Below, piece by piece: positions 1 to 64,000 of a stretch of DNA of 64,000 nt. Numbering within the stretch: position 1 is the first letter of the stretch; each line of letters opens with the position of its first letter. The notes beneath the pieces were generated by a model, which was not told where the DNA came from, ran no database searches, and saw only the letters and a program-made list of their open reading frames with translations. The stretch spans positions 62,001 to 126,000 of the forward strand of contig NZ_JAANOP010000006.1 in assembly GCF_011250515.1 (NCBI RefSeq), written 5' to 3'. A program made the position numbers and the translations under genes. The stretch comes from Aquirufa ecclesiirivi. Its GTDB lineage: Bacteria > Bacteroidota > Bacteroidia > Cytophagales > Spirosomataceae.

Positions 1-271
1 GAATAAATGAAATATAGTTATCTACGTTAATTAATAATGATTGAAAAATTTGTAAACTAATTAGTATCGCAATCCATGTAATAACAGAGTTGATATTCGT
101 CTGAGAGAGGTGGTTAAATTGATCAAATATATTTTTAGTTACAAATAAGAGTGCCGTTGGAATCAAAGCTAAAATCACAGCTATTAGAAGCTGGAATAGT
201 GTATTCTTCTTATTTAATCCAAATAAGAGTTTATAAATCAGTACGAAATCTCGAATGATGCTGAATTTCAA
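1..271 (-). CDS. ABC exporter, N-terminal fragment (runs off left edge)
   Basis: The minus strand is open from about 271 to the left edge, preceded in frame by a stop and lacking an ATG, so a TTG at 271 (reading as MKFSIIRDF) is the likely start. The visible ~90 residues hold a basic N-terminus, a hydrophobic segment ending in IPTALLFVTKNIFDQF and a second one around TWIAILISLQIFQSLLI. That is the TM1/TM2 layout of type I ABC exporters, where the first helix ends before an [IL][FI]D turn. No ATP-binding part is in view. It is transcribed away from the kinase-to-protease operon, as expected for the exporter of a lasso-type cluster. The family call rests on the hydrophobic pattern and context only; another polytopic membrane protein is possible. 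Confidence 0.6.
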   Translation of the reverse strand, partial: MKFSIIRDFVLIYKLLFGLNKKNTLFQLLIAVILALIPTALLFVTKNIFDQFNHLSQTNINSVITWIAILISLQIFQSLLINVDNYISFI

Positions 272-367
272 TGTTGAACGGATTTGTTTGTATTTACAAA
301 GCTATCCTATGTCGTTGATTTATCTCTAATCAGGATAGATATTCATTCATATATTTGATATTATCAT

Positions 368-375
368 TAGTTTTG
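368..375 (+). promoter_or_regulatory. Candidate -7 promoter box upstream of the RiPP operon
   Basis: The octamer TAGTTTTG fits the Bacteroidota -7 consensus TAnnTTTG and lies 23 bases before the kinase ATG at 398. No clear -33 TTG at the right spacing was found. It sits in the divergent gap between the ABC exporter and the kinase. Confidence 0.4.
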
Positions 376-397
376 TAAAATAAATTTAACCTATTCC

Positions 398-1315
398 ATG
401 TATAAATACGTTGCATTGGGAATGCAAATTCAATCTGAAATTGAAATTCCAGGCTTATTTCCTTTTGACTTCCAAGAAAGTGGGGGTACGGTCATGGTCA
501 AAATGGGTACTGTACCAGAGACACTTCAAAATGAAATATTAGAAGTAAAGCCTTTTTCTTTCTTCAACGAGCGTGAGTTTATATATCATATTCCAGATGC
601 AGCAAAATTTTATATTACGAATGGGGATAAAATACTAATAGAGCCATTAACGGATAATTTGGATGAAGTGTTTTTTTATCTATACACTGGTGTATTGGCT
701 ACTGTATTATTTCAAAAAAATATACTTCCTTTTCATGTTTCAGGTGTAGTTCTTAAAAACAACACAGTTTTGCTTTTTGCAGGACACCAGAGAGCAGGGA
801 AGTCTTCTACTTCTATCATGCTTCAAAATAGAGGATATTTGCCATTTACAGATGATACGGCTGTATTACAAGTTAAAAATGGACTTTGTTATGCAACTTC
901 CTCATACCCGATTATTCGGGCAATGGAACGAACTTTAGAGAAGCAATCGGTCTATTCAGATGACGAAATAACGCCGAAAATTAAAGAAGGCTTTAAGTTT
1001 GGAATAAATTTTCATAAAAAGTTTACTCCTGAGCAGTTACCCGTTAGTGGTATCGTTTTTTTAAGTGAAGATGGGGATGAGGTAGAGATTTCGCCAATGA
1101 AATCAACAGAAGCCATAAAATGGTTAAAGTTTAATATTTATAGAAAACAGTGGGTCAATGGAATGAAAAAAGAACTTCTTGAATTTCAGACGATTTCACA
1201 AATTGCTCAGAGTAAATTACATTTTTTTTCAGTTAAGCGCCCTTGGGAATCCGATAGTTTTGAGATTTTAGCGCAAGCCATAGAAGATCAAGTCATTCAT
1301 CAAATTGGAAAATAA
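398..1315 (+). CDS. HPr-kinase-like lasso peptide kinase
   Basis: A 305-residue protein related to HPr kinase/phosphorylase C-terminal domains. It has a Walker A P-loop GHQRAGKSS at residues 129-137 (Lys135), followed by FTDDTAVLQ, the acidic stretch typical of this fold. Stand-alone proteins of this kind next to PqqD, B2 and Asn-synthetase genes are known in paeninodin-type lasso clusters, where they phosphorylate the Ser at the precursor C-terminus. Here it is the first gene of a four-gene operon and overlaps the sulfotransferase gene by 11 bases. Only one precursor in this window ends in Ser and one in Thr (9837-9992 and the 7927-8085/8917-9045 pair), so its target may be an internal hydroxyl residue. 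The fold and context are well supported; the substrate is inferred. Confidence 0.82.
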   Translation: MYKYVALGMQIQSEIEIPGLFPFDFQESGGTVMVKMGTVPETLQNEILEVKPFSFFNEREFIYHIPDAAKFYITNGDKILIEPLTDNLDEVFFYLYTGVLATVLFQKNILPFHVSGVVLKNNTVLLFAGHQRAGKSSTSIMLQNRGYLPFTDDTAVLQVKNGLCYATSSYPIIRAMERTLEKQSVYSDDEITPKIKEGFKFGINFHKKFTPEQLPVSGIVFLSEDGDEVEISPMKSTEAIKWLKFNIYRKQWVNGMKKELLEFQTISQIAQSKLHFFSVKRPWESDSFEILAQAIEDQVIHQIGK

Positions 1316-2156
1316 AAAGAATATAGTTTGGCTTGCTTCTTATCCTAAATCTGGGAATACTTGGTTTAGGAGCTTTATTTCAGCTCTTAGAAATAAAGGT
1401 GAAGTTGATATCAATGCTATTTCTACTGAAGGGATATTTTCTCAAAAAAGAGGGTTAGAAGAATGTTTGGATTTGGATGCAGATGAAATACCTGTGTCTA
1501 AAATGGATCAATTTAAACGCATATCTTTTGAGCACCAATCAAATACTTCTGCCATGAAGTGTTTTGTGAAAATCCATGATTTGTATTCCATGTCAAAAAT
1601 TGACCATCAACCTATTGTACCACAAGAGTCAACATTGGCAGCTATCTACTTTGTGAGAAATCCGCTGGATGTAACTATTTCAATGGCAAATCATAATGGA
1701 CAAACATTGGATGAGGCCATTGCCAAAGTAGTGTGTAATGAACATGCACATTTGGTTCATTCAGAAAAACATGCGCAAGATCAGTTTCAGCAATATTTAG
1801 GCACATGGAATATGCATGTGGAAAGTTGGAAAAATGTCTCAGCTTTTCCCGTAATTTTTATTCGATATGAAGACATGAAAATGAATCCCCAAGACTCATT
1901 TTCACAAGTTTTGAAACAGATTGAATATGAGGCAACTGAAGAAGAAATACAATTAGCTTTAGAAGCTTCCCAATTTGAAAAATTGAAAAATCAAGAAGTT
2001 GAGTTTGGATTTAGAGAAAAACCAAAAGCCTGTAAGTCATTTTTTAATAAAGGAGAGGTTGGTCAATGGAAAGAGCATTTAAATCAAGTACAAATCAATA
2101 AAATAAGACAATTTAACGAACCCATGATGCGAGAATTCGGATATTGGGAAGAATAA
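1305..2156 (+). CDS. Sulfotransferase (PAPS-dependent)
   Basis: A 283-residue sulfotransferase of the Sulfotransfer_1 type. The 5'-phosphosulfate loop is YPKSGNTW at residues 13-20, the 3'-phosphate motif is RNPLDVTISMA near 118, and the C-terminal nucleotide loop is KGEVGQWKEHL near 248. These are the three signatures of PAPS-binding enzymes, so a complete active enzyme is likely. It overlaps the kinase before it and the PqqD-like gene after it, which ties it to the peptide operon. An APS kinase gene (11334) that would supply PAPS lies at the far end of the same locus. The substrate is inferred to be the precursor peptide or its product; nearly all precursors carry a fixed Tyr near the C-terminus that could accept sulfate. 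Confidence 0.88.
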   Translation: MENKKNIVWLASYPKSGNTWFRSFISALRNKGEVDINAISTEGIFSQKRGLEECLDLDADEIPVSKMDQFKRISFEHQSNTSAMKCFVKIHDLYSMSKIDHQPIVPQESTLAAIYFVRNPLDVTISMANHNGQTLDEAIAKVVCNEHAHLVHSEKHAQDQFQQYLGTWNMHVESWKNVSAFPVIFIRYEDMKMNPQDSFSQVLKQIEYEATEEEIQLALEASQFEKLKNQEVEFGFREKPKACKSFFNKGEVGQWKEHLNQVQINKIRQFNEPMMREFGYWEE

Positions 2157-2161
2157 TAAAA

Positions 2162-2443
2162 ATGGAAAATATGACATACGTTTTTAATGAAGAAAGAGTA
2201 TTATTAACCCAATTAGGAGAAGAAGGAGTTTTATATGATATTCAATCCAATGAATATTTTACGTTAAATGAAACCTTGTTTTATATCGTAGATGGGATTA
2301 AAAAAGGACTAACTTTGGTAGAAATTGGCGAAATATTAATGAGCAAATACGATATCGATGAGAATTTGTGTTATCAAGAAATAGCCAAAGCTATCCAACA
2401 ATTGGTAGAAAAAAATATCCTCTTAGAACAAAATAATGCTTAG
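2162..2443 (+). CDS. PqqD-like RiPP recognition element (lasso B1)
   Basis: About 93 residues with the PqqD/RRE pattern: an N-terminal strand region, then LGEEGVLYDIQSNEYFTLNET, and a helical C-terminal half ending in IQQLVEKNILL. PqqD-like B1 proteins bind the leader of lasso precursors and hand them to the B2 protease. An upstream ATG at 2144 would overlap the sulfotransferase by 13 bases; the ATG at 2162 (MENMTYVF) starts closer to the domain and is preferred. It overlaps the following B2 gene by 8 bases, matching the split B1/B2 arrangement. The expected ligand is the W-x-x-P-x-[IL] leader motif found in the small genes downstream. Confidence 0.88.
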   Translation: MENMTYVFNEERVLLTQLGEEGVLYDIQSNEYFTLNETLFYIVDGIKKGLTLVEIGEILMSKYDIDENLCYQEIAKAIQQLVEKNILLEQNNA

Positions 2444-2861
2444 GGTTCTTAGTCTTTTTTTTAAATTAAGTTTTCGTAACCAGAGTCTTATTTTGGGGAC
2501 CATCTTCCTATCTGTTTATTGTTACTTTTTATTTAAAATAAAGCCGACCTGGATTAGATTTGGCCGAATACACCAAGTTAAATTGGAATCGGAAAAAATT
2601 GATTGGGGACTAGTTAAGGATATTCGGGAGTCAATTCGGTTAGTAAGTAAAAGATTACCTCTTCATTTAGTTTGTCGCCATGAAGCTTACATGGCTAAAA
2701 TATGGTTGAATTATTATAAAATCCCCTACAAGATTTATATTGGATTCAAATATGGGGATGATAAAAGCATTATAGGACATGCTTGGACAGAGGTGCAAGG
2801 CAGACAAATTACGGGGTTTTGTGATCCCAAGGATTATGTGATTCAGGCTATATATACTTGA
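2436..2861 (+). CDS. Lasso B2 leader protease (transglutaminase-like)
   Basis: A 141-residue protein of the lasso B2 family, a transglutaminase-fold cysteine protease that removes the leader peptide. The likely nucleophile is Cys80 in LPLHLVCRHEAYMAK and the catalytic His is His115 in IIGHAWTEVQGR, with an Asp further on (CDPKDY). A hydrophobic segment near residues 14-34 may anchor it in the membrane, which is seen in many B2 proteins. It is the last gene of the kinase-sulfotransferase-B1-B2 operon and overlaps B1. Length and motif order fit the family well. Confidence 0.87.
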   Translation: MLRVLSLFFKLSFRNQSLILGTIFLSVYCYFLFKIKPTWIRFGRIHQVKLESEKIDWGLVKDIRESIRLVSKRLPLHLVCRHEAYMAKIWLNYYKIPYKIYIGFKYGDDKSIIGHAWTEVQGRQITGFCDPKDYVIQAIYT

Positions 2862-2912
2862 AATAGGAGTTTAGAGATTGAACATTGATTTCAATAATAA
2901 ATCAATGATTCA

Positions 2913-3065
2913 TTAGTAACCCAACATATGATCAGAATCAAGTAAGAATTTAAGTGGATTCAAATTGATTATTTCTTCGGTATTCCACTTTTCTAATTTA
3001 GGACTTTCCCATTTTTTGAGATCGGGAGAATTCGTGTCATCATTCAATAATACTTTCTTCTTCAT
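2913..3065 (-). CDS. Divergent RiPP precursor peptide (outlier)
   Basis: A 50-codon ORF on the strand opposite B2, converging with it. The leader has KKWESPKLEKW, the same W-x-S-P-x-[IL]-x-x-W frame as the main precursor family, followed by NTEEIIN. The core then differs completely: LNPLKFLLDSDHMLGY, with two Asp, no GADGG and Tyr as the last residue. It lies just downstream of the SET gene on the same strand. I read it as a separate product made by the same machinery; it was found by eye from the motif. Confidence 0.7.
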   Translation of the reverse strand: MKKKVLLNDDTNSPDLKKWESPKLEKWNTEEIINLNPLKFLLDSDHMLGY

Positions 3066-3132
3066 TTTTCAATTGTTAGAGCTACATGGGGAAATGAAAG
3101 AATAATTTATCTCACTTCTATATAATGTGTAT

Positions 3133-3597
3133 TTATTTGTATTTCAATGGACTTATTTTTTTCATTAGATTTCTGTAAAGCCAATAGTTTTCTCCATAAG
3201 AAACAAAAATTTCTTCATTAGCGGGGATATCATCTCTTGCAATAATGGTTATAGTTTCTAGGCGAAAATCAAGCTTTTGTATCGTGTTGGGTTTATTAGC
3301 ATGGTTGTACAATGAACCATTCCCCAATGCTAAATAAACTTTGTTACCATGTGTATTACATACTTCGCACGTGCAACTTTGATTAGCCCAAATGTAATCT
3401 AACATAGTAGGTTCCGATAAATAGAATGAGCGCCATTTTAAGGCCAATAGTCTGGCTTCTTCGATTAACTCCCCTTGTTTGATTAGGTCATTTGAAAAAA
3501 CACCAAATCCATGAATTGAAGATTGACTTAATCGAAGTTTAGGTGATATACCTGCTATATCATATTTAGGTTCAGAAATTTCACAAGGATTTAACAC
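3133..3597 (-). CDS. SET-domain protein (putative lysine methyltransferase)
   Basis: A 154-residue SET-domain protein. The opening IHGFGVFSNDLIKQGELIEE is the usual first SET motif, NHANKPNT at residues 98-105 matches the NHxxxPN cofactor/pseudoknot motif, and NEEIFVSYGENYW near 127-139 holds the catalytic Tyr. A Cys-rich insert (CTCEVC) lies near residue 75. SET proteins transfer methyl groups from S-adenosylmethionine to lysines. It sits 69 bases downstream of the cyclase on the same strand and is followed by the outlier precursor, so a tailoring role on the conserved Lys of the peptides (+18 from the second Trp) is a reasonable guess. A role outside the cluster cannot be excluded. Confidence 0.8.
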   Translation of the reverse strand: MLNPCEISEPKYDIAGISPKLRLSQSSIHGFGVFSNDLIKQGELIEEARLLALKWRSFYLSEPTMLDYIWANQSCTCEVCNTHGNKVYLALGNGSLYNHANKPNTIQKLDFRLETITIIARDDIPANEEIFVSYGENYWLYRNLMKKISPLKYK

Positions 3598-3666
3598 GGT
3601 TAATATTTTTTAATTGATTAATAAATATACAAAAAATGAACTTTCTTTATTCAATACAAAAATCAC

Positions 3667-5550
3667 CTAAACAAATTTGTTTGGGTGGGATTGGATAAAT
3701 AGCGCACAACTTATTGACCTTGTTAGATAAATGGAGTTATTGTATGCATTTTTGTTTCTAGGATCTTTAATGATGCTAGCAAGGCTATCTTTCATTTTTT
3801 GAATATCCAGATAATAGGTAATCGCCTTATTTTGATCGAAAGACTCTAATAATTGTTCAAACTCTTTTGCTTCATTAGCGATTCTAAGCGAAAGATCAGT
3901 AGCCTGTCTACCTTTCTTTTTTTGGTGAATTAAATCATCTAACAATCTACCTTTCATGGCTGTTTTTATTAACCACTTTGGTGTGTCATATCGGTAATAG
4001 TATTCGTTGGGAACAGATAGGCAAAATTCTACTAAATTTTTATCGGCACTCGGATCAAAGGTTTTGATATCAAAATAGTAGGAAAGGTCATGCCATACGG
4101 CTCCAATTTTACTGAATTGAGGATTAATAAATTGAATTTGTTTTTTTTCATTTGGAACTAATTGACGAAAATAGGGATCATGGCCAGATTCCAACATCCT
4201 TTTTTCTAAATCAATATCTTCAGCAAATTTGGAGTTTATGTGAGAATAAGAATCCCAAATTTTGGATTGATCAATACCTATGTATTTTTTAAATTTTTGG
4301 GACATGAGCCTAATGTAAGAGGATATTGTCAACTTTTCATTGCTATCAAAGCCAATAAGTTGTTTGATTTTTTCTTTGACGGAATTTTTTTCTGTATAAC
4401 CCGTCCAAGAAATAGTTGAGTTTCCAAATTGACCTATCAACATGGTGTCAATTCCCTCTTTTCCGGCATTTCGATAAATTTCATAGATCCAAAATAGATT
4501 TCCTGCTGCATGCAATGGGCTATGATGCAGATCAATCATCTCTTTGAGATTTTGAACAATGGAAACCTGCTCACTCCGAATTAATTGTAAATCTACATTA
4601 CCTAAAAATTGAGCAGTTGGTATGGTTAGGTATGATTCATTGGTGGCAGTTAGTGGAGTAAATAAATCAGAAGTATCCTCTTTTGGAATGGATGTAAATG
4701 CTGTTAAAGACTTTCCTTCTTTTTTTAAGATTTCAGATGCTACCGTGGTGATGGTACTGGAATCAAATCCTGAACTTAATTGGCTTCCGATTTTATTTGC
4801 TCCTTGTATTCTATTTCTTACCGACTGTTCCAATTTTGCATTAAAGCGAGCTACATATTCCATTTCAGTATTCAACTGTAGCACAGGAGTATTTTCAGCT
4901 ATCCAATATCGTTTGAGCTCAGTTTTGCCATTACTAATTTTTAAGTAATGCGCAGGAAGTAAAAAATGAATGTCTTCAAAGGCTGTTTCATCATTTAATC
5001 TATCCCAAACTGTCAAAATGCCAGCTAAATAGCTTTCATTAATTTGTAGATGGCTTTTGTCAAAATCAAGAAGTCCTTTAAGTAAAGAAGAGAAAGCTAA
5101 ATAATCATGTCCTTTTCTATAATAGATCGTACCAATTCCAAATGGATCTCTGGCAAGGAATAATTCTTTAGAATTACTATTCCAAATCACTAAAGTCCAT
5201 TCACCGTCAATTTTTTTTACAAAATCATCACCTAGCAATAAATATAATTTTAGGAGAAGTATGTTGTTCGGAATAGACTCATCTATTTTCATTGACAAAA
5301 GGGCAAATAAGTCCTTTCGGTTGTCAATTCGACCAGTGGAAATAAGCTGGCAGTTATTTTCTGAGTATAGTAATTCTTGAGCTTGAAATTCAGTATGGAG
5401 AGATCTGGTTTGTACACCAATGTGACAACCATGGCCTATTGAATCTGATTTTAGGCTAGGGGCAAATTCGCTTAAGGAATTTTGGATAATGGGAAATAGA
5501 TCAGAATTAGTATCTGGGTCAAATGATACTAAACCGTACAAAATATTCAT
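3667..5550 (-). CDS. Asparagine synthetase-like macrolactam cyclase (lasso C)
   Basis: A 627-residue asparagine synthetase homologue. The N-terminal half resembles class II glutamine amidotransferases, but residue 2 is Asn (MNILYGLVSF), so the nucleophilic Cys2 needed for glutaminase activity is missing, as in lasso cyclases. The C-terminal half carries the pyrophosphatase loop as SQLSSGFDSST (about residue 260), consistent with an enzyme that adenylates a side-chain carboxylate. Such enzymes close the ring between the core N-terminus and an Asp or Glu. It lies between the precursor array and the SET gene on the same strand. With B1, B2 and exporter in view, lasso-type cyclisation is the best reading, although the ring itself has not been shown. 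Confidence 0.87.
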   Translation of the reverse strand: MNILYGLVSFDPDTNSDLFPIIQNSLSEFAPSLKSDSIGHGCHIGVQTRSLHTEFQAQELLYSENNCQLISTGRIDNRKDLFALLSMKIDESIPNNILLLKLYLLLGDDFVKKIDGEWTLVIWNSNSKELFLARDPFGIGTIYYRKGHDYLAFSSLLKGLLDFDKSHLQINESYLAGILTVWDRLNDETAFEDIHFLLPAHYLKISNGKTELKRYWIAENTPVLQLNTEMEYVARFNAKLEQSVRNRIQGANKIGSQLSSGFDSSTITTVASEILKKEGKSLTAFTSIPKEDTSDLFTPLTATNESYLTIPTAQFLGNVDLQLIRSEQVSIVQNLKEMIDLHHSPLHAAGNLFWIYEIYRNAGKEGIDTMLIGQFGNSTISWTGYTEKNSVKEKIKQLIGFDSNEKLTISSYIRLMSQKFKKYIGIDQSKIWDSYSHINSKFAEDIDLEKRMLESGHDPYFRQLVPNEKKQIQFINPQFSKIGAVWHDLSYYFDIKTFDPSADKNLVEFCLSVPNEYYYRYDTPKWLIKTAMKGRLLDDLIHQKKKGRQATDLSLRIANEAKEFEQLLESFDQNKAITYYLDIQKMKDSLASIIKDPRNKNAYNNSIYLTRSISCALFIQSHPNKFV

Positions 5551-5764
5551 TGTGGAAATCGGTTATGGATAAAAAATATCATGTATGTGTTTGCATGATT
5601 CAATACTTGTATCTAGGCATATTTATAAACAATTTACAAGTATTTAATACTACTAAATTGTTGCTATTTAATATAATTGAGTACAGATTTGATGTTCTTA
5701 TGAATGAAACTAATACTATTTACCTCGATTCAAATGGAGCTAATGGGGGATAAAACTCCCTTTT

Positions 5765-5929
5765 TTATTGATTATATGTTTTTACGCCACCGTCTACACC
5801 AACACCATATTTTAATCCCAAATTGACATATTCCCAAATGATGATTTGAGGTTCTATCCAATTCTTTTTATCATAGGATAATGGAGAGTCTATTTTATTT
5901 GACTGTAGGGTAGCATGTACATTTTCCAT
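5765..5929 (-). CDS. RiPP precursor peptide 1
   Basis: 54 codons, the precursor nearest the cyclase. Leader motif KKNWIEPQIIIWE; core region LGLKYGVGVDGGVKTYNQ. Counting from the second Trp, Gly is at +10, Asp at +14 and Tyr at +20, as in the rest of the array, although the usual ENA before the core is replaced by GLK. The variant SP-to-EP in the leader recurs in the decayed copy at 6910. Confidence 0.8.
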   Translation of the reverse strand: MENVHATLQSNKIDSPLSYDKKNWIEPQIIIWEYVNLGLKYGVGVDGGVKTYNQ

Positions 5930-6203
5930 TTTGTATTAGATTTATTGGAATTTTGGTCAAACTTCTTTAAGCTATATTTCTAAATTTTGATTTTTTTTTT
6001 GCATGACTTAATTGTCATCTTCAAGACCTATTGGGTCAAATTCCATATTTATTAATTCCAAACACTGAAAATCAGTAAAAATCAAATTTCTTTATTGGTG
6101 GAAAGGAATAGACTTTATTTAAATTTTCAGAATAATGGTTGAGTTATTTTTTTTAATATTAGGTAGTTTGGAGGTGAAATTTTAGTATTTCCCAAGAATA
6201 GAA

Positions 6204-6377
6204 TTAACCATTATTTAGATATGATTGAGCTCCGGCATCTACAAATTTTCCAGCTGCATTTTCTATTTGATCGGTAAGCCAACTAACTAATTGAGGACTA
6301 ATCCAAATTTTTCGATTATCAGTTAAGTTTAAATGGTCTAAATAATTCACTCGGGATTCATTTAGCTTGTTTTTCAT
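6204..6377 (-). CDS. RiPP precursor peptide 2
   Basis: 57 codons from the ATG at 6377; two further ATGs (6380 and 6389) are possible but MKNKLNES aligns with the start of precursor 3. Leader motif RKIWISPQLVSW, then LTDQIENA and core AGKFVDAGAQSYLNNG. This is the most divergent core of the main family: Phe-Val before Asp(+14) and Ala after it, but Gly(+10), Asp(+14) and Tyr(+20) are kept. It ends with a longer tail. Confidence 0.82.
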   Translation of the reverse strand: MKNKLNESRVNYLDHLNLTDNRKIWISPQLVSWLTDQIENAAGKFVDAGAQSYLNNG

Positions 6378-6530
6378 CATGACTTTCATTGGTTTAGAAA
6401 TAAGTTATATAAAAACTATGAATTAATATCAGCAAATTATGATAAATAAGTCTGTCTTTTTACCCTTGCTTAGGAAAAACAACTATATCAAATGAGAAGT
6501 AAACCTCCTTGCTGTCTTAATAGTCTAATT

Positions 6531-6701
6531 TTAGACATCTCCATAAGTTTTAGCACCACCATCGGCTCCTACACCTTTAGCATTTTCTAATTGATCTGTA
6601 ATCCAATGAACCAGCTGAGGACTAATCCAAATTTTTCGATTTTCTGTTGAAATAAATGTATCTAAATTATTTGTTTGGGATTCATTGAAGTTGTTTTTCA
6701 T
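6531..6701 (-). CDS. RiPP precursor peptide 3
   Basis: 56 codons, closely related to precursor 2 through the leader (MKNNFNES start, RKIWISPQLVHW, then ITDQLEN) but with the common core type AKGVGADGGAKTYGDV. Asp is at +14 and Tyr at +20 from the second Trp. The close leader and differing core suggest the cores diversify faster than the leaders. Confidence 0.83.
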   Translation of the reverse strand: MKNNFNESQTNNLDTFISTENRKIWISPQLVHWITDQLENAKGVGADGGAKTYGDV

Positions 6702-6909
6702 GATTATATTCGATTTAGGAATTAGGCTTTTTGTAAATTTGATTTTAAATCATTTACATTTTTAATGTGTGTTAGTCTGTAGTTTTTTTAATTACAAATC
6801 TAATATTTAGTCAACTTAGGATTTTACTCCAACAATCTCCAAGTAATCCAAAGGAATTTTTTAAATGGCCTCTTTCTCATGTTTAGAGAAGGGGCTCTTT
6901 GCAATTCTT

Positions 6910-7020
6910 TTATGTAATATTATATGATTTCACGCCACCGTCTGCACCAGCACCAAATGTTAAGCCCAAATTGACATTTTCCCAAATGATGATTTGAGGT
7001 TCTATCTAATTCTTTCCCTT
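6910..7020 (-). pseudogene. Decayed RiPP precursor, leader Trp changed to stop
   Basis: The translation IEPQIIIWENVNLG followed by LTFGAGADGGVKSYNIT is clearly a relative of precursor 1. The codon for the first leader Trp is TAG, and upstream of it no start codon or recognisable leader remains. The core is still readable, so the loss is recent or only the 5' half was copied. Confidence 0.8.
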
Positions 7021-7077
7021 ACTAAATTAAGGTCTTACTATATTTCAAATTAGTTCTGAATAAGTTGGGGTAATATA

Positions 7078-7245
7078 TTAAACAACATATGCTTGTCCAG
7101 AACCATCTCCAGCTTTCCCTCCAAAAAGCTCGATGTTTTCAGTAGTCCATATTTGTATTTCTGGCTTTATCCAATCTTTTTTAACATCATAATATTCCAA
7201 GTTGTCAATTTTTTTTTGAGATAATTCGTTATAGTTGTCTTTCAT
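7078..7245 (-). CDS. RiPP precursor peptide 4
   Basis: 55 codons. Leader motif KKDWIKPEIQIW, then TTENIELF and core GGKAGDGSGQAYVV. Asp(+14) and Tyr(+20) are kept, but Ala-Asp-Gly-Gly becomes Gly-Asp-Gly-Ser and Lys(+18) becomes Gln. The N-terminal part (MKDNYNELSQKK) is of the same type as its neighbours. Confidence 0.82.
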   Translation of the reverse strand: MKDNYNELSQKKIDNLEYYDVKKDWIKPEIQIWTTENIELFGGKAGDGSGQAYVV

Positions 7246-7469
7246 AATGTAGTTAATGAATTAGTTAATTTGAATTTAAAATTATTGATTGAATACTTGA
7301 ATTAATTAATACCTTAAACTGATTGTTTTTTTTTTCTAAAATCCAATTATTTGCAAGTGAAATATATTGAATTATACATGTTTAATAGGGTATTCATTCT
7401 TTAAGGTGATTAAATAATTGATTGTTTCTTTCTTTTTTGAAATATTTGTTATTTACATCCATGCTTAAT

Positions 7470-7559
7470 TTAAATAAAGAGATAGTAACTCCTGCCATCT
7501 GAACTATACTCTCTTGCAAGTTCAATTTTATCAGCACTCCAATCAGGTATTTTAAGAGA
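7470..7559 (-). pseudogene. Remnant of a RiPP precursor
   Basis: An open stretch without start codon (stop directly upstream) reads SLKIPDWSADKIELAREYSS then DGRSYYLFI. It lines up with the family from S-P-E-I-x-x-W onward, keeping Ile(+5), Glu(+6) and Asp(+14), but the first Trp, the N-terminal half and the Gly residues are lost. Treated as a relic. Confidence 0.6.
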
Positions 7560-7692
7560 GACTTAATTTCTTTTTTCTAAAATCTTATTCGATTTCTATC
7601 TATTTATAATCAATACTTTAATTATATTGTTTACAAGTTCTACATCAGTTTGAAATCAACCTTATTTTACATTTATGAAATAAATTGGGAAT

Positions 7693-7845
7693 TTAGTTAT
7701 ATCCCTTAGATCCACCGTCGGCTCCTACACCTCCTAGAGCGTTTTTTATCATATCATTTTCCCAATTTGATATTTCTGGGGATACCCAATTCCTTTTTTC
7801 TGGAGTTTCATTTAATTTTTCTGTTTTTGATTTCTGTGTATCCAT
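7693..7845 (-). CDS. RiPP precursor peptide 5 (one-residue core insertion)
   Basis: 50 codons. Leader motif KRNWVSPEISNW, then ENDMIKN and core ALGGVGADGGSKGYN. The core has one more Gly than its relatives, so Asp is at +15 and Tyr at +21. If the Asp is the ring acceptor the ring here would be one residue larger. The promoter-proximal half is duplicated at 8744-8992. Confidence 0.83.
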   Translation of the reverse strand: MDTQKSKTEKLNETPEKRNWVSPEISNWENDMIKNALGGVGADGGSKGYN

Positions 7846-8002
7846 GATTCTGAATTTCTCTAAATATTATAATAATTTTATCACAGTTTGATAACCTTAT
7901 TTTATGTTTTGATTGATCTTTGGGATTTAGGTAGCATATGCCTTAGATCCACCATCTGCTCCTATACCTCCAGCATTTTCTAAGTTATCGTTTTCCCAAT
8001 TT
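7754..8002. repeat. 249-bp segmental duplication, copy 1
   Basis: This stretch, running from the leader of precursor 5 through its 5' flank into the core of precursor 6, recurs at 8744-8992 with the same length and only scattered differences. It shows how the array grew: the unit copied runs from leader to core of adjacent genes, not from start to stop of one gene. Confidence 0.85.
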
Positions 8003-8085
8003 TTAATTTCTGGTGAAATCCAAGCTCTTTTTTGCATTGGCTCATTTGTTTTTTCTACTGTTGAATCATACTTGCTCTTTTTCAT
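7927..8085 (-). CDS. RiPP precursor peptide 6
   Basis: 52 codons. Leader motif KRAWISPEIKNW, then ENDNLEN and core AGGIGADGGSKAYAT, the consensus core of the array. Asp(+14) and Tyr(+20) are kept and the last residue is Thr, a possible phosphorylation site for the kinase at 398. The same core is encoded again at 8917. Confidence 0.85.
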   Translation of the reverse strand: MKKSKYDSTVEKTNEPMQKRAWISPEIKNWENDNLENAGGIGADGGSKAYAT

Positions 8086-8184
8086 GAAGTAAGATTATTA
8101 TTTGAAATTATATTTTCAGAAATTTTTGGTTTATTTTTTTTAAAAGAAATAGTCAAATACTTTTTCAGGTTTCTAGTTTGACTA

Positions 8185-8340
8185 TTATGCATAACTAGCG
8201 TGCAAACCTCCATCTACACCTTTACCCCCAGCGAGTTCTATATTAACAGATTCCCAAGCTTTTAGATTAGGACTTATCCAATTTTTTTTAACAGTTTCAT
8301 TTGTATTTTCTAAAGGAATTTTTTGATCGTTCTTATTCAT
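8185..8340 (-). CDS. RiPP precursor peptide 7
   Basis: 51 codons. Leader motif KKNWISPNLKAW, then ESVNIEL and core AGGKGVDGGLHASYA. Asp is at +14, but a residue is gained after it so Tyr is at +21, and Lys(+18) is His. It ends in Tyr-Ala. Confidence 0.82.
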   Translation of the reverse strand: MNKNDQKIPLENTNETVKKNWISPNLKAWESVNIELAGGKGVDGGLHASYA

Positions 8341-8477
8341 GATTTTATTTTTAATAGGGGAGAATGATTATAGAAAATGTAATTTTCTAGTATTTGTAGC
8401 TTGATGTGATTTTAATAGATGATATTTCAAATTTAATATACTTTTCAATTAACTGTTATTTATAGGAAGAAAAGACA

Positions 8478-8592
8478 TGCACTAACACCCCCAGCGAGTT
8501 CTATATTGTCAGATTCTCAATGAACCATTAATAGAACTTACCCAATTTCTTTTTTCAGAGTGTTTGTTAGAAGTATCTTCACCATGGCTTGT
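8478..8592 (-). pseudogene. Decayed RiPP precursor with frameshifts
   Basis: Reading one frame gives SEKRNWVSSINGSLRI then stop; shifting frame gives SDNIELAGGV, after which the GADGG and Tyr part is missing. The leader therefore lines up with one frame and the pre-core with another. No in-frame ATG for the leader is visible. Confidence 0.7.
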
Positions 8593-8712
8593 AGATCCCA
8601 ATGTTTTATTTTTGAAGTGTTTTTAATGATTGAGGAACGATGCTTTTAAACGAAAAGTAATAGTAGTTAGTAATGAAATTCCTATTCAGAATTCTTTTTA
8701 TGACTTTTAGCT

Positions 8713-8835
8713 TTAAATAATTTTCTCCAAATAAATATTGTTTTCATTTTCCCAATTTGATATTTCTGGGGATACCCAATTCCTTTTTTCTGGAGTTTCA
8801 ATCAATTTTTCTGTTTTTGATTTCTATTTATTCAA
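8713..8835 (-). pseudogene. Decayed RiPP precursor, start and core lost
   Basis: The start codon position reads TTG, codon 4 is TAG where relatives have CAG, and after an intact leader (KRNWVSPEISNW, ENEN) the frame runs into NIYLEKII and stop with no core. It is the damaged end of the second duplication copy. Confidence 0.8.
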
Positions 8836-8992
8836 AACCCTGAATTTTTACCAATAGTATAATACTTTTATCACAGTTTGATAACCTTATTTTATGTTTT
8901 GATTGATCTTTGGGATTTAGGTAGCATATGCCTTAGATCCACCATCTGCTCCTATACCTCCAGCATTTTCTAAGTTATCGTTTTCCCAATTT
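8744..8992. repeat. 249-bp segmental duplication, copy 2
   Basis: Second copy of 7754-8002. It joins the decayed leader at 8713 to the core of the precursor at 8917. Small changes near the former start codon (loss of ATG, a new stop) lie inside this copy. Confidence 0.85.
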
Positions 8993-9045
8993 CTTTTTTC
9001 TGGAGTTTCATTCAATTTTTCTGTTTCTGATTTTTGTGTATTCAT
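8917..9045 (-). CDS. RiPP precursor peptide 8, natural in-frame leader deletion
   Basis: 42 codons. The N-terminus MNTQKSETEKLNETPEKRNW runs straight into ENDNLENAGGIGADGGSKA then YAT. Compared with its relatives, the nine residues from the first Trp codon to just before the second (W-V-S-P-E-I-x-N) are missing cleanly in frame, as if the two Trp codons recombined. The core equals that of precursor 6. Without the W-x-S-P-x-I motif it may not be recognised by the PqqD-like protein, so it could be expressed but unprocessed. Confidence 0.75.
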   Translation of the reverse strand: MNTQKSETEKLNETPEKRNWENDNLENAGGIGADGGSKAYAT

Positions 9046-9129
9046 AACCCTGAATTTTTCTAAATTTTGCACTACTTATATGATTGTTTGAACTCAACCT
9101 TATTTTATGTTTTGATTGATCTTTGGGAT

Positions 9130-9282
9130 TTAAGCAACATATGCCTTAGTACCTCCATCTGCTCCTATACCTCCAGCAAATTCTATGTTATCATTTTCCC
9201 AATTTGATATTTCCGGTGAAACCCAATTTCTTTTTTCTGGAGATTCATTTATTTTTTCTGTTTTTGATTTCTGTGTATCCAT
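9130..9282 (-). CDS. RiPP precursor peptide 9
   Basis: 50 codons. Leader motif KRNWVSPEISNW, then ENDNIEF and core AGGIGADGGTKAYVA. All core markers are at the usual positions; residue +7 is Phe in place of Asn. Start MDTQKSKTEK is shared with precursor 5. Confidence 0.85.
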   Translation of the reverse strand: MDTQKSKTEKINESPEKRNWVSPEISNWENDNIEFAGGIGADGGTKAYVA

Positions 9283-9361
9283 GATTCTGTTTTTTCAAAT
9301 TTTGCAAGACTTTTTTGACAGATTGATAACCTTTTTTACGTTTTTGAATGATATTGGGAAT

Positions 9362-9514
9362 TTAATCACCATATGCCTTAGTACCCCCATCAGCTCCCAC
9401 ACCTATTGCATTTTCTAAGTTTTCATTTTCCCAGTTTATAATTTCTGGAGAAACCCAATTCTTTTTAACTAAATTATCATTTAACTTTTCTGATTTCATC
9501 TCCTGAGGATTCAT
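9362..9514 (-). CDS. RiPP precursor peptide 10
   Basis: 50 codons. Leader motif KKNWVSPEIINW, then ENENLEN and core AIGVGADGGTKAYGD. Asp(+14) and Tyr(+20) kept; the C-terminus is Asp. The start MNPQEMKSEK groups it with precursor 11. Confidence 0.85.
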   Translation of the reverse strand: MNPQEMKSEKLNDNLVKKNWVSPEIINWENENLENAIGVGADGGTKAYGD

Positions 9515-9598
9515 GGCTATAATTTTTATATAGATTTAATTGTTGAATAAATATTTGAATCCAACATGATCTTACATTTTTTGAAAGATGTATTGAAA

Positions 9599-9751
9599 TT
9601 AACCAACATATGCCTTGCTTCCACCATCGGCTCCTAGTCCACCTCCATTTTCTATGTTATTATTTTCCCAGTTTGTAATTTCTGGAGAAACCCAATTCTT
9701 TTTATCTAAATTATTATATAATTTTTCTGATTTCAACTCTTGTGTATTCAT
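9599..9751 (-). CDS. RiPP precursor peptide 11
   Basis: 50 codons. Leader motif KKNWVSPEITNW, then ENNNIEN and core GGGLGADGGSKAYVG. Three Gly at +8 to +10 precede Leu-Gly-Ala-Asp. If the core began at +8, its first residue would be Gly, as in many lasso peptides, and the Asp would be residue 7. Confidence 0.85.
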   Translation of the reverse strand: MNTQELKSEKLYNNLDKKNWVSPEITNWENNNIENGGGLGADGGSKAYVG

Positions 9752-9836
9752 ACCATTTTTTTATTTATATGTGTAAATCGTTGAATAAAAATTTGAATCC
9801 TACATGTTCTTACATTTTTTGAAGGATGTTTTGAAA

Positions 9837-9992
9837 TTAACTCACATATGCCTTGCTTCCACCATCAGCTCCCAAGCCAACAGAATTTTCTATGTTTTCA
9901 TTTTCCCAAAATGCTATTTTGGGTGAAACCCAATTCTTTTTTTCATGTGTCACATTTGAATTACCTAAGTTGTCATTTTGAGTATCTTTCAT
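9837..9992 (-). CDS. RiPP precursor peptide 12
   Basis: 51 codons from the ATG at 9992 (MKDTQNDN); an upstream in-frame ATG at 10061 adds a hydrophobic stretch absent from relatives and is not favoured. Leader motif KKNWVSPKIAFW, then ENENIEN and core SVGLGADGGSKAYVS. It is the only precursor ending in Ser, the residue phosphorylated in paeninodin-type systems. Its 5' flank carries a cysC relic, mirroring the arrangement of precursor 14 and cysC. Confidence 0.85.
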   Translation of the reverse strand: MKDTQNDNLGNSNVTHEKKNWVSPKIAFWENENIENSVGLGADGGSKAYVS

Positions 9993-10065
9993 GGAATTAA
10001 AGAGATTTAAAGGATAGATATGTATGATTAACGTCAGGAATTTACTAAAATAATTGGTCATTGTT

Positions 10066-10140
10066 AACCTGATTGAAAATTAAATTAGATGATTCTACAA
10101 TGGATAAATATGAGGTATTAATGGTCACTTCGACTAATTT
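10066..10140 (-). pseudogene. Relic of the 3' end of cysC
   Basis: The bases upstream of precursor 12 match the region 11329-11410 (cysC C-terminus, starting with the shared aacctgattgaaaatta on the plus strand) with many substitutions. So the unit precursor plus adjacent cysC end was duplicated. No reading frame survives. Confidence 0.65.
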
Positions 10141-10427
10141 ACAATGAATAGTTATCCCTTGTAAATTACTATATAGTAGATTTTTCACTGTTTGTTGTAA
10201 ACTATTTGAATGATTTTTTCGCTGTCCTTCTTTTGATTTTACTATTTATAAAATACAATTTTTTGGAAATATGTATAAGTGATTTATTAAGTAAAATATG
10301 ATGACAATATTGACACTTTAATTGCTCCTCTATTACAAATATTTAACCCTCTTAAAAATTATCAACCAACGAAAAGCTTACATTTCTTGATAATCTCTTT
10401 ACTAAGGGTATGAGTGATAAATTATAT
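10141..10427. other. AT-rich gap in the precursor array
   Basis: No precursor motif, gene or clear promoter was recognised here. It separates the 3' cysC relic from precursor 13. Confidence 0.5.
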
Positions 10428-10604
10428 TTATAAATAAGTCTGTGCTCCTCCATCAGCGCCCGCACCTCCAGTATTTTCTATGTTTTCATTTTCCCAATTA
10501 ACTATTTCTGGTGAAATCCAAGTTCTTTTTTCACTGAAATTCGCAATAGAATCTACAACAAGAGAAGGAGATTCCGTCAGTCTGTTTTTGGGAGTATTAG
10601 TCAT
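10428..10604 (-). CDS. RiPP precursor peptide 13
   Basis: 58 codons, the longest leader of the set (MTNTPKNRLTESPSLVV...). Motif KRTWISPEIVNW, then ENENIEN and core TGGAGADGGAQTYL. Asp(+14) and Tyr(+20) kept; Lys(+18) is Gln and Leu follows the Tyr as last residue. It is flanked on both sides by cysC relics, as if inserted in an old cysC copy. Confidence 0.85.
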   Translation of the reverse strand: MTNTPKNRLTESPSLVVDSIANFSEKRTWISPEIVNWENENIENTGGAGADGGAQTYL

Positions 10605-10684
10605 GATTTAGAATTTTATAGGTTGTACTAATTATCCTGAAATTAATAAAATGCATGTATTTTCCAAATTTCCCAATCGACTCT

Positions 10685-10925
10685 TTTACCGAATCTAATC
10701 TTCTATCAATGACAAAATGAGTATGTTGGGGTCATCAAAATGGGAATCGATCCCCTTGAAATTTTTAATTTGTTTTTCTTTTACTTGTTGATACAAACCC
10801 AAATGAACTCTTTCTATACAAACTTTAATTGGGGTCAATAAAGACTTACATTTGATGGTCTTTAAAAATTTGGCGAGAAATTTGCCTCATGGCTTACATT
10901 GGTGTAATCATAGCTACAATATTTC
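10685..10925 (-). pseudogene. Decayed cysC copy (APS kinase relic)
   Basis: This stretch matches the middle of the intact cysC (about 11385-11625) over its length, for example the shared plus-strand run ttcttttacttgttgata, but it has indels and stops in every frame. It belongs with the 3' relic at 10066; precursor 13 lies between the two parts. Confidence 0.8.
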
Positions 10926-11115
10926 AATGTCAAATAATGGTAGTTCATTCTATTTGACTTTATGTATCATAAGTAGTTGTAATATACTTCTTTCTATTTT
11001 CAAAATTCCCTTATTTATTGTTTACTAAGCTCCTATTTAAATATAGCTAAGGCTATTTGGGTATTAGTTCAAAAGGTCAATAATAAGTAGTTAACAGTTA
11101 AACTGTAGGGTATAT

Positions 11116-11271
11116 TTATGCATTATAAGTTTTGGCTACACCATCTGGACCTGCTCCTGGTCCGTTTTCTATAAGGGTAGCATTCCAACTTTCTAATTCC
11201 GGTGAAACCCAATTCTTTTTTTCTTGTGTCAACTTTGAATTAACTAAGGTGACATTTTGAGATTCTTTCAT
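11116..11271 (-). CDS. RiPP precursor peptide 14
   Basis: 51 codons, 62 bases downstream of cysC on the same strand and so probably on one transcript with it. Leader motif KKNWVSPELESW, then NATLIEN and core GPGAGPDGVAKTYNA. Pro at +9 and +13 sets this core apart, while Gly(+10), Asp(+14) and Tyr(+20) remain. Confidence 0.84.
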   Translation of the reverse strand: MKESQNVTLVNSKLTQEKKNWVSPELESWNATLIENGPGAGPDGVAKTYNA

Positions 11272-11333
11272 AGTATTTTAAAAGGTCTAATGGATCGATA
11301 TGTAAAATTAACATTAAAAAGTTACTAAAATTA

Positions 11334-11906
11334 TCAGTTTTCAATAACCTGATTGAAAATTAATTTAGCGGATTCTTCAATAGAAAAATAGGCTGTTTCA
11401 ATACTTAAATGAGCATGCTGGGGTATTTCAAAAGGGGAATCTATCCCGGTGAAATTCTTAATTTGCTTTTCTTTTACTTGTTGATATAAGCCCTTAGGAT
11501 CTCTTTCCATACAAACTTCAATGGGGGTGTCTATAAAGACTTCCACGTATTGATTTTGTAATATCTGGCGCGAGTTTTTTCTCATTTCTTCCATAGGAGT
11601 AATCATCGCCACAATGACACAATAGCCCTCTTCCAGGAATAATTTGGCAATTTCAGCTGCCCGTCGGATATTTTCAAAACGATCCGCTTCCGTAAAACCC
11701 AAATTGGAATTAATTCCTTTTCTTAAGATGTCACCATCTAAAACAAGGCATTTTAGGCCTTTGGAAATGAACAATTCCTTTAGTTCTAAGGAAATGCTAC
11801 TTTTCCCAGCACCCGACAATCCTAGTAGCCAAATACATTTATTCATACGTTTTTCAATACTCCTGAATCTTTGTTTAGGTGAAATAAAGCAAATTAAATT
11901 ATTCAT
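11334..11906 (-). CDS. cysC: Adenylylsulfate kinase
   Basis: An APS kinase that makes PAPS, the sulfate donor of sulfotransferases. It shows the P-loop GLSGAGKSS, the motif LDGDILRKGIN, LGFTEADRFENIRR and a lid-like MITPMEEMRKNSR. The ATG at 11846 (MNKCIWLLGLSGAGKSS) gives a normal-length enzyme; the ATG at 11906 adds 20 residues of no recognised function. No ATP sulfurylase genes are adjacent, so this lone copy at the end of the precursor array seems dedicated to the sulfotransferase at 1305. Two decayed copies of the gene lie inside the array. Confidence 0.9.
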   Translation of the reverse strand: MNNLICFISPKQRFRSIEKRMNKCIWLLGLSGAGKSSISLELKELFISKGLKCLVLDGDILRKGINSNLGFTEADRFENIRRAAEIAKLFLEEGYCVIVAMITPMEEMRKNSRQILQNQYVEVFIDTPIEVCMERDPKGLYQQVKEKQIKNFTGIDSPFEIPQHAHLSIETAYFSIEESAKLIFNQVIEN

Positions 11907-12076
11907 GCATCATTCAATATAGGGTTTTAGGGTATTTTTTTTTCGTATTTTCATTTTGCCAAATAGTAGTAGGTCAAATGCTTGAACGAATTAGCTAACG
12001 CTATTGGATATACTATTTCGTTTAGTCTACATTTGAGTTTTATTTGCTGACTTTTATTTTATTAATTTCCCATTCC

Positions 12077-12940
12077 ATGGTACAATACAACACAAAAGAC
12101 TGGATCATTTTTATATTCAGATTTCATAAATCTGATACCTTCAGGCAGCTATTGCCTTTGATGATTTTTATTGGAATCTATTGTGCCATCATTCGATTTT
12201 TGGAAATCGAGTATTGGAAACTAGGTGAGGAAAGCTTGGTGAGGAATGTTTCGCTGATGCACGGGATGTTGGGTTTCGTTATTTCCTTGTTATTGGCCTA
12301 TCGAACCAATACTGCTTACGATCGCTGGTGGGAGGGAAGGAAATTGTGGGGGGCATTGGTCAATAACTCAAGAAATTTGGCTATGAAATTGTCCGTCATG
12401 TTGGAGCATGAGTCCGACAAGCATTTTTTTCAGAAAGTGATTCCTGCCTATGCTTCCATTCTGTCCAAGCATTTGAGCAATGAAGAATCTGCGCTTGTAT
12501 TGTTTGAAGGTCTGGATTTACATATTGATCATCAAAAACATAAGCCTAATCAAGTCGCTAAAATGTTGTTTAGCAAAGTGAATGATTTATACCAAAGTAA
12601 AAAACTGACCGGCGATCAACTGATCGTGATAAATAGTGAATTACAGTCTTTTACAGATATTTGTGGTGCTTGCGAACGAATCAAAAACACCCCAATTCCT
12701 TATTCCTATAGTGCCTTTATCAAGAAGTTTATTTTCTTCTACATCATGACGCTACCCTTCGGTTATGTATTTAGCTTGGGCTATTTAGCTATTCCTGTTG
12801 TGGTATTTACATTTTATGTCTTAGCCAGTTTAGAGTTGATTGCGGAAGAAATTGAAGATCCGTTTGGACTTGATGCCAATGATTTACCCACAGCTAAAAT
12901 GGCAGCGAATATCAAAAAACAAGTGGAAGATTTAATGTAA
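12077..12940 (+). CDS. Bestrophin-family channel protein
   Basis: About 287 residues of the bestrophin/YneE family, membrane ion channels. Typical features are the opening DWIIFIFRFHKSDTFRQL, two N-terminal membrane segments, the conserved RTNTAYDRWWEGRKLWG and a C-terminal IEDPFGLDANDLP close to the family's acidic EDPFG motif. The ATG at 12077 (MVQYNTKDW) is preferred over 12044, which adds a short hydrophobic extension. It is transcribed alone, divergent from cysC; the peptide locus ends here. Confidence 0.88.
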   Translation: MVQYNTKDWIIFIFRFHKSDTFRQLLPLMIFIGIYCAIIRFLEIEYWKLGEESLVRNVSLMHGMLGFVISLLLAYRTNTAYDRWWEGRKLWGALVNNSRNLAMKLSVMLEHESDKHFFQKVIPAYASILSKHLSNEESALVLFEGLDLHIDHQKHKPNQVAKMLFSKVNDLYQSKKLTGDQLIVINSELQSFTDICGACERIKNTPIPYSYSAFIKKFIFFYIMTLPFGYVFSLGYLAIPVVVFTFYVLASLELIAEEIEDPFGLDANDLPTAKMAANIKKQVEDLM

Positions 12941-13385
12941 CTGATTCAATTGTAAAGCTTTACAAATTCTAACGAAATAATTGCTTAGGTCCACTATTTC
13001 AGAATAATATTTTGTTAAAGTATATTTAACATCAATAATACATCGACATTGTAGGGTAAACCTTTATTTTGTTTGTGTAAAAATTTATGTAAATCGAATA
13101 TTATTGACAAAAATCACCCTTTAAAATTAGTCTAAGAAAGAATTGTCAACTAATTTCGAGCACTATTTAAATTGGTAATTTGAATTGGGGTATTTTACTC
13201 CGTGTTCTTTATAAGGTTGAAAATGATTCTCCTGATGGTGGAATCTGACTATATCGAATGAGGTGCCAATTTCTCCTGTTGTTCTAGCAAATTTTTTTGA
13301 AATAAATTAGATGATTTTTCATCATCAGTAAGCTGCTTATACCAAGTGGGATATCATTGATGTTAAAAAATAATAGCCCTAAAAT
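12941..13385. other. Intergenic region, nothing recognised
   Basis: About 445 AT-rich bases between the bestrophin and AraC genes. No ORF with family features, RNA gene or clear terminator was seen. Confidence 0.5.
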
Positions 13386-14582
13386 TTGAATCACGCTATG
13401 GATGGCATGTTGATCTTCTTGGTCTTATTTAAACTTGTGGTTTCCCTAGTTTTAGCGGTCTTCAATTTTAGAGTCAATCGTAATACCATTTACTTGTCTG
13501 GGGTTCTGGTGGTTATCGCACTTTTCGGTTTGCTTCATTACAGTCTTTTTGCCAGTGATTCTCCCACTATGCTAGTTTTTATGGGTATTTACAGTATACC
13601 CACTTACTATTTAGTGGGCCCTTTTTTATATTTCTATTTCCGAAGTACCCTATTGGATAACTCCAAAATCTACCGCAGCGATTATTTGCATTATTTACCC
13701 TTTCTAATTGCTTTAATCAACGTTTTTCCAAGTTTTTTACATCCTTGGAAAGAAACTTTGGAACTGGCTAATCAGATTTTGGCAGATCCCAATTATCTTA
13801 AAACACTGAATTTAGGTTGGATTTATCCAAGTACTTTCAATATGATTGGTCGGCCTATCTTTATGTTAATTTACATTGGATTGATTTTCAAAATGTACCG
13901 AGAGCATAGTAATGAACTTTACCGAAATGCGCTTCCGGACAGTCACCGCATATTAATGAAGAAGTGGTTAATCCTACTTCTTATCGTTGTGACCTTTGCT
14001 GCTTTAAGTTATTTGGCGGGAGCTTTAGTATTCATGAACACGCCTCATGTTCCTAAGCAAACGGTGATGCATTCGCCGCTTACGTTGATTGTTATGATTT
14101 CCTTTTTGATGATACCATTACTCATTGTGATTTTTCCACAGGTATTGTATGGTATCCCGATTGTCAAAAAGAAGCGAAAATCATTTGACCATTTTTTAAA
14201 TGCATCTGAAATTTATAAATACGTGAATAAGTCGGACGATCCACTTAGAGAAGACGCCCTACGGATTTTAGATAGCATTCATGAAGAGAAATGGTATTTA
14301 GATCCAGAATTTAATGTGGATATTTTAGCTTCTAAATTAGACCTTCCTAAGCACCACATTTACTATTGCTTCAACTACATCATTAAATCGAAGTTTACCA
14401 CCTTACGAAGTCAACTCAGGATTGAGTATGCCAAAAACTTATTGAAGTCGGAGGAGGAATTGGATATCGAATTAATCGCCCTGCAATCAGGTTATAGTTC
14501 TGTACAGAGCTTTAACCGTGCATTTGTGGAAGATGAGGGGCTTAATGTATTCGAGTATATCAATAAAATAAAAAGGAAATAG
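13386..14582 (+). CDS. Membrane-anchored AraC-family regulator
   Basis: A 398-residue protein with about seven hydrophobic helices in the first 250 residues, then a charged linker (VKKKRKSFDHFL) and a C-terminal AraC-type DNA-binding domain. The second helix-turn-helix is recognisable in ELIALQSGYSSVQSFNRAFVEDEG. This multi-TM plus AraC layout is common in Bacteroidota. The signal and targets are unknown; the decayed outer-membrane protein gene follows on the same strand. A second regulator of the same type is at 55864. Confidence 0.85.
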   Translation: MNHAMDGMLIFLVLFKLVVSLVLAVFNFRVNRNTIYLSGVLVVIALFGLLHYSLFASDSPTMLVFMGIYSIPTYYLVGPFLYFYFRSTLLDNSKIYRSDYLHYLPFLIALINVFPSFLHPWKETLELANQILADPNYLKTLNLGWIYPSTFNMIGRPIFMLIYIGLIFKMYREHSNELYRNALPDSHRILMKKWLILLLIVVTFAALSYLAGALVFMNTPHVPKQTVMHSPLTLIVMISFLMIPLLIVIFPQVLYGIPIVKKKRKSFDHFLNASEIYKYVNKSDDPLREDALRILDSIHEEKWYLDPEFNVDILASKLDLPKHHIYYCFNYIIKSKFTTLRSQLRIEYAKNLLKSEEELDIELIALQSGYSSVQSFNRAFVEDEGLNVFEYINKIKRK

Positions 14583-14749
14583 TGTCAGGCTTTTTATATT
14601 CTTAGTTTGAAATTTGTATTTCAAATGTTTGATGCTATACCTCCTAATTTGTAATGGATAAAGATGTGAAAAATTCATAGGACTTACATTTTTTACTTCT
14701 TGAACACATCAGAATTTGGATTACCATGCATCAATAAGTTCCGAGAGAC

Positions 14750-15285
14750 AAACCACTAGTAAATTCCTTATTTGGCTCATCGTCATCGGCATGTCCTATG
14801 TTGGATTTGCCCAAGAAACCAATCCTTTGTATCAACATTCCATTGGTTACAAACACTACCTTATGCCAAGTGGTCTCTTTTCGGATGAAAATTGAGCGTT
14901 CGGATCTAGTTGAAGCATTTGCTGGTCCCATCGAAAATGATCCCAATAAACTAAACTGTATTGGGCGTACGCTATTTACCTACATATCTACAAGAACGTG
15001 ACTTTCCATTAACCCCCTACATTTTTGTAGGATTTGGCTACGCTTTGAGTGAAATAAGGTATGTCAATCGTAAAATGAATGTTCCTAGCGTAAAAATAAG
15101 CTGGTGGGATGCAGTGCTGGGGTAGTTTTGGACTTGTATTTGACAGAAAGGATTTCATGGAATGCTGAAGCTTCTCGGATGAATTTGTTTAGTACACAAG
15201 AAAAAGGCCCCAATTTGGATGGGATATCCCTTAGTTTTGGAATCAATGATTCCTTTGGCGATATGGATAAATACTCCCTAAAATG
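14750..15285 (+). pseudogene. Broken outer-membrane beta-barrel protein gene
   Basis: Pieces of one protein appear in different frames: a signal-like FLIWLIVIGMSYVGFAQE followed by an early stop, then FPLTPYIFVGFGYALSEIRY, then LYLTERISWNAEASRMNLF and a terminal SFGINDSFGDMDKYSLK. The order and the [TP]YxFxGxGxA strand match small porin-like barrel proteins such as the intact one at 15815 (FTPYVFLGVGMA). At least two frameshifts separate the pieces. Confidence 0.65.
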
Positions 15286-15423
15286 AAGAAAATAGGCTTA
15301 AAAGCATCGGAAATAGAAAACCTGACGAAAGTCATATTTTTTTTCGAAAGCTCAAAAATTGAACTATTCAAGCTGTTCTTCTCCTATTTCAATGACATGA
15401 TAAAGCCCATTTGGGAGGAATGA
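15283..15423 (+). CDS. Small hypothetical ORF
   Basis: 46 codons beginning MKKIGLKASEIENLTKVIFF, its ATG overlapping the end of the broken barrel gene (AAATGA). It has no recognised family or motif. It may be real and translationally coupled or be part of the decayed region; nothing else supports it. Confidence 0.25.
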   Translation: MKKIGLKASEIENLTKVIFFFESSKIELFKLFFSYFNDMIKPIWEE

Positions 15424-15814
15424 ATGCAGATGTTGTATGTCATTTGCTCGATAATTTGTAAAGCAAAATATACTTTAGGCTATTTTTTATTGATTTAAAG
15501 GCGTGTTTTAGCAGTCTTTGTAAAGCAAAATTCATCTGAGAGCTATTTTTGTTTAATTGGCGACTCCCATAATAGAAATTTCAAGGTTGATATGTCATAT
15601 AATTTAACTCGTTAAATTTTGTATTATTTTAATTTGAATATAATATTTCAAATTTTATTCAAGGGCTTATAGGTACACAAATCATGATTTTGTAGTTTTT
15701 TCTGTTTTACTTTTGGGCTCACAAGTGAAAATGAATCGCTTGTGAAATTTCCTTTCGGTTATGTGTTGATCTACTCTCCGATTGGGTTTTTGTTAACCTA
15801 TAAATTATAAACTT
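15424..15814. other. Intergenic region, nothing firmly recognised
   Basis: About 390 AT-rich bases. Two short related segments (around 15464 and 15520, each with a gtaaagcaaaat run) are present, but no gene or clear RNA was found. Confidence 0.4.
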
Positions 15815-16363
15815 ATGAAAATTCTAGGAATGACCGCCTTGGCGAAGGCGACGATGTTGGCTTGCGCCCTAGTTTCACATGTACCATTATCCGCCTCCGC
15901 TTTTTCGGAACCTTTTGTGAATGGAAAGGAAGCTCCCAAAAACAGTTTTGGAATTCGTTATTCTTATTCTTGTATGGGTTTGACCTGGCGACATGCTTTT
16001 AATCAGTTGAACCAATTTGAAGCCTTTATTCAACCTGTATCAACAGATGCAGTTAAGGAGTTTAATTTTTATGGAGGAAGGTTTCTACATCATTTTCCAC
16101 AAACAGAATTTCCTTTTACACCTTATGTATTTTTAGGAGTAGGAATGGCAACTTATCAAAATAATATTCCTAACCCCGCTTTGAAAGAAAGCAACAAATC
16201 GAGTAAATGTTTGGGTTATGCTTTAGGGCAGGGAGTAGAAACAAAAATATCAAGTAATTTAAGTTTAACAGGTGATGTGGCCATCACACGATTGAATGAT
16301 GAACCCGACCAAATGTTAGGAATCATTCGGCTAGGCATGGGAATGCATTATACACTCAAATAG
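15815..16363 (+). CDS. Small outer-membrane beta-barrel protein
   Basis: 182 residues with an N-terminal signal peptide (hydrophobic stretch ending near LSASAF) followed by alternating strands such as FEAFIQPVS, FNFYGGRFLHHF, FTPYVFLGVGMATY and a terminal LGMGMHYTLK ending in aromatic/hydrophobic residues. This is the usual look of an OmpA/opacity-type 8-strand barrel, though no specific family was recognised. A decayed relative lies just upstream at 14750. Followed by a hairpin at 16359. Confidence 0.6.
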   Translation: MKILGMTALAKATMLACALVSHVPLSASAFSEPFVNGKEAPKNSFGIRYSYSCMGLTWRHAFNQLNQFEAFIQPVSTDAVKEFNFYGGRFLHHFPQTEFPFTPYVFLGVGMATYQNNIPNPALKESNKSSKCLGYALGQGVETKISSNLSLTGDVAITRLNDEPDQMLGIIRLGMGMHYTLK

Positions 16364-16382
16364 CTCTCACAATAGAGCTATT
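16359..16382 (+). terminator. Inverted repeat after barrel gene
   Basis: AATAGCTCT and AGAGCTATT form a 9-bp stem with a 6-base loop directly at the stop codon of the barrel gene. No T run follows, so termination is plausible but not certain. Confidence 0.45.
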
Positions 16383-16499
16383 GATTTCTATCCATACCAT
16401 TTTGATAGAAGCTTTTTTCCATTTTTATAGTGGTAAAACTAGTTTAATGGTTAGATTAGGATATCCTTTCTCAATGTGTGTCATGAATCCACTCTTGTT

Positions 16500-19400
16500 A
16501 TGAAAAAACAATCATTTCCAATACCCGAAAATGAAGAGAACAGGCTAAGTGCTCTTTATGAATATCAAATATTAGATACGTTTGCTGAGAAGGAATTTGA
16601 TAAAATTACCTCTTTGGCATCTTACATTTGCCAAGTACCCATTGCTATTATTTCATTAGTAGATAAAGACCGACAATGGTTTAAATCAGAAGTTGGATTA
16701 GGTGCCAAAGAAACAACTCGCGAAGTCTCTTTTTGTCAATACACCATCATGGGAGACCAAATCTTCGAAGTGCCCAATGCATTAGAGGATAGTCGATTTG
16801 TAGATAGCCCTTTGGTAACAGGAAATCCACACATACGCTTTTATGCTGGCGCACCATTGACTACTCCAGATGGATTTCAGATAGGTTCATTATGTGTTAT
16901 TGATCAAGTTCCTAGAGAATTGACCAAAGATCAGCGAGATGCATTAACAACGCTCTCTGAGCATGTTATCCAAACCTTGGAGCTTCGGATTAAGAATCGA
17001 GCATTGAAGGAGCAAGTTAATCGCTTGACAGAGGAAAAAGTGGCCCGAGTTACCTTGGAACTAGGACGATATAAAGAAGCATTGGATGAGGTTCTAGCAG
17101 TATTCATCATGGATGCGAATGGCATCATCACTTATGCCAATGAAGCAATTTGTACCTTAAGTCAATATCCTCGAGAAGAGTTAATTGGACAACATAAACG
17201 AATTTTACATCCAGAGTTTAGTTCTTCTTCTGAATCGGATGCATTTTGGGGCACCATTCAATCGGGTGAAGTATGGAAAGGGGAGATTCAGAATCGGGCT
17301 AAGGACGGATCCGTTTATTGGTTGAATATCACATTTGTCCCTTTTAAGGGAAAGAATGGAAAAGTCACACAGTATTTGGCCATTAGTAGCGATATCACGG
17401 AACAAAAAATAAAGTCGATAGACCTCGAATTGTTTTTTGAGTTATCTCAAGATTATTTGACGGTTGCCAATATGAGTGGATTTTATGAAAAGGTAAGTCC
17501 TTCATTTTATAAGAGTTTAGGTTATACTGAATCAGAAATGTTACACCATTCAGGAGCGCATTTTGTGATTGAAGAGGATTTGCCACTTAGGGATATCCTT
17601 CGAGCTAAGATGTTGAAGGGAGAGGGTGTCAGGGATTATGAATTGCGATACAAATGCAAGGATGGAAGTGTCAAAGTATTAAGTTGGAATTCTTCTCCAA
17701 ATGAGCAGACAGGAAAATTGTATGGAATAGCCCGAGATATAACAGAGAGTAAAAAAATAATCGAGGAAAATAAAAGATTATCCTGGGTCGCAAGAGGAAC
17801 GGATAATATTGTCGTGATAGCTAATGCTAAAGGTCAAATAGAGTGGGTGAATCATCCATTTGAAAAATTGACAGAGTATACATTAAATGAAGTTATTGGT
17901 AAAACGCCTGGTAGTTTTTTACAATATGAAGGCTCGGATCCGATGACGGTACAAGCGATGAAAGAAGCTATTGCTGAACGTAAAACGTTTAGAGGTGAGA
18001 TTAGGAATCGCTCAAAATCAGGAAGAGAATATTGGTTAGAAATATTCTTGAATCCTATATTTAATGAGCAGCAAGAGCTTATCAACTTTATTGCGATAGA
18101 ATCCGATATTACGGAAAAAAAGGAAAAAGATTTAGAGATTTCGGATTTGTTAGCTACCCAAATAGCCATATTCAATGGTGTCAGTTTGGCCATCATTTTT
18201 ACCGATGTACATGGGTATGTGAAAAAGGTGAACCAAGCTACATTGGAGATTTTTGAATATGAGTCCAATGATATAGTAGGCCAACTTTTAAGTCAGATTC
18301 CCTGTTTTGACATGGATGAAATCATTCAGTATAACAAGGAGTTGAGCGAGGAATATGGGGTAGATTTCGTTCCGAGTTTTGAAACTTTTGTGATGCGGAC
18401 TAAATCCTCAGGAAAACCGGAACGCAGGGAGTGGACCCTTATTTCTAAATCGGGAAAGCGAATTCCTATTTGGCTGGGTGTTACTTGTGTGAATAATGAA
18501 CGTGGTGAGATCATTGGTTATTTGGGTGTGGCGGAAGACTATACGGAGCACAAGCAAGCTCAGAATGAGTTAATTCAGGCCAAAGACGATGCTGAAATGG
18601 CTGTGAGGGCTAAAGATAGCTTTTTGACCAATATGAGCCATGAGATTCGCACACCTTTAAATGCAATCATCGGATTCACTGAATTATTACAAGGTAGTCA
18701 ATTGCCAGATCCTGATTGTGAATATGTCGATAATATTCAAAAGGCGGGAGATCATTTGCTTCTATTAATCAATGATATACTTGACCTATCAAAAATAGAT
18801 TCAGGAAAAATTGAACTGGAAGTACAGCCTTTCCAATTGAAAGAATCGCTCAAACATGTGCATGATTTACTTAAAGTAAAGGCTACTAAAAAAGCTATTG
18901 ATTTCAGTTTGTTTTTAGATGCGGAATTGCCTGAAGTGATTATCGGAGATAATGGACGCTTAAATCAAGTGCTGATTAATTTAGCGGGAAATGCTATAAA
19001 ATTCACGGAAGAAGGAGAGGTGAGCATTTCTGTTAAAAAAGTACAGGAAACGGAATCGACAATTAGTTTGCGTTTTTCCGTAAAGGATACGGGTATTGGT
19101 ATTTCTGAGGAAAAAATTCAAACCATCTTCGATCGATTTATCCAAGCTGAGGCTAGTACTACGCGTAAATTTGGTGGTTCTGGTTTAGGTTTAAATATTG
19201 CCAAGCAACTGGTGGAATTACAGGGAGGGAAGATTGAATTGAAAAGTAAGTTAGGTCGAGGGTCTGAGTTCTTTTTTGTATTGGAATTTGAAAAGGCCAA
19301 ACAGCTGGAAGAGAAACTTAGTAAAAAGGAAAATATAGGATTACGTTTAGACCACTCCGTTTCCATATTAATGTGTGAAGATAATGAAATGAATCAGCGA

Positions 19401-19718
19401 TTGGCAAAGACGGTCATTCATAATTTTGGCTTTCAATTAGACATTGCCAATAACGGAAAAGAGGGTATAGAGCTCTTGCAGAAAAAAGACTATGATTTAG
19501 TCTTAATGGATCTTCAAATGCCTGAAATGGACGGTTATCAAGCTACCATGTACATTCGTAATGAAATGAAATCGGATATTCCTATCATTGCTATGACGGC
19601 ACATTCTTTAGTTGGAGAACAGCAAAAGTGCTTTGATATTGGAATGAATGGTTATGTCTCCAAGCCTTATAAACAGCAGGAATTGCTACAAAAAATACAA
19701 GAATTTATTCGTGAATAG
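16500..19718 (+). CDS. Hybrid sensor histidine kinase (GAF-PAS x4-HK-REC)
   Basis: About 1072 residues. Domain order by eye: GAF (to about 170), four PAS/PAC units (about 185-690), HisKA with the phospho-accepting His714 in MSHEIRTPLNAIIGF, HATPase with LINLAGNAIKFTE (N box), DTGIGIS (G1) and GGSGLGLNIAKQL (G2), and a C-terminal receiver with the phospho-Asp at 1004 in LVLMDLQMPEMDG. There are no membrane segments, so it is a cytoplasmic sensor. The ATG at 16500 (MKKQSFPIPENEENR) is the family-like start; the ATG at 16476 adds eight residues. No partner regulator is adjacent. Confidence 0.93.
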   Translation: MKKQSFPIPENEENRLSALYEYQILDTFAEKEFDKITSLASYICQVPIAIISLVDKDRQWFKSEVGLGAKETTREVSFCQYTIMGDQIFEVPNALEDSRFVDSPLVTGNPHIRFYAGAPLTTPDGFQIGSLCVIDQVPRELTKDQRDALTTLSEHVIQTLELRIKNRALKEQVNRLTEEKVARVTLELGRYKEALDEVLAVFIMDANGIITYANEAICTLSQYPREELIGQHKRILHPEFSSSSESDAFWGTIQSGEVWKGEIQNRAKDGSVYWLNITFVPFKGKNGKVTQYLAISSDITEQKIKSIDLELFFELSQDYLTVANMSGFYEKVSPSFYKSLGYTESEMLHHSGAHFVIEEDLPLRDILRAKMLKGEGVRDYELRYKCKDGSVKVLSWNSSPNEQTGKLYGIARDITESKKIIEENKRLSWVARGTDNIVVIANAKGQIEWVNHPFEKLTEYTLNEVIGKTPGSFLQYEGSDPMTVQAMKEAIAERKTFRGEIRNRSKSGREYWLEIFLNPIFNEQQELINFIAIESDITEKKEKDLEISDLLATQIAIFNGVSLAIIFTDVHGYVKKVNQATLEIFEYESNDIVGQLLSQIPCFDMDEIIQYNKELSEEYGVDFVPSFETFVMRTKSSGKPERREWTLISKSGKRIPIWLGVTCVNNERGEIIGYLGVAEDYTEHKQAQNELIQAKDDAEMAVRAKDSFLTNMSHEIRTPLNAIIGFTELLQGSQLPDPDCEYVDNIQKAGDHLLLLINDILDLSKIDSGKIELEVQPFQLKESLKHVHDLLKVKATKKAIDFSLFLDAELPEVIIGDNGRLNQVLINLAGNAIKFTEEGEVSISVKKVQETESTISLRFSVKDTGIGISEEKIQTIFDRFIQAEASTTRKFGGSGLGLNIAKQLVELQGGKIELKSKLGRGSEFFFVLEFEKAKQLEEKLSKKENIGLRLDHSVSILMCEDNEMNQRLAKTVIHNFGFQLDIANNGKEGIELLQKKDYDLVLMDLQMPEMDGYQATMYIRNEMKSDIPIIAMTAHSLVGEQQKCFDIGMNGYVSKPYKQQELLQKIQEFIRE

Positions 19719-19741
19719 TAGTTTAGGCTATTCACGAATAA
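19705..19741. terminator. Bidirectional terminator between convergent genes
   Basis: TTATTCGTGAATAG and CTATTCACGAATAA form a perfect 14-bp stem with a 9-base loop. The left arm includes the stop codon of the sensor kinase and the right arm lies just beyond the end of the opposing gene at 19748. Confidence 0.75.
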
Positions 19742-19747
19742 ATAAAA

Positions 19748-20089
19748 TTATGGGAGTAATTTGAAATAGCTCGCCACAAATTTGTCATCGACAATTTTAC
19801 CTTGTACTTGGGCTTTTCTTACTACTTTACAAAATCCGTTTTTGGAGTGACTACCGCCATAATCATTGATGTTGGGGCCCTCTACATAGTATTTTTTGTC
19901 TTCAAGTTTGATGGCCAGTTGGCATACATCACCTGGCATATCAAAATTGCAGGAACCACAACTTGCTTCTACCGTGTACCGTGTTTGTTTTTTGTCTAGC
20001 TGCAGGTATTTAGGCTTGGTGTTGGATACAAAGCCTAAACTAAGACCGATCAAGGTCCATGACATCAAAAAATAAATGATCTTTTTCAT
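19748..20089 (-). CDS. DUF6370-type exported protein
   Basis: About 113 residues from the ATG at 20089 (MKKIIYFLMSW), with a signal peptide and a core YTVEASCGSCNFDMPGDVC followed by GGSHSKNGFCKVVRKAQVQG and VASYFKLLP. I recognise this as the DUF6370 pattern, a small periplasmic Cys-bearing family of Bacteroidota with no known function. Its Cys residues (CGSC and two further Cys) could bind metal. It is the last gene of the nos accessory operon, 10 bases after the CopD-like gene, which suggests a role in copper handling for NosZ. Confidence 0.7.
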   Translation of the reverse strand: MKKIIYFLMSWTLIGLSLGFVSNTKPKYLQLDKKQTRYTVEASCGSCNFDMPGDVCQLAIKLEDKKYYVEGPNINDYGGSHSKNGFCKVVRKAQVQGKIVDDKFVASYFKLLP

Positions 20090-20099
20090 ATGTTTATGT

Positions 20100-20534
20100 T
20101 TAAAGTCCTCCAAATCTAAATTGTAAGCCGAAAAACACCATCAGGAGGGCAACAAGGGTGATAAGTCGGATGTGGAATACCATCAAAGGAAGTTTCTCTA
20201 TACTTAGATTAGGAATGATGAAAATACGGGCGTGAAGGGCCAGTACTAGGCTAAGTACGAGTAGACTTAATTTGATGATGATATTTCTTTGTATGGCATT
20301 ATCCCAATTAAATTGAATGCCATATTGAAATATGGCCATCCAAACTCCAGTGATAATCTGTATGATTAAACTCGGTATTCCGATAGGTTCAAATGTTTTT
20401 TCAAATTGCTGAATAAGCAGAATGTCTTTTTTGAAAAGGGCTTTGGGTACAATTTGTAAACTCAACATGAGGTGTCCCCCTACCCAGACACAGGCACCTA
20501 CTAGGTGTAACAAGAGTAAAGTGTGGTATAACAT
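20100..20534 (-). CDS. CopD-like copper resistance membrane protein
   Basis: 144 residues with four hydrophobic helices and the opening LHLVGACVWVGGHLML, the His-Gly-Trp-Val-Gly-Gly pattern of CopD-like membrane proteins. CopD proteins are linked to copper movement across the inner membrane. Its start overlaps the nosY stop by one base and the DUF6370 gene follows, so it is part of the nos accessory operon and probably helps copper loading of NosZ. Confidence 0.72.
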   Translation of the reverse strand: MLYHTLLLLHLVGACVWVGGHLMLSLQIVPKALFKKDILLIQQFEKTFEPIGIPSLIIQIITGVWMAIFQYGIQFNWDNAIQRNIIIKLSLLVLSLVLALHARIFIIPNLSIEKLPLMVFHIRLITLVALLMVFFGLQFRFGGL

Positions 20535-21301
20535 TATAGATCTTTCTTTTTAAAATAACGTAAGGAGCACATAAAGGGAATCATTACCCATAAAATCAAG
20601 GTGGTAAATGAGATGGCAATTCCACCTGTAGTACCAAAGAAATCTTTGAAAATAGCCCCTGTATATCCCATCAAAGCCGAAACGTCCATTTGCATCAGAA
20701 TTAAGATGCGGGCTAAATCGATGGGATTCAACATACTTATGAATATCATGAATTTTTCAATGGGGTAGTCGGCCCACTGAAACAACATAAATAAGACGAT
20801 TCCATCAAAAATAATGGCATAAAATAGCCATAGAATAATGGAAAGGCCGATTCCCTTGGCTTTGTCTTTGGTTAAAACGGCAGCCAACAAGGCTATAGCC
20901 GTAAAAATAAAAGTTAGCAAGAGTCCACAAATCACGAGCATTAAACCGAGAAAACTGGGTTCAAAAATAAGGATGACGATACCCGCCCCAACAAAAAAAG
21001 CGAGTCCAAGGGATGTCATTAATCCAATAAATAAGCTCCACCAAATGGCATTTCTTTGTAAGGGTTGGCTGAGTAAAAGTTCAATGAATTCCGTGCTATT
21101 GTACATATAAATGGTGGAGAATATCAAACAGACCAAAGGAACAATCATGAGTATGATATTCAGCATGCTCAACAGGCCTTTAGAAGAAGTATCTTCTAGA
21201 CTAAAAACACTCAAAGAGGCTAGCAATAAGATGAGGGTGTAAAATAGTACAATTCTATTTCGGATAATGTCAGCAATGACATGTTTATATATCTTGTTCA
21301 T
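20534..21301 (-). CDS. nosY: Nitrous oxide reductase ABC permease
   Basis: 255 residues with six predicted membrane helices, starting VIADIIRNRIVLFYTLILLL, typical of ABC-2/NosY permeases. It works with the ATPase NosF and the periplasmic NosD in maturation of the copper sites of NosZ. It follows nosF by six bases and precedes the CopD-like gene with a one-base overlap. Confidence 0.88.
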   Translation of the reverse strand: MNKIYKHVIADIIRNRIVLFYTLILLLASLSVFSLEDTSSKGLLSMLNIILMIVPLVCLIFSTIYMYNSTEFIELLLSQPLQRNAIWWSLFIGLMTSLGLAFFVGAGIVILIFEPSFLGLMLVICGLLLTFIFTAIALLAAVLTKDKAKGIGLSIILWLFYAIIFDGIVLFMLFQWADYPIEKFMIFISMLNPIDLARILILMQMDVSALMGYTGAIFKDFFGTTGGIAISFTTLILWVMIPFMCSLRYFKKKDL

Positions 21302-21307
21302 GGGCTT

Positions 21308-22006
21308 CTAAGCAATGATTTTGGAGATCATTTTGGATAATTTCACTTCCTGGGTCTCTTGTTTTAAATCCTCTAGCGTTTTTTGAAATAAGACCTGGCC
21401 GTCTTGCATATAAATTACTTCGGTGATCATTTCATCCAATTCACTTAATACGTGGGATGAAATGATGGTGGATTTACCACGAGCTTTTTCTTTTAAAATT
21501 TTTTGTTTCAATATTTCAGAAGAAAGAGGGTCTAATCCTGCAGTGGGTTCATCCAAAATCAATATATCCGGTTGAAATAAAAAAGCTAGACAAGCCCCTA
21601 CTTTTTGGCGCATTCCACCGGATAGTGTCCCCATTCTTTTATGGTAAATTTCTTTTAAGTGGTATTGTTCAATCAATTCCTCGTCCAAGTTTTTTTGATC
21701 TTTTCGGATATCAATCATCATGGATATGACCTCCCCGATACACATGTTTTCTGGATAACGGGTCATTTGTGGCATAAATCCGATTTTTGCTCGATAGGCC
21801 CATTGCCCAGTGATATCCTCTCCTTGAAAAATGACTTTCCCTGAATCAGGAATAACCATTTGTAAAATACTTTTAATCAAGGTAGTTTTTCCACTTCCAT
21901 TGGGACCAATCAAGGCGATGCAAGCACCAGGACGGCATGTAATATGTATGTCTCGAAGTACCTGCTGATTTCCAAAGCGTTTGCTGATATGTTCGGTAAT
22001 GATCAT
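21308..22006 (-). CDS. nosF: Nitrous oxide reductase ABC ATPase
   Basis: 232-residue ABC ATPase. Walker A GPNGSGKTT, signature LSGGMRQK, Walker B ILILDEPTAGLD and the switch His in IISSHVLSELDE are all present, so it is likely active. It pairs with the NosY permease. Its ATG overlaps the nosD stop as ATGA, indicating translational coupling. Confidence 0.92.
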   Translation of the reverse strand: MIITEHISKRFGNQQVLRDIHITCRPGACIALIGPNGSGKTTLIKSILQMVIPDSGKVIFQGEDITGQWAYRAKIGFMPQMTRYPENMCIGEVISMMIDIRKDQKNLDEELIEQYHLKEIYHKRMGTLSGGMRQKVGACLAFLFQPDILILDEPTAGLDPLSSEILKQKILKEKARGKSTIISSHVLSELDEMITEVIYMQDGQVLFQKTLEDLKQETQEVKLSKMISKIIA

Positions 22007-23250
22007 AATTTGACCGGTTTAATGAGTGGAAATTGATCTTTTAATTGTTCCGGAGTTAAGCTTGGGATTAATTTTTCCGTCTTATCCATTAAGGCAGAAA
22101 TGAAACTTCGGAACATGATAAGTGTGGTTGGATTTTTTTCTAAAATGACGGAAAATAAACTAACAGGTCTAAAAGGAATATCCCCAACCTGATCTCGGTT
22201 TAGATCATAGCTATCGTATTTATCCCAATAATTTCCATTGAAATTGTTTAGGACTAGCGTGCCATTGGTACTCACATCAAAAGTATTGTTCAGGAAATTA
22301 TTATGATGGATGGTCATGTCTTGGCAACTGGCTTGAATTTTTAGCCCCCAGCCATTATTGGAAAAGGTATTTCGGTTCATTTTTACCCGACTAACCCCTT
22401 CTAGGTAAATGCCCGTGGTGTTTTTTGTAAAGTGATTTCCTTGTATGATACCATCTGAAATTTCTTTGAGTAAGATTCCATAGGAGGCATCCCCCCAATT
22501 TTGGTGGAAGGTATTGTGAAACATGTTGACATGGTTGGAAAACATGACGGCTACACCAGCACCATTGTTGGTGAAAACATTGGAAATGTAGGTGTCATTA
22601 TTAGAAAACATGAAGTGTAAACCATAACGTAGGTTACGGAAGGAGCGGTTGTTCTTGATGATGGAATGAGTGACAAATTCAAAATAGATCCCGTCACGGT
22701 GACCCTTTATTACATTATTTTGAATCTGTAAGAAGCTACTATTCCAGCAGTGAATTCCATTTCCACTTTGTTGTTCTTCAATACCATAGGCGATAATGCG
22801 GTTGTTTTTAATGGTACAATGTTTTCCATATTGAACATATATGCCAAAGAAGGAATTGGTTAGTAGGTTATTGAGAATCTGTACGTGATGAGCATCATAT
22901 ATTTTGATGCCGGCCAAATCTTTTAAACTGGAAATACCGGAGTTACGAATATGAAAGCCCTGAATCGTCACTTGAGAGGCTTTGATGGAAAGGACTTCGT
23001 ATTTACCCTCACCGTCCAAAACCGGTAATCCTTGGCCTATGATGCATAAGGATTTATCTACGATGAGGTTGTGTTCATGATATACCCCTTTTTTAACCAA
23101 GATGCTATCCCCAGATTGGGCATGTTGGATGGCATGGGCTAAGGTTGTAAACCTTTCATTTTTTCCTACCTTCCAAGTACTTGCTTGGGCTGAGGGAAGA
23201 AACCAAGTGGTTAATAGGGCTACTATCAAGTAAGTTTTATGGGTAATCAT
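22003..23250 (-). CDS. nosD: Periplasmic NosZ maturation factor (beta-helix)
   Basis: About 415 residues from the ATG at 23250 (MITHKTYLIVALL), which overlaps the nosL stop as ATGA and begins a clear signal peptide ending near PSAQAS. The rest is a right-handed parallel beta-helix of NosD/CASH type with repeated I.NN.I... and G[IL]Y.E units. NosD acts in the periplasm in assembling the CuZ centre of NosZ together with NosFY. The ATG at 23268 is possible but adds nothing recognisable. Confidence 0.92.
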   Translation of the reverse strand: MITHKTYLIVALLTTWFLPSAQASTWKVGKNERFTTLAHAIQHAQSGDSILVKKGVYHEHNLIVDKSLCIIGQGLPVLDGEGKYEVLSIKASQVTIQGFHIRNSGISSLKDLAGIKIYDAHHVQILNNLLTNSFFGIYVQYGKHCTIKNNRIIAYGIEEQQSGNGIHCWNSSFLQIQNNVIKGHRDGIYFEFVTHSIIKNNRSFRNLRYGLHFMFSNNDTYISNVFTNNGAGVAVMFSNHVNMFHNTFHQNWGDASYGILLKEISDGIIQGNHFTKNTTGIYLEGVSRVKMNRNTFSNNGWGLKIQASCQDMTIHHNNFLNNTFDVSTNGTLVLNNFNGNYWDKYDSYDLNRDQVGDIPFRPVSLFSVILEKNPTTLIMFRSFISALMDKTEKLIPSLTPEQLKDQFPLIKPVKL

Positions 23251-24245
23251 TGGCGAATACTTTCCCAAGTTTTTTCTTCTCCAGCTAAAGCTTGGTTGTT
23301 TTTTGTTAATTCATTTTTATCGACAAAAGCAGCAAAATTACCTGCCATAGGGCTTCCCAAGGAAGGACTTGTCATGAAATAGGCTTGGGTGGCAAGGACT
23401 AACTCATGTTTCCCCGTATAAGTACTGACATAAATATCTTTGACCTGAATATCCTTGTTGATTTGTGTATAACTCAATAAGCATTTCAAATCATCAAAAG
23501 GTAAGGTCTTTCCTTGCTGGGTTAGTATGGCAGTGGCGAATCGCAAATCGCTAATGCCCATTTTACAAAAATGACAATGATCTCGACCTAATTGAATGGG
23601 TTTCACTTCAATCGTGCAAGCTTGAAAAAAGAATAGCACGGGTAGGAAGAATAAAACTGATCTGGGGCCTTTGGAGATTCTCCATTCCAAAATAACCCCA
23701 GTCAGTAACATCAAACCAATACCAATAAATATCCAACCACCCACATCAGGAATGGAATATGCTCCAAAATTTAAAAGTTGTTTAAAACCAATAAGTGGAG
23801 GCTGATAAGCCATTCCTGGTACTTGAATGGCGGCATTTGGATCTAAATCATGTCCATAATCGTATTCCCATTTCCAGAAGTCTACCATGGCAATAATGCC
23901 AAACATAACAAAAGCTGAAAATAAAAAATAGAGTATTTTTTTACGGTTGATCCAAGCCCCAATGAAAAACAAAATGGAAAACCCCACGATAATATATGGC
24001 AATACGGTAAATTCGACGAAGTCCTCTTTGTGCATGGTCTTCATTCCTATGTAGTGGTTGAGCCCATTAATGATGTCCACGTTTCCACGGATATCATTGG
24101 CATGAATTTGAAGGCTCAATCCTTCCGGATATTGAGGAGCATCTAATTCAATTCTCCAAATGGGCAAATAAACGACAAAGGGTAATAGTATGGAGGAGAG
24201 GAACAGCAGCATACGTGCTGGTTTTCCCATTGGTTGCGTATTCAT
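23247..24245 (-). CDS. nosL: NosL copper chaperone fused to a membrane domain
   Basis: About 332 residues from the ATG at 24245 (MNTQPMGKPARM). The first half has a membrane anchor, an extracytoplasmic part and further helices around residues 85-215. After a lipobox-like FFFQACTIE follows a NosL domain with the Cu(I)-binding HCHFCKMGISD and the conserved PFDDLKCLL. NosL supplies copper to NosZ. In many organisms NosL is a free lipoprotein; here the lipobox-like segment is internal, so the gene appears to be a fusion, common in Bacteroidota nos clusters. It lies between the fasciclin gene and nosD. Confidence 0.87.
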   Translation of the reverse strand: MNTQPMGKPARMLLFLSSILLPFVVYLPIWRIELDAPQYPEGLSLQIHANDIRGNVDIINGLNHYIGMKTMHKEDFVEFTVLPYIIVGFSILFFIGAWINRKKILYFLFSAFVMFGIIAMVDFWKWEYDYGHDLDPNAAIQVPGMAYQPPLIGFKQLLNFGAYSIPDVGGWIFIGIGLMLLTGVILEWRISKGPRSVLFFLPVLFFFQACTIEVKPIQLGRDHCHFCKMGISDLRFATAILTQQGKTLPFDDLKCLLSYTQINKDIQVKDIYVSTYTGKHELVLATQAYFMTSPSLGSPMAGNFAAFVDKNELTKNNQALAGEEKTWESIRQ

Positions 24246-24261
24246 ATAAAGGCAATTTAAA

Positions 24262-24822
24262 CTATTTACTTGGAGGCAATAAGACACCATCAATCACGTG
24301 AATGATGCCATTAGAAGCAGGAACAGATGCGATGATGGTCGCTGAATTATTTAACATGATTTTACCATTTTTGATGCTCACGGTGACATTGTCGCCATTG
24401 ACCATGCCCAGCACTTGCCCATCTTGTAAGTAATCCGCTTTTAATGCAGAAACCGTAACATGGTATTGAAGTATATTCTGTAAATCAGCCTTTTTTTCAT
24501 CTGTCATTAAGGCGGTTAAAGTAGCTTTATCTACTTGATCAAAAGCGGCATTGGTGGGGGCAAAGACAGTAAATGGTCCTGCATTGGATAATGATGTAAC
24601 TAATTCTGCTTGTTTTAATGCGGCTACTAAGGTGCTATGGTCCTTAGAACCCACGGCTACTTTCACTACATCTTGTTGAGAATCATCGTCTTTGACATTT
24701 TCTTGGCCACCTGAAGTGGCCGTGGTTTCAGTCGTTTGGGCAGAAGTGTCTGCTTCCGAGCTTGAACAGGCAGCAGTCAACATAAACATGGCCGCCAAAA
24801 TGGTGATGGATAAAATTTTCAT
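24262..24822 (-). CDS. Fasciclin-domain lipoprotein
   Basis: 186 residues: signal with lipobox LTAACSSSEA, a low-complexity Thr/Asp-rich linker, then one FAS1 domain with the H1-type motif FTVFAPTNAAFDQV and a terminal IIHVIDGVLLPPSK. FAS1 proteins are secreted or surface proteins of adhesive or unknown role. It is the first gene downstream of nosZ and directly ahead of nosL, separated from nosZ by a terminator-like hairpin. A link with NosZ function is suggested only by position. Confidence 0.9.
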   Translation of the reverse strand: MKILSITILAAMFMLTAACSSSEADTSAQTTETTATSGGQENVKDDDSQQDVVKVAVGSKDHSTLVAALKQAELVTSLSNAGPFTVFAPTNAAFDQVDKATLTALMTDEKKADLQNILQYHVTVSALKADYLQDGQVLGMVNGDNVTVSIKNGKIMLNNSATIIASVPASNGIIHVIDGVLLPPSK

Positions 24823-24849
24823 AATGCTTCAAATTTTGATGAAAGAAAA

Positions 24850-24875
24850 GGAGAGCATGGAAAGCCATACTCTCC
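24850..24875 (-). terminator. Hairpin downstream of nosZ
   Basis: On the minus strand GGAGAGTATGG and CCATGCTCTCC pair (one G-T) over a 4-base loop, followed by TTTTCTTTC. It lies 8 bases after the nosZ stop and could end or attenuate the nosZ transcript before the fasciclin gene. Confidence 0.6.
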
Positions 24876-24883
24876 CTTGTTGA

Positions 24884-26863
24884 TTAGTTTTTAGCAATAG
24901 GTTTAGTTTTACCTAAACTATAGCTGAGTGGAACACTGCTTCCTTTAGGAGATACTCGGATGTAGCCCGACATTTCTTGGTGCAAAGCACTACAGAAGTC
25001 AGTACAGTACATAGGGAAGATGCCTACCTTATCAGGCTCCCATTTCATGGTTTGGGTTTCACCTGGCATAATTAACAATTCAGCATTGGTGGCACCTTTG
25101 ATGGCAAATCCATGAGGAACATCCCAATCTTGCTCTAGGTTAGTCACGTGGAAATACACCACATCACCCATTTTAATGCCTTCTATGTTGTCCGGAGCAA
25201 AGTGAGAACGAATGGACGTCATGTACACATGAACGACATTTCCTTCCCTGACTACTTTGGCTTGGCCTTCACCTTTGGTTACATACTTGTTCTCATTCTC
25301 ATTAATCTTGTAGAACTTAATGGAACGGTCTCTCACTAAATCTGCTGAAATAGCTTGGGCATAGTGAGGTTCTCCAATGGTAGGAAAATCCAGAATCATT
25401 TCCATTTTATCACCACTGATGTCGTATAGTTGCGCACTTTGAGTCAACTCAGGGCCAGTAGGCAAGTAGCGATCTTTAGTGATTTTATTATAGGCGATTA
25501 GGTATTTTGCGTTTGGTTTCTTGCTGTCTCCTCCTGGGATACATAAGTGACCTACAGAATAGTAAGTTGGCGCACGATCAAGTACTTTCAAATCCTTGAT
25601 GTTCCACTTAACCACTTCACTAGAAACGAAGAAGGTGGTATAGGCATTCCCTTTTCCATCAAATTCAGTGTGCAAAGGTCCTAGACCTGGTTTTTTCACT
25701 TCGCCATACAATGCGGCTTCATATTTAATCACTGGTATACCTTCAAAGCTGCCGTCGAACTGTTTTCCTTCAATGGCTTTCAACATTTTGTCAAAGCTAA
25801 ATACAGGAATCAAAGCCGCTAATTTTCCAGAACCTACAATGTACTCACCAGTTGGGTCTACGTCACAGCCGTGAGGAGATTTAGGGCAAGGGATGAAATA
25901 GCAGATGTCTTTCAACGCTTTAGCATCCAATACTAGGACCTCTTTTTTCATTTCAGAAGTAGCTGTATGCGTTTTTTCGTTGTACTTATTGTGCGCATAT
26001 TTGGCAGGAATACGTTTCGCTTTTCCAGCTTTGATATATTCTTCTGCTTTTTTCCAATTGACAGCCATGATAAAGTCCTTATCACGTTGTGAAGCATTAA
26101 CTTCTAACAAAGTATTGGCTTGTTCTGTATTGTAGCAACTGAAGAAAAACCAACCATTGGATTTGCCTTTTCCTGCATGGCTCAAGTCAAAGTTGACCCC
26201 TGGGCATTCAATTTGGAAGGCCAAATCCATTTCACCACTTTCTTTTTTCACCGAGATGAAACTGATATATCCTTTGAAGTTTTCTTTGTAGGTGTCAATC
26301 GGGATATCGCCATTGGCATTATCTGGTGGTACAGAGAAACGTGTACCTGCCACCACATATTCGGTATTTTCTGTGATGAAAGGAGAGGAGTGATTCCCTG
26401 CGCTATTCGGTAATTCAATGATTTCAGCTGTTTTAAAACTAGCTAGATCAATACGTGCCACACGTGGGGTGTTATTGGCATTACCGAAAATCCACCGACC
26501 GTCAACTTCTCCATTGGTTTGAGAAAGCTCGGTATGGTGAAGGTCATCCCAAGGCACAAAACCATGGGAGGTGTTCAGCATAGGTTTTGTTTCTTCACTG
26601 TAGCCATAACCTTTTTCTGGATCAACAGAAAAAACGGGTATTACGCGAAATAAACGGCCACTGGGCAGTCCATAGACACTCATTTGTCCGGAGAAACCAC
26701 CGGAAACTAGGTTGTAAAATTCATCATATTTACCTGGGGCAACATAGGCTTTTTCCGCAGAACCAGAGGAAGAAGCATTTCCTGCGTTTTTAGGTTTACA
26801 AGATTGGAATACCAATCCAGTAATCAGCAAGAGCGCTAGGATTTTGGTTAAATTAGTCTTCAT
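24884..26863 (-). CDS. nosZ: Nitrous oxide reductase, clade II type
   Basis: 659 residues. The N-terminus is a Sec lipoprotein signal (LVFQSCKPK) and not a twin-arginine signal, the mark of clade II (atypical) NosZ. The N-terminal seven-bladed propeller carries CuZ ligands, for example DDLHHTELS near residue 106 and PKSPHGCDVDPTG; the C-terminal cupredoxin domain has the CuA site MYCTDFCSALHQEM. The enzyme reduces N2O to N2 as the last step of denitrification and can act as an N2O sink in non-denitrifiers. It follows a cytochrome c gene by 23 bases, probably its electron donor. Confidence 0.96.
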   Translation of the reverse strand: MKTNLTKILALLLITGLVFQSCKPKNAGNASSSGSAEKAYVAPGKYDEFYNLVSGGFSGQMSVYGLPSGRLFRVIPVFSVDPEKGYGYSEETKPMLNTSHGFVPWDDLHHTELSQTNGEVDGRWIFGNANNTPRVARIDLASFKTAEIIELPNSAGNHSSPFITENTEYVVAGTRFSVPPDNANGDIPIDTYKENFKGYISFISVKKESGEMDLAFQIECPGVNFDLSHAGKGKSNGWFFFSCYNTEQANTLLEVNASQRDKDFIMAVNWKKAEEYIKAGKAKRIPAKYAHNKYNEKTHTATSEMKKEVLVLDAKALKDICYFIPCPKSPHGCDVDPTGEYIVGSGKLAALIPVFSFDKMLKAIEGKQFDGSFEGIPVIKYEAALYGEVKKPGLGPLHTEFDGKGNAYTTFFVSSEVVKWNIKDLKVLDRAPTYYSVGHLCIPGGDSKKPNAKYLIAYNKITKDRYLPTGPELTQSAQLYDISGDKMEMILDFPTIGEPHYAQAISADLVRDRSIKFYKINENENKYVTKGEGQAKVVREGNVVHVYMTSIRSHFAPDNIEGIKMGDVVYFHVTNLEQDWDVPHGFAIKGATNAELLIMPGETQTMKWEPDKVGIFPMYCTDFCSALHQEMSGYIRVSPKGSSVPLSYSLGKTKPIAKN

Positions 26864-26886
26864 GTGCTTAATTATTTGGTTGAAAT

Positions 26887-27366
26887 TTATTTGACGCCGT
26901 CATTTTGACGCATGTACTCATACAGGGATTTGGCTTCATCATCACTTAAGTTTTGATTGGGCATTCTTACTAGGCATATTTCAAGCTGGGCTTGAGCCAC
27001 TGGATCTTTGTTGATCATTTCATCGGTATTCGTCATGAAATTCAAGATCCATGCAGGTGTATGTCGACTAGTCACGCCTTTCCAACCGGGACCAACTAAT
27101 TTTTCATCGGTTAATTTGTGACAACTGCCACATTTTACGTCGGATGTCGCTTTTCCTTTTTCAGCTAAAGCTTTGTCGAGGGTTGGACTGATGACCACAT
27201 CGGTGAATTTTCCTGTTCCACGTTTAGGATCATAATCTGGGTTTCCTCCTGCGCTTTCAGAGGAGGCAGCTTGGGCACTTGAATCCGCGGAAGCATTGGA
27301 TCCATCATTACTTCCACAGGATGTTAGCCAAAGGCTCAGGGCAAGCATCATTGTTACTGTTTTCAT
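26887..27366 (-). CDS. Cytochrome c lipoprotein (electron donor to NosZ)
   Basis: About 159 residues from the ATG at 27366 (MKTVTMMLALSLWLTSCGS), a lipoprotein signal; the longer frame to 27540 has no supporting feature. After a Ser/Ala-rich linker there is a single class I haem c domain with CGSCHKL and a likely distal Met in RMPNQNLSDDEAKSLYEYM. It is directly upstream of nosZ on the same transcript and is the likely periplasmic electron carrier to the CuA site. Confidence 0.9.
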   Translation of the reverse strand: MKTVTMMLALSLWLTSCGSNDGSNASADSSAQAASSESAGGNPDYDPKRGTGKFTDVVISPTLDKALAEKGKATSDVKCGSCHKLTDEKLVGPGWKGVTSRHTPAWILNFMTNTDEMINKDPVAQAQLEICLVRMPNQNLSDDEAKSLYEYMRQNDGVK

Positions 27367-27607
27367 TGTATGATTTTTTTGTTGGGACAATGTTATAGCC
27401 CAGATATTTTGAACTTTATGCGTGCAGTCATAAAGCAAGCTTTCTCGCCTATACGTATATATAATAGGTGCGATAAATTCCTGAAAATCAACGTATTGTG
27501 CTGATTTTAAGCCTATTTGGCCAAATGTGATTTTAATCATAAATTGGCATGATTTCGCTCATATTTGAACTCGACAGAATGCACTTGTTTCGCTTAAATT
27601 TTTAATC

Positions 27608-28207
27608 ATGATCGACGAAAAATTATTGGTTTCTTGGGGAGGTACATACCGTACTTTAGAAAAAAATGAGGTCCTATTTTCCGAGGGAACAGAGTGCCTG
27701 TTTTATTACCAAGTAGTAGACGGTCAATTGAAATGGGTGAATATATCGGTGGATGGAAAAGAGTATTTACAACGATTGATTAATCCGGGTGAAAGCTTGG
27801 GTGAGATGCCCTTGTTTGATGATGGGCCATTTGCTGCCTCGTCTTTTGCTTTGGTCAAGTCAACCGTCATTAGGTTGCCCAAGGCGGCTTTTCACGACTT
27901 ATTGCGAAATCATCCAGACATCCATTTTGAAATTTCTCGGCGTTTATCCCAGCACCTACGATTCAAGTTTTTTATGTTAAAAGAGGTGACCAGTAATGAG
28001 CCAGAAAAATTAGTCGTAGCTGTCTTGAATTATTTGAAAAACTCGAATCAATATGTTTCCTTGGATGATCATTTAGTGCATTTGACTCGTCAGCAAATTG
28101 CTGATTTAACGGGTTTGAGGGTAGAAACGGTCATTCGAGTTATCCGAAATTTACATTTGGAAGGCAAATTGAAAATTGAAAATCGAAAAGTTTTTTTGTT
28201 TGAATAA
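27608..28207 (+). CDS. Crp/Fnr-family transcription regulator
   Basis: 199 residues with a cyclic-nucleotide-binding-like N-terminal barrel (NPGESLGEMPLFDD) and a C-terminal winged helix with HLTRQQIADLTGLRVETVIRVIRNL. There is no N-terminal Cys cluster, so it is not an iron-sulfur FNR; a haem- or NO-sensing type or a ligand-free type is possible. It is divergent from cytochrome c-nosZ across a 241-base gap and is the likely regulator of the nos genes. Confidence 0.88.
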   Translation: MIDEKLLVSWGGTYRTLEKNEVLFSEGTECLFYYQVVDGQLKWVNISVDGKEYLQRLINPGESLGEMPLFDDGPFAASSFALVKSTVIRLPKAAFHDLLRNHPDIHFEISRRLSQHLRFKFFMLKEVTSNEPEKLVVAVLNYLKNSNQYVSLDDHLVHLTRQQIADLTGLRVETVIRVIRNLHLEGKLKIENRKVFLFE

Positions 28208-28216
28208 GGGAAAAGT

Positions 28217-29443
28217 ATGAAAGGGAAGGGAGCCAATTTTTGGGTACAAATAGCTTTATTTAATCTAGTGGTAGTAGCCATATTGGGTGTGATGCTTCGT
28301 TATAAAATTGCATTTTCATTTCCTCTCATTCATCAGAAACATCTCTTACATGGTCACTCACATTTTGCTTTTTCTGCCTGGGTGGGTCAAATGATCATGA
28401 CTTTGCTTGCCTTTATTTTAAGAGAAAGAAATTCGAGTAAAGAACCTTTTGAATTTAGAACTTTACTTGCTGGGAACACCTTGCTGGCATTTTTCATGCT
28501 TTTTGCCTTTGTTTATCAAGGTTATGGCCCAATTTCCATCTTTTTTTCCACGGTAAGCACAGCCGTCAACTTCTTTTTTTGCTTTCGGGTATGGGCCTTT
28601 TTACGTAAGACTAAAGTAGTTTCTACCGGTGATTATTACATCCAAGCAAGTATCATTTTTAATGTTTTATCGTCCATAGGTACCATGTATTTGGCCTACC
28701 TAATGTCCAATAAAATCAATCATCCTGAGAAATACCTAGCCTCTGTTTATTACTATTTGCACTTTCAATACAATGGCTATTTTATCTTTTCTTGTCTAGG
28801 GCTTTTTGCCTATTTTTTAGATCATTTGGGTATTAGCTTGACCCATTCCAGACGCGTTTTTTGGTTATTAGCAGGAAGCTTAGCTCCAGCATATTTACTT
28901 TCCATCATGTGGGTTAAATTGCCCTTGTTTTGGTATGTGATTTTAGTTTTAGCGGCCATCATACAGTTTGGAGCTTGGTTTTATTGGTTATATCAAGTGA
29001 AAAAGAAGCAATCTGAAATATACCTTGGTGTCCCTGTGATGGTTCGCTTCTTATGGATTTTGGTAGCCTTGGCAACCAGCTTAAAATTTGGTCTGCAATT
29101 ACTCTCTATCATTCCTAGTCTGAGCGAGTATGCCTTTGGTTTTAGACCTGTGGTGATTGCCTATTTACATTTAGTCCTTTTGGGCGTAGTGAGTTTGTTT
29201 CTAATGGGCTTTGCCATCTGGAAGGGATATATTCAATTGAATAGCATGTTAAATTGGGCTTTTGGATTATTTGTAGGTGGTATATTTTTCAATGAATGTA
29301 TATTGATGTTGCAAGGAATGAGTTTTTTAAATTTAGTTCAAATTCCGTTTAGTAATGAAATCTTGTTTGGAGTGGCTGTATTGATGTTTTTAGGAGCTCT
29401 TGGGATTTTTGTAAGTCAAAAACTCAAACAAAATTTAATTTAG
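28217..29443 (+). CDS. Oxidase-subunit-I-like polytopic membrane protein
   Basis: 408 residues, about 11-12 hydrophobic helices. The segment LLHGHSHFAFSAWVGQM near residues 38-55 and further His in helices (YYYLHFQYNGYFIFSC, YLHLVLLGVVSLF) resemble haem-copper oxidase subunit I/NnrS-like proteins that bind haem with helical His. I do not recognise a defined family. It follows the Crp/Fnr gene by nine bases and is probably co-transcribed, which suggests a role in NO/N2O respiration or electron supply. Confidence 0.6.
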   Translation: MKGKGANFWVQIALFNLVVVAILGVMLRYKIAFSFPLIHQKHLLHGHSHFAFSAWVGQMIMTLLAFILRERNSSKEPFEFRTLLAGNTLLAFFMLFAFVYQGYGPISIFFSTVSTAVNFFFCFRVWAFLRKTKVVSTGDYYIQASIIFNVLSSIGTMYLAYLMSNKINHPEKYLASVYYYLHFQYNGYFIFSCLGLFAYFLDHLGISLTHSRRVFWLLAGSLAPAYLLSIMWVKLPLFWYVILVLAAIIQFGAWFYWLYQVKKKQSEIYLGVPVMVRFLWILVALATSLKFGLQLLSIIPSLSEYAFGFRPVVIAYLHLVLLGVVSLFLMGFAIWKGYIQLNSMLNWAFGLFVGGIFFNECILMLQGMSFLNLVQIPFSNEILFGVAVLMFLGALGIFVSQKLKQNLI

Positions 29444-29451
29444 ATTGGACT

Positions 29452-29467
29452 ATGATTATATAATCAT
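29452..29467. promoter_or_regulatory. Perfect 16-bp palindrome, candidate operator
   Basis: ATGATTATATAATCAT is fully symmetric and lies 25 bases ahead of the ATG of the small Cys protein that starts the copper-uptake-like operon. It resembles Crp/Fnr-type half sites (TGAT...ATCA) but with two extra central bases, so binding by the regulator at 27608 is a guess. Confidence 0.45.
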
Positions 29468-29491
29468 AATAGTATAATTTTACGAATCACC

Positions 29492-29869
29492 ATGAAACGA
29501 ATCATTGCCATCCTTTTACTGATTGCCATTCAATTGCCTCTGATGAGTCAATGGGCATCGGTGGCATACTATCAGGTGAACAGGAATTACATTGCTAAAA
29601 ATCTGTGTGAAAATCGGGATAAACCGAAGTTGAATTGTAATGGTCAATGTTATTTGGCCAAAAAATTAAAGGCCGCCGAAGACAAAGAGCAAAAAACGAA
29701 TTCAGAGCGTTTAGAAAAAATGCCTCAAATTCAATTGGCGTGTCAAACAAATACTCGTTTAGCTTTTTCATTCTCATTTTCTGATTTTTCAGAGGATCAT
29801 TTTCCTGCTGCCTCCATGGCAGCACAATCCACCCTTCTTTTGCCTTTTCATCCTCCACGGTGGAGCTAA
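29492..29869 (+). CDS. Small exported Cys-motif protein
   Basis: 125 residues with an N-terminal signal (MKRIIAILLLIAIQLPLMS) and a compact motif CENRDKPKLNCNGQCYLAKK, giving three Cys in a C-x9-C-x3-C arrangement. The C-terminal half is low in features and ends in PFHPPRWS. Proteins of this look are common in Bacteroidota just ahead of TonB receptor genes and may bind copper, but I know no proven function. It precedes the TonB receptor by 63 bases. Confidence 0.6.
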   Translation: MKRIIAILLLIAIQLPLMSQWASVAYYQVNRNYIAKNLCENRDKPKLNCNGQCYLAKKLKAAEDKEQKTNSERLEKMPQIQLACQTNTRLAFSFSFSDFSEDHFPAASMAAQSTLLLPFHPPRWS

Positions 29870-29932
29870 TTTCTTGGTTCTAGGGCTTGATTTAATACAT
29901 CAGGCTTATTTTCTCATGTAAATTAGTTTAAA

Positions 29933-32305
29933 ATGAAAGCTTTATTTTTAGCGTTCTTTTGCTTGCTGGTATTGGCAAGTAATGCGCAACAACATACTTT
30001 TAAAATTCTGAACACCATTACTCAAGAGCCCATTATAGGTGCCTCATTAAGTCATTCCAATAAAATCATCGCCTTAACTAATGAACGAGGCGAGTTTATA
30101 CTGAGTTCGATACAGGCTACTGATGATTATCAAATTTCTTCTTTAGGCTTTCAATCCTTGAAAATGAAGGGTTCTGACCTAAAATCCGTTATCCATCTTG
30201 AAGAAGCATCGTTGGATTTGGCTACCGTGGTGGTAACAGCTTCCCGACAAGCCGCAGTTCGAACAGAGACTCCCGTGGCCATTCATAAAATTAGCGCTTC
30301 TTTGATGCAAGATACCAAAGCCATTCAGCTGACGGAAATCATCAATAAAGTGCCAGGAGTGGTGATGTTGAACTACAATAATGAACAACATGCCATGGGA
30401 ATTCGCCAGCCTTTTGGGACTTCCCCCTATTTTTTATACATGGAAGATGGCCTTCCTTTGCGGCCATTGGGCGTATTTAACCACAATGCCCTCATTGAAG
30501 CCAATTTACAAGGCCTAAATTCAGTAGAAGTAATCAAAGGGCCAGCCTCCTCCTTGTATGGACCAGAAGCTGTGGGTGGAGCCATTAATTTGATTAGTAA
30601 AATGGCACCTGGGATTCCCACGGTTTCCATAGGTTTTCAAGCCGATGAGTGGGGATATCTGAGAACTCAATTTACAGCAGGAGGTCAATTCAGTAAAAAA
30701 TGGTCATTGATGACGGGAGGGTATATAGCCCGACAAAAAAACGCTTGGGCTTCGAATACCGATTTTGATAAATCGTCCATCAATTTCCGTGTGGATTATC
30801 AACTTTCTCCCCATACTAAATTATGGTCTTCATTTGCCTATAACGACTATTTTTCACAAACGGGAGGTAATATTGATAGTGTGGGTTATTATTCAAGAAC
30901 TTATAAAAGTCCAGCCAATTTTACCTACCGTAGTTCATTTTCATCTCGCTCAAGAATTACGCTGGAGCATAAAGGACCCAATAATTCCTTCTCTAGTTTG
31001 ACTGCTTTTTATCGGGATAATTCACTCGGACAAAATCCTGCCTATAGCATTGCATGGACAGCCCCATCAACAACGGCTTCTGGTCAAATCAACTCGAATA
31101 GTTTTACCAGTCTAGGCATCATGGGGCAACATAGTCGACAGTTCTCTTGGCTTGATTCTAAAATCATTGTTGGTTTTTTACTCGATCGGTCACCTAATAC
31201 CTATTGGGCCTATAAAATTAATTTGACTGCGACCCTTCGTCCTGATAAAAAATCAGTTGAGAAATATGACATCGCACAAGTGTTACCCAATGTATTTTTA
31301 TCTAATTACCAGGCGATCATTTGGAATAAAGCTCTCTATGCTCAATGGGACATTCATCCCTTGGAACGCTTACGGATTTCTTTAGGAGGGAGATTTGACA
31401 ATATGTCTTTTGATTATAGTAATTATATGGATCAAAGTATAGGAAATAAGTCCTATGCCCAGTTTTCACCCAAAATTGGTATGACTTATGAGGCGAACCA
31501 ACATGTGGGTTTTTATGCCAATTATTCCAAAGGTTTTTCTCCCCCAGCCTTATCCGCTGTATTTAGAGCTCGCCCTGCTGCTCAAGCCATTGCAACCGGA
31601 GAAAAGTTTTATTTGAGCATTGATCCAGCTGTTTTTAATAATTACGAAGTTGGAGGCTGGGCTTCTTTATTCCAATCTAAACTGTTCTTGGATTATTCCA
31701 TTTATCGTTTGAATGGTCAAAATGAATTGTTGGGTATTCGTCAACCTGATAATTCCACCGATTATCAAAGTGCAGGCAAAACCTTGCATGAAGGTATCGA
31801 ATATGCCATTTCCTACCGACCAGATAATCAATGGAATTTCCGATTAGGAGCTACTAATGCCCGACACATGTTTGTGGATTTTGTTTTAAGTCAAAAAGCG
31901 TCTGATGTCTTAAAAAATGTCAATAATAAAGAAATGCCTCAAGCTCCACATTTTATTGCCAATGCAGAAATCACCTACAAACCGAATTGGATAAAAGGAG
32001 CTCGAGTGGCTTTAGAATGGCAAAGAATTAGTTCATGGTATCAAAATCAAGTAAATACTGTGTCTTATGCCGATCCAGGTTTTGGTGGACTCCCAGGTGT
32101 TTCTGTATTGAATTTACGCTTTGGTTATCAGTGGAAAGCCTACCAGATTTTCATGAATGTGATGAATTTGAGTAATGAATTATATGCCAATTCCGCTAGT
32201 CGAGGTAATAATGCGAATGATAAAAGCACCTATACTCCTGCTGCACCCAGAACCATTAATTTAGGATTGCAAGTAGATGTATTTCAACTATTTAAGTCGA
32301 AATGA
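29933..32305 (+). CDS. TonB-dependent receptor (possible copper receptor)
   Basis: 790 residues. Signal peptide (VLASNAQQ), a carboxypeptidase-regulatory-like domain (about 20-100), a plug domain with VNLISKMAP-type ending and EVIKGPASSLYGPEAVGGA, then a 22-strand barrel ending in Phe-rich LGLQVDVFQLFKSK. Its place after the nos genes and between two Cys-motif proteins suggests import of a copper complex, analogous to the NosA/OprC role in Pseudomonas. The substrate is inferred from context only. Confidence 0.88.
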   Translation: MKALFLAFFCLLVLASNAQQHTFKILNTITQEPIIGASLSHSNKIIALTNERGEFILSSIQATDDYQISSLGFQSLKMKGSDLKSVIHLEEASLDLATVVVTASRQAAVRTETPVAIHKISASLMQDTKAIQLTEIINKVPGVVMLNYNNEQHAMGIRQPFGTSPYFLYMEDGLPLRPLGVFNHNALIEANLQGLNSVEVIKGPASSLYGPEAVGGAINLISKMAPGIPTVSIGFQADEWGYLRTQFTAGGQFSKKWSLMTGGYIARQKNAWASNTDFDKSSINFRVDYQLSPHTKLWSSFAYNDYFSQTGGNIDSVGYYSRTYKSPANFTYRSSFSSRSRITLEHKGPNNSFSSLTAFYRDNSLGQNPAYSIAWTAPSTTASGQINSNSFTSLGIMGQHSRQFSWLDSKIIVGFLLDRSPNTYWAYKINLTATLRPDKKSVEKYDIAQVLPNVFLSNYQAIIWNKALYAQWDIHPLERLRISLGGRFDNMSFDYSNYMDQSIGNKSYAQFSPKIGMTYEANQHVGFYANYSKGFSPPALSAVFRARPAAQAIATGEKFYLSIDPAVFNNYEVGGWASLFQSKLFLDYSIYRLNGQNELLGIRQPDNSTDYQSAGKTLHEGIEYAISYRPDNQWNFRLGATNARHMFVDFVLSQKASDVLKNVNNKEMPQAPHFIANAEITYKPNWIKGARVALEWQRISSWYQNQVNTVSYADPGFGGLPGVSVLNLRFGYQWKAYQIFMNVMNLSNELYANSASRGNNANDKSTYTPAAPRTINLGLQVDVFQLFKSK

Positions 32306-33462
32306 TAATGAAATTTTCTTTGATATTATCCCTAGTTTTGATGTCCTACTTAGGTCTAGGCCAAGTCATCTCTGATTCAAAGCGCATCGCCATGGATCCA
32401 TCTTTTACAAGAAAATCAGATGGAAGTGTAGTGCTTTCTTGGGTTGAAAAACAAGGTGATACGACCTTGTTTTTTCGAAAAGTGTGGAATGAAACACTTC
32501 AAGTTTGGTCCAACAATGAAGCTATTCCCATCCACCCAAGGGCCTCTACGCATGCAGAGGGTATGCCCAAGCTGGCTTATAAAGCTGATGGTACCTGTAT
32601 TTTGCTGTTTGAAGTAAATAAGCCCAGTGAGAAATCTCGCTTTAGTGGAGATTTGTACATTAGCATGGAAGCGAAGGGTATTTGGACTAAAGCTCAGACC
32701 ATTCATCGAGACAGCACAGCAGGTTTGAGTCATTCTTTTGGAAAAATATTTCCATTAGCTAATGGCCAAGTGGGAGCACTTTGGTTGGATATTAAACTCG
32801 GTCCCAAAGGTAGAACTTTGGTGTATGCTGAGACTTCAGAAGCTAAGGGATTTGGTGATATGCGGGTTTTGGACAAACAAACCTGTGAATGTTGTCGGAT
32901 AGATGCTTTGGCAGATCAGCAAGGCAATGTCGACCTTATTTATCGTGATTTGAATGATCAAGGAGAACGGGATATGGCCTACATTCATTCCAGTGATTTT
33001 GGTAAAACATTTACTCAGCCAGTTACTTGGATGGCGGATCATTGGCAAGTGAATGCTTGTCCACATGCTGGCCCCAGTTTGGTCAGAGGGCCGCATGGTC
33101 TGGAAGCTACTTGGTATACGGGAGCTAGTAGTGGTTCAGGCATTAAATGGGCATATCAAGGTAAAAAAGAATTGATTTTACATTTGAAAGGAGATAAATA
33201 CCGACAAGCCCAATTAGCCACGAATCCGAAAGGAGATGTAGCCTTGGTCTATGCACAAATCAAACAAGAAGGTGAGCGTTATTTTAAGCAGATTGGTATG
33301 TATGTTAAGGATAAACAAGGGAAAATGCGCCATCTGATGGTATCAAATACGGACTCTGATTGTTCATATCCCGTCATTCAATGGACAGGTAAGTCATGGC
33401 TATTGGCCTATGAATCTTGGAAAGGAGAGGAGAGGGTGATTCAATTGAAAGAAGTAAACTAG
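32302..33462 (+). CDS. Sialidase-fold (BNR-like) exported protein with CxCC motif
   Basis: 386 residues with a signal peptide (LILSLVLMSYLGLGQ) and repeated Asp-box-like turns (SSDFGKTF, SDSKRIAMDPSF) forming a six-bladed propeller like exo-alpha-sialidases. It carries an unusual CECCRID motif near residue 195 and a further Cys-Pro-His (NACPHAGPSL), which sialidases lack; these could bind a metal. Its ATG overlaps the stop of the TonB receptor, so the two are coupled. I would not call it a sialidase; a metal or cofactor role beside the receptor is more likely. Confidence 0.65.
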   Translation: MIMKFSLILSLVLMSYLGLGQVISDSKRIAMDPSFTRKSDGSVVLSWVEKQGDTTLFFRKVWNETLQVWSNNEAIPIHPRASTHAEGMPKLAYKADGTCILLFEVNKPSEKSRFSGDLYISMEAKGIWTKAQTIHRDSTAGLSHSFGKIFPLANGQVGALWLDIKLGPKGRTLVYAETSEAKGFGDMRVLDKQTCECCRIDALADQQGNVDLIYRDLNDQGERDMAYIHSSDFGKTFTQPVTWMADHWQVNACPHAGPSLVRGPHGLEATWYTGASSGSGIKWAYQGKKELILHLKGDKYRQAQLATNPKGDVALVYAQIKQEGERYFKQIGMYVKDKQGKMRHLMVSNTDSDCSYPVIQWTGKSWLLAYESWKGEERVIQLKEVN

Positions 33463-33478
33463 TGAATTATTTCCAATG

Positions 33479-33511
33479 AAAGCCCCAGCAACTAGCATTT
33501 GCTGGGGCTTT
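33479..33511. terminator. Bidirectional terminator
   Basis: AAGCCCCAGCA and TGCTGGGGCTT form an 11-bp perfect stem with a ~9-base loop, followed by TTGTTT on the plus strand. It lies between the convergent sialidase-fold gene and the TonB receptor gene at 33531. Confidence 0.85.
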
Positions 33512-33530
33512 TGTTTACTAGTCTTGAAAA

Positions 33531-36098
33531 TTAATATGTAAAGCGAAGCGTGACTCCATACGTAGCAGGGTCACCTAATACGGCGGCATAATGACCGGCA
33601 CTACCAGCAGCAGGTAATAATTGCTCAAAGTAATCACGATCTAAGATGTTTCTCCCCCAAAGTAATACAGAGAAGCCATTGGAAGCTCGGAAACCGATTC
33701 TTCCATTAAGCAGGTTATATCCTGTGATAGTTAGGTATTGAGAAGGAGAAGCGCTCGAAGAGAAAGTAGAACGCGCGTAGGTATCAAGACCGATGAAATA
33801 ATTGCCTTTTAAATCTAAGAATTTACCTGAGTGAATGTATTCACCACTCAATGAACCAGCCCATTTAGAAATACCCGGTAATTCAGCACCTGATATATCT
33901 TTGAATGCAGAGGTTCCACCAGTTTCTTCCAAAGGCACCGGTGCATTTTTGAAGGATACGTAAATGCCATCAGTATAGGAAATAGCACCTGTCAATGAGA
34001 AATGACTAGTTAATCGAATACTTCCATCTACTTCAAGCCCTCTTACACGTACTCTTTCAGCATTGGCTAAATATCCTCTATTTACACCAACTTCAGCCGT
34101 TTGAACTTGCGTTTGGTAGTCTTTGATGTCTGTATTATATAAGGTTACATTTAAAGTGGATAGAGGACTTGGTTTGGTTTTTAGTCCTAATTCATAATGA
34201 GTGACATACTCTGGATTCACTCTAGCTAAGTCTAAAAGTACGACACCATTGGCTGTTGGTAATCCCCCTAAATTGACACCCACTGGCTTGTAACTATTCG
34301 AATATGTTCCAAACAAGTTGAATGATTTGTTGGGTTTATAGGCTAATGTAATTTGACCTGAAATGTTGTTTTCATTCACACTGAAATGGAAGGCTTGATT
34401 GGTATACAAACCATTTTTTAAAGCAATTAGCGCAGGATCGGTAGTTTGTAAACCACCATAGGTTTCACGTTTATAATCCACATCTTTTTTGTCGTAGTTG
34501 AAACGAATACCCGGTAAAACGTGTAATTTATCTGAAACCTTCCAATCCACTTGACTAAAGATGGCTGCCCCCAAGGTATGCAGTCTAGAAGTAGTTTTTG
34601 TGCCAAAACCATCAAATAAACCTGGCGTTTTCCATAAAGTTGAGGTAGAGTTCTGGGCAAATCGCCATTGAGCAGAACCTGATTCTTCAGTTTGTACAGG
34701 ATTGGAAGTTAAGATTTGGTCAATTAAGAACACACCCAATACACCACTTAATCTTTCCGAGAACTGTCCAGCATAACGAACTTCTTGCGTCCATTGGTCA
34801 TGTCTTGAATTCCCTTGCGACTTCGTTAAAACGGGTAAACCGATGAAGTCGCGGTCATTGGAAGGATCCCAAATCCAATAACGCCAAGCTGATGTAGAGG
34901 TTAATGTTCCTTTGCCAATTTTGGCATCCACATTCATGGAAGCACCACCAAAATCATTATTGACTCTCCAGGGCGAATCCGCATCGGTCATTCGATCAAA
35001 AGGATTTGTTGTGGGTAGTTTATATCCTAAATCGGCAATGATGGCATTGAATTGACGATAAGCAGCACGTTTTGTTGGAACTACTCCTGCTACTACGGTA
35101 GCATTTCCATCTGGTCTTTGACGGGCATTATCTCCTGCAAAAGTGATGTTCACATTTTCAGAAGGTGTATAAAGTACTTGTGCTCTGAATCCTAAATTAT
35201 TTAGCGTATTAGTCGGTTTTAAGGTTGTAGTGTTGAAAATGGTACCATTTCTTTGTGTTCCAGAAAAAGATACTCTGGCAGCTAATTTTTTACTAATTGG
35301 GCCCGTTACGGAAGTCTTTACTTGGATGTAGTTTAAGTTACCATAGCTAGCTTCAAAGGTAGCACCTGGGCTAAAACTTGGCGTTCTAGTCGTGATATTG
35401 AAGGCTCCAGCCGTTGTATTTTTTCCGAAAAGTGTCCCTTGTGGGCCACGTAACACTTCGATGCGGTCTACATCCACAAAGTCGATGGCCGTAGCTGCTG
35501 GACGTGCGTAATATACCCCATCCACATAAAAACCTACTCCTGGGTCGATACCATCATTGGTTAAGCCAAAGGATGACCCTAATCCACGGATATTTAAGGT
35601 GGTATTTCGACCGTTGGAAGAATATAATTGAACGGAGGGAATTAATTCCTTTAAACGATTGGGGTTAAAAGCCCCAGCATCTTCTGCCACAGCACCACGT
35701 ATTACGGAAATGGGAATTGGAATATCCTGAATGGATTCTTGACGTCTTCTGGAAGTGACCACCACATCAGTCAATTCGTTATTGCTTTCTTCGATGGCAA
35801 TTTCTACTTTATTGCTGTGAATGACGACCTCTTTCTTTTGGTATCCCACATAGGTTACCACTAAGGTAAAGGGTAATTTTTGCGCTGTAATGATGGAAAA
35901 TTCGCCATTAACATCCGTGGATGAACCATTGGTTATACCTTTAATGTATACGGAGGCTCCAATGATGAATTCATTCGTTTTGGCATCAACAACTTTACCA
36001 GATATTTTGGCGTTGATGATCGGTTTGTCTTGTGCGGAGGCTAGGAGCGGAATAAGCAAGGCGAAAAGAATACTAATGGATGTCGAAATTTTTTTCAT
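33531..36098 (-). CDS. TonB-dependent receptor
   Basis: 855 residues. Signal peptide (LLIPLLASAQDKP), a carboxypeptidase-regulatory-like domain, TonB-box region, plug with RIEVLRGPQGTLFGKNTTAG and a barrel ending LGDPATYGVTLRFTY. The plug is close to that of iron/vitamin-type receptors of the QDIPIPISVI group and no SusD gene follows, so it is not a SusC partner in view. A TAnnTTTG-type promoter box (TACATTTG, minus strand, 36214-36221) lies 116 bases upstream. The neighbouring ceramidase-like and propeller genes read in the same direction. Substrate unknown. Confidence 0.92.
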   Translation of the reverse strand: MKKISTSISILFALLIPLLASAQDKPIINAKISGKVVDAKTNEFIIGASVYIKGITNGSSTDVNGEFSIITAQKLPFTLVVTYVGYQKKEVVIHSNKVEIAIEESNNELTDVVVTSRRRQESIQDIPIPISVIRGAVAEDAGAFNPNRLKELIPSVQLYSSNGRNTTLNIRGLGSSFGLTNDGIDPGVGFYVDGVYYARPAATAIDFVDVDRIEVLRGPQGTLFGKNTTAGAFNITTRTPSFSPGATFEASYGNLNYIQVKTSVTGPISKKLAARVSFSGTQRNGTIFNTTTLKPTNTLNNLGFRAQVLYTPSENVNITFAGDNARQRPDGNATVVAGVVPTKRAAYRQFNAIIADLGYKLPTTNPFDRMTDADSPWRVNNDFGGASMNVDAKIGKGTLTSTSAWRYWIWDPSNDRDFIGLPVLTKSQGNSRHDQWTQEVRYAGQFSERLSGVLGVFLIDQILTSNPVQTEESGSAQWRFAQNSTSTLWKTPGLFDGFGTKTTSRLHTLGAAIFSQVDWKVSDKLHVLPGIRFNYDKKDVDYKRETYGGLQTTDPALIALKNGLYTNQAFHFSVNENNISGQITLAYKPNKSFNLFGTYSNSYKPVGVNLGGLPTANGVVLLDLARVNPEYVTHYELGLKTKPSPLSTLNVTLYNTDIKDYQTQVQTAEVGVNRGYLANAERVRVRGLEVDGSIRLTSHFSLTGAISYTDGIYVSFKNAPVPLEETGGTSAFKDISGAELPGISKWAGSLSGEYIHSGKFLDLKGNYFIGLDTYARSTFSSSASPSQYLTITGYNLLNGRIGFRASNGFSVLLWGRNILDRDYFEQLLPAAGSAGHYAAVLGDPATYGVTLRFTY

Positions 36099-36375
36099 GG
36101 GTTCTTAGGAGGTTTTTTTATTAAGTAATTTAATCCATATACTTTATAGACTAATTGTATTTTAAAAAACTCAGCGTTTAGGTCTGAGTCATGATCTTTG
36201 ATGAACTTGAGTGCAAATGTAATAGATTACTCTATTTAATATACCTTTTTTATATAGTAAATGAAAAGAATCTTTAAACTTTTAAAATAAACCATCGAAA
36301 AGTTTAATTGGAGATTCTTGGTAGCCTTTTATCTATCGAAAAGGAAGGAAAAATAGCACAGGGTATGGCTTAAAG

Positions 36376-37728
36376 TTAGCGTCGAATGCCGACATTTTTC
36401 ATGAGTTTATAAACTCCTTGCATAATTTTTTCTTCCACCGTATCTGCAAAGGGCCCTGGCCATCCATAATAGATCATACTGGATTCCGCTTCATAACCAC
36501 CTTCTTGTAGTACATTCTTGGATGGGATATAACACATGACTTCTTGGCTATATCCTGCTACAAAAATATCTTGTTGGGCAAATTCTCGTTTGATTCTTAG
36601 CGAATAATCCACCACTACTTCTCCCGCTAATGCCACCAAGGTGAATTCCTTCCCAATGCGTAAAGCTTGAATGGGATATTGATATTGGCTAATATTCCAA
36701 CCTTTATTAATGGCTTCTAACATCAATTTGGCCCTTCTTTGTTTGAAAATATCCTCCCCGACCAATTCTTTTTGGTAGGAATTGATATCTGTTTTTTGAA
36801 AATCGAGTGTGACTATTTGCGCATCATAACGTAAAGAATTCCCTAGGGATTTTAATGGATTTTGAAGGACCTGATGCACGGTCTCAGCCAGTTTTTTACC
36901 ATGTTTTTCGGCTAAGGCTACACTTCCTCTCGGTTCAGGATTTTGATCTCCAGCACATCCCAGAATGAACATGGCAATTGCTTGGGGGTATTTTTTTTCA
37001 ATTTCAATTTGAGCAAAACCTGCATAATCGCCATTGACTAAATAATTATCTCCTTGCACGGTCGTATTGTGGCAAGCATAACCCACTAAAATACCTTTCA
37101 CTTGCCCTTGCCTATTTTTCACTTGTATGATAGGCACATCATGATCAATGGGTCCTGCTAATACTTTCCCAATTTTAGAGGCGGCCAATTGTCGACGATT
37201 GATCGCAAAATCTACTTGTCCATGCCCAAGAGATAAAGTCATTTTCTCTTTGTTGTGGATGGATTCACCAGCTAATTCAACCAACTTATTGATTAAACCT
37301 AGTGTATAAGTAGAAACAGCCCTTTGATCTTCCAAATGATAATCAGCTATTCCGCTTAATGCAGGCCAAATCATAGGTCCAGAGTGGGTATGGGATGAAT
37401 TAATGATGATTTGTTTTTCACTTAAGCCATAGGTTGATGCCAATTGCTGGACTATTCCTTGATGAACCTCTCTGCTTAATCCCAATAAATCAGTACTTAT
37501 GATGATGGCTTTTTCCTGGGGAGAACTTTCTAAATAGATAGCTTTAGCCCAAAGGTCATGAACTACTCCTGTGGCTGGAGTTGTTCTACTAGCATATCCT
37601 GTTAACCAAATAGGAGGACTAGGCGTAATGCTTTTTTTTGCCAATCCAATGAACATATCTTGACCGTTTACATCCATTCTAAGTGTAAAAAGTAAAAACA
37701 GAAATAGTAAATTCAAGGTAGTTCTCAT
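36376..37728 (-). CDS. Neutral ceramidase-like exported hydrolase
   Basis: 450 residues with a signal peptide (LLFLFLLFTLRMDVNGQ). The N-terminal part GLAKKSITPSPPIWLTGYAS, then SSHTHSGP with the two His of the zinc site and FILGCAGDQNPEPRG, are the hallmarks of neutral/alkaline non-lysosomal ceramidases. Length is shorter than full ceramidases (about 700), which is typical for the N-terminal-domain-only bacterial relatives of unknown substrate. It overlaps the propeller gene upstream by four bases. Confidence 0.85.
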   Translation of the reverse strand: MRTTLNLLFLFLLFTLRMDVNGQDMFIGLAKKSITPSPPIWLTGYASRTTPATGVVHDLWAKAIYLESSPQEKAIIISTDLLGLSREVHQGIVQQLASTYGLSEKQIIINSSHTHSGPMIWPALSGIADYHLEDQRAVSTYTLGLINKLVELAGESIHNKEKMTLSLGHGQVDFAINRRQLAASKIGKVLAGPIDHDVPIIQVKNRQGQVKGILVGYACHNTTVQGDNYLVNGDYAGFAQIEIEKKYPQAIAMFILGCAGDQNPEPRGSVALAEKHGKKLAETVHQVLQNPLKSLGNSLRYDAQIVTLDFQKTDINSYQKELVGEDIFKQRRAKLMLEAINKGWNISQYQYPIQALRIGKEFTLVALAGEVVVDYSLRIKREFAQQDIFVAGYSQEVMCYIPSKNVLQEGGYEAESSMIYYGWPGPFADTVEEKIMQGVYKLMKNVGIRR

Positions 37729-39020
37729 GTTCGATTCAAGGATAGGGGAGCATTAATCTGAATCAGGTCACAACGTACCTGATGATTTCTTGGGATTCTA
37801 GCCAAGGCATATACTTTTCCCTCCAAATCAATGGCAATGGAGTTAACATATTGGGGCCAATTTCCATCTTCATAAAAGATGGGCCCATGGTCCTGGTAGT
37901 GATGACTTGGAATATGATAAGTAATTAAATGTAAGTATTCAAGACCTTTGGCTGCTCCTTTTGCAATCTGCTTTTCTCCTTCCAGTCGTTTCCCATCTTG
38001 ATAAATGGGACCACCTGTTAAATAATACAATGTTTCTTGGTCTGGCCCTAGTTGAAAACCCAAATAGCCATAACTAAATTGATCAAACATGCCCGACTTT
38101 TTTGATGGTATTGAAGTAAGTCTTTCCAGAACTTCCATCTGCTCCGTAGAGGGGTCAAATCGAAATAAATAACCTGAATTTCCATGTACGCCATAGGCAA
38201 CTTGTTCTGGTTCATACCAAATGATTTGTCGCCAATTATAGCCCATACTCCCTGGATAGGTAGGTGTATATTGGCCAAAATAATCCAAACGTAAATGAGC
38301 TTTTTCTAGTCGAGATACACTTATAGAATACGGGTTAATTTGATAAATGTCTCCTTCTGCAGTAGAAAAATATGCGATTCCTGTGTTGGGGTTGACAAAT
38401 AGTGAGCGACAAAGGGATCTAAAATCTTCTCCTGGGGTTCCGGCTTCTCCACTTCCTGAAACAGCTGGAAATAGCTGAAGTTGACCACTTTTTACATCTA
38501 GGTAAAATAGCTTGCCTGTTGGCCAAGTAATTCCAAATATATGCCCTCTTTGCGTATCCATCAACATAGAAACACATCCTTCTCCCTCTGGAAGTATCGC
38601 TAAATCTTCAAATTTTCCGTTATTGATATCATAGCTAAGGATATGACCACCAGGGTATAAGGCATACCCATCAGGTGCCTGAACCGGCAAACGGTCCATG
38701 CCATCAATCAATTGATAATATCCAACATGCGTGGCAAAATAGAGTTTCTGTTGGTATTCATAGAAACTCACATGGCTTTTTCCTTGTGGAATATGTGTTT
38801 GATGGCCTTCTCCACAAATGTCATTTAAGTCGGCCAAATGAGTAATTCGATTTGTTTTTGGGTCAAATTCAAACATTTGTCCAGCTGCTTCCAATTGATC
38901 TGATGACAATACGTAATAAATACGACCATTGGATGCCAATGAAATAGCATTATAACTATCATGAGCCAAGGAGAAACCAGAATCAAATGGGGTGGCCAGC
39001 AATGAATGGGGTAGAGGCAT
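37725..39020 (-). CDS. Beta-propeller protein of unknown function
   Basis: 431 residues with repeated blades such as GRIYYVLSS, GHILSYDIN, GIAYFSTAEGDIYQINPYS and GNSGYLFRFDPST, pointing to a seven- or eight-bladed propeller. No signal peptide is seen at this start, although the neighbours are exported, and there is no room for a longer start because the DegT gene stops 12 bases upstream. It is coupled to the ceramidase-like gene. It could be a cytoplasmic sugar or lactone-type enzyme; I recognise no specific family. Confidence 0.6.
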   Translation of the reverse strand: MPLPHSLLATPFDSGFSLAHDSYNAISLASNGRIYYVLSSDQLEAAGQMFEFDPKTNRITHLADLNDICGEGHQTHIPQGKSHVSFYEYQQKLYFATHVGYYQLIDGMDRLPVQAPDGYALYPGGHILSYDINNGKFEDLAILPEGEGCVSMLMDTQRGHIFGITWPTGKLFYLDVKSGQLQLFPAVSGSGEAGTPGEDFRSLCRSLFVNPNTGIAYFSTAEGDIYQINPYSISVSRLEKAHLRLDYFGQYTPTYPGSMGYNWRQIIWYEPEQVAYGVHGNSGYLFRFDPSTEQMEVLERLTSIPSKKSGMFDQFSYGYLGFQLGPDQETLYYLTGGPIYQDGKRLEGEKQIAKGAAKGLEYLHLITYHIPSHHYQDHGPIFYEDGNWPQYVNSIAIDLEGKVYALARIPRNHQVRCDLIQINAPLSLNRT

Positions 39021-39031
39021 GAAGATTTGTA

Positions 39032-40405
39032 TTAAGGCTGCAATTTCTTTTTAATGACTTCGGCTTCTCGTTGTATTTTTTGAATACTATGAAAAATCAG
39101 CTCCATATCTTCCTTGGAACCTAATAACAGATTTTGGGTAAACCAAACGGCTTCTTGGCATAATTGATCATTCAAAGGGCATTGATTTTGCTCCATGTAG
39201 GTGGAATATTTCAATTCGCTACTGGAATAGAGTTTTTTGAAGTGTTTAGATTCAAAAGTCTCTTGAATAAAAGCTTGTGTATTTAAGGCCGTATATCCAC
39301 CGGAGCAAGGAACACCCTCTGCTTGTAAGGCTTGCAAGAAATGAGCCCGTCTTAATCCTTTAAATTCAGCGGGATTATATCGGAAAGGGTATAAATGGAA
39401 TGCAGCTCGGGTAACGGAAGGATAGAGTTGATAAGGTTGAATGCCCTTCACCGTTTTTAACATGGAGGATAAATAAGCCGCTCGTTCATTTCGTGTTTGA
39501 GTTTGTGACTCCAATCGAGTTAATTGTGCCAAACCTATAGCGGCTTGATATTCAGTGAATCGAACCTTAGTTCCTTGCATAAAACTCCCTGAATTAATGG
39601 AGCCTGTGGCTATTCCAAAAGGTAAACCTAAATTATGAAATGAGTAACAGCGATCCATAAAATCATGGTCATTGCTGACAATAGCTCCACCTTCACCAAT
39701 GGCAATGTTTTTTGAATTTTGAAAACTAAAACATCCTGCTAATCCAAAACTACCTACTTTTTGATGATTGATTTCGGCTAAAGGAGCTTGGCAGGTATCC
39801 TCTATAACGATGAGTTGATGTTTGTTTGCGATGGACATGATAGGAATCATGTCGCAGGGCAATCCTAAAATGTGAACAGGTAATATGGCTTTGGTACGCT
39901 TACTAATCTTGGCCTCGATCTTGTGGGTATCCATTTGAAAGGTTTCTGGGTTTACATCCACAAAAACAGGTATACATCCATTGGCCAAAATGGCTTGAAT
40001 ACTGGCGACAAAAGTATAAGGAGTAACTAAAATTTCATCCCCTGGTCCTAGCTTGGCTTGGTTGATTGCTACAATCAACGCCTGAGTACCATTGACCGAA
40101 GTTAAACATCGTTTGGTCCCAATGGTATCAGCCCAAGCTTTCTCAAATTGATTCACCACCTGAGCTCTTGACCAAACGCCACTGCGCATAACCTCTAATA
40201 AAAGCTTTTCATCCTTTTCCGCATCCCAGATGGGCCATTTTACCCAATTATTGGCTTGAATAGTGGATTTGCCTCCTAAAATGGCTGGAATTTGTTGGTT
40301 CGAGGACTTGCTTGGGAATCCTTTTTTTTGCCAGGAAGGAATCACCGCAGCAGCACTCAATATGCCTGATTGCATCAGAAATTGACGTCTTTTAGCAGAT
40401 TTCAT
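39032..40405 (-). CDS. DegT/DnrJ/EryC1 aminotransferase with Tat-like signal
   Basis: About 457 residues from the ATG at 40405, beginning MKSAKRRQFLMQSGILSAAA, a twin-arginine-like signal. The body is a PLP-dependent sugar aminotransferase fold: NGTQALIVAINQAKLGPGDE, TPYTFVASIQAIL, the Asp in VIEDTCQAPLAE and the PLP Lys in FSFQNSKNIAIGEGGAIVS. Such enzymes usually make amino sugars in the cytoplasm, so export would be unusual, though related Tat-tagged versions are known to me from Bacteroidota. It heads the minus-strand propeller and ceramidase-like genes. Confidence 0.85.
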   Translation of the reverse strand: MKSAKRRQFLMQSGILSAAAVIPSWQKKGFPSKSSNQQIPAILGGKSTIQANNWVKWPIWDAEKDEKLLLEVMRSGVWSRAQVVNQFEKAWADTIGTKRCLTSVNGTQALIVAINQAKLGPGDEILVTPYTFVASIQAILANGCIPVFVDVNPETFQMDTHKIEAKISKRTKAILPVHILGLPCDMIPIMSIANKHQLIVIEDTCQAPLAEINHQKVGSFGLAGCFSFQNSKNIAIGEGGAIVSNDHDFMDRCYSFHNLGLPFGIATGSINSGSFMQGTKVRFTEYQAAIGLAQLTRLESQTQTRNERAAYLSSMLKTVKGIQPYQLYPSVTRAAFHLYPFRYNPAEFKGLRRAHFLQALQAEGVPCSGGYTALNTQAFIQETFESKHFKKLYSSSELKYSTYMEQNQCPLNDQLCQEAVWFTQNLLLGSKEDMELIFHSIQKIQREAEVIKKKLQP

Positions 40406-40772
40406 CGTATTAAATAGGTTGTTGTCAGCAAGATAAATGAATATTAATAAATATGATACGATATGCAGAAAAATGGATGAATAATCAGGGCAAGGCAGCT
40501 TGTGATCCATGTGAGAAATCTTAATCAGGTAAATGAACAGAAGAAATTAGAAGAATGATTCATGTGGCCATTTTTCTAGTTGAATTTCAAATCGTAATCA
40601 ATATACCTAAAGCCTAAAAATCCTTTTTTCAATAGGCTGATCACCTATGCCCATTACACAGGTTTGTTTTTCATGGGAATTCATTTAATTTAGGACAAAT
40701 AAAAACCTATTTAAATCTACGATGCTATTCTTTTCGCAATCGAAAATTTAGCCATCTACATCCTTCGAAATT
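40406..40772. other. Divergent intergenic region
   Basis: About 367 bases between the aminotransferase and the MFS transporter genes, reading apart. It must hold both promoters, but no TAnnTTTG box with good spacing was found. Confidence 0.4.
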
Positions 40773-42077
40773 ATGAATAAAGCGGTTTCCGTTTCTGCTT
40801 TGAGTAGGAGAGATACCCAAATCTCCATCCTGATAATAGGATTCATGTTTTTTATCTTTGGTTTTGTTTCCTGGGTAAATGCCATCCTGATTCCTTATTT
40901 TAAAATAGGTTGCGAATTGAGCAATTTTCAGGCCTATTTCGTCACGTTTGCCTTTTACATTTCTTATTTCGTGATGTCCGTTCCTGCTTCATTTTTATTA
41001 AAGAAAGTTGGTTTCAAACGCGGAATGATGTTAGGTTTTTGGTTGATGTCCTTGGGTGCATTCATCTTTTTGCCCGCATCCATGACTCGGACTTATCCCG
41101 TGTTCTTACTAGGTTTATTTACGTTGGGTGCAGGATTGGCCATATTACAAACTGCCGCGAATCCATACATCACCGTATTGGGTCCACAAGAAAGTGCCGC
41201 TCAGCGCATCTCCATCATGGGGATATTCAATAAAGGCGCAGGTGTTTTAGCTCCCTTGGTGTTTGCTGCCGTGGTCTTAAAAGCTACGGACAGTGATTTG
41301 TTTAAAAACTTGGCATCTATGTCTGGGGAAGCCCGAAGTGCAGCCTTGGATGAATTAGTAGGACGAGTAACTATTCCGTATGCGATCGTGGGTTCGGTCT
41401 TGTTTTTATTGGGTTTATTGGTACGTTATTCGCCTTTACCCGAGATTGATACCGACTCGGAGTCGGATGAGCAAGCTCTATCCAATTCAGGAAAAACCAG
41501 TATTTTTCAATTCCCTCATTTGATTTTGGGGGCTATTGCTATCTTTTTGCATGTAGGCACGCAAGTAATTGCCATAGATACCATCATTGGTTATGCTGGC
41601 TCCATGAATATCGCTTTGTTAGAAGCAAAGCTATTCCCTTCCTATACCTTATTAGCTACTATTGCAGGTTATATCTTGGGGATTATTTTCATCCCAAAAT
41701 TCATTTCACAAGTGAACGCCTTTCGAATATGTACACTTTTGGGTACTATTTTCACGTTGGGAATTATTTTTGGTCATGGAGAAGTTCAGTTTCTCGGACA
41801 TCAAGTCGATATGTCCATTTGCTTTGTCATCTTATTAGGACTTTCCAATTCTTTAATTTGGGCGGGTATTTGGCCTTTGGCACTGGATGGTCTTGGTAAA
41901 TTCACCAAATTAGGTGCTTCTATTTTGATTATGGGTTTATGTGGAAATGCCATCATGCCTCTGTTTTATGGTTATTTGGCTGATATCTATGACTTGAGAT
42001 CAGCTTATTGGGTTTTATTCCCTTGTTATTTATACCTCGTTTTTTACGCTGTTTACGGTCATAAAATCAGAAAATAA
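40773..42077 (+). CDS. FucP-type sugar:H+ symporter (MFS)
   Basis: 434 residues with 12 membrane helices and the FucP-family motifs FFIFGFVSWVNAILIPYFK, GFKRGMMLGF and LQTAANPYITVLGP. Members move fucose, glucose/galactose or N-acetylglucosamine (NagP). With nagA, nagB and nagX a few genes away, N-acetylglucosamine is a plausible substrate. A divergent promoter region separates it from the aminotransferase gene. Confidence 0.9.
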   Translation: MNKAVSVSALSRRDTQISILIIGFMFFIFGFVSWVNAILIPYFKIGCELSNFQAYFVTFAFYISYFVMSVPASFLLKKVGFKRGMMLGFWLMSLGAFIFLPASMTRTYPVFLLGLFTLGAGLAILQTAANPYITVLGPQESAAQRISIMGIFNKGAGVLAPLVFAAVVLKATDSDLFKNLASMSGEARSAALDELVGRVTIPYAIVGSVLFLLGLLVRYSPLPEIDTDSESDEQALSNSGKTSIFQFPHLILGAIAIFLHVGTQVIAIDTIIGYAGSMNIALLEAKLFPSYTLLATIAGYILGIIFIPKFISQVNAFRICTLLGTIFTLGIIFGHGEVQFLGHQVDMSICFVILLGLSNSLIWAGIWPLALDGLGKFTKLGASILIMGLCGNAIMPLFYGYLADIYDLRSAYWVLFPCYLYLVFYAVYGHKIRK

Positions 42078-42098
42078 ATTTTCTGAATCACCCATTAT

Positions 42099-43124
42099 AT
42101 GAAAAAATCTAACAACTCTCGAAGACAATTTTTACAACAAAGTTCCATGGCTGGAATTGCGCTAGTAAGTGCTAGTTCCTGGTCGACCTCATTTTCCTCT
42201 TCACAAGTAACACAAGCAGAGCTTGGAAAAAGAATTGGTATCATCGGTCTTGATACCTCCCATGTTACGGCATTTACCAAAGCTTTAAACGCCCCAGATG
42301 CTAGTCAGTATAACGGATATAAAATAGTGGCGGCTTATCCACGGGGGAGTAAAGATATTCTTTCCAGTACAGAGAGGATTCCAGCTTATACGGCTGAAGT
42401 GCAAAAATATGGGGTGGAAATTGTAAGTTCCATTCAAGACTTATTGACCAAAGTGGATGTAGTCATGTTGGAAACCAATGATGGAAGGTTACATTTAGAA
42501 CAAGCTTTAGAAGTGTTGAAAGCTGGAAAGAGGATGTTCATTGATAAGCCCATTGCCGCTTCTTTGAAAGATGCCGAAGCCATATTTGCCGCCTCAGAAA
42601 AATATAAAGTTCCGGTATTTTCCGCTTCTTCTTTGCGCTTTTCTCCTAGTGCTCAAGAAATTAGATCAGGAAAAGTAGGAAAGGTGATCGGAGCAGATGC
42701 TTATAGTCCCATGAAAATAGAAAAAACGCATCCTGATTTATTTTGGTATGGAATACATGGGGTGGAAACGCTATTTACCATGATGGGAACTGGATGTAAA
42801 CAGGTAAATCGCTACATCAATGAAGAGCATGAAGTAGTGGTAGGTGTATGGAATGATGGGCGTATTGGGACATTTAGGGGATTGAAAAATGGGAAACAAG
42901 AATACGGTGGCACGGCTTTCGGTTCTAATTCAGTAGCACATTTAGGCCCTTATGGTGGCTATGACCCATTATTGATTAAAATTATTGAGTTTTTTCAAAC
43001 AGGGATTCCTCCCGTTTCCAAAGAAGAAACCTTGGAAATATTTGCCTTCATGGAGGCAGCTGATGCAAGTAAAAACCAACAAGGTGCTAAGGTCAACTTA
43101 GCGGATATGTATTCAAAAAAATAA
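42099..43124 (+). CDS. Gfo/Idh/MocA family oxidoreductase (Tat-type)
   Basis: 341 residues beginning with a twin-arginine signal (NNSRRQFLQQSSMAGIAL). The Rossmann part has RIGIIGLDTSH and the EKP-type motif as FIDKPIAASLKDA. These enzymes oxidise sugars with NAD(P). It follows the transporter by 21 bases and precedes the DUF1080 gene, a pairing common in Bacteroidota 3-keto-sugar pathways. Confidence 0.88.
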   Translation: MKKSNNSRRQFLQQSSMAGIALVSASSWSTSFSSSQVTQAELGKRIGIIGLDTSHVTAFTKALNAPDASQYNGYKIVAAYPRGSKDILSSTERIPAYTAEVQKYGVEIVSSIQDLLTKVDVVMLETNDGRLHLEQALEVLKAGKRMFIDKPIAASLKDAEAIFAASEKYKVPVFSASSLRFSPSAQEIRSGKVGKVIGADAYSPMKIEKTHPDLFWYGIHGVETLFTMMGTGCKQVNRYINEEHEVVVGVWNDGRIGTFRGLKNGKQEYGGTAFGSNSVAHLGPYGGYDPLLIKIIEFFQTGIPPVSKEETLEIFAFMEAADASKNQQGAKVNLADMYSKK

Positions 43125-43137
43125 ACCTCTTTAAACA

Positions 43138-43854
43138 ATGAAAATTTTATTTAGTTTGTTGATTATTAGTGCCTTATGTTCTTGTTCTCGCGATAATTCA
43201 TTAACAAAAGGTGAAAAATCAGCTGGTTTTAGCCTCATGTTTGATGGTAAAACTACGCATGGATGGAGGGGCGCATTCATGAATGAATTTCCCAAAAAAG
43301 GTTGGGTAATTCGGGATGGTGCTTTATTTGGTGAGCTAAGTGATGGGGGAGAGGCGGCCGACGGTGGGGATATTGTCAGTTTGAAAAAATACAAAAACTT
43401 TGATTTACGTTTTGATTGGAAATTAGGTAAACTAGGTAATTCTGGAGTTAAGTATTTGGTAGAGGAAAAATTACCAAAAGCTTCAGGAGGCTCTCAACCG
43501 GGCTATGAATACCAATTGATCGATGATGCAGATTTTATCTACAATGATAAGCACCTACCTGCTGAAATTAAAACGGGTTCTTTGTACCAAATTGCAGCGG
43601 CTCAGAAAGCAGATGTTGATATTGCAATTTGGCACACTTCTAGAATCGTATTTAAAAATGATCAGATCGAACATTATTTAGATGGTAAATTGATTGTATC
43701 CATCAACCGAAAATCCAAAGCATTTTTAGATGGTTTTCAACAAAGTAAGTTTAAGGCATTTCCTAATTACCCGACCATTCAAGAAGGCCATATCTTATTG
43801 CAAGATCATGGACATAACGTAGCCTTCAAAAATATTAAGATTAAGGAATTATAA
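43138..43854 (+). CDS. DUF1080 (3-keto-disaccharide hydrolase-like) protein
   Basis: 238 residues, lipoprotein signal (LLIISALCSCSRDNS), then the DUF1080/LamG-like fold with FSLMFDGKTTHGWRG, KFDLRFDWKLGKLGNSGVKY and GHILLQDHGHNVAFKNIKIK. Family members include 3-keto-glycoside hydrolases acting after sugar oxidation by Gfo/Idh/MocA enzymes. It is 13 bases after such a gene. Its stop overlaps the end of nagA, which runs toward it. Confidence 0.9.
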   Translation: MKILFSLLIISALCSCSRDNSLTKGEKSAGFSLMFDGKTTHGWRGAFMNEFPKKGWVIRDGALFGELSDGGEAADGGDIVSLKKYKNFDLRFDWKLGKLGNSGVKYLVEEKLPKASGGSQPGYEYQLIDDADFIYNDKHLPAEIKTGSLYQIAAAQKADVDIAIWHTSRIVFKNDQIEHYLDGKLIVSINRKSKAFLDGFQQSKFKAFPNYPTIQEGHILLQDHGHNVAFKNIKIKEL

Positions 43855-45042
43855 GCTATAAACGATTCGGCCATGGACCATGGTCATTTGGATGTTGATA
43901 TCCTGATCAAAAATGAGGATATCAGCATCTTTACCTTTGGTTAAACTTCCTTTTTGTGCATCAATTTTCATGATTCTTGCAGGAACATCCGAGATCATTT
44001 GAATAATTTCCAATAAGGGTGCATCCGTCATTTGAAGCATGGTTCTTACCAATCGGTCGGCTGTAGCGACACTTCCTGCAAAAGCACTACGATCGGGTAA
44101 TTTCGCAACGCCATCTTCTACAATGACAGCTAAGCCTTTATCCTTATGACCCAAAATTGAATTACCTGGAGTTAAACCTGCTGCCCGCATGGCATCGGTG
44201 ATCAAAGCTGTTTTTTTAGTTCCTTTGATTTTATAAATGAGTTTCAAAAGCGGGGAAGGAAGATGAACTCCATCCGCAATGATTTCCACATCCATATCAT
44301 CAATCAAATATCCTGCTTCCACCGCTCCGGCAAAACGGAAGGCATTTTTTCTGGTAACGCCCGACATGGCAGAATAAAAGTGAGTCGCTAAACGATAGCC
44401 ATGAGCAAATGCTTTTTCAACTTCCTCATATATGGCATCTGTATGTGCCAAAGCAACCAAAACCCCTTTGGAACTTACATAATCGCCAAATTCAATGGCG
44501 CCAGGTAATTCGGGTGCTGCTGACCAACGTTTGATGCAATCGTAATTTTCTAAGATAAATTGATATTCTTTAGGATCAGGATTTCGAATGTATTTTGGGT
44601 CTTGTGCCCCTCGTTGGCTTAACGCAAAATAGGGACCTTCCAAGTGCATGCCTATAAAACTAGCCCCCTCCGTATTCACTTGATGGGCTTGTTGGTAGGC
44701 CTCCAAAGTCAAAATCAAATCCTCTTTTTCACTGGTTAATGTGGTTGGCAACATGGCTGTTGTTCCATGTCGAGCATGTGTTTTGGCAATTTCTAAAAAA
44801 GCCTCCACAGTACCATCCATAAAATCATGACCACCACCTCCGTGAATATGAATATCAATGAAGCCTGGAGAGATATAGCGCCCTTTTGCATCTATTTCGA
44901 TGGCCCCTGGAAAATCAATATTTCCAGCTGCTACATCTACAATTTTCCCGTTTTCAACCAAGACTGTTCCATTAGGTAAAATTTCATCTTGTAAGATGAC
45001 AGCACCTCCATGGATTTTGTATCGGGTTATATTCGGTTCCAT
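43849..45042 (-). CDS. nagA: N-acetylglucosamine-6-phosphate deacetylase
   Basis: 397 residues. Amidohydrolase fold with the metal motif DIHIHGGGGHDFMDG, MHLEGPYF, HTDAIYEE, ATHFYSAMSG and LITDAMRAAGLTPG. It removes acetate from N-acetylglucosamine-6-phosphate. Its start overlaps the stop of nagB by one base, so the two steps of the pathway are made together. Confidence 0.94.
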   Translation of the reverse strand: MEPNITRYKIHGGAVILQDEILPNGTVLVENGKIVDVAAGNIDFPGAIEIDAKGRYISPGFIDIHIHGGGGHDFMDGTVEAFLEIAKTHARHGTTAMLPTTLTSEKEDLILTLEAYQQAHQVNTEGASFIGMHLEGPYFALSQRGAQDPKYIRNPDPKEYQFILENYDCIKRWSAAPELPGAIEFGDYVSSKGVLVALAHTDAIYEEVEKAFAHGYRLATHFYSAMSGVTRKNAFRFAGAVEAGYLIDDMDVEIIADGVHLPSPLLKLIYKIKGTKKTALITDAMRAAGLTPGNSILGHKDKGLAVIVEDGVAKLPDRSAFAGSVATADRLVRTMLQMTDAPLLEIIQMISDVPARIMKIDAQKGSLTKGKDADILIFDQDINIQMTMVHGRIVYSL

Positions 45043-45806
45043 TAGGCGTTAAAGGCTTGTTTTCTATATTCAGCAGAAAGTAATTCGGCCGAATGTTGAT
45101 CTAAATACATGGAACAATCAGGGTGTTTTTGGAGTATACTGGCTGGAAACCAAGGGCTTACTTCGTTTTCCAGACAATTTTTAACGGCCTCTGCCTTTCT
45201 GAAATCGGGTACCGAGCAAATGATTTTTTTGGAGGCCATGATATGCTGAATCGACATGCTAATGGCTTGTTGGGGTACATCCTCCAAACTTGGAAACCAA
45301 CCTTCACCCATTTGTTGCTTGCGACAAGCCTCATCCAATTGTACCACGATGTAGGGATCTTTGGTTTCAAAATTTGCCGGTGGATCATTAAATGCTAAAT
45401 GTCCATTTTCACCAATACCAACCAATGCTACATCAATGGGGTGCTGAAGAATGATTTTATTCAATCGTTGGCATTCTGCTTGAGCATCTTGTTCTCCATT
45501 AATCAGATTGACCGCTTGTAAATCCGGAACCAATTGAATGAATCTTTCCGTTAAGTATTTTCTAAAACTAGCTGGATGCGAAATGGATAGACCAATGTAT
45601 TCATCCAAATGAAATAAGACCACCTTGCTCCAATCGATGTCTTTTTCTTGAATCAATTGATTTAAAGTTTCGAATTGACTGGTACCGGTTGCTAAAATGA
45701 TATTCGCTTGACCTTTGGATTGAATGGCGTGTTTGATGTGTTCAGCAGCCAAGCTGCCAGATGCTTGTCCTATATTTTTAGGATCGGAAAAAATATGTAG
45801 TTTCAA
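45042..45806 (-). CDS. nagB: Glucosamine-6-phosphate deaminase
   Basis: About 254 residues from a TTG at 45806 (reading as MKLHIFSDP), which gives the standard N-terminus; the ATG at 45869 would add 21 unrelated residues and overlap the gene upstream by 52 bases. Motifs: [20 protein letters not shown] (catalytic Asp-Glu), [15 protein letters not shown] with the active-site His. It converts glucosamine-6-phosphate to fructose-6-phosphate and ammonia. It is coupled to nagA. Confidence 0.93.
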
Positions 45807-45817
45807 TGTAATAGGCT

Positions 45818-46930
45818 TTAGACGCGTAAAAAGACCTTTTTTTCGTAAAGGAATCTTAAAAATACCCATTTAATTAAGATCACACAAACCACCGAGAGAA
45901 TTATTGAATAGCTTTCTCCGCAAATTTGAAATAACCAAGTAAATAAGGCATTGTTGGTATAATCCCAATCGATAAAATGACCTGATAAATAAATAAGAAT
46001 GGAGTTCATTCCAATGACTTGAAAGAAAAAGGCCCATTTTTGATACCCTTTTACATCCATGATATAATAGAAAAGAGCTAATAAAAGTAAGCTCAGGCCA
46101 GTGGTTTGCATCACAAACGAACTGGACCACATATTCTTATTGATTGGGAAATCAAGATTCCAGATTTGGGCTATGATGAGGGAAGCAATTCCAGCATAGA
46201 CCATCCATTTAACTTTTTCTATGCCCTGATAGGTCTGTTTTTTGAGGAATATACCCGTAATGATACCTGCTAATGCGGTGCTAATAGCAGGTATATTGTT
46301 GAAAAAGCCCACGGTATCATGGATTCCTCGGGATAATCTACCCGGTAAAATACTGCGGTCCACATAAGAAGCAAAATTCCCAGCTTCTGTTAAGTCGCCC
46401 ATCGGAAAACCAGGTGCGGAAGTAAATTTGAGTATGAGCCAATAGCCAATGAGCAAACTGGCAAACCAAATGATTTGAACGCTTTCTTTGGTGTATAAAT
46501 AAATGATGTTTGCCAACATATAAGCAATACCAATTCTTCCTAATACACTAGAAAATCGAATTTCAGCCATGGGTTTTATTTCTAAACCTTCATTGTATAT
46601 AATGCCTAAAACGACAAGGGTTAATCCTCTTTGAACCACCTTTTTCAGTACATCCGATTTACTTTTGCCTTGATCTAAGGCTCGACCAATGGAAAAAGGG
46701 GTAGAAACTCCTGCTAGAAATAAGAATAGTGGGAATATTAAATCGTAGACTCGAAAACCATCCCATTTCACATGCTTGAATTGATGAGCAAATCCCTGCC
46801 AAAAGGGCGATTGGGTATGCTCCGCCAATTTATGGAGTAATTCATCCGCTCCCATGATCCAAAACATGTCAAAGCCCCTAAGCGCATCCAATGAATGTAA
46901 ACGCTGGCTTATAAACCTGTCAGTTGTCAT
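45818..46930 (-). CDS. NagX-like DUF5009 membrane acyltransferase
   Basis: 370 residues with about ten membrane helices, starting [18 protein letters not shown] and containing [22 protein letters not shown]. This is the DUF5009/NagX family, related to heparan-alpha-glucosaminide N-acetyltransferase, usually found in N-acetylglucosamine gene clusters. It directly precedes nagB. Confidence 0.88.
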
Positions 46931-46934
46931 CGGC

Positions 46935-48278
46935 TTAGATTTTAGGCTCCCAACCTTTTTCGTAAGTTCTGCTCCAGAACTTCATGGCCTCCTTATCATG
47001 TAGAATATGACCATTTTGTGGATCAATTTGAAGGCTTCTTCCCATGCGCTGAGAAATATTACCTAACTGAACCAATAAGGTACTTTGATGTCCGCTCAAA
47101 ATATCGGAATTAACGGCTACACCTTTTTTAATACCATCAAATAGATTTTGAATATGTAAGGCATCTAAATTGGATGCTGGATCCGCCAAATTGCGTGCAT
47201 CTACTACAAAATCGTTTTTTACTTCTTTAACAAGGTTATTTTTGAGGTCAAAGATTTTATAGGAATTTCCGCTTTCAATTAACATGGAACCTTGTTCGGC
47301 ATAGAATATAACTCCTACACTTTGACTTTCTATGGATTTACCATTGCAACTGCGACCTTCCCAAGTAATGAGGGATTTGTTTTCAAATTCCAAATTAATC
47401 ATTTGTGTATCAGGTGTTTCCCAATCATCTTGGTAGCGGTATCTACCTCCGTTGGAACTAACCTTGGTAGGATAATGTACATTCAACCCCCAACGAGCCA
47501 AATCAACCATGTGAGTTCCATTATTTAAGGCTTCACCTGTTCCCCAATGCCAAAACCAATGCCAATTGTAGTGGATTAGATTGTCTTTGAATGCTTTTCT
47601 TGGAGCGGGACCTTGCCATAAATCATAGTTTAACCACGAGGGTACGGCTGTTTCTTTTCCTACTCCAATGGAAGCACGATTATTGGTATACCAAGTTTTG
47701 GCATAATAAGGTTTACCGATAACTCCTGCATGTAATTCGGCTATGGCGGCAGCTACATTGGGCCAAGATCTACGCTGATTACCCATTTGCAAGATACGCT
47801 TGTGTTTCGCAGCAGCTTTCACGAGTAGTTCCCCTTCATTGGGATTATGGGAACAAGGTTTTTCTAAATACACATGCTTACCTGCCGAACAGGCTAGAAT
47901 TGCAGCTGGGGCATGCCAATGGTCAGGTGCAGTTACAATTAATACATCGACATCCTTATCTTCCAATGCATTTCGGAAGTCGGGCGTAGCTTTCGGACGT
48001 TTATGTTGAATTTTCTCAATGGCATTGATACAAATATCTGCAGCACGGGAATCTACATCACTAACATGTAAAACTTCACAATTTTTTTGTGCTGCGAAAT
48101 TCTTACCTACGGCTAGTCCACGACTGTTCACACCCATACAGGCCACGGTAATTTTTTCGTTGGCACCTATAATATGTCCGTAGCTTTTAGCTGAGAAGCT
48201 AGGAAGAATTCCCCCGATAGATAAAACGGCTGCTCCTGTGGAAGCCTTTTTAATGAAGTTTCTGCGCGAATTTTTCAT
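46935..48278 (-). CDS. Gfo/Idh/MocA family oxidoreductase (Tat-type)
   Basis: 447 residues with a twin-arginine signal (KNSRRNFIKKASTGAAVLS). Rossmann motif ITVACMGVNSRG, YLEKPCSHNP with the active-site Lys, and the substrate-domain segment NNGTHMVDLARW. It belongs to the larger class of Tat-exported oxidoreductases of sugar derivatives. It precedes nagX by five bases, so it opens the minus-strand amino-sugar operon. Confidence 0.9.
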   Translation of the reverse strand: MKNSRRNFIKKASTGAAVLSIGGILPSFSAKSYGHIIGANEKITVACMGVNSRGLAVGKNFAAQKNCEVLHVSDVDSRAADICINAIEKIQHKRPKATPDFRNALEDKDVDVLIVTAPDHWHAPAAILACSAGKHVYLEKPCSHNPNEGELLVKAAAKHKRILQMGNQRRSWPNVAAAIAELHAGVIGKPYYAKTWYTNNRASIGVGKETAVPSWLNYDLWQGPAPRKAFKDNLIHYNWHWFWHWGTGEALNNGTHMVDLARWGLNVHYPTKVSSNGGRYRYQDDWETPDTQMINLEFENKSLITWEGRSCNGKSIESQSVGVIFYAEQGSMLIESGNSYKIFDLKNNLVKEVKNDFVVDARNLADPASNLDALHIQNLFDGIKKGVAVNSDILSGHQSTLLVQLGNISQRMGRSLQIDPQNGHILHDKEAMKFWSRTYEKGWEPKI

Positions 48279-48497
48279 TATTTTGAGTTAAAATAGGTTT
48301 ATATGCTGAACATAGTTTGCTTAAGCATTTTCAAAGATATTCATTGCTTTCATTTTTGCAAGCCTGATTTGAGAGGAAATATGGTAGAATGAAGAATGTA
48401 GAATTTTTGATAAGAAATACCGTCTTGCAGCCCTGCGAAATGTGATGTATGCAGCGGTAATATTAGTTATTATGGTTTAGTTTTTAGTGTTTAGCAT

Positions 48498-48637
48498 GTA
48501 GAATGCTATCGTTTGTGAATAATGTAGGTTGAAGTTCTCGATGTTGGCTGAGGTTCTCGAAGCCAACATTTAACATGAGATTGCAAATCCATATGATCTG
48601 TCATTCGACATACCCCTACGGTTAACCTCTCAATGTA
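48498..48637. repeat. Hairpin repeat unit, copy a
   Basis: About 140 bases beginning gtagaatgctatcgtttg. It includes ATGTTGGCT and AGCCAACAT around an 11-base loop (perfect 9-bp stem). The same unit recurs three more times in this region. Confidence 0.85.
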
Positions 48638-48712
48638 AAATGAAGAATGTAGAATGTAGAATGAACCATAACCATTTACACTTTATAATTCATCATTTAC
48701 AATTTCCTTTCC

Positions 48713-48908
48713 GCCTGCCGCTTCGCTCATGCAACGTTCCCATCTTTCGTTGGGATTAACTGTTTAATGTAGAATGCTATCGTTTGTGAATAATGTAGGT
48801 TGAAGTTCTCGATGTTGGCTGAGGTTCTCGAATCCAACATTTAACATGAGATTTCAAATCCATATGATCTGTCATTCGACATACCCCTTCGGTTAACCTC
48901 TCAATGCA
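48713..48908. repeat. Hairpin repeat unit, copy b
   Basis: Second copy, preceded by the gcctgccgcttcgctcat block. One mismatch in the hairpin arm (tCCAACAT in place of GCCAACAT). Confidence 0.85.
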
Positions 48909-49109
48909 GTATGTAAAATGAAGAATGTAGAATTCAAAATTGATAAAACGCTCAACCTATTTTAGGTATTCACAATTCATATTTTATGATTTATCATTCA
49001 TCATTTACAATTTCCTTTCCGCCTGCCGCTTCGCTCATGCTGCGTTCCAATCTTTCGTTGGGATTAACCGTTTAATGTAGAATGTCGAATTATAATAGAA
49101 AACTACGTA

Positions 49110-49499
49110 GTGCAGCCCTGCGAAAGGTGATGAACGCAGCGGTAGACGAGGTTTTGACCTCAGCATAGGCGATGTGCGTCGGCGTCAAAAATATAGGCGA
49201 GAGCGAAGTGAATCACGGTTCCGCAAAGCGGAATTCGCCTTGGCTGAACGACAAAAAAAGAAGTTTTTTGTTTCTTTTTTTCAAAAAAAGAAAATCCATG
49301 TGAAATAATGAAACGCTAAGTGCCTGATTTTAAATGAAAAGCACTTTAAAGTCTTTTGAATTCATCAATTTTCAGATGCTTAACTTTCTTTGGCATTTCT
49401 TTTTTTTCATAAAAAAAGAAACAAAAAAAACAGAAGAAATACGGTTAATCCAAAGACGAATTCCGCTGCGCGGAACCGATTGTCACTCCGCATACGGCT
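49110..49499. repeat. 390-bp element with long inverted repeats, copy 1
   Basis: Begins gtgcagccctgcgaaaggtg and ends near gtcactccgcatacggct. Inside, 49217-49237 (GGTTCCGCAAAGCGGAATTCG) and 49457-49477 are near-perfect reverse complements, and the A/T-rich arms next to them (AAGAAGTTTTTTGTTTC and GAAACAAAAAAAACAG) also pair. The centre (about 100-bases, including tgaaacgctaagtgcctg) is unique. It looks like a MITE or a long structured RNA. Confidence 0.85.
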
Positions 49500-49549
49500 T
49501 TAATCTTTGACGCTTAGCTTTAGCCTACGCACGAGGTCAAAGATGCGCC

Positions 49550-49742
49550 TGCCGCTTCGCTCATGCAACGTTCCCATCTTTCGTTGGGATTAACTGTTTA
49601 ATGTAGAATGCTATCGTTTGTGAATAATGTAGGTTGAAGTTCTCGATGTTGGCTGAGGTTCTCGAAGCCAACATTTAACATGAGATTGCAAATCCATATT
49701 ATCAGTCATTCGACATGACCATGCGGCTAACCTCTCAATGTA
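49550..49742. repeat. Hairpin repeat unit, copy c
   Basis: Third copy, with intact 9-bp hairpin, directly following the first 390-bp element. Confidence 0.85.
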
Positions 49743-49951
49743 GCATGTAAAATGAAGAATGTAGAATTCAAAATTGATAAAACGCTTAACCTATTTTAGG
49801 TATTCACATTTTATAATTTATCATTCATCATTTACAATTTCCTTTCCGCCTTCCGCTTCGCTCATGCTGCGTTCCTATCTTTCGATGGGATTAACCTCAC
49901 CATGTAGAATGTAAAATGAAGCATATAGAATTTTTGATAGAAAACACCGTC

Positions 49952-50341
49952 GTGCAGCCCTGCGAAAGGTGATGAACGCAGCGGTAGACGAGGTTTTGAC
50001 CTCGGCATAGGCGATGTGCGTCGGCGTCAAAAATATAGGCGATAGCGAAGTGAATCACGGTTCCGCAAAGCGGAATTCGCCTTGGCTGAACGACAAAAAA
50101 AGAAGTTTTTTGTTTCTTTTTTTCAAAAAAAGAAAATCCATGTGAAACAATGAAACGCTAAGTGCCTGATTTTAAATGAAAAGCACTTTAAAGTCTTTTG
50201 AATTCATCAATTTTCAGATGCTTAACTTTCTTTGGCATTTCTTTTTTTTTATAAAAAAAGAAACAAAAAAAACAGAAGAAATACGGTTAATCCTAAGACG
50301 AATTCCGCTACGCGGAACCGATTGTCACTCAGCATACGGCT
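49952..50341. repeat. 390-bp element with long inverted repeats, copy 2
   Basis: Second copy, exactly 842 bases from the first and of the same length, with few differences. The inverted repeats lie at 50059-50079 and 50299-50319. Confidence 0.85.
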
Positions 50342-50420
50342 GTTAAAATGAAGAATGTAGAATGTAGAATGAACCATAACCATTTACACTTTATAATTCA
50401 TCATTTACAATTTCCTTTCC

Positions 50421-50616
50421 GCCTGCCGCTTCGCTCATGCTGCGTTCCTATCTTTCGTTGGGATTAACCGTTTAATGTAGAATGCTATCGTTTGTGAATA
50501 ATGTAGGTTGAAGTTCTCGATGTTGGCTGAGGTTCTCGAAGCCAACATTTAACATGAGATTTCAAATCCATATTATCTGTCATTCGACATGCCCTTTCGG
50601 TTAACCTCTCAATGTA
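50421..50616. repeat. Hairpin repeat unit, copy d
   Basis: Fourth copy with the gcctgccgcttcg block in front and intact hairpin. It is followed by alternating gtaaaat/gtagaat simple sequence. Confidence 0.85.
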
Positions 50617-50996
50617 AAATGTAGAATGTAAAATGTAGAATGTAAAATGTAGAATGAGCCACTACCATTTATACTTTATAATTTATCATTTACAATTTCC
50701 TTTCCGCCTGCCGCTTCGCTCATGCTGCGTTCCTATCTTTCGATGGGATTAACCGTTTAATGTAGAATTCAAAAATTGATAAAACGGTCAACGTCATTCA
50801 GGCATTCACATTCAGGCATTCACAATCTATAACCTATAACTTATAATCTATCATTTAAAATTACCTTAAGCCTATAAGTCAAGGTAGGATTAAAAATAGT
50901 TTAAATTGAATTGTTCAAATGCAAAATTGTTATAGCTTTGAAGATTGAATGGGTATACAAGATTTATCCATTCGAAAGACCTTTAAAATTAGACCT

Positions 50997-52448
50997 ATGA
51001 AACTAAAAAATTCCGATGCTTCCAGAAGGGAGTTTATTAAGTCTGCCAGTTTAGCCTCTGCTGGTTTTATGATTGTACCTCGCCATGTATTAGGCGGAAA
51101 AGGCTTTACAGCTCCCAGTGATAAAATTGTAGTTGCCGGTATCGGTGTAGGCGGAAAAGGAAAGTCTGATTTACGTTATTTTGCCCAAAGTGGTAAGGCG
51201 GATATCGGTTTTCTTTGTGATGTTGATGATCGTCAGGCGAAAGATTCAGTAGCAGCTTATCCAAAAGCAAAATATTACAAGGATTGGCGTGTGATGTTAG
51301 AAAAGGAATCAAAGAACTTTGATGCCGTATCTGTTTCCACTCCTGACCATAACCACGCAATTCAGGCTATGGCCGCCATGCAATTAGGCAAGCACGTGTA
51401 CGTTCAAAAGCCTATGACGCATGATATTTACGAAGCAAGAGCCTTAACTCAGGCAGCAAAAAAATACAAAGTAGTAACTCAAATGGGTAACCAAGGTTCT
51501 TCTGGTGACGGGGTTCGTCAGTTGGTAGAATGGTTTGATGCTGGTATTATTGGTGATGTTCACACCGTACAAATTTGGACCAATCGTCCTATCTGGCCAC
51601 AAGGTATCCCATGGCCAAGCACTAAGCCTGCTGTTCCACAAGGTTTGGATTGGGATTTATGGTTAGGAACTGCTCCTTATAAAGATTACGTAGATAATTT
51701 AATTCCAGGAAGCTGGAGAGGTTGGTGGGATTACGGTACAGGTGCTTTAGGTGATTTAGGTTGCCACTTAATGGAAGCCCCTTTCCGCGTATTGAATTTA
51801 AAATATGCATCGGATGTACAAGCTTCCGTAAGTAGTGTATTTACGGCTTTTGGTAAGCGTGGATTCTTCCCAGATAGTTGTCCTCCATCAAGTCATGCTA
51901 CCTTAACATTCCCCAAAACAGATCGCACCCAAGGACCAATCACGATGCACTGGATGGACGGTGGTATTAAGCCGGAAAGACCAGAAGAATTAGGACCAGA
52001 TGAAATGTTTGGTGATGGTAATTCAGGTATCTTATTTATTGGTACCAAAGGAAAAATGATGGCGAGTGAATATGCAGCTAATCCTCGTTTATTGCCTTTG
52101 TCTAGAAATGAAGAAGTAAAAGTTCCACGTAAATTAGAACGTGTACCTGGAAGTGCTGATGGTCACTACGCTCAGTGGGTAGAAGGCTGTATTGCTGGAT
52201 ATGGTAAAAAAGAATTGAGTTCACCATTTGAAATGGCAGGTCCTTTGACAGAAGCTATTTTGATGGCGAATTTAGCTATACGTGTTGCTGATATTCCTGT
52301 ACCAAGAAAAACTGGAAATGGTATGCATTATCCTGGATCTAACACCAAGTTGCTTTGGGATAATCAAAACATGCGCGTAACCAATTACGATGCTGCCAAT
52401 GCCTTTGTCAAGAGAACTTACCGCGAAGGCTGGACATTAGGAAACTAA
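50997..52448 (+). CDS. Gfo/Idh/MocA family oxidoreductase (Tat-type)
   Basis: About 483 residues from the ATG at 50997 (MKLKNSDASRREFIKSASLA), a twin-arginine signal; the ATG at 50949 would put 16 extra residues before it. Rossmann motif IVVAGIGVGGKGKSD, EKP-type motif as VQKPMTHDIYEA and the domain segment GTGALGDLGCHLMEAPFR. It is the third and largest such enzyme in the window. Followed by a terminator at 52459. Confidence 0.92.
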   Translation: MKLKNSDASRREFIKSASLASAGFMIVPRHVLGGKGFTAPSDKIVVAGIGVGGKGKSDLRYFAQSGKADIGFLCDVDDRQAKDSVAAYPKAKYYKDWRVMLEKESKNFDAVSVSTPDHNHAIQAMAAMQLGKHVYVQKPMTHDIYEARALTQAAKKYKVVTQMGNQGSSGDGVRQLVEWFDAGIIGDVHTVQIWTNRPIWPQGIPWPSTKPAVPQGLDWDLWLGTAPYKDYVDNLIPGSWRGWWDYGTGALGDLGCHLMEAPFRVLNLKYASDVQASVSSVFTAFGKRGFFPDSCPPSSHATLTFPKTDRTQGPITMHWMDGGIKPERPEELGPDEMFGDGNSGILFIGTKGKMMASEYAANPRLLPLSRNEEVKVPRKLERVPGSADGHYAQWVEGCIAGYGKKELSSPFEMAGPLTEAILMANLAIRVADIPVPRKTGNGMHYPGSNTKLLWDNQNMRVTNYDAANAFVKRTYREGWTLGN

Positions 52449-52458
52449 AACCTAACAA

Positions 52459-52490
52459 GATGGATCCTGCCTCAGGGTCCATCTTTTTTT
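52459..52490 (+). terminator. Intrinsic terminator
   Basis: GATGGATCCTG and CAGGGTCCATC pair over a 3-base loop (one mismatch) and are followed by seven Ts, ten bases after the stop of the oxidoreductase. Confidence 0.85.
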
Positions 52491-52551
52491 TACTCTTTTT
52501 TCATTATCATTCGTTTTACCCTCTCCTACAAAGAACAAAAACATTTAGATC

Positions 52552-55500
52552 ATGTCCTTTAAAATCAAATTCGGGATAGTAGGTATTGTTTTAGCTATTA
52601 TTGCATTTAGCTCTTTTCAACCATCCTCTTCTCCTTATTTATCCATCAAAAAGAATTGTCATATTTCTTTGATTGGTAATAACCTGGGTTCGAGAATGAT
52701 CAATTTCGATCATTTTGAAACAGAATTACTTTTGAGATATCCAGATAGCTTACTGACTGTCAGAAATCTTTGTGATGGAGGAGATACCCCCGGATTTAGA
52801 CCTCATTCTTCAAGAAATGACCCTTGGGCTTTTCCGGGTGCCGAAAAATTTCAATTAGAATTTGCTAAGAATTCAGGAAGTGAAGGCCATTTGGAAAAAC
52901 ATGATGTTTGGCTAAGTCGCTTGAAAACAGATATTATTATTGCATTTTTTGGATACCCAGAATCAACAGAAGGCGCTGCCAGATTAGATAATTATAAAGC
53001 GGAATTGACCGCCTTCATACAAAATACTCAAAAACAAAAGTACAATGGCTCGCAAGCGCCTCAATTAGCGTTGGTTTCCCCTATCGCTTTTGAGGACATC
53101 AGTTCATTACGAGATTTGCCCAATGGCAAGAAGGAAAATGAGCGCTTGGCGATGTATACCAAAGCCATGAAAGAAGTGGCAGATCAAAATAATGTATTGT
53201 TTATCGATGTTTTTCAAGTATCTCAAAAATGGTATGAGGAAAGTCAAGCACCTTTGACCATCGATGGATTACAACTGAATAATGCGGGATACCAGCGTTT
53301 GTCTTTATTTTTAGCCGATCAAATATTTGGGAAAAAAGCTACTGAAGTTGAATCTCGTAGAGCTTTAGTTCAGGCGGCCGTGGACGAAAAAAACTGGATG
53401 TGGCATAATGATTTTAAGATACCCAATGGTGTACACGTATATGGTAGACGTTACAATCCATTTGGACCGGATAATTATCCTGCAGAGATTGAAAAAATTC
53501 GTCAAATGACGCAAGTTCGCCAACAGGCAATTTGGTTAGCTGCTCGGGAAGGGAAGGTATTAGATGTTGAAGCAGAGGACAAAAAAACAAGATCTTTACC
53601 TGCGGTAACGACCAATTACAATCCAGAAAAAAATGGAAGTTTACGTTACTTATATGGAGAGGAGGCACTAAAAACGATTCAGGTTCCAGCAGGGTATAAA
53701 TTGGAGTTATTTGCTTCTGAGGAGCAGTTCCCCAATTTGGCTAAGCCATCTCAAATGACTTTTGATAATAAAGGCCGACTTTGGGTAGCGGCTATGCCGA
53801 CATATCCACATTACAAGCCGGGTGATCCCAAACCCAATGATAAATTATTGATTTATGAGGATACGAATGGCGATGGTAAAGCAGATCGTGAGATTGTATT
53901 TGCAGATCATTTACAGTTGCCTGTAGGTTTTGAAATTACACAAGAAGGAGTTTTTGTGAGTCAAGGAACCAATCTGGTATTATTGAAAGATACCAATGGC
54001 GATGATAAGGCAGATAGCAAAGAAATCATATACAGTGGTTTTGATGACCATGATTCTCATCATGAAATCCATGCCTTTGTTTCGGATGAATCAGGAGCTA
54101 TATACATGGGAGAAGGAGTATTTTTGCATACCAATGTGGAAACACCTTATGGAACCGTTCGTGGTACCAATGGAGGATTCTATCGATTCAATCCCACCCG
54201 CAGGCATCTAGAAAGAGTAGCTCAATTGTCGATTCCAAATCCTTGGGGAATAGCTTTTGACCGCTGGGGGCAGAATTTCTTTGCGGAGACATCTGGCCCA
54301 GATGTTCGCTGGATGATGCCGGGAAGTGTTTTAAGCCGATACGGTGAAGCCAACCATAAGTCCTATAATTTGATTGAGGAAGCACATCGAGTTAGACCAA
54401 CCTCTGGATTGGAATTCATTTCCAGTAGACATTTTCCTGACGAAGTTCAAGGAGATATGTTGATTAACAATACCATTGGATTTTTAGGGATGAAACAACA
54501 TCAAATCTGGGATGATGGTACAGGATATAAGTCCAAACACCGGGTAGATTTGGTTAAAAGTGATGACCGTAATTTTAGACCGGTGGATATGGAATTTGCA
54601 CCTGATGGTTCACTCTATTTCATTGATTGGCATAATATCCTTATTGGTCACATGCAACACAATGCCCGCGATCCTTTGAGAGATCATACCCATGGTCGTA
54701 TTTATCGAATTACCTATCCATCTCGTCCATTGATTAAACCAGCTAAGGTATTTGGAGCTTCTATTGATGAATTATTGGAAAACTTGAAGTTACCTGAATA
54801 CCGTACTAGGTACAGAACGCGCCGTGAATTGAGGGGTAGAAATGTAACTGAGGTGATTGCAAAAACCAAAGCTTGGGTAGCAAAATTAGACAAAAAAGAC
54901 CCATCCTATGAGCATCACGCTTTGGAAGCTCTCTGGGTTACTTGGGGGATGAATAAAATCGATCAAGTTTTGTTGTCTCAGTTGCTACAAGCGAAAGATT
55001 ATCATGTTCGCGCTGCGGCTGTAAGAGCAGTGCGTTATAATGGACATCAATTGGCTAATCAAGCAGCTTTATTAAGTCAGGCTGCTCAAGATCAGCATGG
55101 TCGTGTTCGTTTAGAAGCCATCGTTGCTGCCTCTTGGATTGGTCCTGCGAAAGGTTTACCCATTTTAGCTTTGGCAAAAGCGAAGCCTTTAGATGATTGG
55201 ATGATACATACCTATGAGACAGCCTTGGCACATTTAAGTGGAAAAGGAGTGGAGCGTAAAAAAGAAGTTTATGGTGCCACGAATTTAAAGGGGGCGGATT
55301 TAGCATCTTATACTGCTGGAGGTGCCTTATTTGGAAAGGAAGGATATTGTGGAACCTGTCATCAATTGGATGGAAAGGGACTTACTGCATCAGGATTTCC
55401 TCCATTATCGGGTTCGAAATGGGTGACAGGAAATCAAGATCGCTTGATCAAATTAGTCTTGAAGGGCTTGATGGGGCCTATGACAGTTAATGGAGTTAAA

Positions 55501-55710
55501 TATTCTGGTCAAGTGCCAATGACTCCTTTTGGTGGTCTTATGAACGATAAAGAAGTGGCGGATGTGTTAACCTATATTCGAAATGCATTTGGAAATAAAG
55601 GTTCTGTGATTAGCCCACAAAAGGTGAAGGAAGTAAGAGCTACTATTATAAGTAAAAAGGATTTTTATCAAGTGGATAAGCTCCTTTCTGAACACCCATT
55701 GGAAGATTAA
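52552..55710 (+). CDS. SGNH hydrolase-propeller-HEAT-cytochrome c fusion (PVC-type)
   Basis: 1052 residues with a signal peptide. Order: an SGNH/GDSL-like hydrolase domain (about 35-265, ending with TIDGLQLNNAGYQRL), a sugar-dehydrogenase-like propeller (about 370-720) with KPSQMTFDNKGRLWVA and MEFAPDGSLYFIDWHN, HEAT-like repeats (about 760-890), and a class I cytochrome c with CGTCHQLDGKG starting at Cys933. This is the PVC-type haem-binding CxxCH protein layout, known from Planctomycetes and Bacteroidota and thought to oxidise sugars in the periplasm. It is likely to act with the neighbouring Tat-exported oxidoreductase. Confidence 0.9.
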   Translation: MSFKIKFGIVGIVLAIIAFSSFQPSSSPYLSIKKNCHISLIGNNLGSRMINFDHFETELLLRYPDSLLTVRNLCDGGDTPGFRPHSSRNDPWAFPGAEKFQLEFAKNSGSEGHLEKHDVWLSRLKTDIIIAFFGYPESTEGAARLDNYKAELTAFIQNTQKQKYNGSQAPQLALVSPIAFEDISSLRDLPNGKKENERLAMYTKAMKEVADQNNVLFIDVFQVSQKWYEESQAPLTIDGLQLNNAGYQRLSLFLADQIFGKKATEVESRRALVQAAVDEKNWMWHNDFKIPNGVHVYGRRYNPFGPDNYPAEIEKIRQMTQVRQQAIWLAAREGKVLDVEAEDKKTRSLPAVTTNYNPEKNGSLRYLYGEEALKTIQVPAGYKLELFASEEQFPNLAKPSQMTFDNKGRLWVAAMPTYPHYKPGDPKPNDKLLIYEDTNGDGKADREIVFADHLQLPVGFEITQEGVFVSQGTNLVLLKDTNGDDKADSKEIIYSGFDDHDSHHEIHAFVSDESGAIYMGEGVFLHTNVETPYGTVRGTNGGFYRFNPTRRHLERVAQLSIPNPWGIAFDRWGQNFFAETSGPDVRWMMPGSVLSRYGEANHKSYNLIEEAHRVRPTSGLEFISSRHFPDEVQGDMLINNTIGFLGMKQHQIWDDGTGYKSKHRVDLVKSDDRNFRPVDMEFAPDGSLYFIDWHNILIGHMQHNARDPLRDHTHGRIYRITYPSRPLIKPAKVFGASIDELLENLKLPEYRTRYRTRRELRGRNVTEVIAKTKAWVAKLDKKDPSYEHHALEALWVTWGMNKIDQVLLSQLLQAKDYHVRAAAVRAVRYNGHQLANQAALLSQAAQDQHGRVRLEAIVAASWIGPAKGLPILALAKAKPLDDWMIHTYETALAHLSGKGVERKKEVYGATNLKGADLASYTAGGALFGKEGYCGTCHQLDGKGLTASGFPPLSGSKWVTGNQDRLIKLVLKGLMGPMTVNGVKYSGQVPMTPFGGLMNDKEVADVLTYIRNAFGNKGSVISPQKVKEVRATIISKKDFYQVDKLLSEHPLED

Positions 55711-55724
55711 TTGGGTCTTTCGTA

Positions 55725-55760
55725 AAAGCAGCTTATCATGTAGGCTGCTTTTTATTTTTT
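55725..55760 (+). terminator. Intrinsic terminator
   Basis: AAAGCAGC and GCTGCTTT pair over an 11-base loop, followed by a T-rich run, 15 bases after the stop of the fusion gene. Confidence 0.8.
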
Positions 55761-55863
55761 TTTACCAAGTATAATGTGTCATTTTGTACTTTATTATATT
55801 AAACTCTACTCTTAATCAAACATCAACCTTGGGGTTTAAATATCCTAGGTTCTTCCTTTTTTT

Positions 55864-57048
55864 ATGGAAAAAATTACCATAAACTATTATCTGTATTTTT
55901 TAGGATTCTTATTTTTCGCATTTGGAACTAGCTTATTACTAAAGAGGGGCTTATTGGCAACTCGCTTTCTCGGCTTACAGTTCATCCAATTAGGAATTCA
56001 ACTCTATTGCAGTTATTACATTCAATTACCTCTTATATTGGATCACCCAAATTATTTCAGAGTGATATCCCCTTTGTTTTATTTAATAGGGCCATTGTCT
56101 TATCTCTTTCAGCATTTTTTATTGTACCCAGAAAGAAAATTCAAGACAGTTTATTTTTTGCACTTTTTGCCATTTACTATTCATTTTTTAGAATTTTTAC
56201 CCCTTTATCTAAGCCCTGAAGCCATCAAATTAGCTGAAATTAATCAGGTTATCAGTGAAAACACCTTCAATACTTCAAAGTCTAATTTTGGACTGATTTC
56301 GATGAAATATCACCTGTATTTTAAGAGTATATCCTATATTGCTTATTTGGCCTTGATATCTTATGAATTATTTAAATATTATCAATCTGTTTCGAAGTCA
56401 TTCTTGGTAAAGAACAAGCTCATAGTTTTTTGGTTGACCGGGGATCTCTTTTTGAAAATTGTCGTTTTAGGATGTCATATTGCTTTTAATCTGATCTATC
56501 AAGATCAAGTGCAGATGATGGCTCGAGATTTTTTATATGCTGGGGAATTTGCTATTATGGCTTTATTTCTTTTTCTAAATCCACGATTATTGGATGGCCC
56601 ATTTTTAAAAGGCTTAGTTTTTCAACATTCTCATCGAGAAATTCAAGAAAAAACAGAAGGTTTTAAGGAGTTTGGATTTGATAATTCAAAAATCAATGTA
56701 AAGAATAAATCAATTTTGGAAAAATTAGATCGATATTTTGAATCAGAGTTTATTTTTTTAAAACCCAATATTTCTTTGAATTTGGTTGCGCATAGTTTAA
56801 AAATTAAACCTAGGTTGATACGTATATGCCTGCAAGATGAGCTTGACTTTTCCTTTACAGACTATGTAAATTCGTGGAGAATTCAATACGCCGAGGAGCA
56901 ATGTCGCGATAATCCTCGCTGGAAATCCTACAAAATCGAGGTTATAGCCACAGAATCGGGCTTTGGTACTCGTCAAAGTTTCAATGCGGCTGTGAAGAAG
57001 CTAAAAGGTGTTTCCCCCGGTCAGTACTTTGCTAAGTACATGAATTGA
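55864..57048 (+). CDS. Membrane-anchored AraC-family regulator
   Basis: 394 residues: about seven hydrophobic helices in the first 230 residues and a C-terminal AraC domain with ISLNLVAHSLKIKPRLIRIC and VIATESGFGTRQSFNAAVKKLKG. Same design as the regulator at 13386, though clearly a different sequence. It might control the sugar-oxidation genes before it. Confidence 0.85.
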   Translation: MEKITINYYLYFLGFLFFAFGTSLLLKRGLLATRFLGLQFIQLGIQLYCSYYIQLPLILDHPNYFRVISPLFYLIGPLSYLFQHFLLYPERKFKTVYFLHFLPFTIHFLEFLPLYLSPEAIKLAEINQVISENTFNTSKSNFGLISMKYHLYFKSISYIAYLALISYELFKYYQSVSKSFLVKNKLIVFWLTGDLFLKIVVLGCHIAFNLIYQDQVQMMARDFLYAGEFAIMALFLFLNPRLLDGPFLKGLVFQHSHREIQEKTEGFKEFGFDNSKINVKNKSILEKLDRYFESEFIFLKPNISLNLVAHSLKIKPRLIRICLQDELDFSFTDYVNSWRIQYAEEQCRDNPRWKSYKIEVIATESGFGTRQSFNAAVKKLKGVSPGQYFAKYMN

Positions 57049-57162
57049 TGTTCTCATGTTTAAATTTCATTTAAAATTTTAACAATCGATTTGTTCTCTT
57101 TTTAAAATTCGTAAAGAATATTTTTTAGTTAATTTTTCTTTACATGTACTCGAATTAAACAT

Positions 57163-57193
57163 TTTGTGATTGCAAATTATTCGTGTACCTTTG
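57163..57193 (+). promoter_or_regulatory. Bacteroidota-type promoter
   Basis: TTTG (57163-57166) and TACCTTTG (57186-57193, fits TAnnTTTG) are 19 bases apart, the spacing expected for a -33/-7 pair. No ORF begins downstream; the candidate small RNA does. Confidence 0.7.
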
Positions 57194-57198
57194 AAGTG

Positions 57199-57330
57199 TT
57201 ATAAAAATGAATTATCTCTTGAGACGGTTTGTGTTGTTTCTCTTAGAGTTTTCTTATAACCCCGAAACTGATATAATTTAGAACACGGAGTAATGTAAAT
57301 CCAAGATTCAATGAATCTTGGATTTTTTTT
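57199..57330 (+). ncRNA. Candidate small RNA, about 130 nt
   Basis: Starts a few bases after a good promoter match and ends in a perfect intrinsic terminator. GTTATAA (57198-57204) pairs with TTATAAC further on, closing a long arm with inner complementary CTCTT/AGAG segments, and a CCCCGAAACTG...CACGGAG part follows. No ORF of note lies within it. It resembles none of the RNA families I know. Its 5' end is inferred from promoter spacing. Confidence 0.55.
57298..57330 (+). terminator. Perfect intrinsic terminator
   Basis: AATCCAAGATTC and GAATCTTGGATT pair perfectly over a 3-base loop and run into eight Ts. It ends the candidate small RNA; the gene at 57351 reads toward it, so it may serve both strands. 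Confidence 0.9.
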
Positions 57331-57350
57331 GTGCCTAATTTGCAAGGTAA

Positions 57351-59060
57351 TTATTTTAACACCAGAGTATGTAATTGGGAATCCACCTGAATGATTTGCT
57401 TCAATGCATATAATGCGTTCTTTGACGAAGGTACTTGTGTATCTAAATTCCAAAGATAGAGCTTGTATATCCCTGTTTTAAGTGATTCATGATTGATTCT
57501 AATGGATCCGTAATCAGCTCGATAGTTTTCCATGCTTAGGAAGTTCTTTTTTCCATTTAAAGCAAATTGTATCGGAAGAATGTAGCTGTGGTTTATTTTA
57601 TCTGTTGGCTTTAGAATCATAAACCACTGTTTTTTGATTCCAGAGCTAAAAGGGAACTGTTGAAATTCTAACCAATAATAGTGATTCATCCAAGTAGCAT
57701 GCTTTTGCTGCATGATTTCTTTATATTCCTTAGATTGAATTGGAATAGAAATTTCACTAATTGGTTTCGTATTTGACTGTTCTAATGGATTAATCCATGG
57801 ATGATTCATCGAATATATTCCTTTCTTTTCAGCTTCTAGAAGTATAGGTTTGGCATTCATTAAAAATCCAGAACTGACAGATAAGATTGTTTGATTATTT
57901 TTCCAGTTGATTCTGTCTGCAATGAAACTCATTTTTTGGTATTGTTGGGCTATACTATGGTTAAAATATGAAAGCCCATAAAATGGAATACTATACAGTA
58001 GCATCCCTATTAAAAGTATGTTGTGATAGCGTTTATGGCTGTGTAACAACATATGTAAATATACAATGATGATGGATAAGGAAGCATATAATTGAAAGCG
58101 ACTATAAATGGTATAATGTTCTGCAGATCGAACTAGTGCAATTAAACCTGCTGAAAAGAGTATAAAGGTTAAAATTCCTAAATATGTACCCTGGTCTTTG
58201 TTTTTTAAATTGAATTTACTGTGATCGATACTAAAAAAGGTGAAAATACTAACTACGATGAAACCTATAAACCATGAAAATACTAGTCCAATTTTCGGAA
58301 ATTCCATAGCACTTGCTCCGATGAATCCCAAGAAAGACAAAAGGATATGCTTGATATTCCAATGAAATTTCACGGCTTGTCCCATGTGATAGATCTGTAA
58401 ATAAAAAGCAAAGAATAGTAATAAGCAGATGCCTATGATGAAGGCATTTTTCCAATTCTTTTGTAATAAATAAACGTATGCGAGCGCAATAAAAACAATA
58501 AAGCCATTTCCAAATGTAAAAGATGCAAAAAAGGCTAATACGATGGACCATGTTAAGGCATAAGCTTTGTCTTCCGTAATTAAATAAAGACTAGTGAGTA
58601 AAAATAATGTTACATGTCCATGCTGTAGCCCTGTGATAGCCCAATTGGAAACTTCGTGGTATTGGGGTTGCAACCAAAGGAAAGCCACTGGAATGAAATA
58701 AACCAAATGGAGCTTTTGCCTTTTAAATAAGCGATATAATAAATATAGAATGAGGATTAATTCGCTTAAAGTAAGCCAAATTAAATGCTGGAAATTTACT
58801 TGGCCAACTAGTAAATAGTCTATCCAAGTAACAAGTCTAGGTATTACAATGGAATGATCGTTATCGACACGAAAAAGTGCTTGAAAAAAATCGGACCAGT
58901 TCCAAGGTGTATTTTTAGTGGTATTGATAAACTCTAATAAAGTGACATCATCTTGATAGGGGAAATCAAAACTGAAATAGAGTATGTAGCACACAAATAT
59001 TCCAATCAAAGTTAAGATGAGTATGGCTGAAATAAAGGTAAGTGCTTTAGACATAGGCAA
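57351..59060 (-). CDS. Polytopic membrane protein, GT-C-like
   Basis: 569 residues with about 11-12 hydrophobic helices in the first 350 residues and a soluble C-terminal part. The loop after the first helix reads FSFDFPYQDDVTLLEF, the acidic pair in the first external loop being the mark of GT-C membrane glycosyltransferases that use lipid-linked sugars. No specific family was recognised. It is transcribed divergently from a family 9 glycosyltransferase, which fits a cell-surface glycan role. Confidence 0.55.
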   Translation of the reverse strand: MPMSKALTFISAILILTLIGIFVCYILYFSFDFPYQDDVTLLEFINTTKNTPWNWSDFFQALFRVDNDHSIVIPRLVTWIDYLLVGQVNFQHLIWLTLSELILILYLLYRLFKRQKLHLVYFIPVAFLWLQPQYHEVSNWAITGLQHGHVTLFLLTSLYLITEDKAYALTWSIVLAFFASFTFGNGFIVFIALAYVYLLQKNWKNAFIIGICLLLFFAFYLQIYHMGQAVKFHWNIKHILLSFLGFIGASAMEFPKIGLVFSWFIGFIVVSIFTFFSIDHSKFNLKNKDQGTYLGILTFILFSAGLIALVRSAEHYTIYSRFQLYASLSIIIVYLHMLLHSHKRYHNILLIGMLLYSIPFYGLSYFNHSIAQQYQKMSFIADRINWKNNQTILSVSSGFLMNAKPILLEAEKKGIYSMNHPWINPLEQSNTKPISEISIPIQSKEYKEIMQQKHATWMNHYYWLEFQQFPFSSGIKKQWFMILKPTDKINHSYILPIQFALNGKKNFLSMENYRADYGSIRINHESLKTGIYKLYLWNLDTQVPSSKNALYALKQIIQVDSQLHTLVLK

Positions 59061-59156
59061 AATTAATCTCCAAATTTAAGGAAAATTTAAAGAATAGACT
59101 TGAATGAATTTAAGTCTTATTGTGGGTAAATATGCTAGGTTCTGATTTTTTAGTTT

Positions 59157-59164
59157 TATTTTTG
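59157..59164 (+). promoter_or_regulatory. Candidate -7 promoter box
   Basis: TATTTTTG fits TAnnTTTG and lies 63 bases upstream of the glycosyltransferase ATG at 59228. No good -33 element at proper spacing. Confidence 0.35.
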
Positions 59165-59227
59165 AAAACCTATATAGATCTGGAAGAAATTTCTGGTTCT
59201 TTTAAACCTATTTAAATTTTATAAATC

Positions 59228-60205
59228 ATGTTTCATCGAGTGACCTATGCGATAGGTTCATTGGCGTATTTTTTAAGCCTCAGTTGCCGTATACTTTTCA
59301 AACGTTTATTTCAACCAACTAAAGTACATATTGGTATTCTCATGGATGGCGATCTAGGAGATATGGTTGCCTCCGAACCTATTTTAGGGGCCTTACAGCA
59401 GAAATTCGGAAATGTTGCTATTTATTGGATTACCGAAAAACGCTATTTCCCCTTATTTTCTCAACACCCATTAATTTCCGAATTGCTGGATGAATATTCC
59501 TTGTTGGTAGCTCGGTTTTTATTGTCATGGAATCCTTTTACGCAATTTTATTTTTTACAATTAAGTGATTTCAGAATAGATCCTGTATTTCAGATTTCTT
59601 TACAAAATGAGAAAGCTGACGCATTGGGGATTCGATTGAACAATTACTATCACCAATATAATTTATTGGAAATTTCATCCCAATTAGCTGATTTAGGTAG
59701 GATGAAAGGCCAACCTCATTTGTATGTGGATGATCAAGAATTACGATTTGACTTACCAAAAACGTATTGGCTGGTTCATTGTAAATCCAATGCAGGATTA
59801 CGAGATTGGAAGGATGAACACTGGCATCAACTCATTTTGGATGCTATAGCTACTTGGGGAGTTCATGTAGTAGAAATAGGTATGAAGAATCCATTGAAAT
59901 TGAAACACCCTCAATTTACCTCTTTGGTAGGTCAATGTAATTTGATGGAAACTATGAAAATCATACAGGGTGCATCCTTTTTTATCGGTTTGGATTCAGG
60001 TCCCACTCACATGGCGAATGCTTTTCAAATTCCCGGATTGGTGATTTGTGGAGAATTTACTTACTTTAAAAAATATATGTCTTATTCTGGTTTTTATCAG
60101 GAAAGTAAGCAGACAAAAGTGATGTTTAATCCAGCGGGTAGGGCAGATGGATTAGGATATGATGAAGTTTGGCAACAATTAGTTGCCCTACAAGAAAATA
60201 AATAG
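59228..60205 (+). CDS. Glycosyltransferase family 9 (heptosyltransferase-like)
   Basis: 325 residues. The N-terminal MDGDLGDMVASEPILGALQ matches the GxLGDxxxxxP motif of ADP-heptose:LPS heptosyltransferases and the C-terminal FFIGLDSGPTHMANAFQIPG is the donor-binding motif of the family. It transfers a sugar in outer-membrane glycan synthesis in the cytoplasm. The GntP permease gene follows by four bases. Confidence 0.88.
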   Translation: MFHRVTYAIGSLAYFLSLSCRILFKRLFQPTKVHIGILMDGDLGDMVASEPILGALQQKFGNVAIYWITEKRYFPLFSQHPLISELLDEYSLLVARFLLSWNPFTQFYFLQLSDFRIDPVFQISLQNEKADALGIRLNNYYHQYNLLEISSQLADLGRMKGQPHLYVDDQELRFDLPKTYWLVHCKSNAGLRDWKDEHWHQLILDAIATWGVHVVEIGMKNPLKLKHPQFTSLVGQCNLMETMKIIQGASFFIGLDSGPTHMANAFQIPGLVICGEFTYFKKYMSYSGFYQESKQTKVMFNPAGRADGLGYDEVWQQLVALQENK

Positions 60206-60208
60206 CCT

Positions 60209-61513
60209 ATGCTATTTCTGATTACTTTAGGAGCGATCATTTCTTTGGTTTTAGCTATGACTTGGCTAAAATTACCTCCATTTGTAGCTTTTACGGGGGT
60301 TAGTATCTTAGCGGGTGTTGCCTTTCAATTAAGTCCAGAAATTATATTTAAAGCTATCCAAGAGGGGATGGGCAGTACCCTAGGTTCCATTGCAGGCATA
60401 CTTGCATTTGGTTCTATTTTAGGGAAGTGGGTCGGAATCAGTGGTGCTGCGCAAAAAATGACTGAAGTCTTATTGAAGCTTTCGGGTACTCGATACGCTC
60501 GAATTGCTTTTATGTTGGCTGGTTTTTTGGTAGGACTTCCACTTTTTTATTCGGTAGCCTTTATGTTGTTGGCGCCACTAGTGATTTCTGCGGCAGCTAA
60601 ATTAAAACAACCTGCTACATTTTTGGCATTGCCCATGCTCGCCTCTTTGACGGTTACCCAGGGCTATTTACCTCCACATCCAGCACCCTTGGCAATTATG
60701 CAGGAGTTTGGTGCCGACTTGTCCAAAACAATGTTGTATGGTGTGGCTATAGCCATCCCGGCCATTTTAGTTTCAGGTTTGTGGTTTGGTATGACTACTA
60801 AAAATATAACCACTCCAGCTAATCAAGCATTTGTTTTTGTAGATAATGAAAAAAGAACCAATGGTCCTCAGTTATCCACGTTTGCTAGTTTCTTGATGGT
60901 TTTATTTCCAATCATTTTATTAGCTCTTGGCTCTTTTGGTTCCAATACCTTCCCATCCATTGCGGCGTATATTTCTAATCCTGTATTTTCCTTATTTCTC
61001 TCTGTTTTGTTGGCAGGTATTTTGTTAAAACGGATCGGATTTAGTTCAGATACCTTATTGAGTACCTCCATGGTATCGATCAAAGATATTGCAGGGATAT
61101 TATTGATTTTTGGGGGTGCTGGGGCTTTGAAACAGGTATTAGTCGTCGCTGGGGTCAGTCTGGCCGTAGCAGATAGTCTAGGTTCCTCTACTTGGAATGT
61201 TTATGTATTAGGTTGGACTATGGCTGCTATCATTCGTGTTTGTGTCGGTTCTTCTACGGTGGCGGGTATTACTGCTGCAGGTTTTATGAAAGTGATTTTG
61301 GTGAATTCTACTGCGGACCCCAACCTCATGGTTTTAGCTCTTGGAGCAGGGAGTATGATGTTTTCACATGTGAATGATACTGGATTTTGGTTATTCAGAG
61401 AATATTTTTCCTTGAATTTTAAGGATACGATTCGATCTTGGACCCTGATGGATACGTTAGTCTCCATCACTGGACTAATAGGAGTGTTGGTTTTGGACCA
61501 AATTCTATTTTAG
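60209..61513 (+). CDS. GntP-family gluconate/organic acid permease
   Basis: 434 residues, about 12 membrane helices, with GSTLGSIAGILAFGSILGKW near the N-terminus, LPPHPAPLAIMQEFGAD and HVNDTGFWLFREYF toward the C-terminus, the typical GntP signatures. The family imports gluconate and related sugar acids. The D-2-hydroxyacid dehydrogenase at 62288 could act on such an acid (for example D-glycerate), but this is only an inference. Confidence 0.92.
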   Translation: MLFLITLGAIISLVLAMTWLKLPPFVAFTGVSILAGVAFQLSPEIIFKAIQEGMGSTLGSIAGILAFGSILGKWVGISGAAQKMTEVLLKLSGTRYARIAFMLAGFLVGLPLFYSVAFMLLAPLVISAAAKLKQPATFLALPMLASLTVTQGYLPPHPAPLAIMQEFGADLSKTMLYGVAIAIPAILVSGLWFGMTTKNITTPANQAFVFVDNEKRTNGPQLSTFASFLMVLFPIILLALGSFGSNTFPSIAAYISNPVFSLFLSVLLAGILLKRIGFSSDTLLSTSMVSIKDIAGILLIFGGAGALKQVLVVAGVSLAVADSLGSSTWNVYVLGWTMAAIIRVCVGSSTVAGITAAGFMKVILVNSTADPNLMVLALGAGSMMFSHVNDTGFWLFREYFSLNFKDTIRSWTLMDTLVSITGLIGVLVLDQILF

Positions 61514-61601
61514 CGATGCTGTTTGATTCCCAACAGACTGACCTAAGTCATTGTTTCATCCATTAGATTTGTCTAATTTAGTTCGAACATCCCTAATTTG
61601 T

Positions 61602-62291
61602 ATGAAAAATTTCTTGTACTCCCTTGTTCTACTAGCCGTATTTTCATGTCAATCTTCCCAATCTGAAAATCAAGAAGTGCTAGTTCCTAATTTGATTTTA
61701 AATGATGTGCTGGCTTGTAAAGATCTGGCGGGCTTACAAGCTCAGTATGGTAAAGAATCCCTCGTGGCAGATACTACTTGGATTTTGAATGAAGATACTT
61801 TGCGTGGTTCAATTCTGTATCCCAATACCAACAAGCAAGTTTTTATCATGTACCATCAAGGGCAAATATTGGATGTATCTTTGCTTGGAAAACAGTCTTT
61901 ATGGAAAACGAATTCGGGATTATACTTGGGTTTAAAAGTACTTGATGTGGAGAAATTGAATCAAAAGAATTTTACTATATCGGGTTTCGATTGGGTTAAC
62001 GGAGGCATGGTGGTTAGTTGGGAAGGAGGAAAACTGGGAGGGGATAATTTGACGCACGTGGTTCAATTTAGTAATGCTGAAAACCAACATGAAGGACTTT
62101 CCGATATGGAGTACGGTCAAATATCTGGAGAAGCTGAATTTGATATTCGCCATCCGTTGATTCAAAAACTAAATCCTAGTATAGATCAATTAGCCCTTGT
62201 GAAACCTTATGTACCTTCCAAATCAGAAGGTCAATCCATGGGTAAGCATATTACTAAATCTCAGATGCCCAAGATAAAGAAAAAGCATTAA
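61602..62291 (+). CDS. Hypothetical lipoprotein
   Basis: About 229 residues from the ATG at 61602 (MKNFLYSLVLLAVFSCQSSQ), a lipoprotein signal; the ATG at 61551 gives no feature before it. The mature part has strands such as IFDWVNGGMVVSW-like runs and a Lys-rich end. I recognise no family. Its stop overlaps the end of the opposing dehydrogenase gene by four bases. Confidence 0.65.
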   Translation: MKNFLYSLVLLAVFSCQSSQSENQEVLVPNLILNDVLACKDLAGLQAQYGKESLVADTTWILNEDTLRGSILYPNTNKQVFIMYHQGQILDVSLLGKQSLWKTNSGLYLGLKVLDVEKLNQKNFTISGFDWVNGGMVVSWEGGKLGGDNLTHVVQFSNAENQHEGLSDMEYGQISGEAEFDIRHPLIQKLNPSIDQLALVKPYVPSKSEGQSMGKHITKSQMPKIKKKH

Positions 62292-63232
62292 TTGACCTGA
62301 TTGATTGCTTTTCCTGCTAAAAATCCAGCCAGCGTAGTGATGAGGCTTTGAATAATGCGTGTTCTTGCCTCAAAGCTCAACCAGGCATTATGCGGTGTGA
62401 TGTAGGCATGATTAATTCCTAGTAAAGGATGATGTATATTGGGTGGTTCTTGATCTAATACATCCAATAAAGCCGCGGCAATTTGTTTTTCTTGTAGGGC
62501 TTTGGCCAATGCCAAAGAATCGACCAATCCACCTCGGGAGCTATTGATTAATATCGCATGCGATGGCATCCAAGCTAAAAATTCAGCATTGATGAGTTGA
62601 TCTGTTTGTGGGTTTAATGGGCAATGTAAACTGATCACATCACAGGTTTGAGCTAATTCCTTTTTAGATAAATAAGTCCTGTTTTTAAGTTGTAAATCAC
62701 GTGTATGGTGATAATATACTTGCATTCCCAGGCTTTCGGCCATATTGGCAAAACATTGTCCAATGTTCCCCATACCAATAATACCTAGTTTCTTGTCAGC
62801 TAATTCGGTCAAAGGACTTAATGAATAGGACCAATCGTTTTTACTCCATTCTCCAGCTTGTACGGATTGATTGTGTAGTTCCACTCGATTACACCAAGCC
62901 AATAAGAGGGCCAAGGTATGCTGAGCCACCGAATAAGTGCCATAGGCAGGGACATTGGATACTTGAATTCCTCTTTCTTTACATGCTTGAATGTCGACGG
63001 AATTATACCCCGTGGCTGCTACTAGGACTAATTTCAATTGCGTGAAATGAGACAACGCTTTTTCATTGACCAGGCATTTATTCGTGACTAATACGGCTGC
63101 GTTCGGGTCTCGTAAGTTAATATCAGCTTCATTGGTTTTTTCGTAGAAATCAACTTCTCCATAAGCACTCAATGAAGTTCTTGAAATATCTTGTTGAAAT
63201 AAGGCTAAGCCATCTAAAATTACAATTTTCAT
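62288..63232 (-). CDS. D-2-hydroxyacid dehydrogenase
   Basis: 314 residues of the D-isomer 2-hydroxyacid dehydrogenase family: nucleotide motif LGIIGMGNIGQCF, SSRGGLVDS with the catalytic Arg, LDVLDQEPP with the Glu and ITPHNAWLS with the catalytic His. Closest in look to glycerate/hydroxypyruvate reductases. It overlaps the MazG-like gene by four bases and is in one operon with it and dtd. Confidence 0.92.
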   Translation of the reverse strand: MKIVILDGLALFQQDISRTSLSAYGEVDFYEKTNEADINLRDPNAAVLVTNKCLVNEKALSHFTQLKLVLVAATGYNSVDIQACKERGIQVSNVPAYGTYSVAQHTLALLLAWCNRVELHNQSVQAGEWSKNDWSYSLSPLTELADKKLGIIGMGNIGQCFANMAESLGMQVYYHHTRDLQLKNRTYLSKKELAQTCDVISLHCPLNPQTDQLINAEFLAWMPSHAILINSSRGGLVDSLALAKALQEKQIAAALLDVLDQEPPNIHHPLLGINHAYITPHNAWLSFEARTRIIQSLITTLAGFLAGKAINQVN

Positions 63233-63558
63233 GCTTTTAGTTTCGGATTATTGTGATGCCGATCTTGGTCTCTGAACGATTTTTTAGCTAAATTTTGCTC
63301 AAGGGCTTTTTCTAAATCGATGCCCGTTTGGTTTGCTAAACAAATTAGAACAAACAACACATCGGCCATTTCATCCCCCAAATCTTTTTGTTTGTCGGAC
63401 TCCTTTTCTGATTGTTCCCCATACCTTCTGGCGATAATACGTGCCACTTCTCCCACTTCTTCCGTGAGCATGGCCATGTTAGTCAGTTCATTAAAATAAC
63501 GGACACCTACGGTTTTAATCCATTGGTCAACTTGTTTTTGTGCTTCTTGTATCGTCAT
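63229..63558 (-). CDS. MazG-like nucleotide pyrophosphohydrolase
   Basis: 109 residues, the short single-domain MazG type. EEVGEVARIIARRYGEQ supplies the first acidic helix motif and LGDEMADVLFVLICLANQ the second (ExxD). It hydrolyses non-canonical or excess NTPs to NMP and pyrophosphate. Its start abuts the dtd stop (one-base overlap). Confidence 0.92.
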   Translation of the reverse strand: MTIQEAQKQVDQWIKTVGVRYFNELTNMAMLTEEVGEVARIIARRYGEQSEKESDKQKDLGDEMADVLFVLICLANQTGIDLEKALEQNLAKKSFRDQDRHHNNPKLKA

Positions 63559-64000
63559 TAGTTTGGGTGTTGAGAATCTATGATGATGGTTACTGGGCCG
63601 TCATTGACTAGGCTAACTTGCATGTCGGCTCCAAATTTGCCTGTTTGTATAGGGAATCCTAGCTTGTTTTCTAATTGATCTATGAGGTGATGGTACAAAG
63701 GAATGGCATGTTCGGGTCTTGCCGCTTCGATAAAACTGGGTCTATTTCCCTTTTTTGTTTGGGCATGTAACGTGAATTGGCTCACCAAAATGATTTGGCC
63801 CTGAATGGCTTTGATATCCAAATTCATTTTGCCTTCAGCATCTGAAAAAACTCGAAGGGCACTGATTTTATTGGCTAAATAAAGGCTGTCTGCCTCGGTA
63901 TCTTGCTGATGTATCCCGACTAATATTAAAAAGCCTTGTTGTATTTGGGCATTGATTTGACCATCAATTTCAACTTTAGCTTCCGAAACACGTTGAATGA
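63558..64000 (-). CDS. dtd: D-aminoacyl-tRNA deacylase (5' end cut by window)
   Basis: The frame is open from the right edge to 63558 (about 147 residues). At the edge it reads IQRVSEAKVEIDGQ, the start of Dtd lacking only a few residues, and continues with LVGIHQQDTEADSLYLANKI, LVSQFTLHAQTKKGNRPSF (the cross-subunit and SQF motifs) and NDGPVTIIIDS near the end. Dtd removes D-amino acids from tRNA. An internal ATG at 63827 is not the real start. Confidence 0.94.
   Translation of the reverse strand, partial: IQRVSEAKVEIDGQINAQIQQGFLILVGIHQQDTEADSLYLANKISALRVFSDAEGKMNLDIKAIQGQIILVSQFTLHAQTKKGNRPSFIEAARPEHAIPLYHHLIDQLENKLGFPIQTGKFGADMQVSLVNDGPVTIIIDSQHPN

Follow-up and report, generated by a model that had tools for sequence, protein, structure and literature searches.

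The window (the whole stretch of 64,000 nucleotides analysed here) comes from Aquirufa ecclesiirivi, a freshwater bacterium. It contains a lasso-type RiPP cluster with genes for B1/PqqD, B2, a cyclase, a kinase, a sulfotransferase, an APS kinase and a SET protein, together with an array of precursors. On the plus strand are an HPr-kinase-like kinase (398..1315; weak match to TIGR04352, 0.0011), a PAPS-type sulfotransferase whose gene overlaps that of the kinase (1305..2156; PF00685, 2e-29), the PqqD-like leader-binding protein B1 (2144..2443; PF05402, 43.4 bits, cut-off 23.4) and the transglutaminase-like leader peptidase B2 (2436..2861; NF033537, 38.9 bits, cut-off 33). On the minus strand are a putative SET-domain methyltransferase (3133..3597; PF00856, 1.2e-11, 45.3 bits, cut-off 22.4), the asparagine-synthetase-like putative macrolactam cyclase C (3667..5550; PF00733 and GATase_7 above cut-off, SSGFDSS at residue 259), an APS kinase (11334..11906; TIGR00455 above cut-off; the sole intact copy detected in the genome) and the N-terminal part of the ABC exporter D (2..271). 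The last of these had been taken for a fragment in an earlier note on this DNA, but actually begins an intact gene for an ABC transporter of 587 aa, which crosses the window edge (L002 10508-12271). Beyond it comes a 398-aa NTP_transf_5 nucleotidyltransferase (L002 9315-10511), so that the locus extends ~2.7 kb before position 1; the nucleotidyltransferase was looked for in two sister loci and not found, which makes its membership of the cluster unsure. The earlier descriptions of the biosynthetic proteins were borne out: B1 is PqqD-like, with its PF05402 score above cut-off (39.1 of 80 bits for the lasso model NF033536), both B2 residues, Cys80 and His115, were correctly placed, and the cyclase, which starts MNIL, has no Cys2. 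The best lasso model for the cyclase was NF033535 (7.6e-67), yet at 226 of 525 bits; a cyclase found beside paeninodin-like precursors at a sister locus likewise falls below that threshold, at 276 bits.

Fourteen intact precursors of 50-61 codons, with W-x-x-P-x-[IL]-x-x-W leaders, are encoded on the minus strand. One is of a second type with an LNPLKFLL core (2913..3065), and the others are of the main type, type 1 (5765..5929, 6204..6389, 6531..6701, 7078..7245, 7693..7845, 7927..8085, 8185..8340, 9130..9282, 9362..9514, 9599..9751, 9837..9992, 10428..10604 and 11116..11271), with the Asp shifted one residue on in 7693..7845. Scattered in the array, on the same strand, are the wrecks of four precursors, with an in-frame stop (6919..7014), in-frame stops (7488..7595), a broken frame (8478..8568), or the core lost and the start and leader damaged (8740..8823), and of two APS-kinase copies (10065..10110, 87% DNA identity over 46 bases; 10678..10920, with stops, 78% over 209 bases). 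The earlier count of fifteen precursors of 42-58 codons is better given as 14 plus 1: fourteen are intact and carry the motif, the longest having 61 codons, but the 42-codon member (8917..9045, minus strand), whose core is the same as that of 7927..8085, has lost eight leader residues including P-x-I. Among 556 small ORFs of the window, 16 matched W..P.[ILVM]..W, where shuffling of the residues gave 0.115 on average; one of these matches falls outside the array (34427-34660) and another is a broken copy (8713-8805).

The five window precursors that we tried, of the 14, matched neither the paeninodin-family model NF033524 nor any other lasso precursor model, and a precursor from the sister locus came near NF033524 (25 of 27 bits). 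A Bacteroidota-type promoter upstream of the precursors was rejected, since it occurred in 3 of 15 upstream stretches vs. 101 of 300 random stretches. DNA identity averaged 0.62-0.65 (78 pairs) by segment (upstream, N-leader, leader, core and downstream); that is, there was no general contrast between leader and core, and we therefore make no claim that core evolution is accelerated.

A single-sequence cyclase search of genome contigs gave no match, and a search with a three-sequence alignment led to loci in A. nivalisilvae and A. beregesia and to two distant ones. The loci of these two sister species are orthologous to that of the window and have 14 and 11 precursors, respectively, with no core shared. 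In an alignment of 37 precursors from the three species, which excludes two recognized later (L033 9955-10113 and L032 15958-16077), the W, P, W and D residues are invariant and all 37 cores are different. The earlier note had named precursors widespread without B1, B2 and cyclase genes as a finding that would tell against it. This was not seen: in 222 genomes of the family, we found the main type at the three array loci only, and each of the four other genomes with a match had a single weak one (E 0.0003 to 0.009). Relatives of the second-type precursor were found at L032 and also at L067/L068, that is, in two genomes where the surroundings showed no lasso enzyme.

We compared array size across loci with a motif-free count of small-ORF families, which replaced a motif-based count that undercounts (zero in 38 of 60 loci, missing for example the precursors of L125, visible in L035, and of L127). 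The motif-free families have 17, 14 and 11 members in the three array loci, while among 61 B2-bearing loci outside Aquirufa, a set that leaves out three B2 matches below cut-off, the count, which is blind to a single precursor, was 0 in 55, 2 in four, 3 in one and 6 in one. Two of the four pairs (L122 and L126) are unlike precursors. The locus with six members belongs to another family and likewise has a SET protein and a sulfotransferase. The orthologues and the 61 loci together support three claims made earlier: that the enzyme set is of lasso type, that one such set stands beside many precursors, and that the precursor number and the tailoring set are unusual. The unusual parts are the array size and the SET protein; a kinase with a nucleotidyltransferase is ordinary in lasso clusters, and a sulfotransferase gene had already been noted, according to the accessible text of PMC8498205.

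Proteins with a SET domain are common across the phylum, with matches in 100 of 395 genomes, 98 of them weak. In 390 genomes of the order there were five strong matches, all within lasso loci, in two bacterial families. The profile was built from five sequences, all of them lasso-linked members, so that their high scores are by construction; what counts is that no equally strong member was found elsewhere in those genomes. We examined the neighborhoods of 20 of the 101 weaker matches, hand-picked and mostly without in-frame stops, and none contained B1, B2, a kinase, a cyclase or a sulfotransferase. One of them (L139) has a weak ABC-transporter match. By its sequence the window protein belongs to the lasso-linked group, in which N98, H99, N104 and Y134 are invariant (5 of 5); we take these NH...N and Tyr residues to be catalytic. 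The nearest solved structure by sequence is that of vSET (1n3j, 1.1e-11).

The genome of the window (99.66% complete) has a single detected sulfotransferase and a single intact APS kinase, both at this locus. Of 38 Aquirufa genomes, 5 have a sulfotransferase, and in each of these the contig that carries it also carries an APS kinase. Loci of three genera (Aquirufa; L034 and L123; L129) have sulfotransferase and kinase genes that abut or overlap. Paeninodin-type kinases act on a C-terminal Ser. Such a Ser ends only 1 of the 14 window precursors, so phosphorylation, if any, would need another site, for which BsfK, acting on Ser3, offers a precedent (PMC10368454). The window kinase has His113, Lys135, Asp152 and Asp153, which correspond to the His-Lys-Asp-Asp catalytic motif of lasso kinases of the PadeK/ThcoK type (PMC9266682); none of the four varies among 7 aligned homologues whose loci carry a cyclase.

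The leaders carry the aromatic-x-x-P-x-aliphatic motif in a Trp variant. Position 13 is Ile or Leu in all 13 window type-1 precursors, and I, L or M in 32 of 34 type-1 sequences (types were split by pattern, which placed two A. beregesia rows ending in FS in type 1). Counting the core from residue 15, none of the 13 has Thr at –2; Ile(–2) is proven for BsfA (PMC10368454), so Thr(–2) is not universal, and the residues at position 13 would fit a BsfA-like cleavage. Residue 15 is Asn in 9 of the 13, and Asn1 is reported for metanodin (PMC12670498). The core Asp of all 13 lies at position 8 or 9 from residue 15, or at 7 or 8 from residue 16. In three relatives, two from A. nivalisilvae and one from A. 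beregesia, it lies at 10 from residue 15, requiring a 10-residue ring, and at 9 from residue 16; a start at 16 gives 7 to 9 throughout, and the core start is thus unsettled.

Lysine, a conceivable SET target, is found in the cores of 13 of 14 precursors at the SET locus of A. nivalisilvae vs. 0 of 3 at its second lasso locus, and in 8 of 11 vs. 1 of 8 in A. beregesia. Across all 20 SET-less loci with recognized precursors, 17 of 33 precursors have it at or after position 15, vs. 38 of 46 in SET loci, which is a modest contrast, though from position 18 on the figures are 5 of 33 vs. 13 of 14 in the window. Paralogous precursors in these counts are not independent. A stronger contrast (2 of 14) from four hand-picked SET-less loci was replaced by that over all 20. 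Where there is no sulfotransferase, 6 of 31 precursors contain tyrosine; at the sulfotransferase loci L034 and L123 none of 3 does, which weakens Tyr as a general sulfation site. The case for particular target residues is weak.

We think it probable that a single enzyme set produces a whole library of lasso-type peptides here and tailors them. B1 would bind the W-x-x-P-x-[IL] part of each of the 14 leaders, and B2 would remove the leader, most likely one residue after the conserved Ile/Leu (Ile at –2). The cyclase would then link the freed N-terminus to the core Asp, which is invariant. With this cut site the macrolactam would have 8 residues for 12 of the 13 main-type cores and 9 for the other. 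The kinase, sulfotransferase and SET enzyme may modify side chains (Ser/Thr, Tyr and Lys, respectively, would be our guesses), with the dedicated APS kinase supplying PAPS to the sulfotransferase, and the products, with whatever biological activity they may possess, would be secreted through the ABC protein. The array gains members, presumably by tandem duplication, and loses them by mutation, so that the product set turns over between species. A fuller version, namely, a natural combinatorial system with more than 10 different products per strain from one enzyme set, each bearing methyl-lysine added by SET enzymes of a lasso-specific group and sulfate from a private PAPS supply, in which modified residues plug the plug-poor tails, seems doubtful to us.

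Many tails (e.g., GGSKTSAT) have no bulky plug, and the macrolactams might therefore be joined at the same Asp but unthreaded, which would make them branched cyclic peptides, the products of a lasso-derived cyclase. Their ring part is rich in Gly, the candidate plugs in many tails are just Lys or small residues, and the cyclase is distant from the curated lasso model. Nonetheless B1, B2, C and D with a kinase are the set of lasso loci, the low-scoring cyclase has its counterpart beside paeninodin-like precursors in the same genus, and sulfate, phosphate or methyl-lysine could themselves serve as the plug; we consider unthreaded products fairly unlikely. The leader-deleted copy and the wrecked precursors and APS kinases among intact ones raise another prospect, that one or a few precursors are used and the remainder are decaying duplicates making no library. 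This appears quite unlikely to us, given 14 intact frames with invariant anchor residues and the retention of 14 and 11 frames in the two sister species.

The SET protein, sulfotransferase and APS kinase might also be neighbors that do not act on the peptides. Their tailoring activities are assigned from sequence, SET domains are widespread in the phylum as weak matches and the Lys contrast is modest, but the confinement of strong SET matches to lasso loci (vs. 0 of 20 weaker neighborhoods) and the abutting or overlapping of sulfotransferase and kinase genes in three genera argue against this reading, which we judge unlikely.

Lasso peptides are knotted and stable, and useful as antibiotics and scaffolds. 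A 14-member array whose cores differ entirely between sister species suggests a natural screening of variants by one enzyme set, and it provides a B1/B2/cyclase set that is possibly substrate-tolerant. The SET and sulfotransferase steps, if real, may be kinds of tailoring that are new to lasso peptides. A literature search that covered few subscription papers returned, for lasso peptides with SET domains, only a review of entangled proteins, and apparently no report of a sulfated lasso peptide.

The closest known systems are the paeninodin and pseudomycoidin clusters (A, K, B1, B2, C, D, N), which, as described in the available text of PMC9266682 and PMC8498205, share split B1/B2, an Asn-synthetase-like cyclase, an ABC exporter, an HPr-kinase-like kinase with His-Lys-Asp-Asp, and a nucleotidyltransferase. 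The window differs in its 14 precursors, in leader W for Y, in Ile/Leu where Thr(–2) is expected, in the rarity of C-terminal Ser, and in its extra sulfotransferase, APS kinase and SET protein, while the Aquirufa sister loci differ in that no nucleotidyltransferase was found there. The BsfA cluster of Bradymonas sediminis resembles the window in Ile at –2, in its B1/B2/C/D/K/N set and in a kinase acting at an internal Ser, the kind of site proposed here, but has a YxxPxL leader and one precursor gene, with no SET or sulfotransferase gene named in the accessible part of that report (PMC10368454). Metanodin, a Gammaproteobacterial peptide with Thr(–2), begins its ring with Asn, as we propose for most main-type window cores (PMC12670498). 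Small SET lysine methyltransferases are also close to the window SET protein, among them vSET of virus PBCV-1, which acts on histone H3 Lys27, whereas the window protein is proposed to act on a RiPP. For one enzyme serving many precursors the parallel is ProcM, with ~30 genome-encoded prochlorosin precursors (PMC11667668), although those products are lanthipeptides, made by different chemistry.

Judged by its gene content, the cluster is a real and unusual lasso-type cluster: the enzymes and the precursor array are shown by sequence, cyclisation of the precursors is likely, and we infer threading, modification and use of the peptides. The window spans bases 62001-126000 of a contig of 190,949 bases in a 3.1-Mb genome (99.66% complete) of Aquirufa, a freshwater genus of Bacteroidota, and none of the publications searched joins this genus with lasso peptides. 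The plus strand carries an HPr-kinase-like kinase (398-1315), a sulfotransferase (1305-2156), the PqqD-like leader-binding protein B1 (2144-2443) and the leader peptidase B2 (2436-2861, with Cys80 and His115 present); on the minus strand are a SET protein (3133-3597), a cyclase (3667-5550; SSGFDSS at residue 259, Cys2 absent) and an APS kinase (11334-11906). What the earlier note took for an exporter fragment is the start of a complete ABC transporter of 587 aa that crosses the window edge, its first 90 codons inside; beyond it lies an NTP_transf_5 protein of 398 aa. HPr-kinase models match the kinase weakly, and the sulfotransferase is similar to phenol and aryl sulfotransferases of the cytosolic type and, less strongly, to bacterial Teg12 and StaL.

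The leader motif W..P.[ILVM]..W was matched by 16 of the window's 556 small ORFs, against a mean of 0.115 when each small ORF was shuffled and the matches recounted. Fourteen of the matches are intact precursors, 13 of type 1 (the main type) and one of a second type (2913-3065). Fifteen had been counted previously; the discrepant one, at 8917-9045, is still an open frame, with eight residues missing, among them the P-x-I of the leader motif. Wrecked precursors occur at 6919-7014, 7488-7595, 8478-8568 and 8740-8823. Two wrecked APS-kinase copies also lie among the precursors, one at 10678-10920 with 78% identical DNA along 209 bases, the other at 10065-10110 with 87% along 46 bases. APS kinase and precursor were thus probably duplicated as a unit, and the array shows both birth and death of copies.

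Precursor number was compared between loci by similarity clustering of small ORFs, with no motif used. The window yielded a family of 17 (the surplus over 14 intact genes must be broken copies or fragments), the orthologous loci of A. nivalisilvae and A. beregesia 14 and 11, and second lasso loci in these two species 3 and 8. B2 was found in 61 of the 390 genomes of the order; among 61 B2-bearing loci outside Aquirufa, locus L034 included, 55 had no family, four had two members (two of these families being unlike precursors), one had three and one had six. The six-member locus, L129, from another family of the order, encodes kinase, sulfotransferase, B1, B2, cyclase, ABC transporter and SET protein, so that SET with sulfotransferase accompanies an array in two lineages. 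L127, another lasso-type locus, has SET, no sulfotransferase and one visible precursor; adjoining its SET gene is a possible further tailoring enzyme (6818-7621), presumably a PhyH-type dioxygenase by its resemblance. A lasso locus in another genus of the family, L113, has three tandem precursors with a common N-L-L-D-P-H stretch (9934-10466).

Both sister species share with the window the gene order APS kinase, precursors, cyclase, SET, B2, B1, sulfotransferase, kinase, ABC transporter, as well as a flanking bestrophin-like gene and the next gene beyond it, AraC-like by eye. The NTP_transf_5 nucleotidyltransferase was not found in the sister loci, although the sequence covered there extends past the ABC gene by 3 to 5 kb, and thus may not be part of the core set. 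The orthologous loci hold 14 (A. nivalisilvae) and 11 (A. beregesia) precursors; over 37 aligned precursors of the three species W, P, W and D are the sole invariant residues and all 37 cores differ, and no core was common to two species in the fuller precursor set. The SET protein was detected in exactly these three of 38 Aquirufa genomes, and B2 within the genus in the same three. The second loci of the sister species, L036 in A. nivalisilvae (3 precursors) and L037 in A. beregesia (8), encode mostly Ser-ended precursors, and the paeninodin model gives one of these 25 bits where 27 are required; the window genome gave only one cyclase and one B2 match. Second-type precursors with LNPLxFL cores also occur in two Aquirufa genomes, at a site common to both (stretch L067, 7071-7223 and 7380-7595, G000:C26; stretch L068, 7269-7433 and 7545-7793, G025:C52, A. 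beregesia). No lasso enzyme matched within 15 kb around them, and they may be substrates of enzymes encoded at a distance.

The solved structure nearest to the SET protein by sequence is vSET, a viral histone methyltransferase. A profile of five SET sequences matched eight of the 390 genomes of the order. The five strong matches (>227 bits) all lie in lasso loci, and the other three are weak (<60); because the profile was built from those same five lasso-linked proteins, its informative part is that strong members are missing elsewhere. In a phylum sample 100 of 395 genomes matched, only two of them above 71 bits, the window genome and G123, which carries L127. For 20 of the 101 weaker matches the neighbourhood was inspected to about 8 kb on either side, and no B1, B2, kinase, cyclase or sulfotransferase matched there. 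A tree of 25 SETs placed the five lasso-linked members on one side of a branch of moderate support (85/87). Many weak matches in genomes of one family (f37) of the phylum sample are listed with one in-frame stop, which may only reflect alignments overrunning the gene end.

Residue counts suggest targets for the SET enzyme and the sulfotransferase (positions are counted from the leader Trp as 0). Lys from position 15 onward occurs in 38 of 46 precursors of SET loci (window 13/14, A. nivalisilvae 13/14, A. beregesia 8/11, L129 3/6, L127 1/1) vs. 17 of 33 in SET-less loci, across all 20 with recognised precursors; from position 18 the latter fall to 5/33, against 13/14 in the window. The cleanest comparison is within genomes, SET locus vs. 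second locus: 13/14 vs. 0/3 in A. nivalisilvae and 8/11 vs. 1/8 in A. beregesia. Lys is thus a reasonable guess, with modest support, for the SET target. Tyr accompanies the sulfotransferase in 14/14 window precursors, 7/14 in A. nivalisilvae, 6/11 in A. beregesia and 6/6 in L129, and in 0/2 and 0/1 at the sulfotransferase-bearing L034 and L123 loci; the rate without sulfotransferase is 6/31 (30 precursors of 18 loci and one of L127). Tyr is therefore a plausible sulfation target in the window, not one general to sulfotransferase loci.

The window genome has one detected sulfotransferase and one intact APS kinase, both within the cluster, from which we infer that PAPS would be produced chiefly for the peptide pathway. 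The genome also holds two adjacent genes of the PAPS-reductase family, putatively CysH and CysD. In all five sulfotransferase-bearing Aquirufa genomes an APS kinase is on the same contig (other such pairs are at G018:C44, G021:C17, G025:C11 and G030:C57); two more genomes gave only short, weak APS-kinase matches.

Comparison with characterised lasso systems bears on the remaining steps. Seven aligned kinase homologues from cyclase-bearing loci share an invariant His, Lys, Asp and Asp, the motif described for lasso kinases (PMC9266682). The C-terminal Ser that is the paeninodin kinase site is present in 1 of 14 window precursors, vs. 3/3 and 6/8 in the second loci of A. nivalisilvae and A. beregesia; every window core (14/14) keeps a Ser or Thr. 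The leader would be bound by B1 and cut by B2. Of 34 type-1 sequences, 32 have Ile, Leu or Met at position 13, like the Ile(-2) proven for BsfA (PMC10368454), by which the core would begin at position 15. Among the 13 type-1 cores of the window the invariant Asp would then close a ring of 8 residues in 12 and of 9 in the other. Two cores from A. nivalisilvae and one from A. beregesia speak against this start, as they would need a ring of 10; a start at 16 would give rings of 7 to 9 in every core. A core starting at 15 would begin with Asn in 9 of the 13 window type-1 precursors, matching the Asn1 reported for metanodin (PMC12670498).
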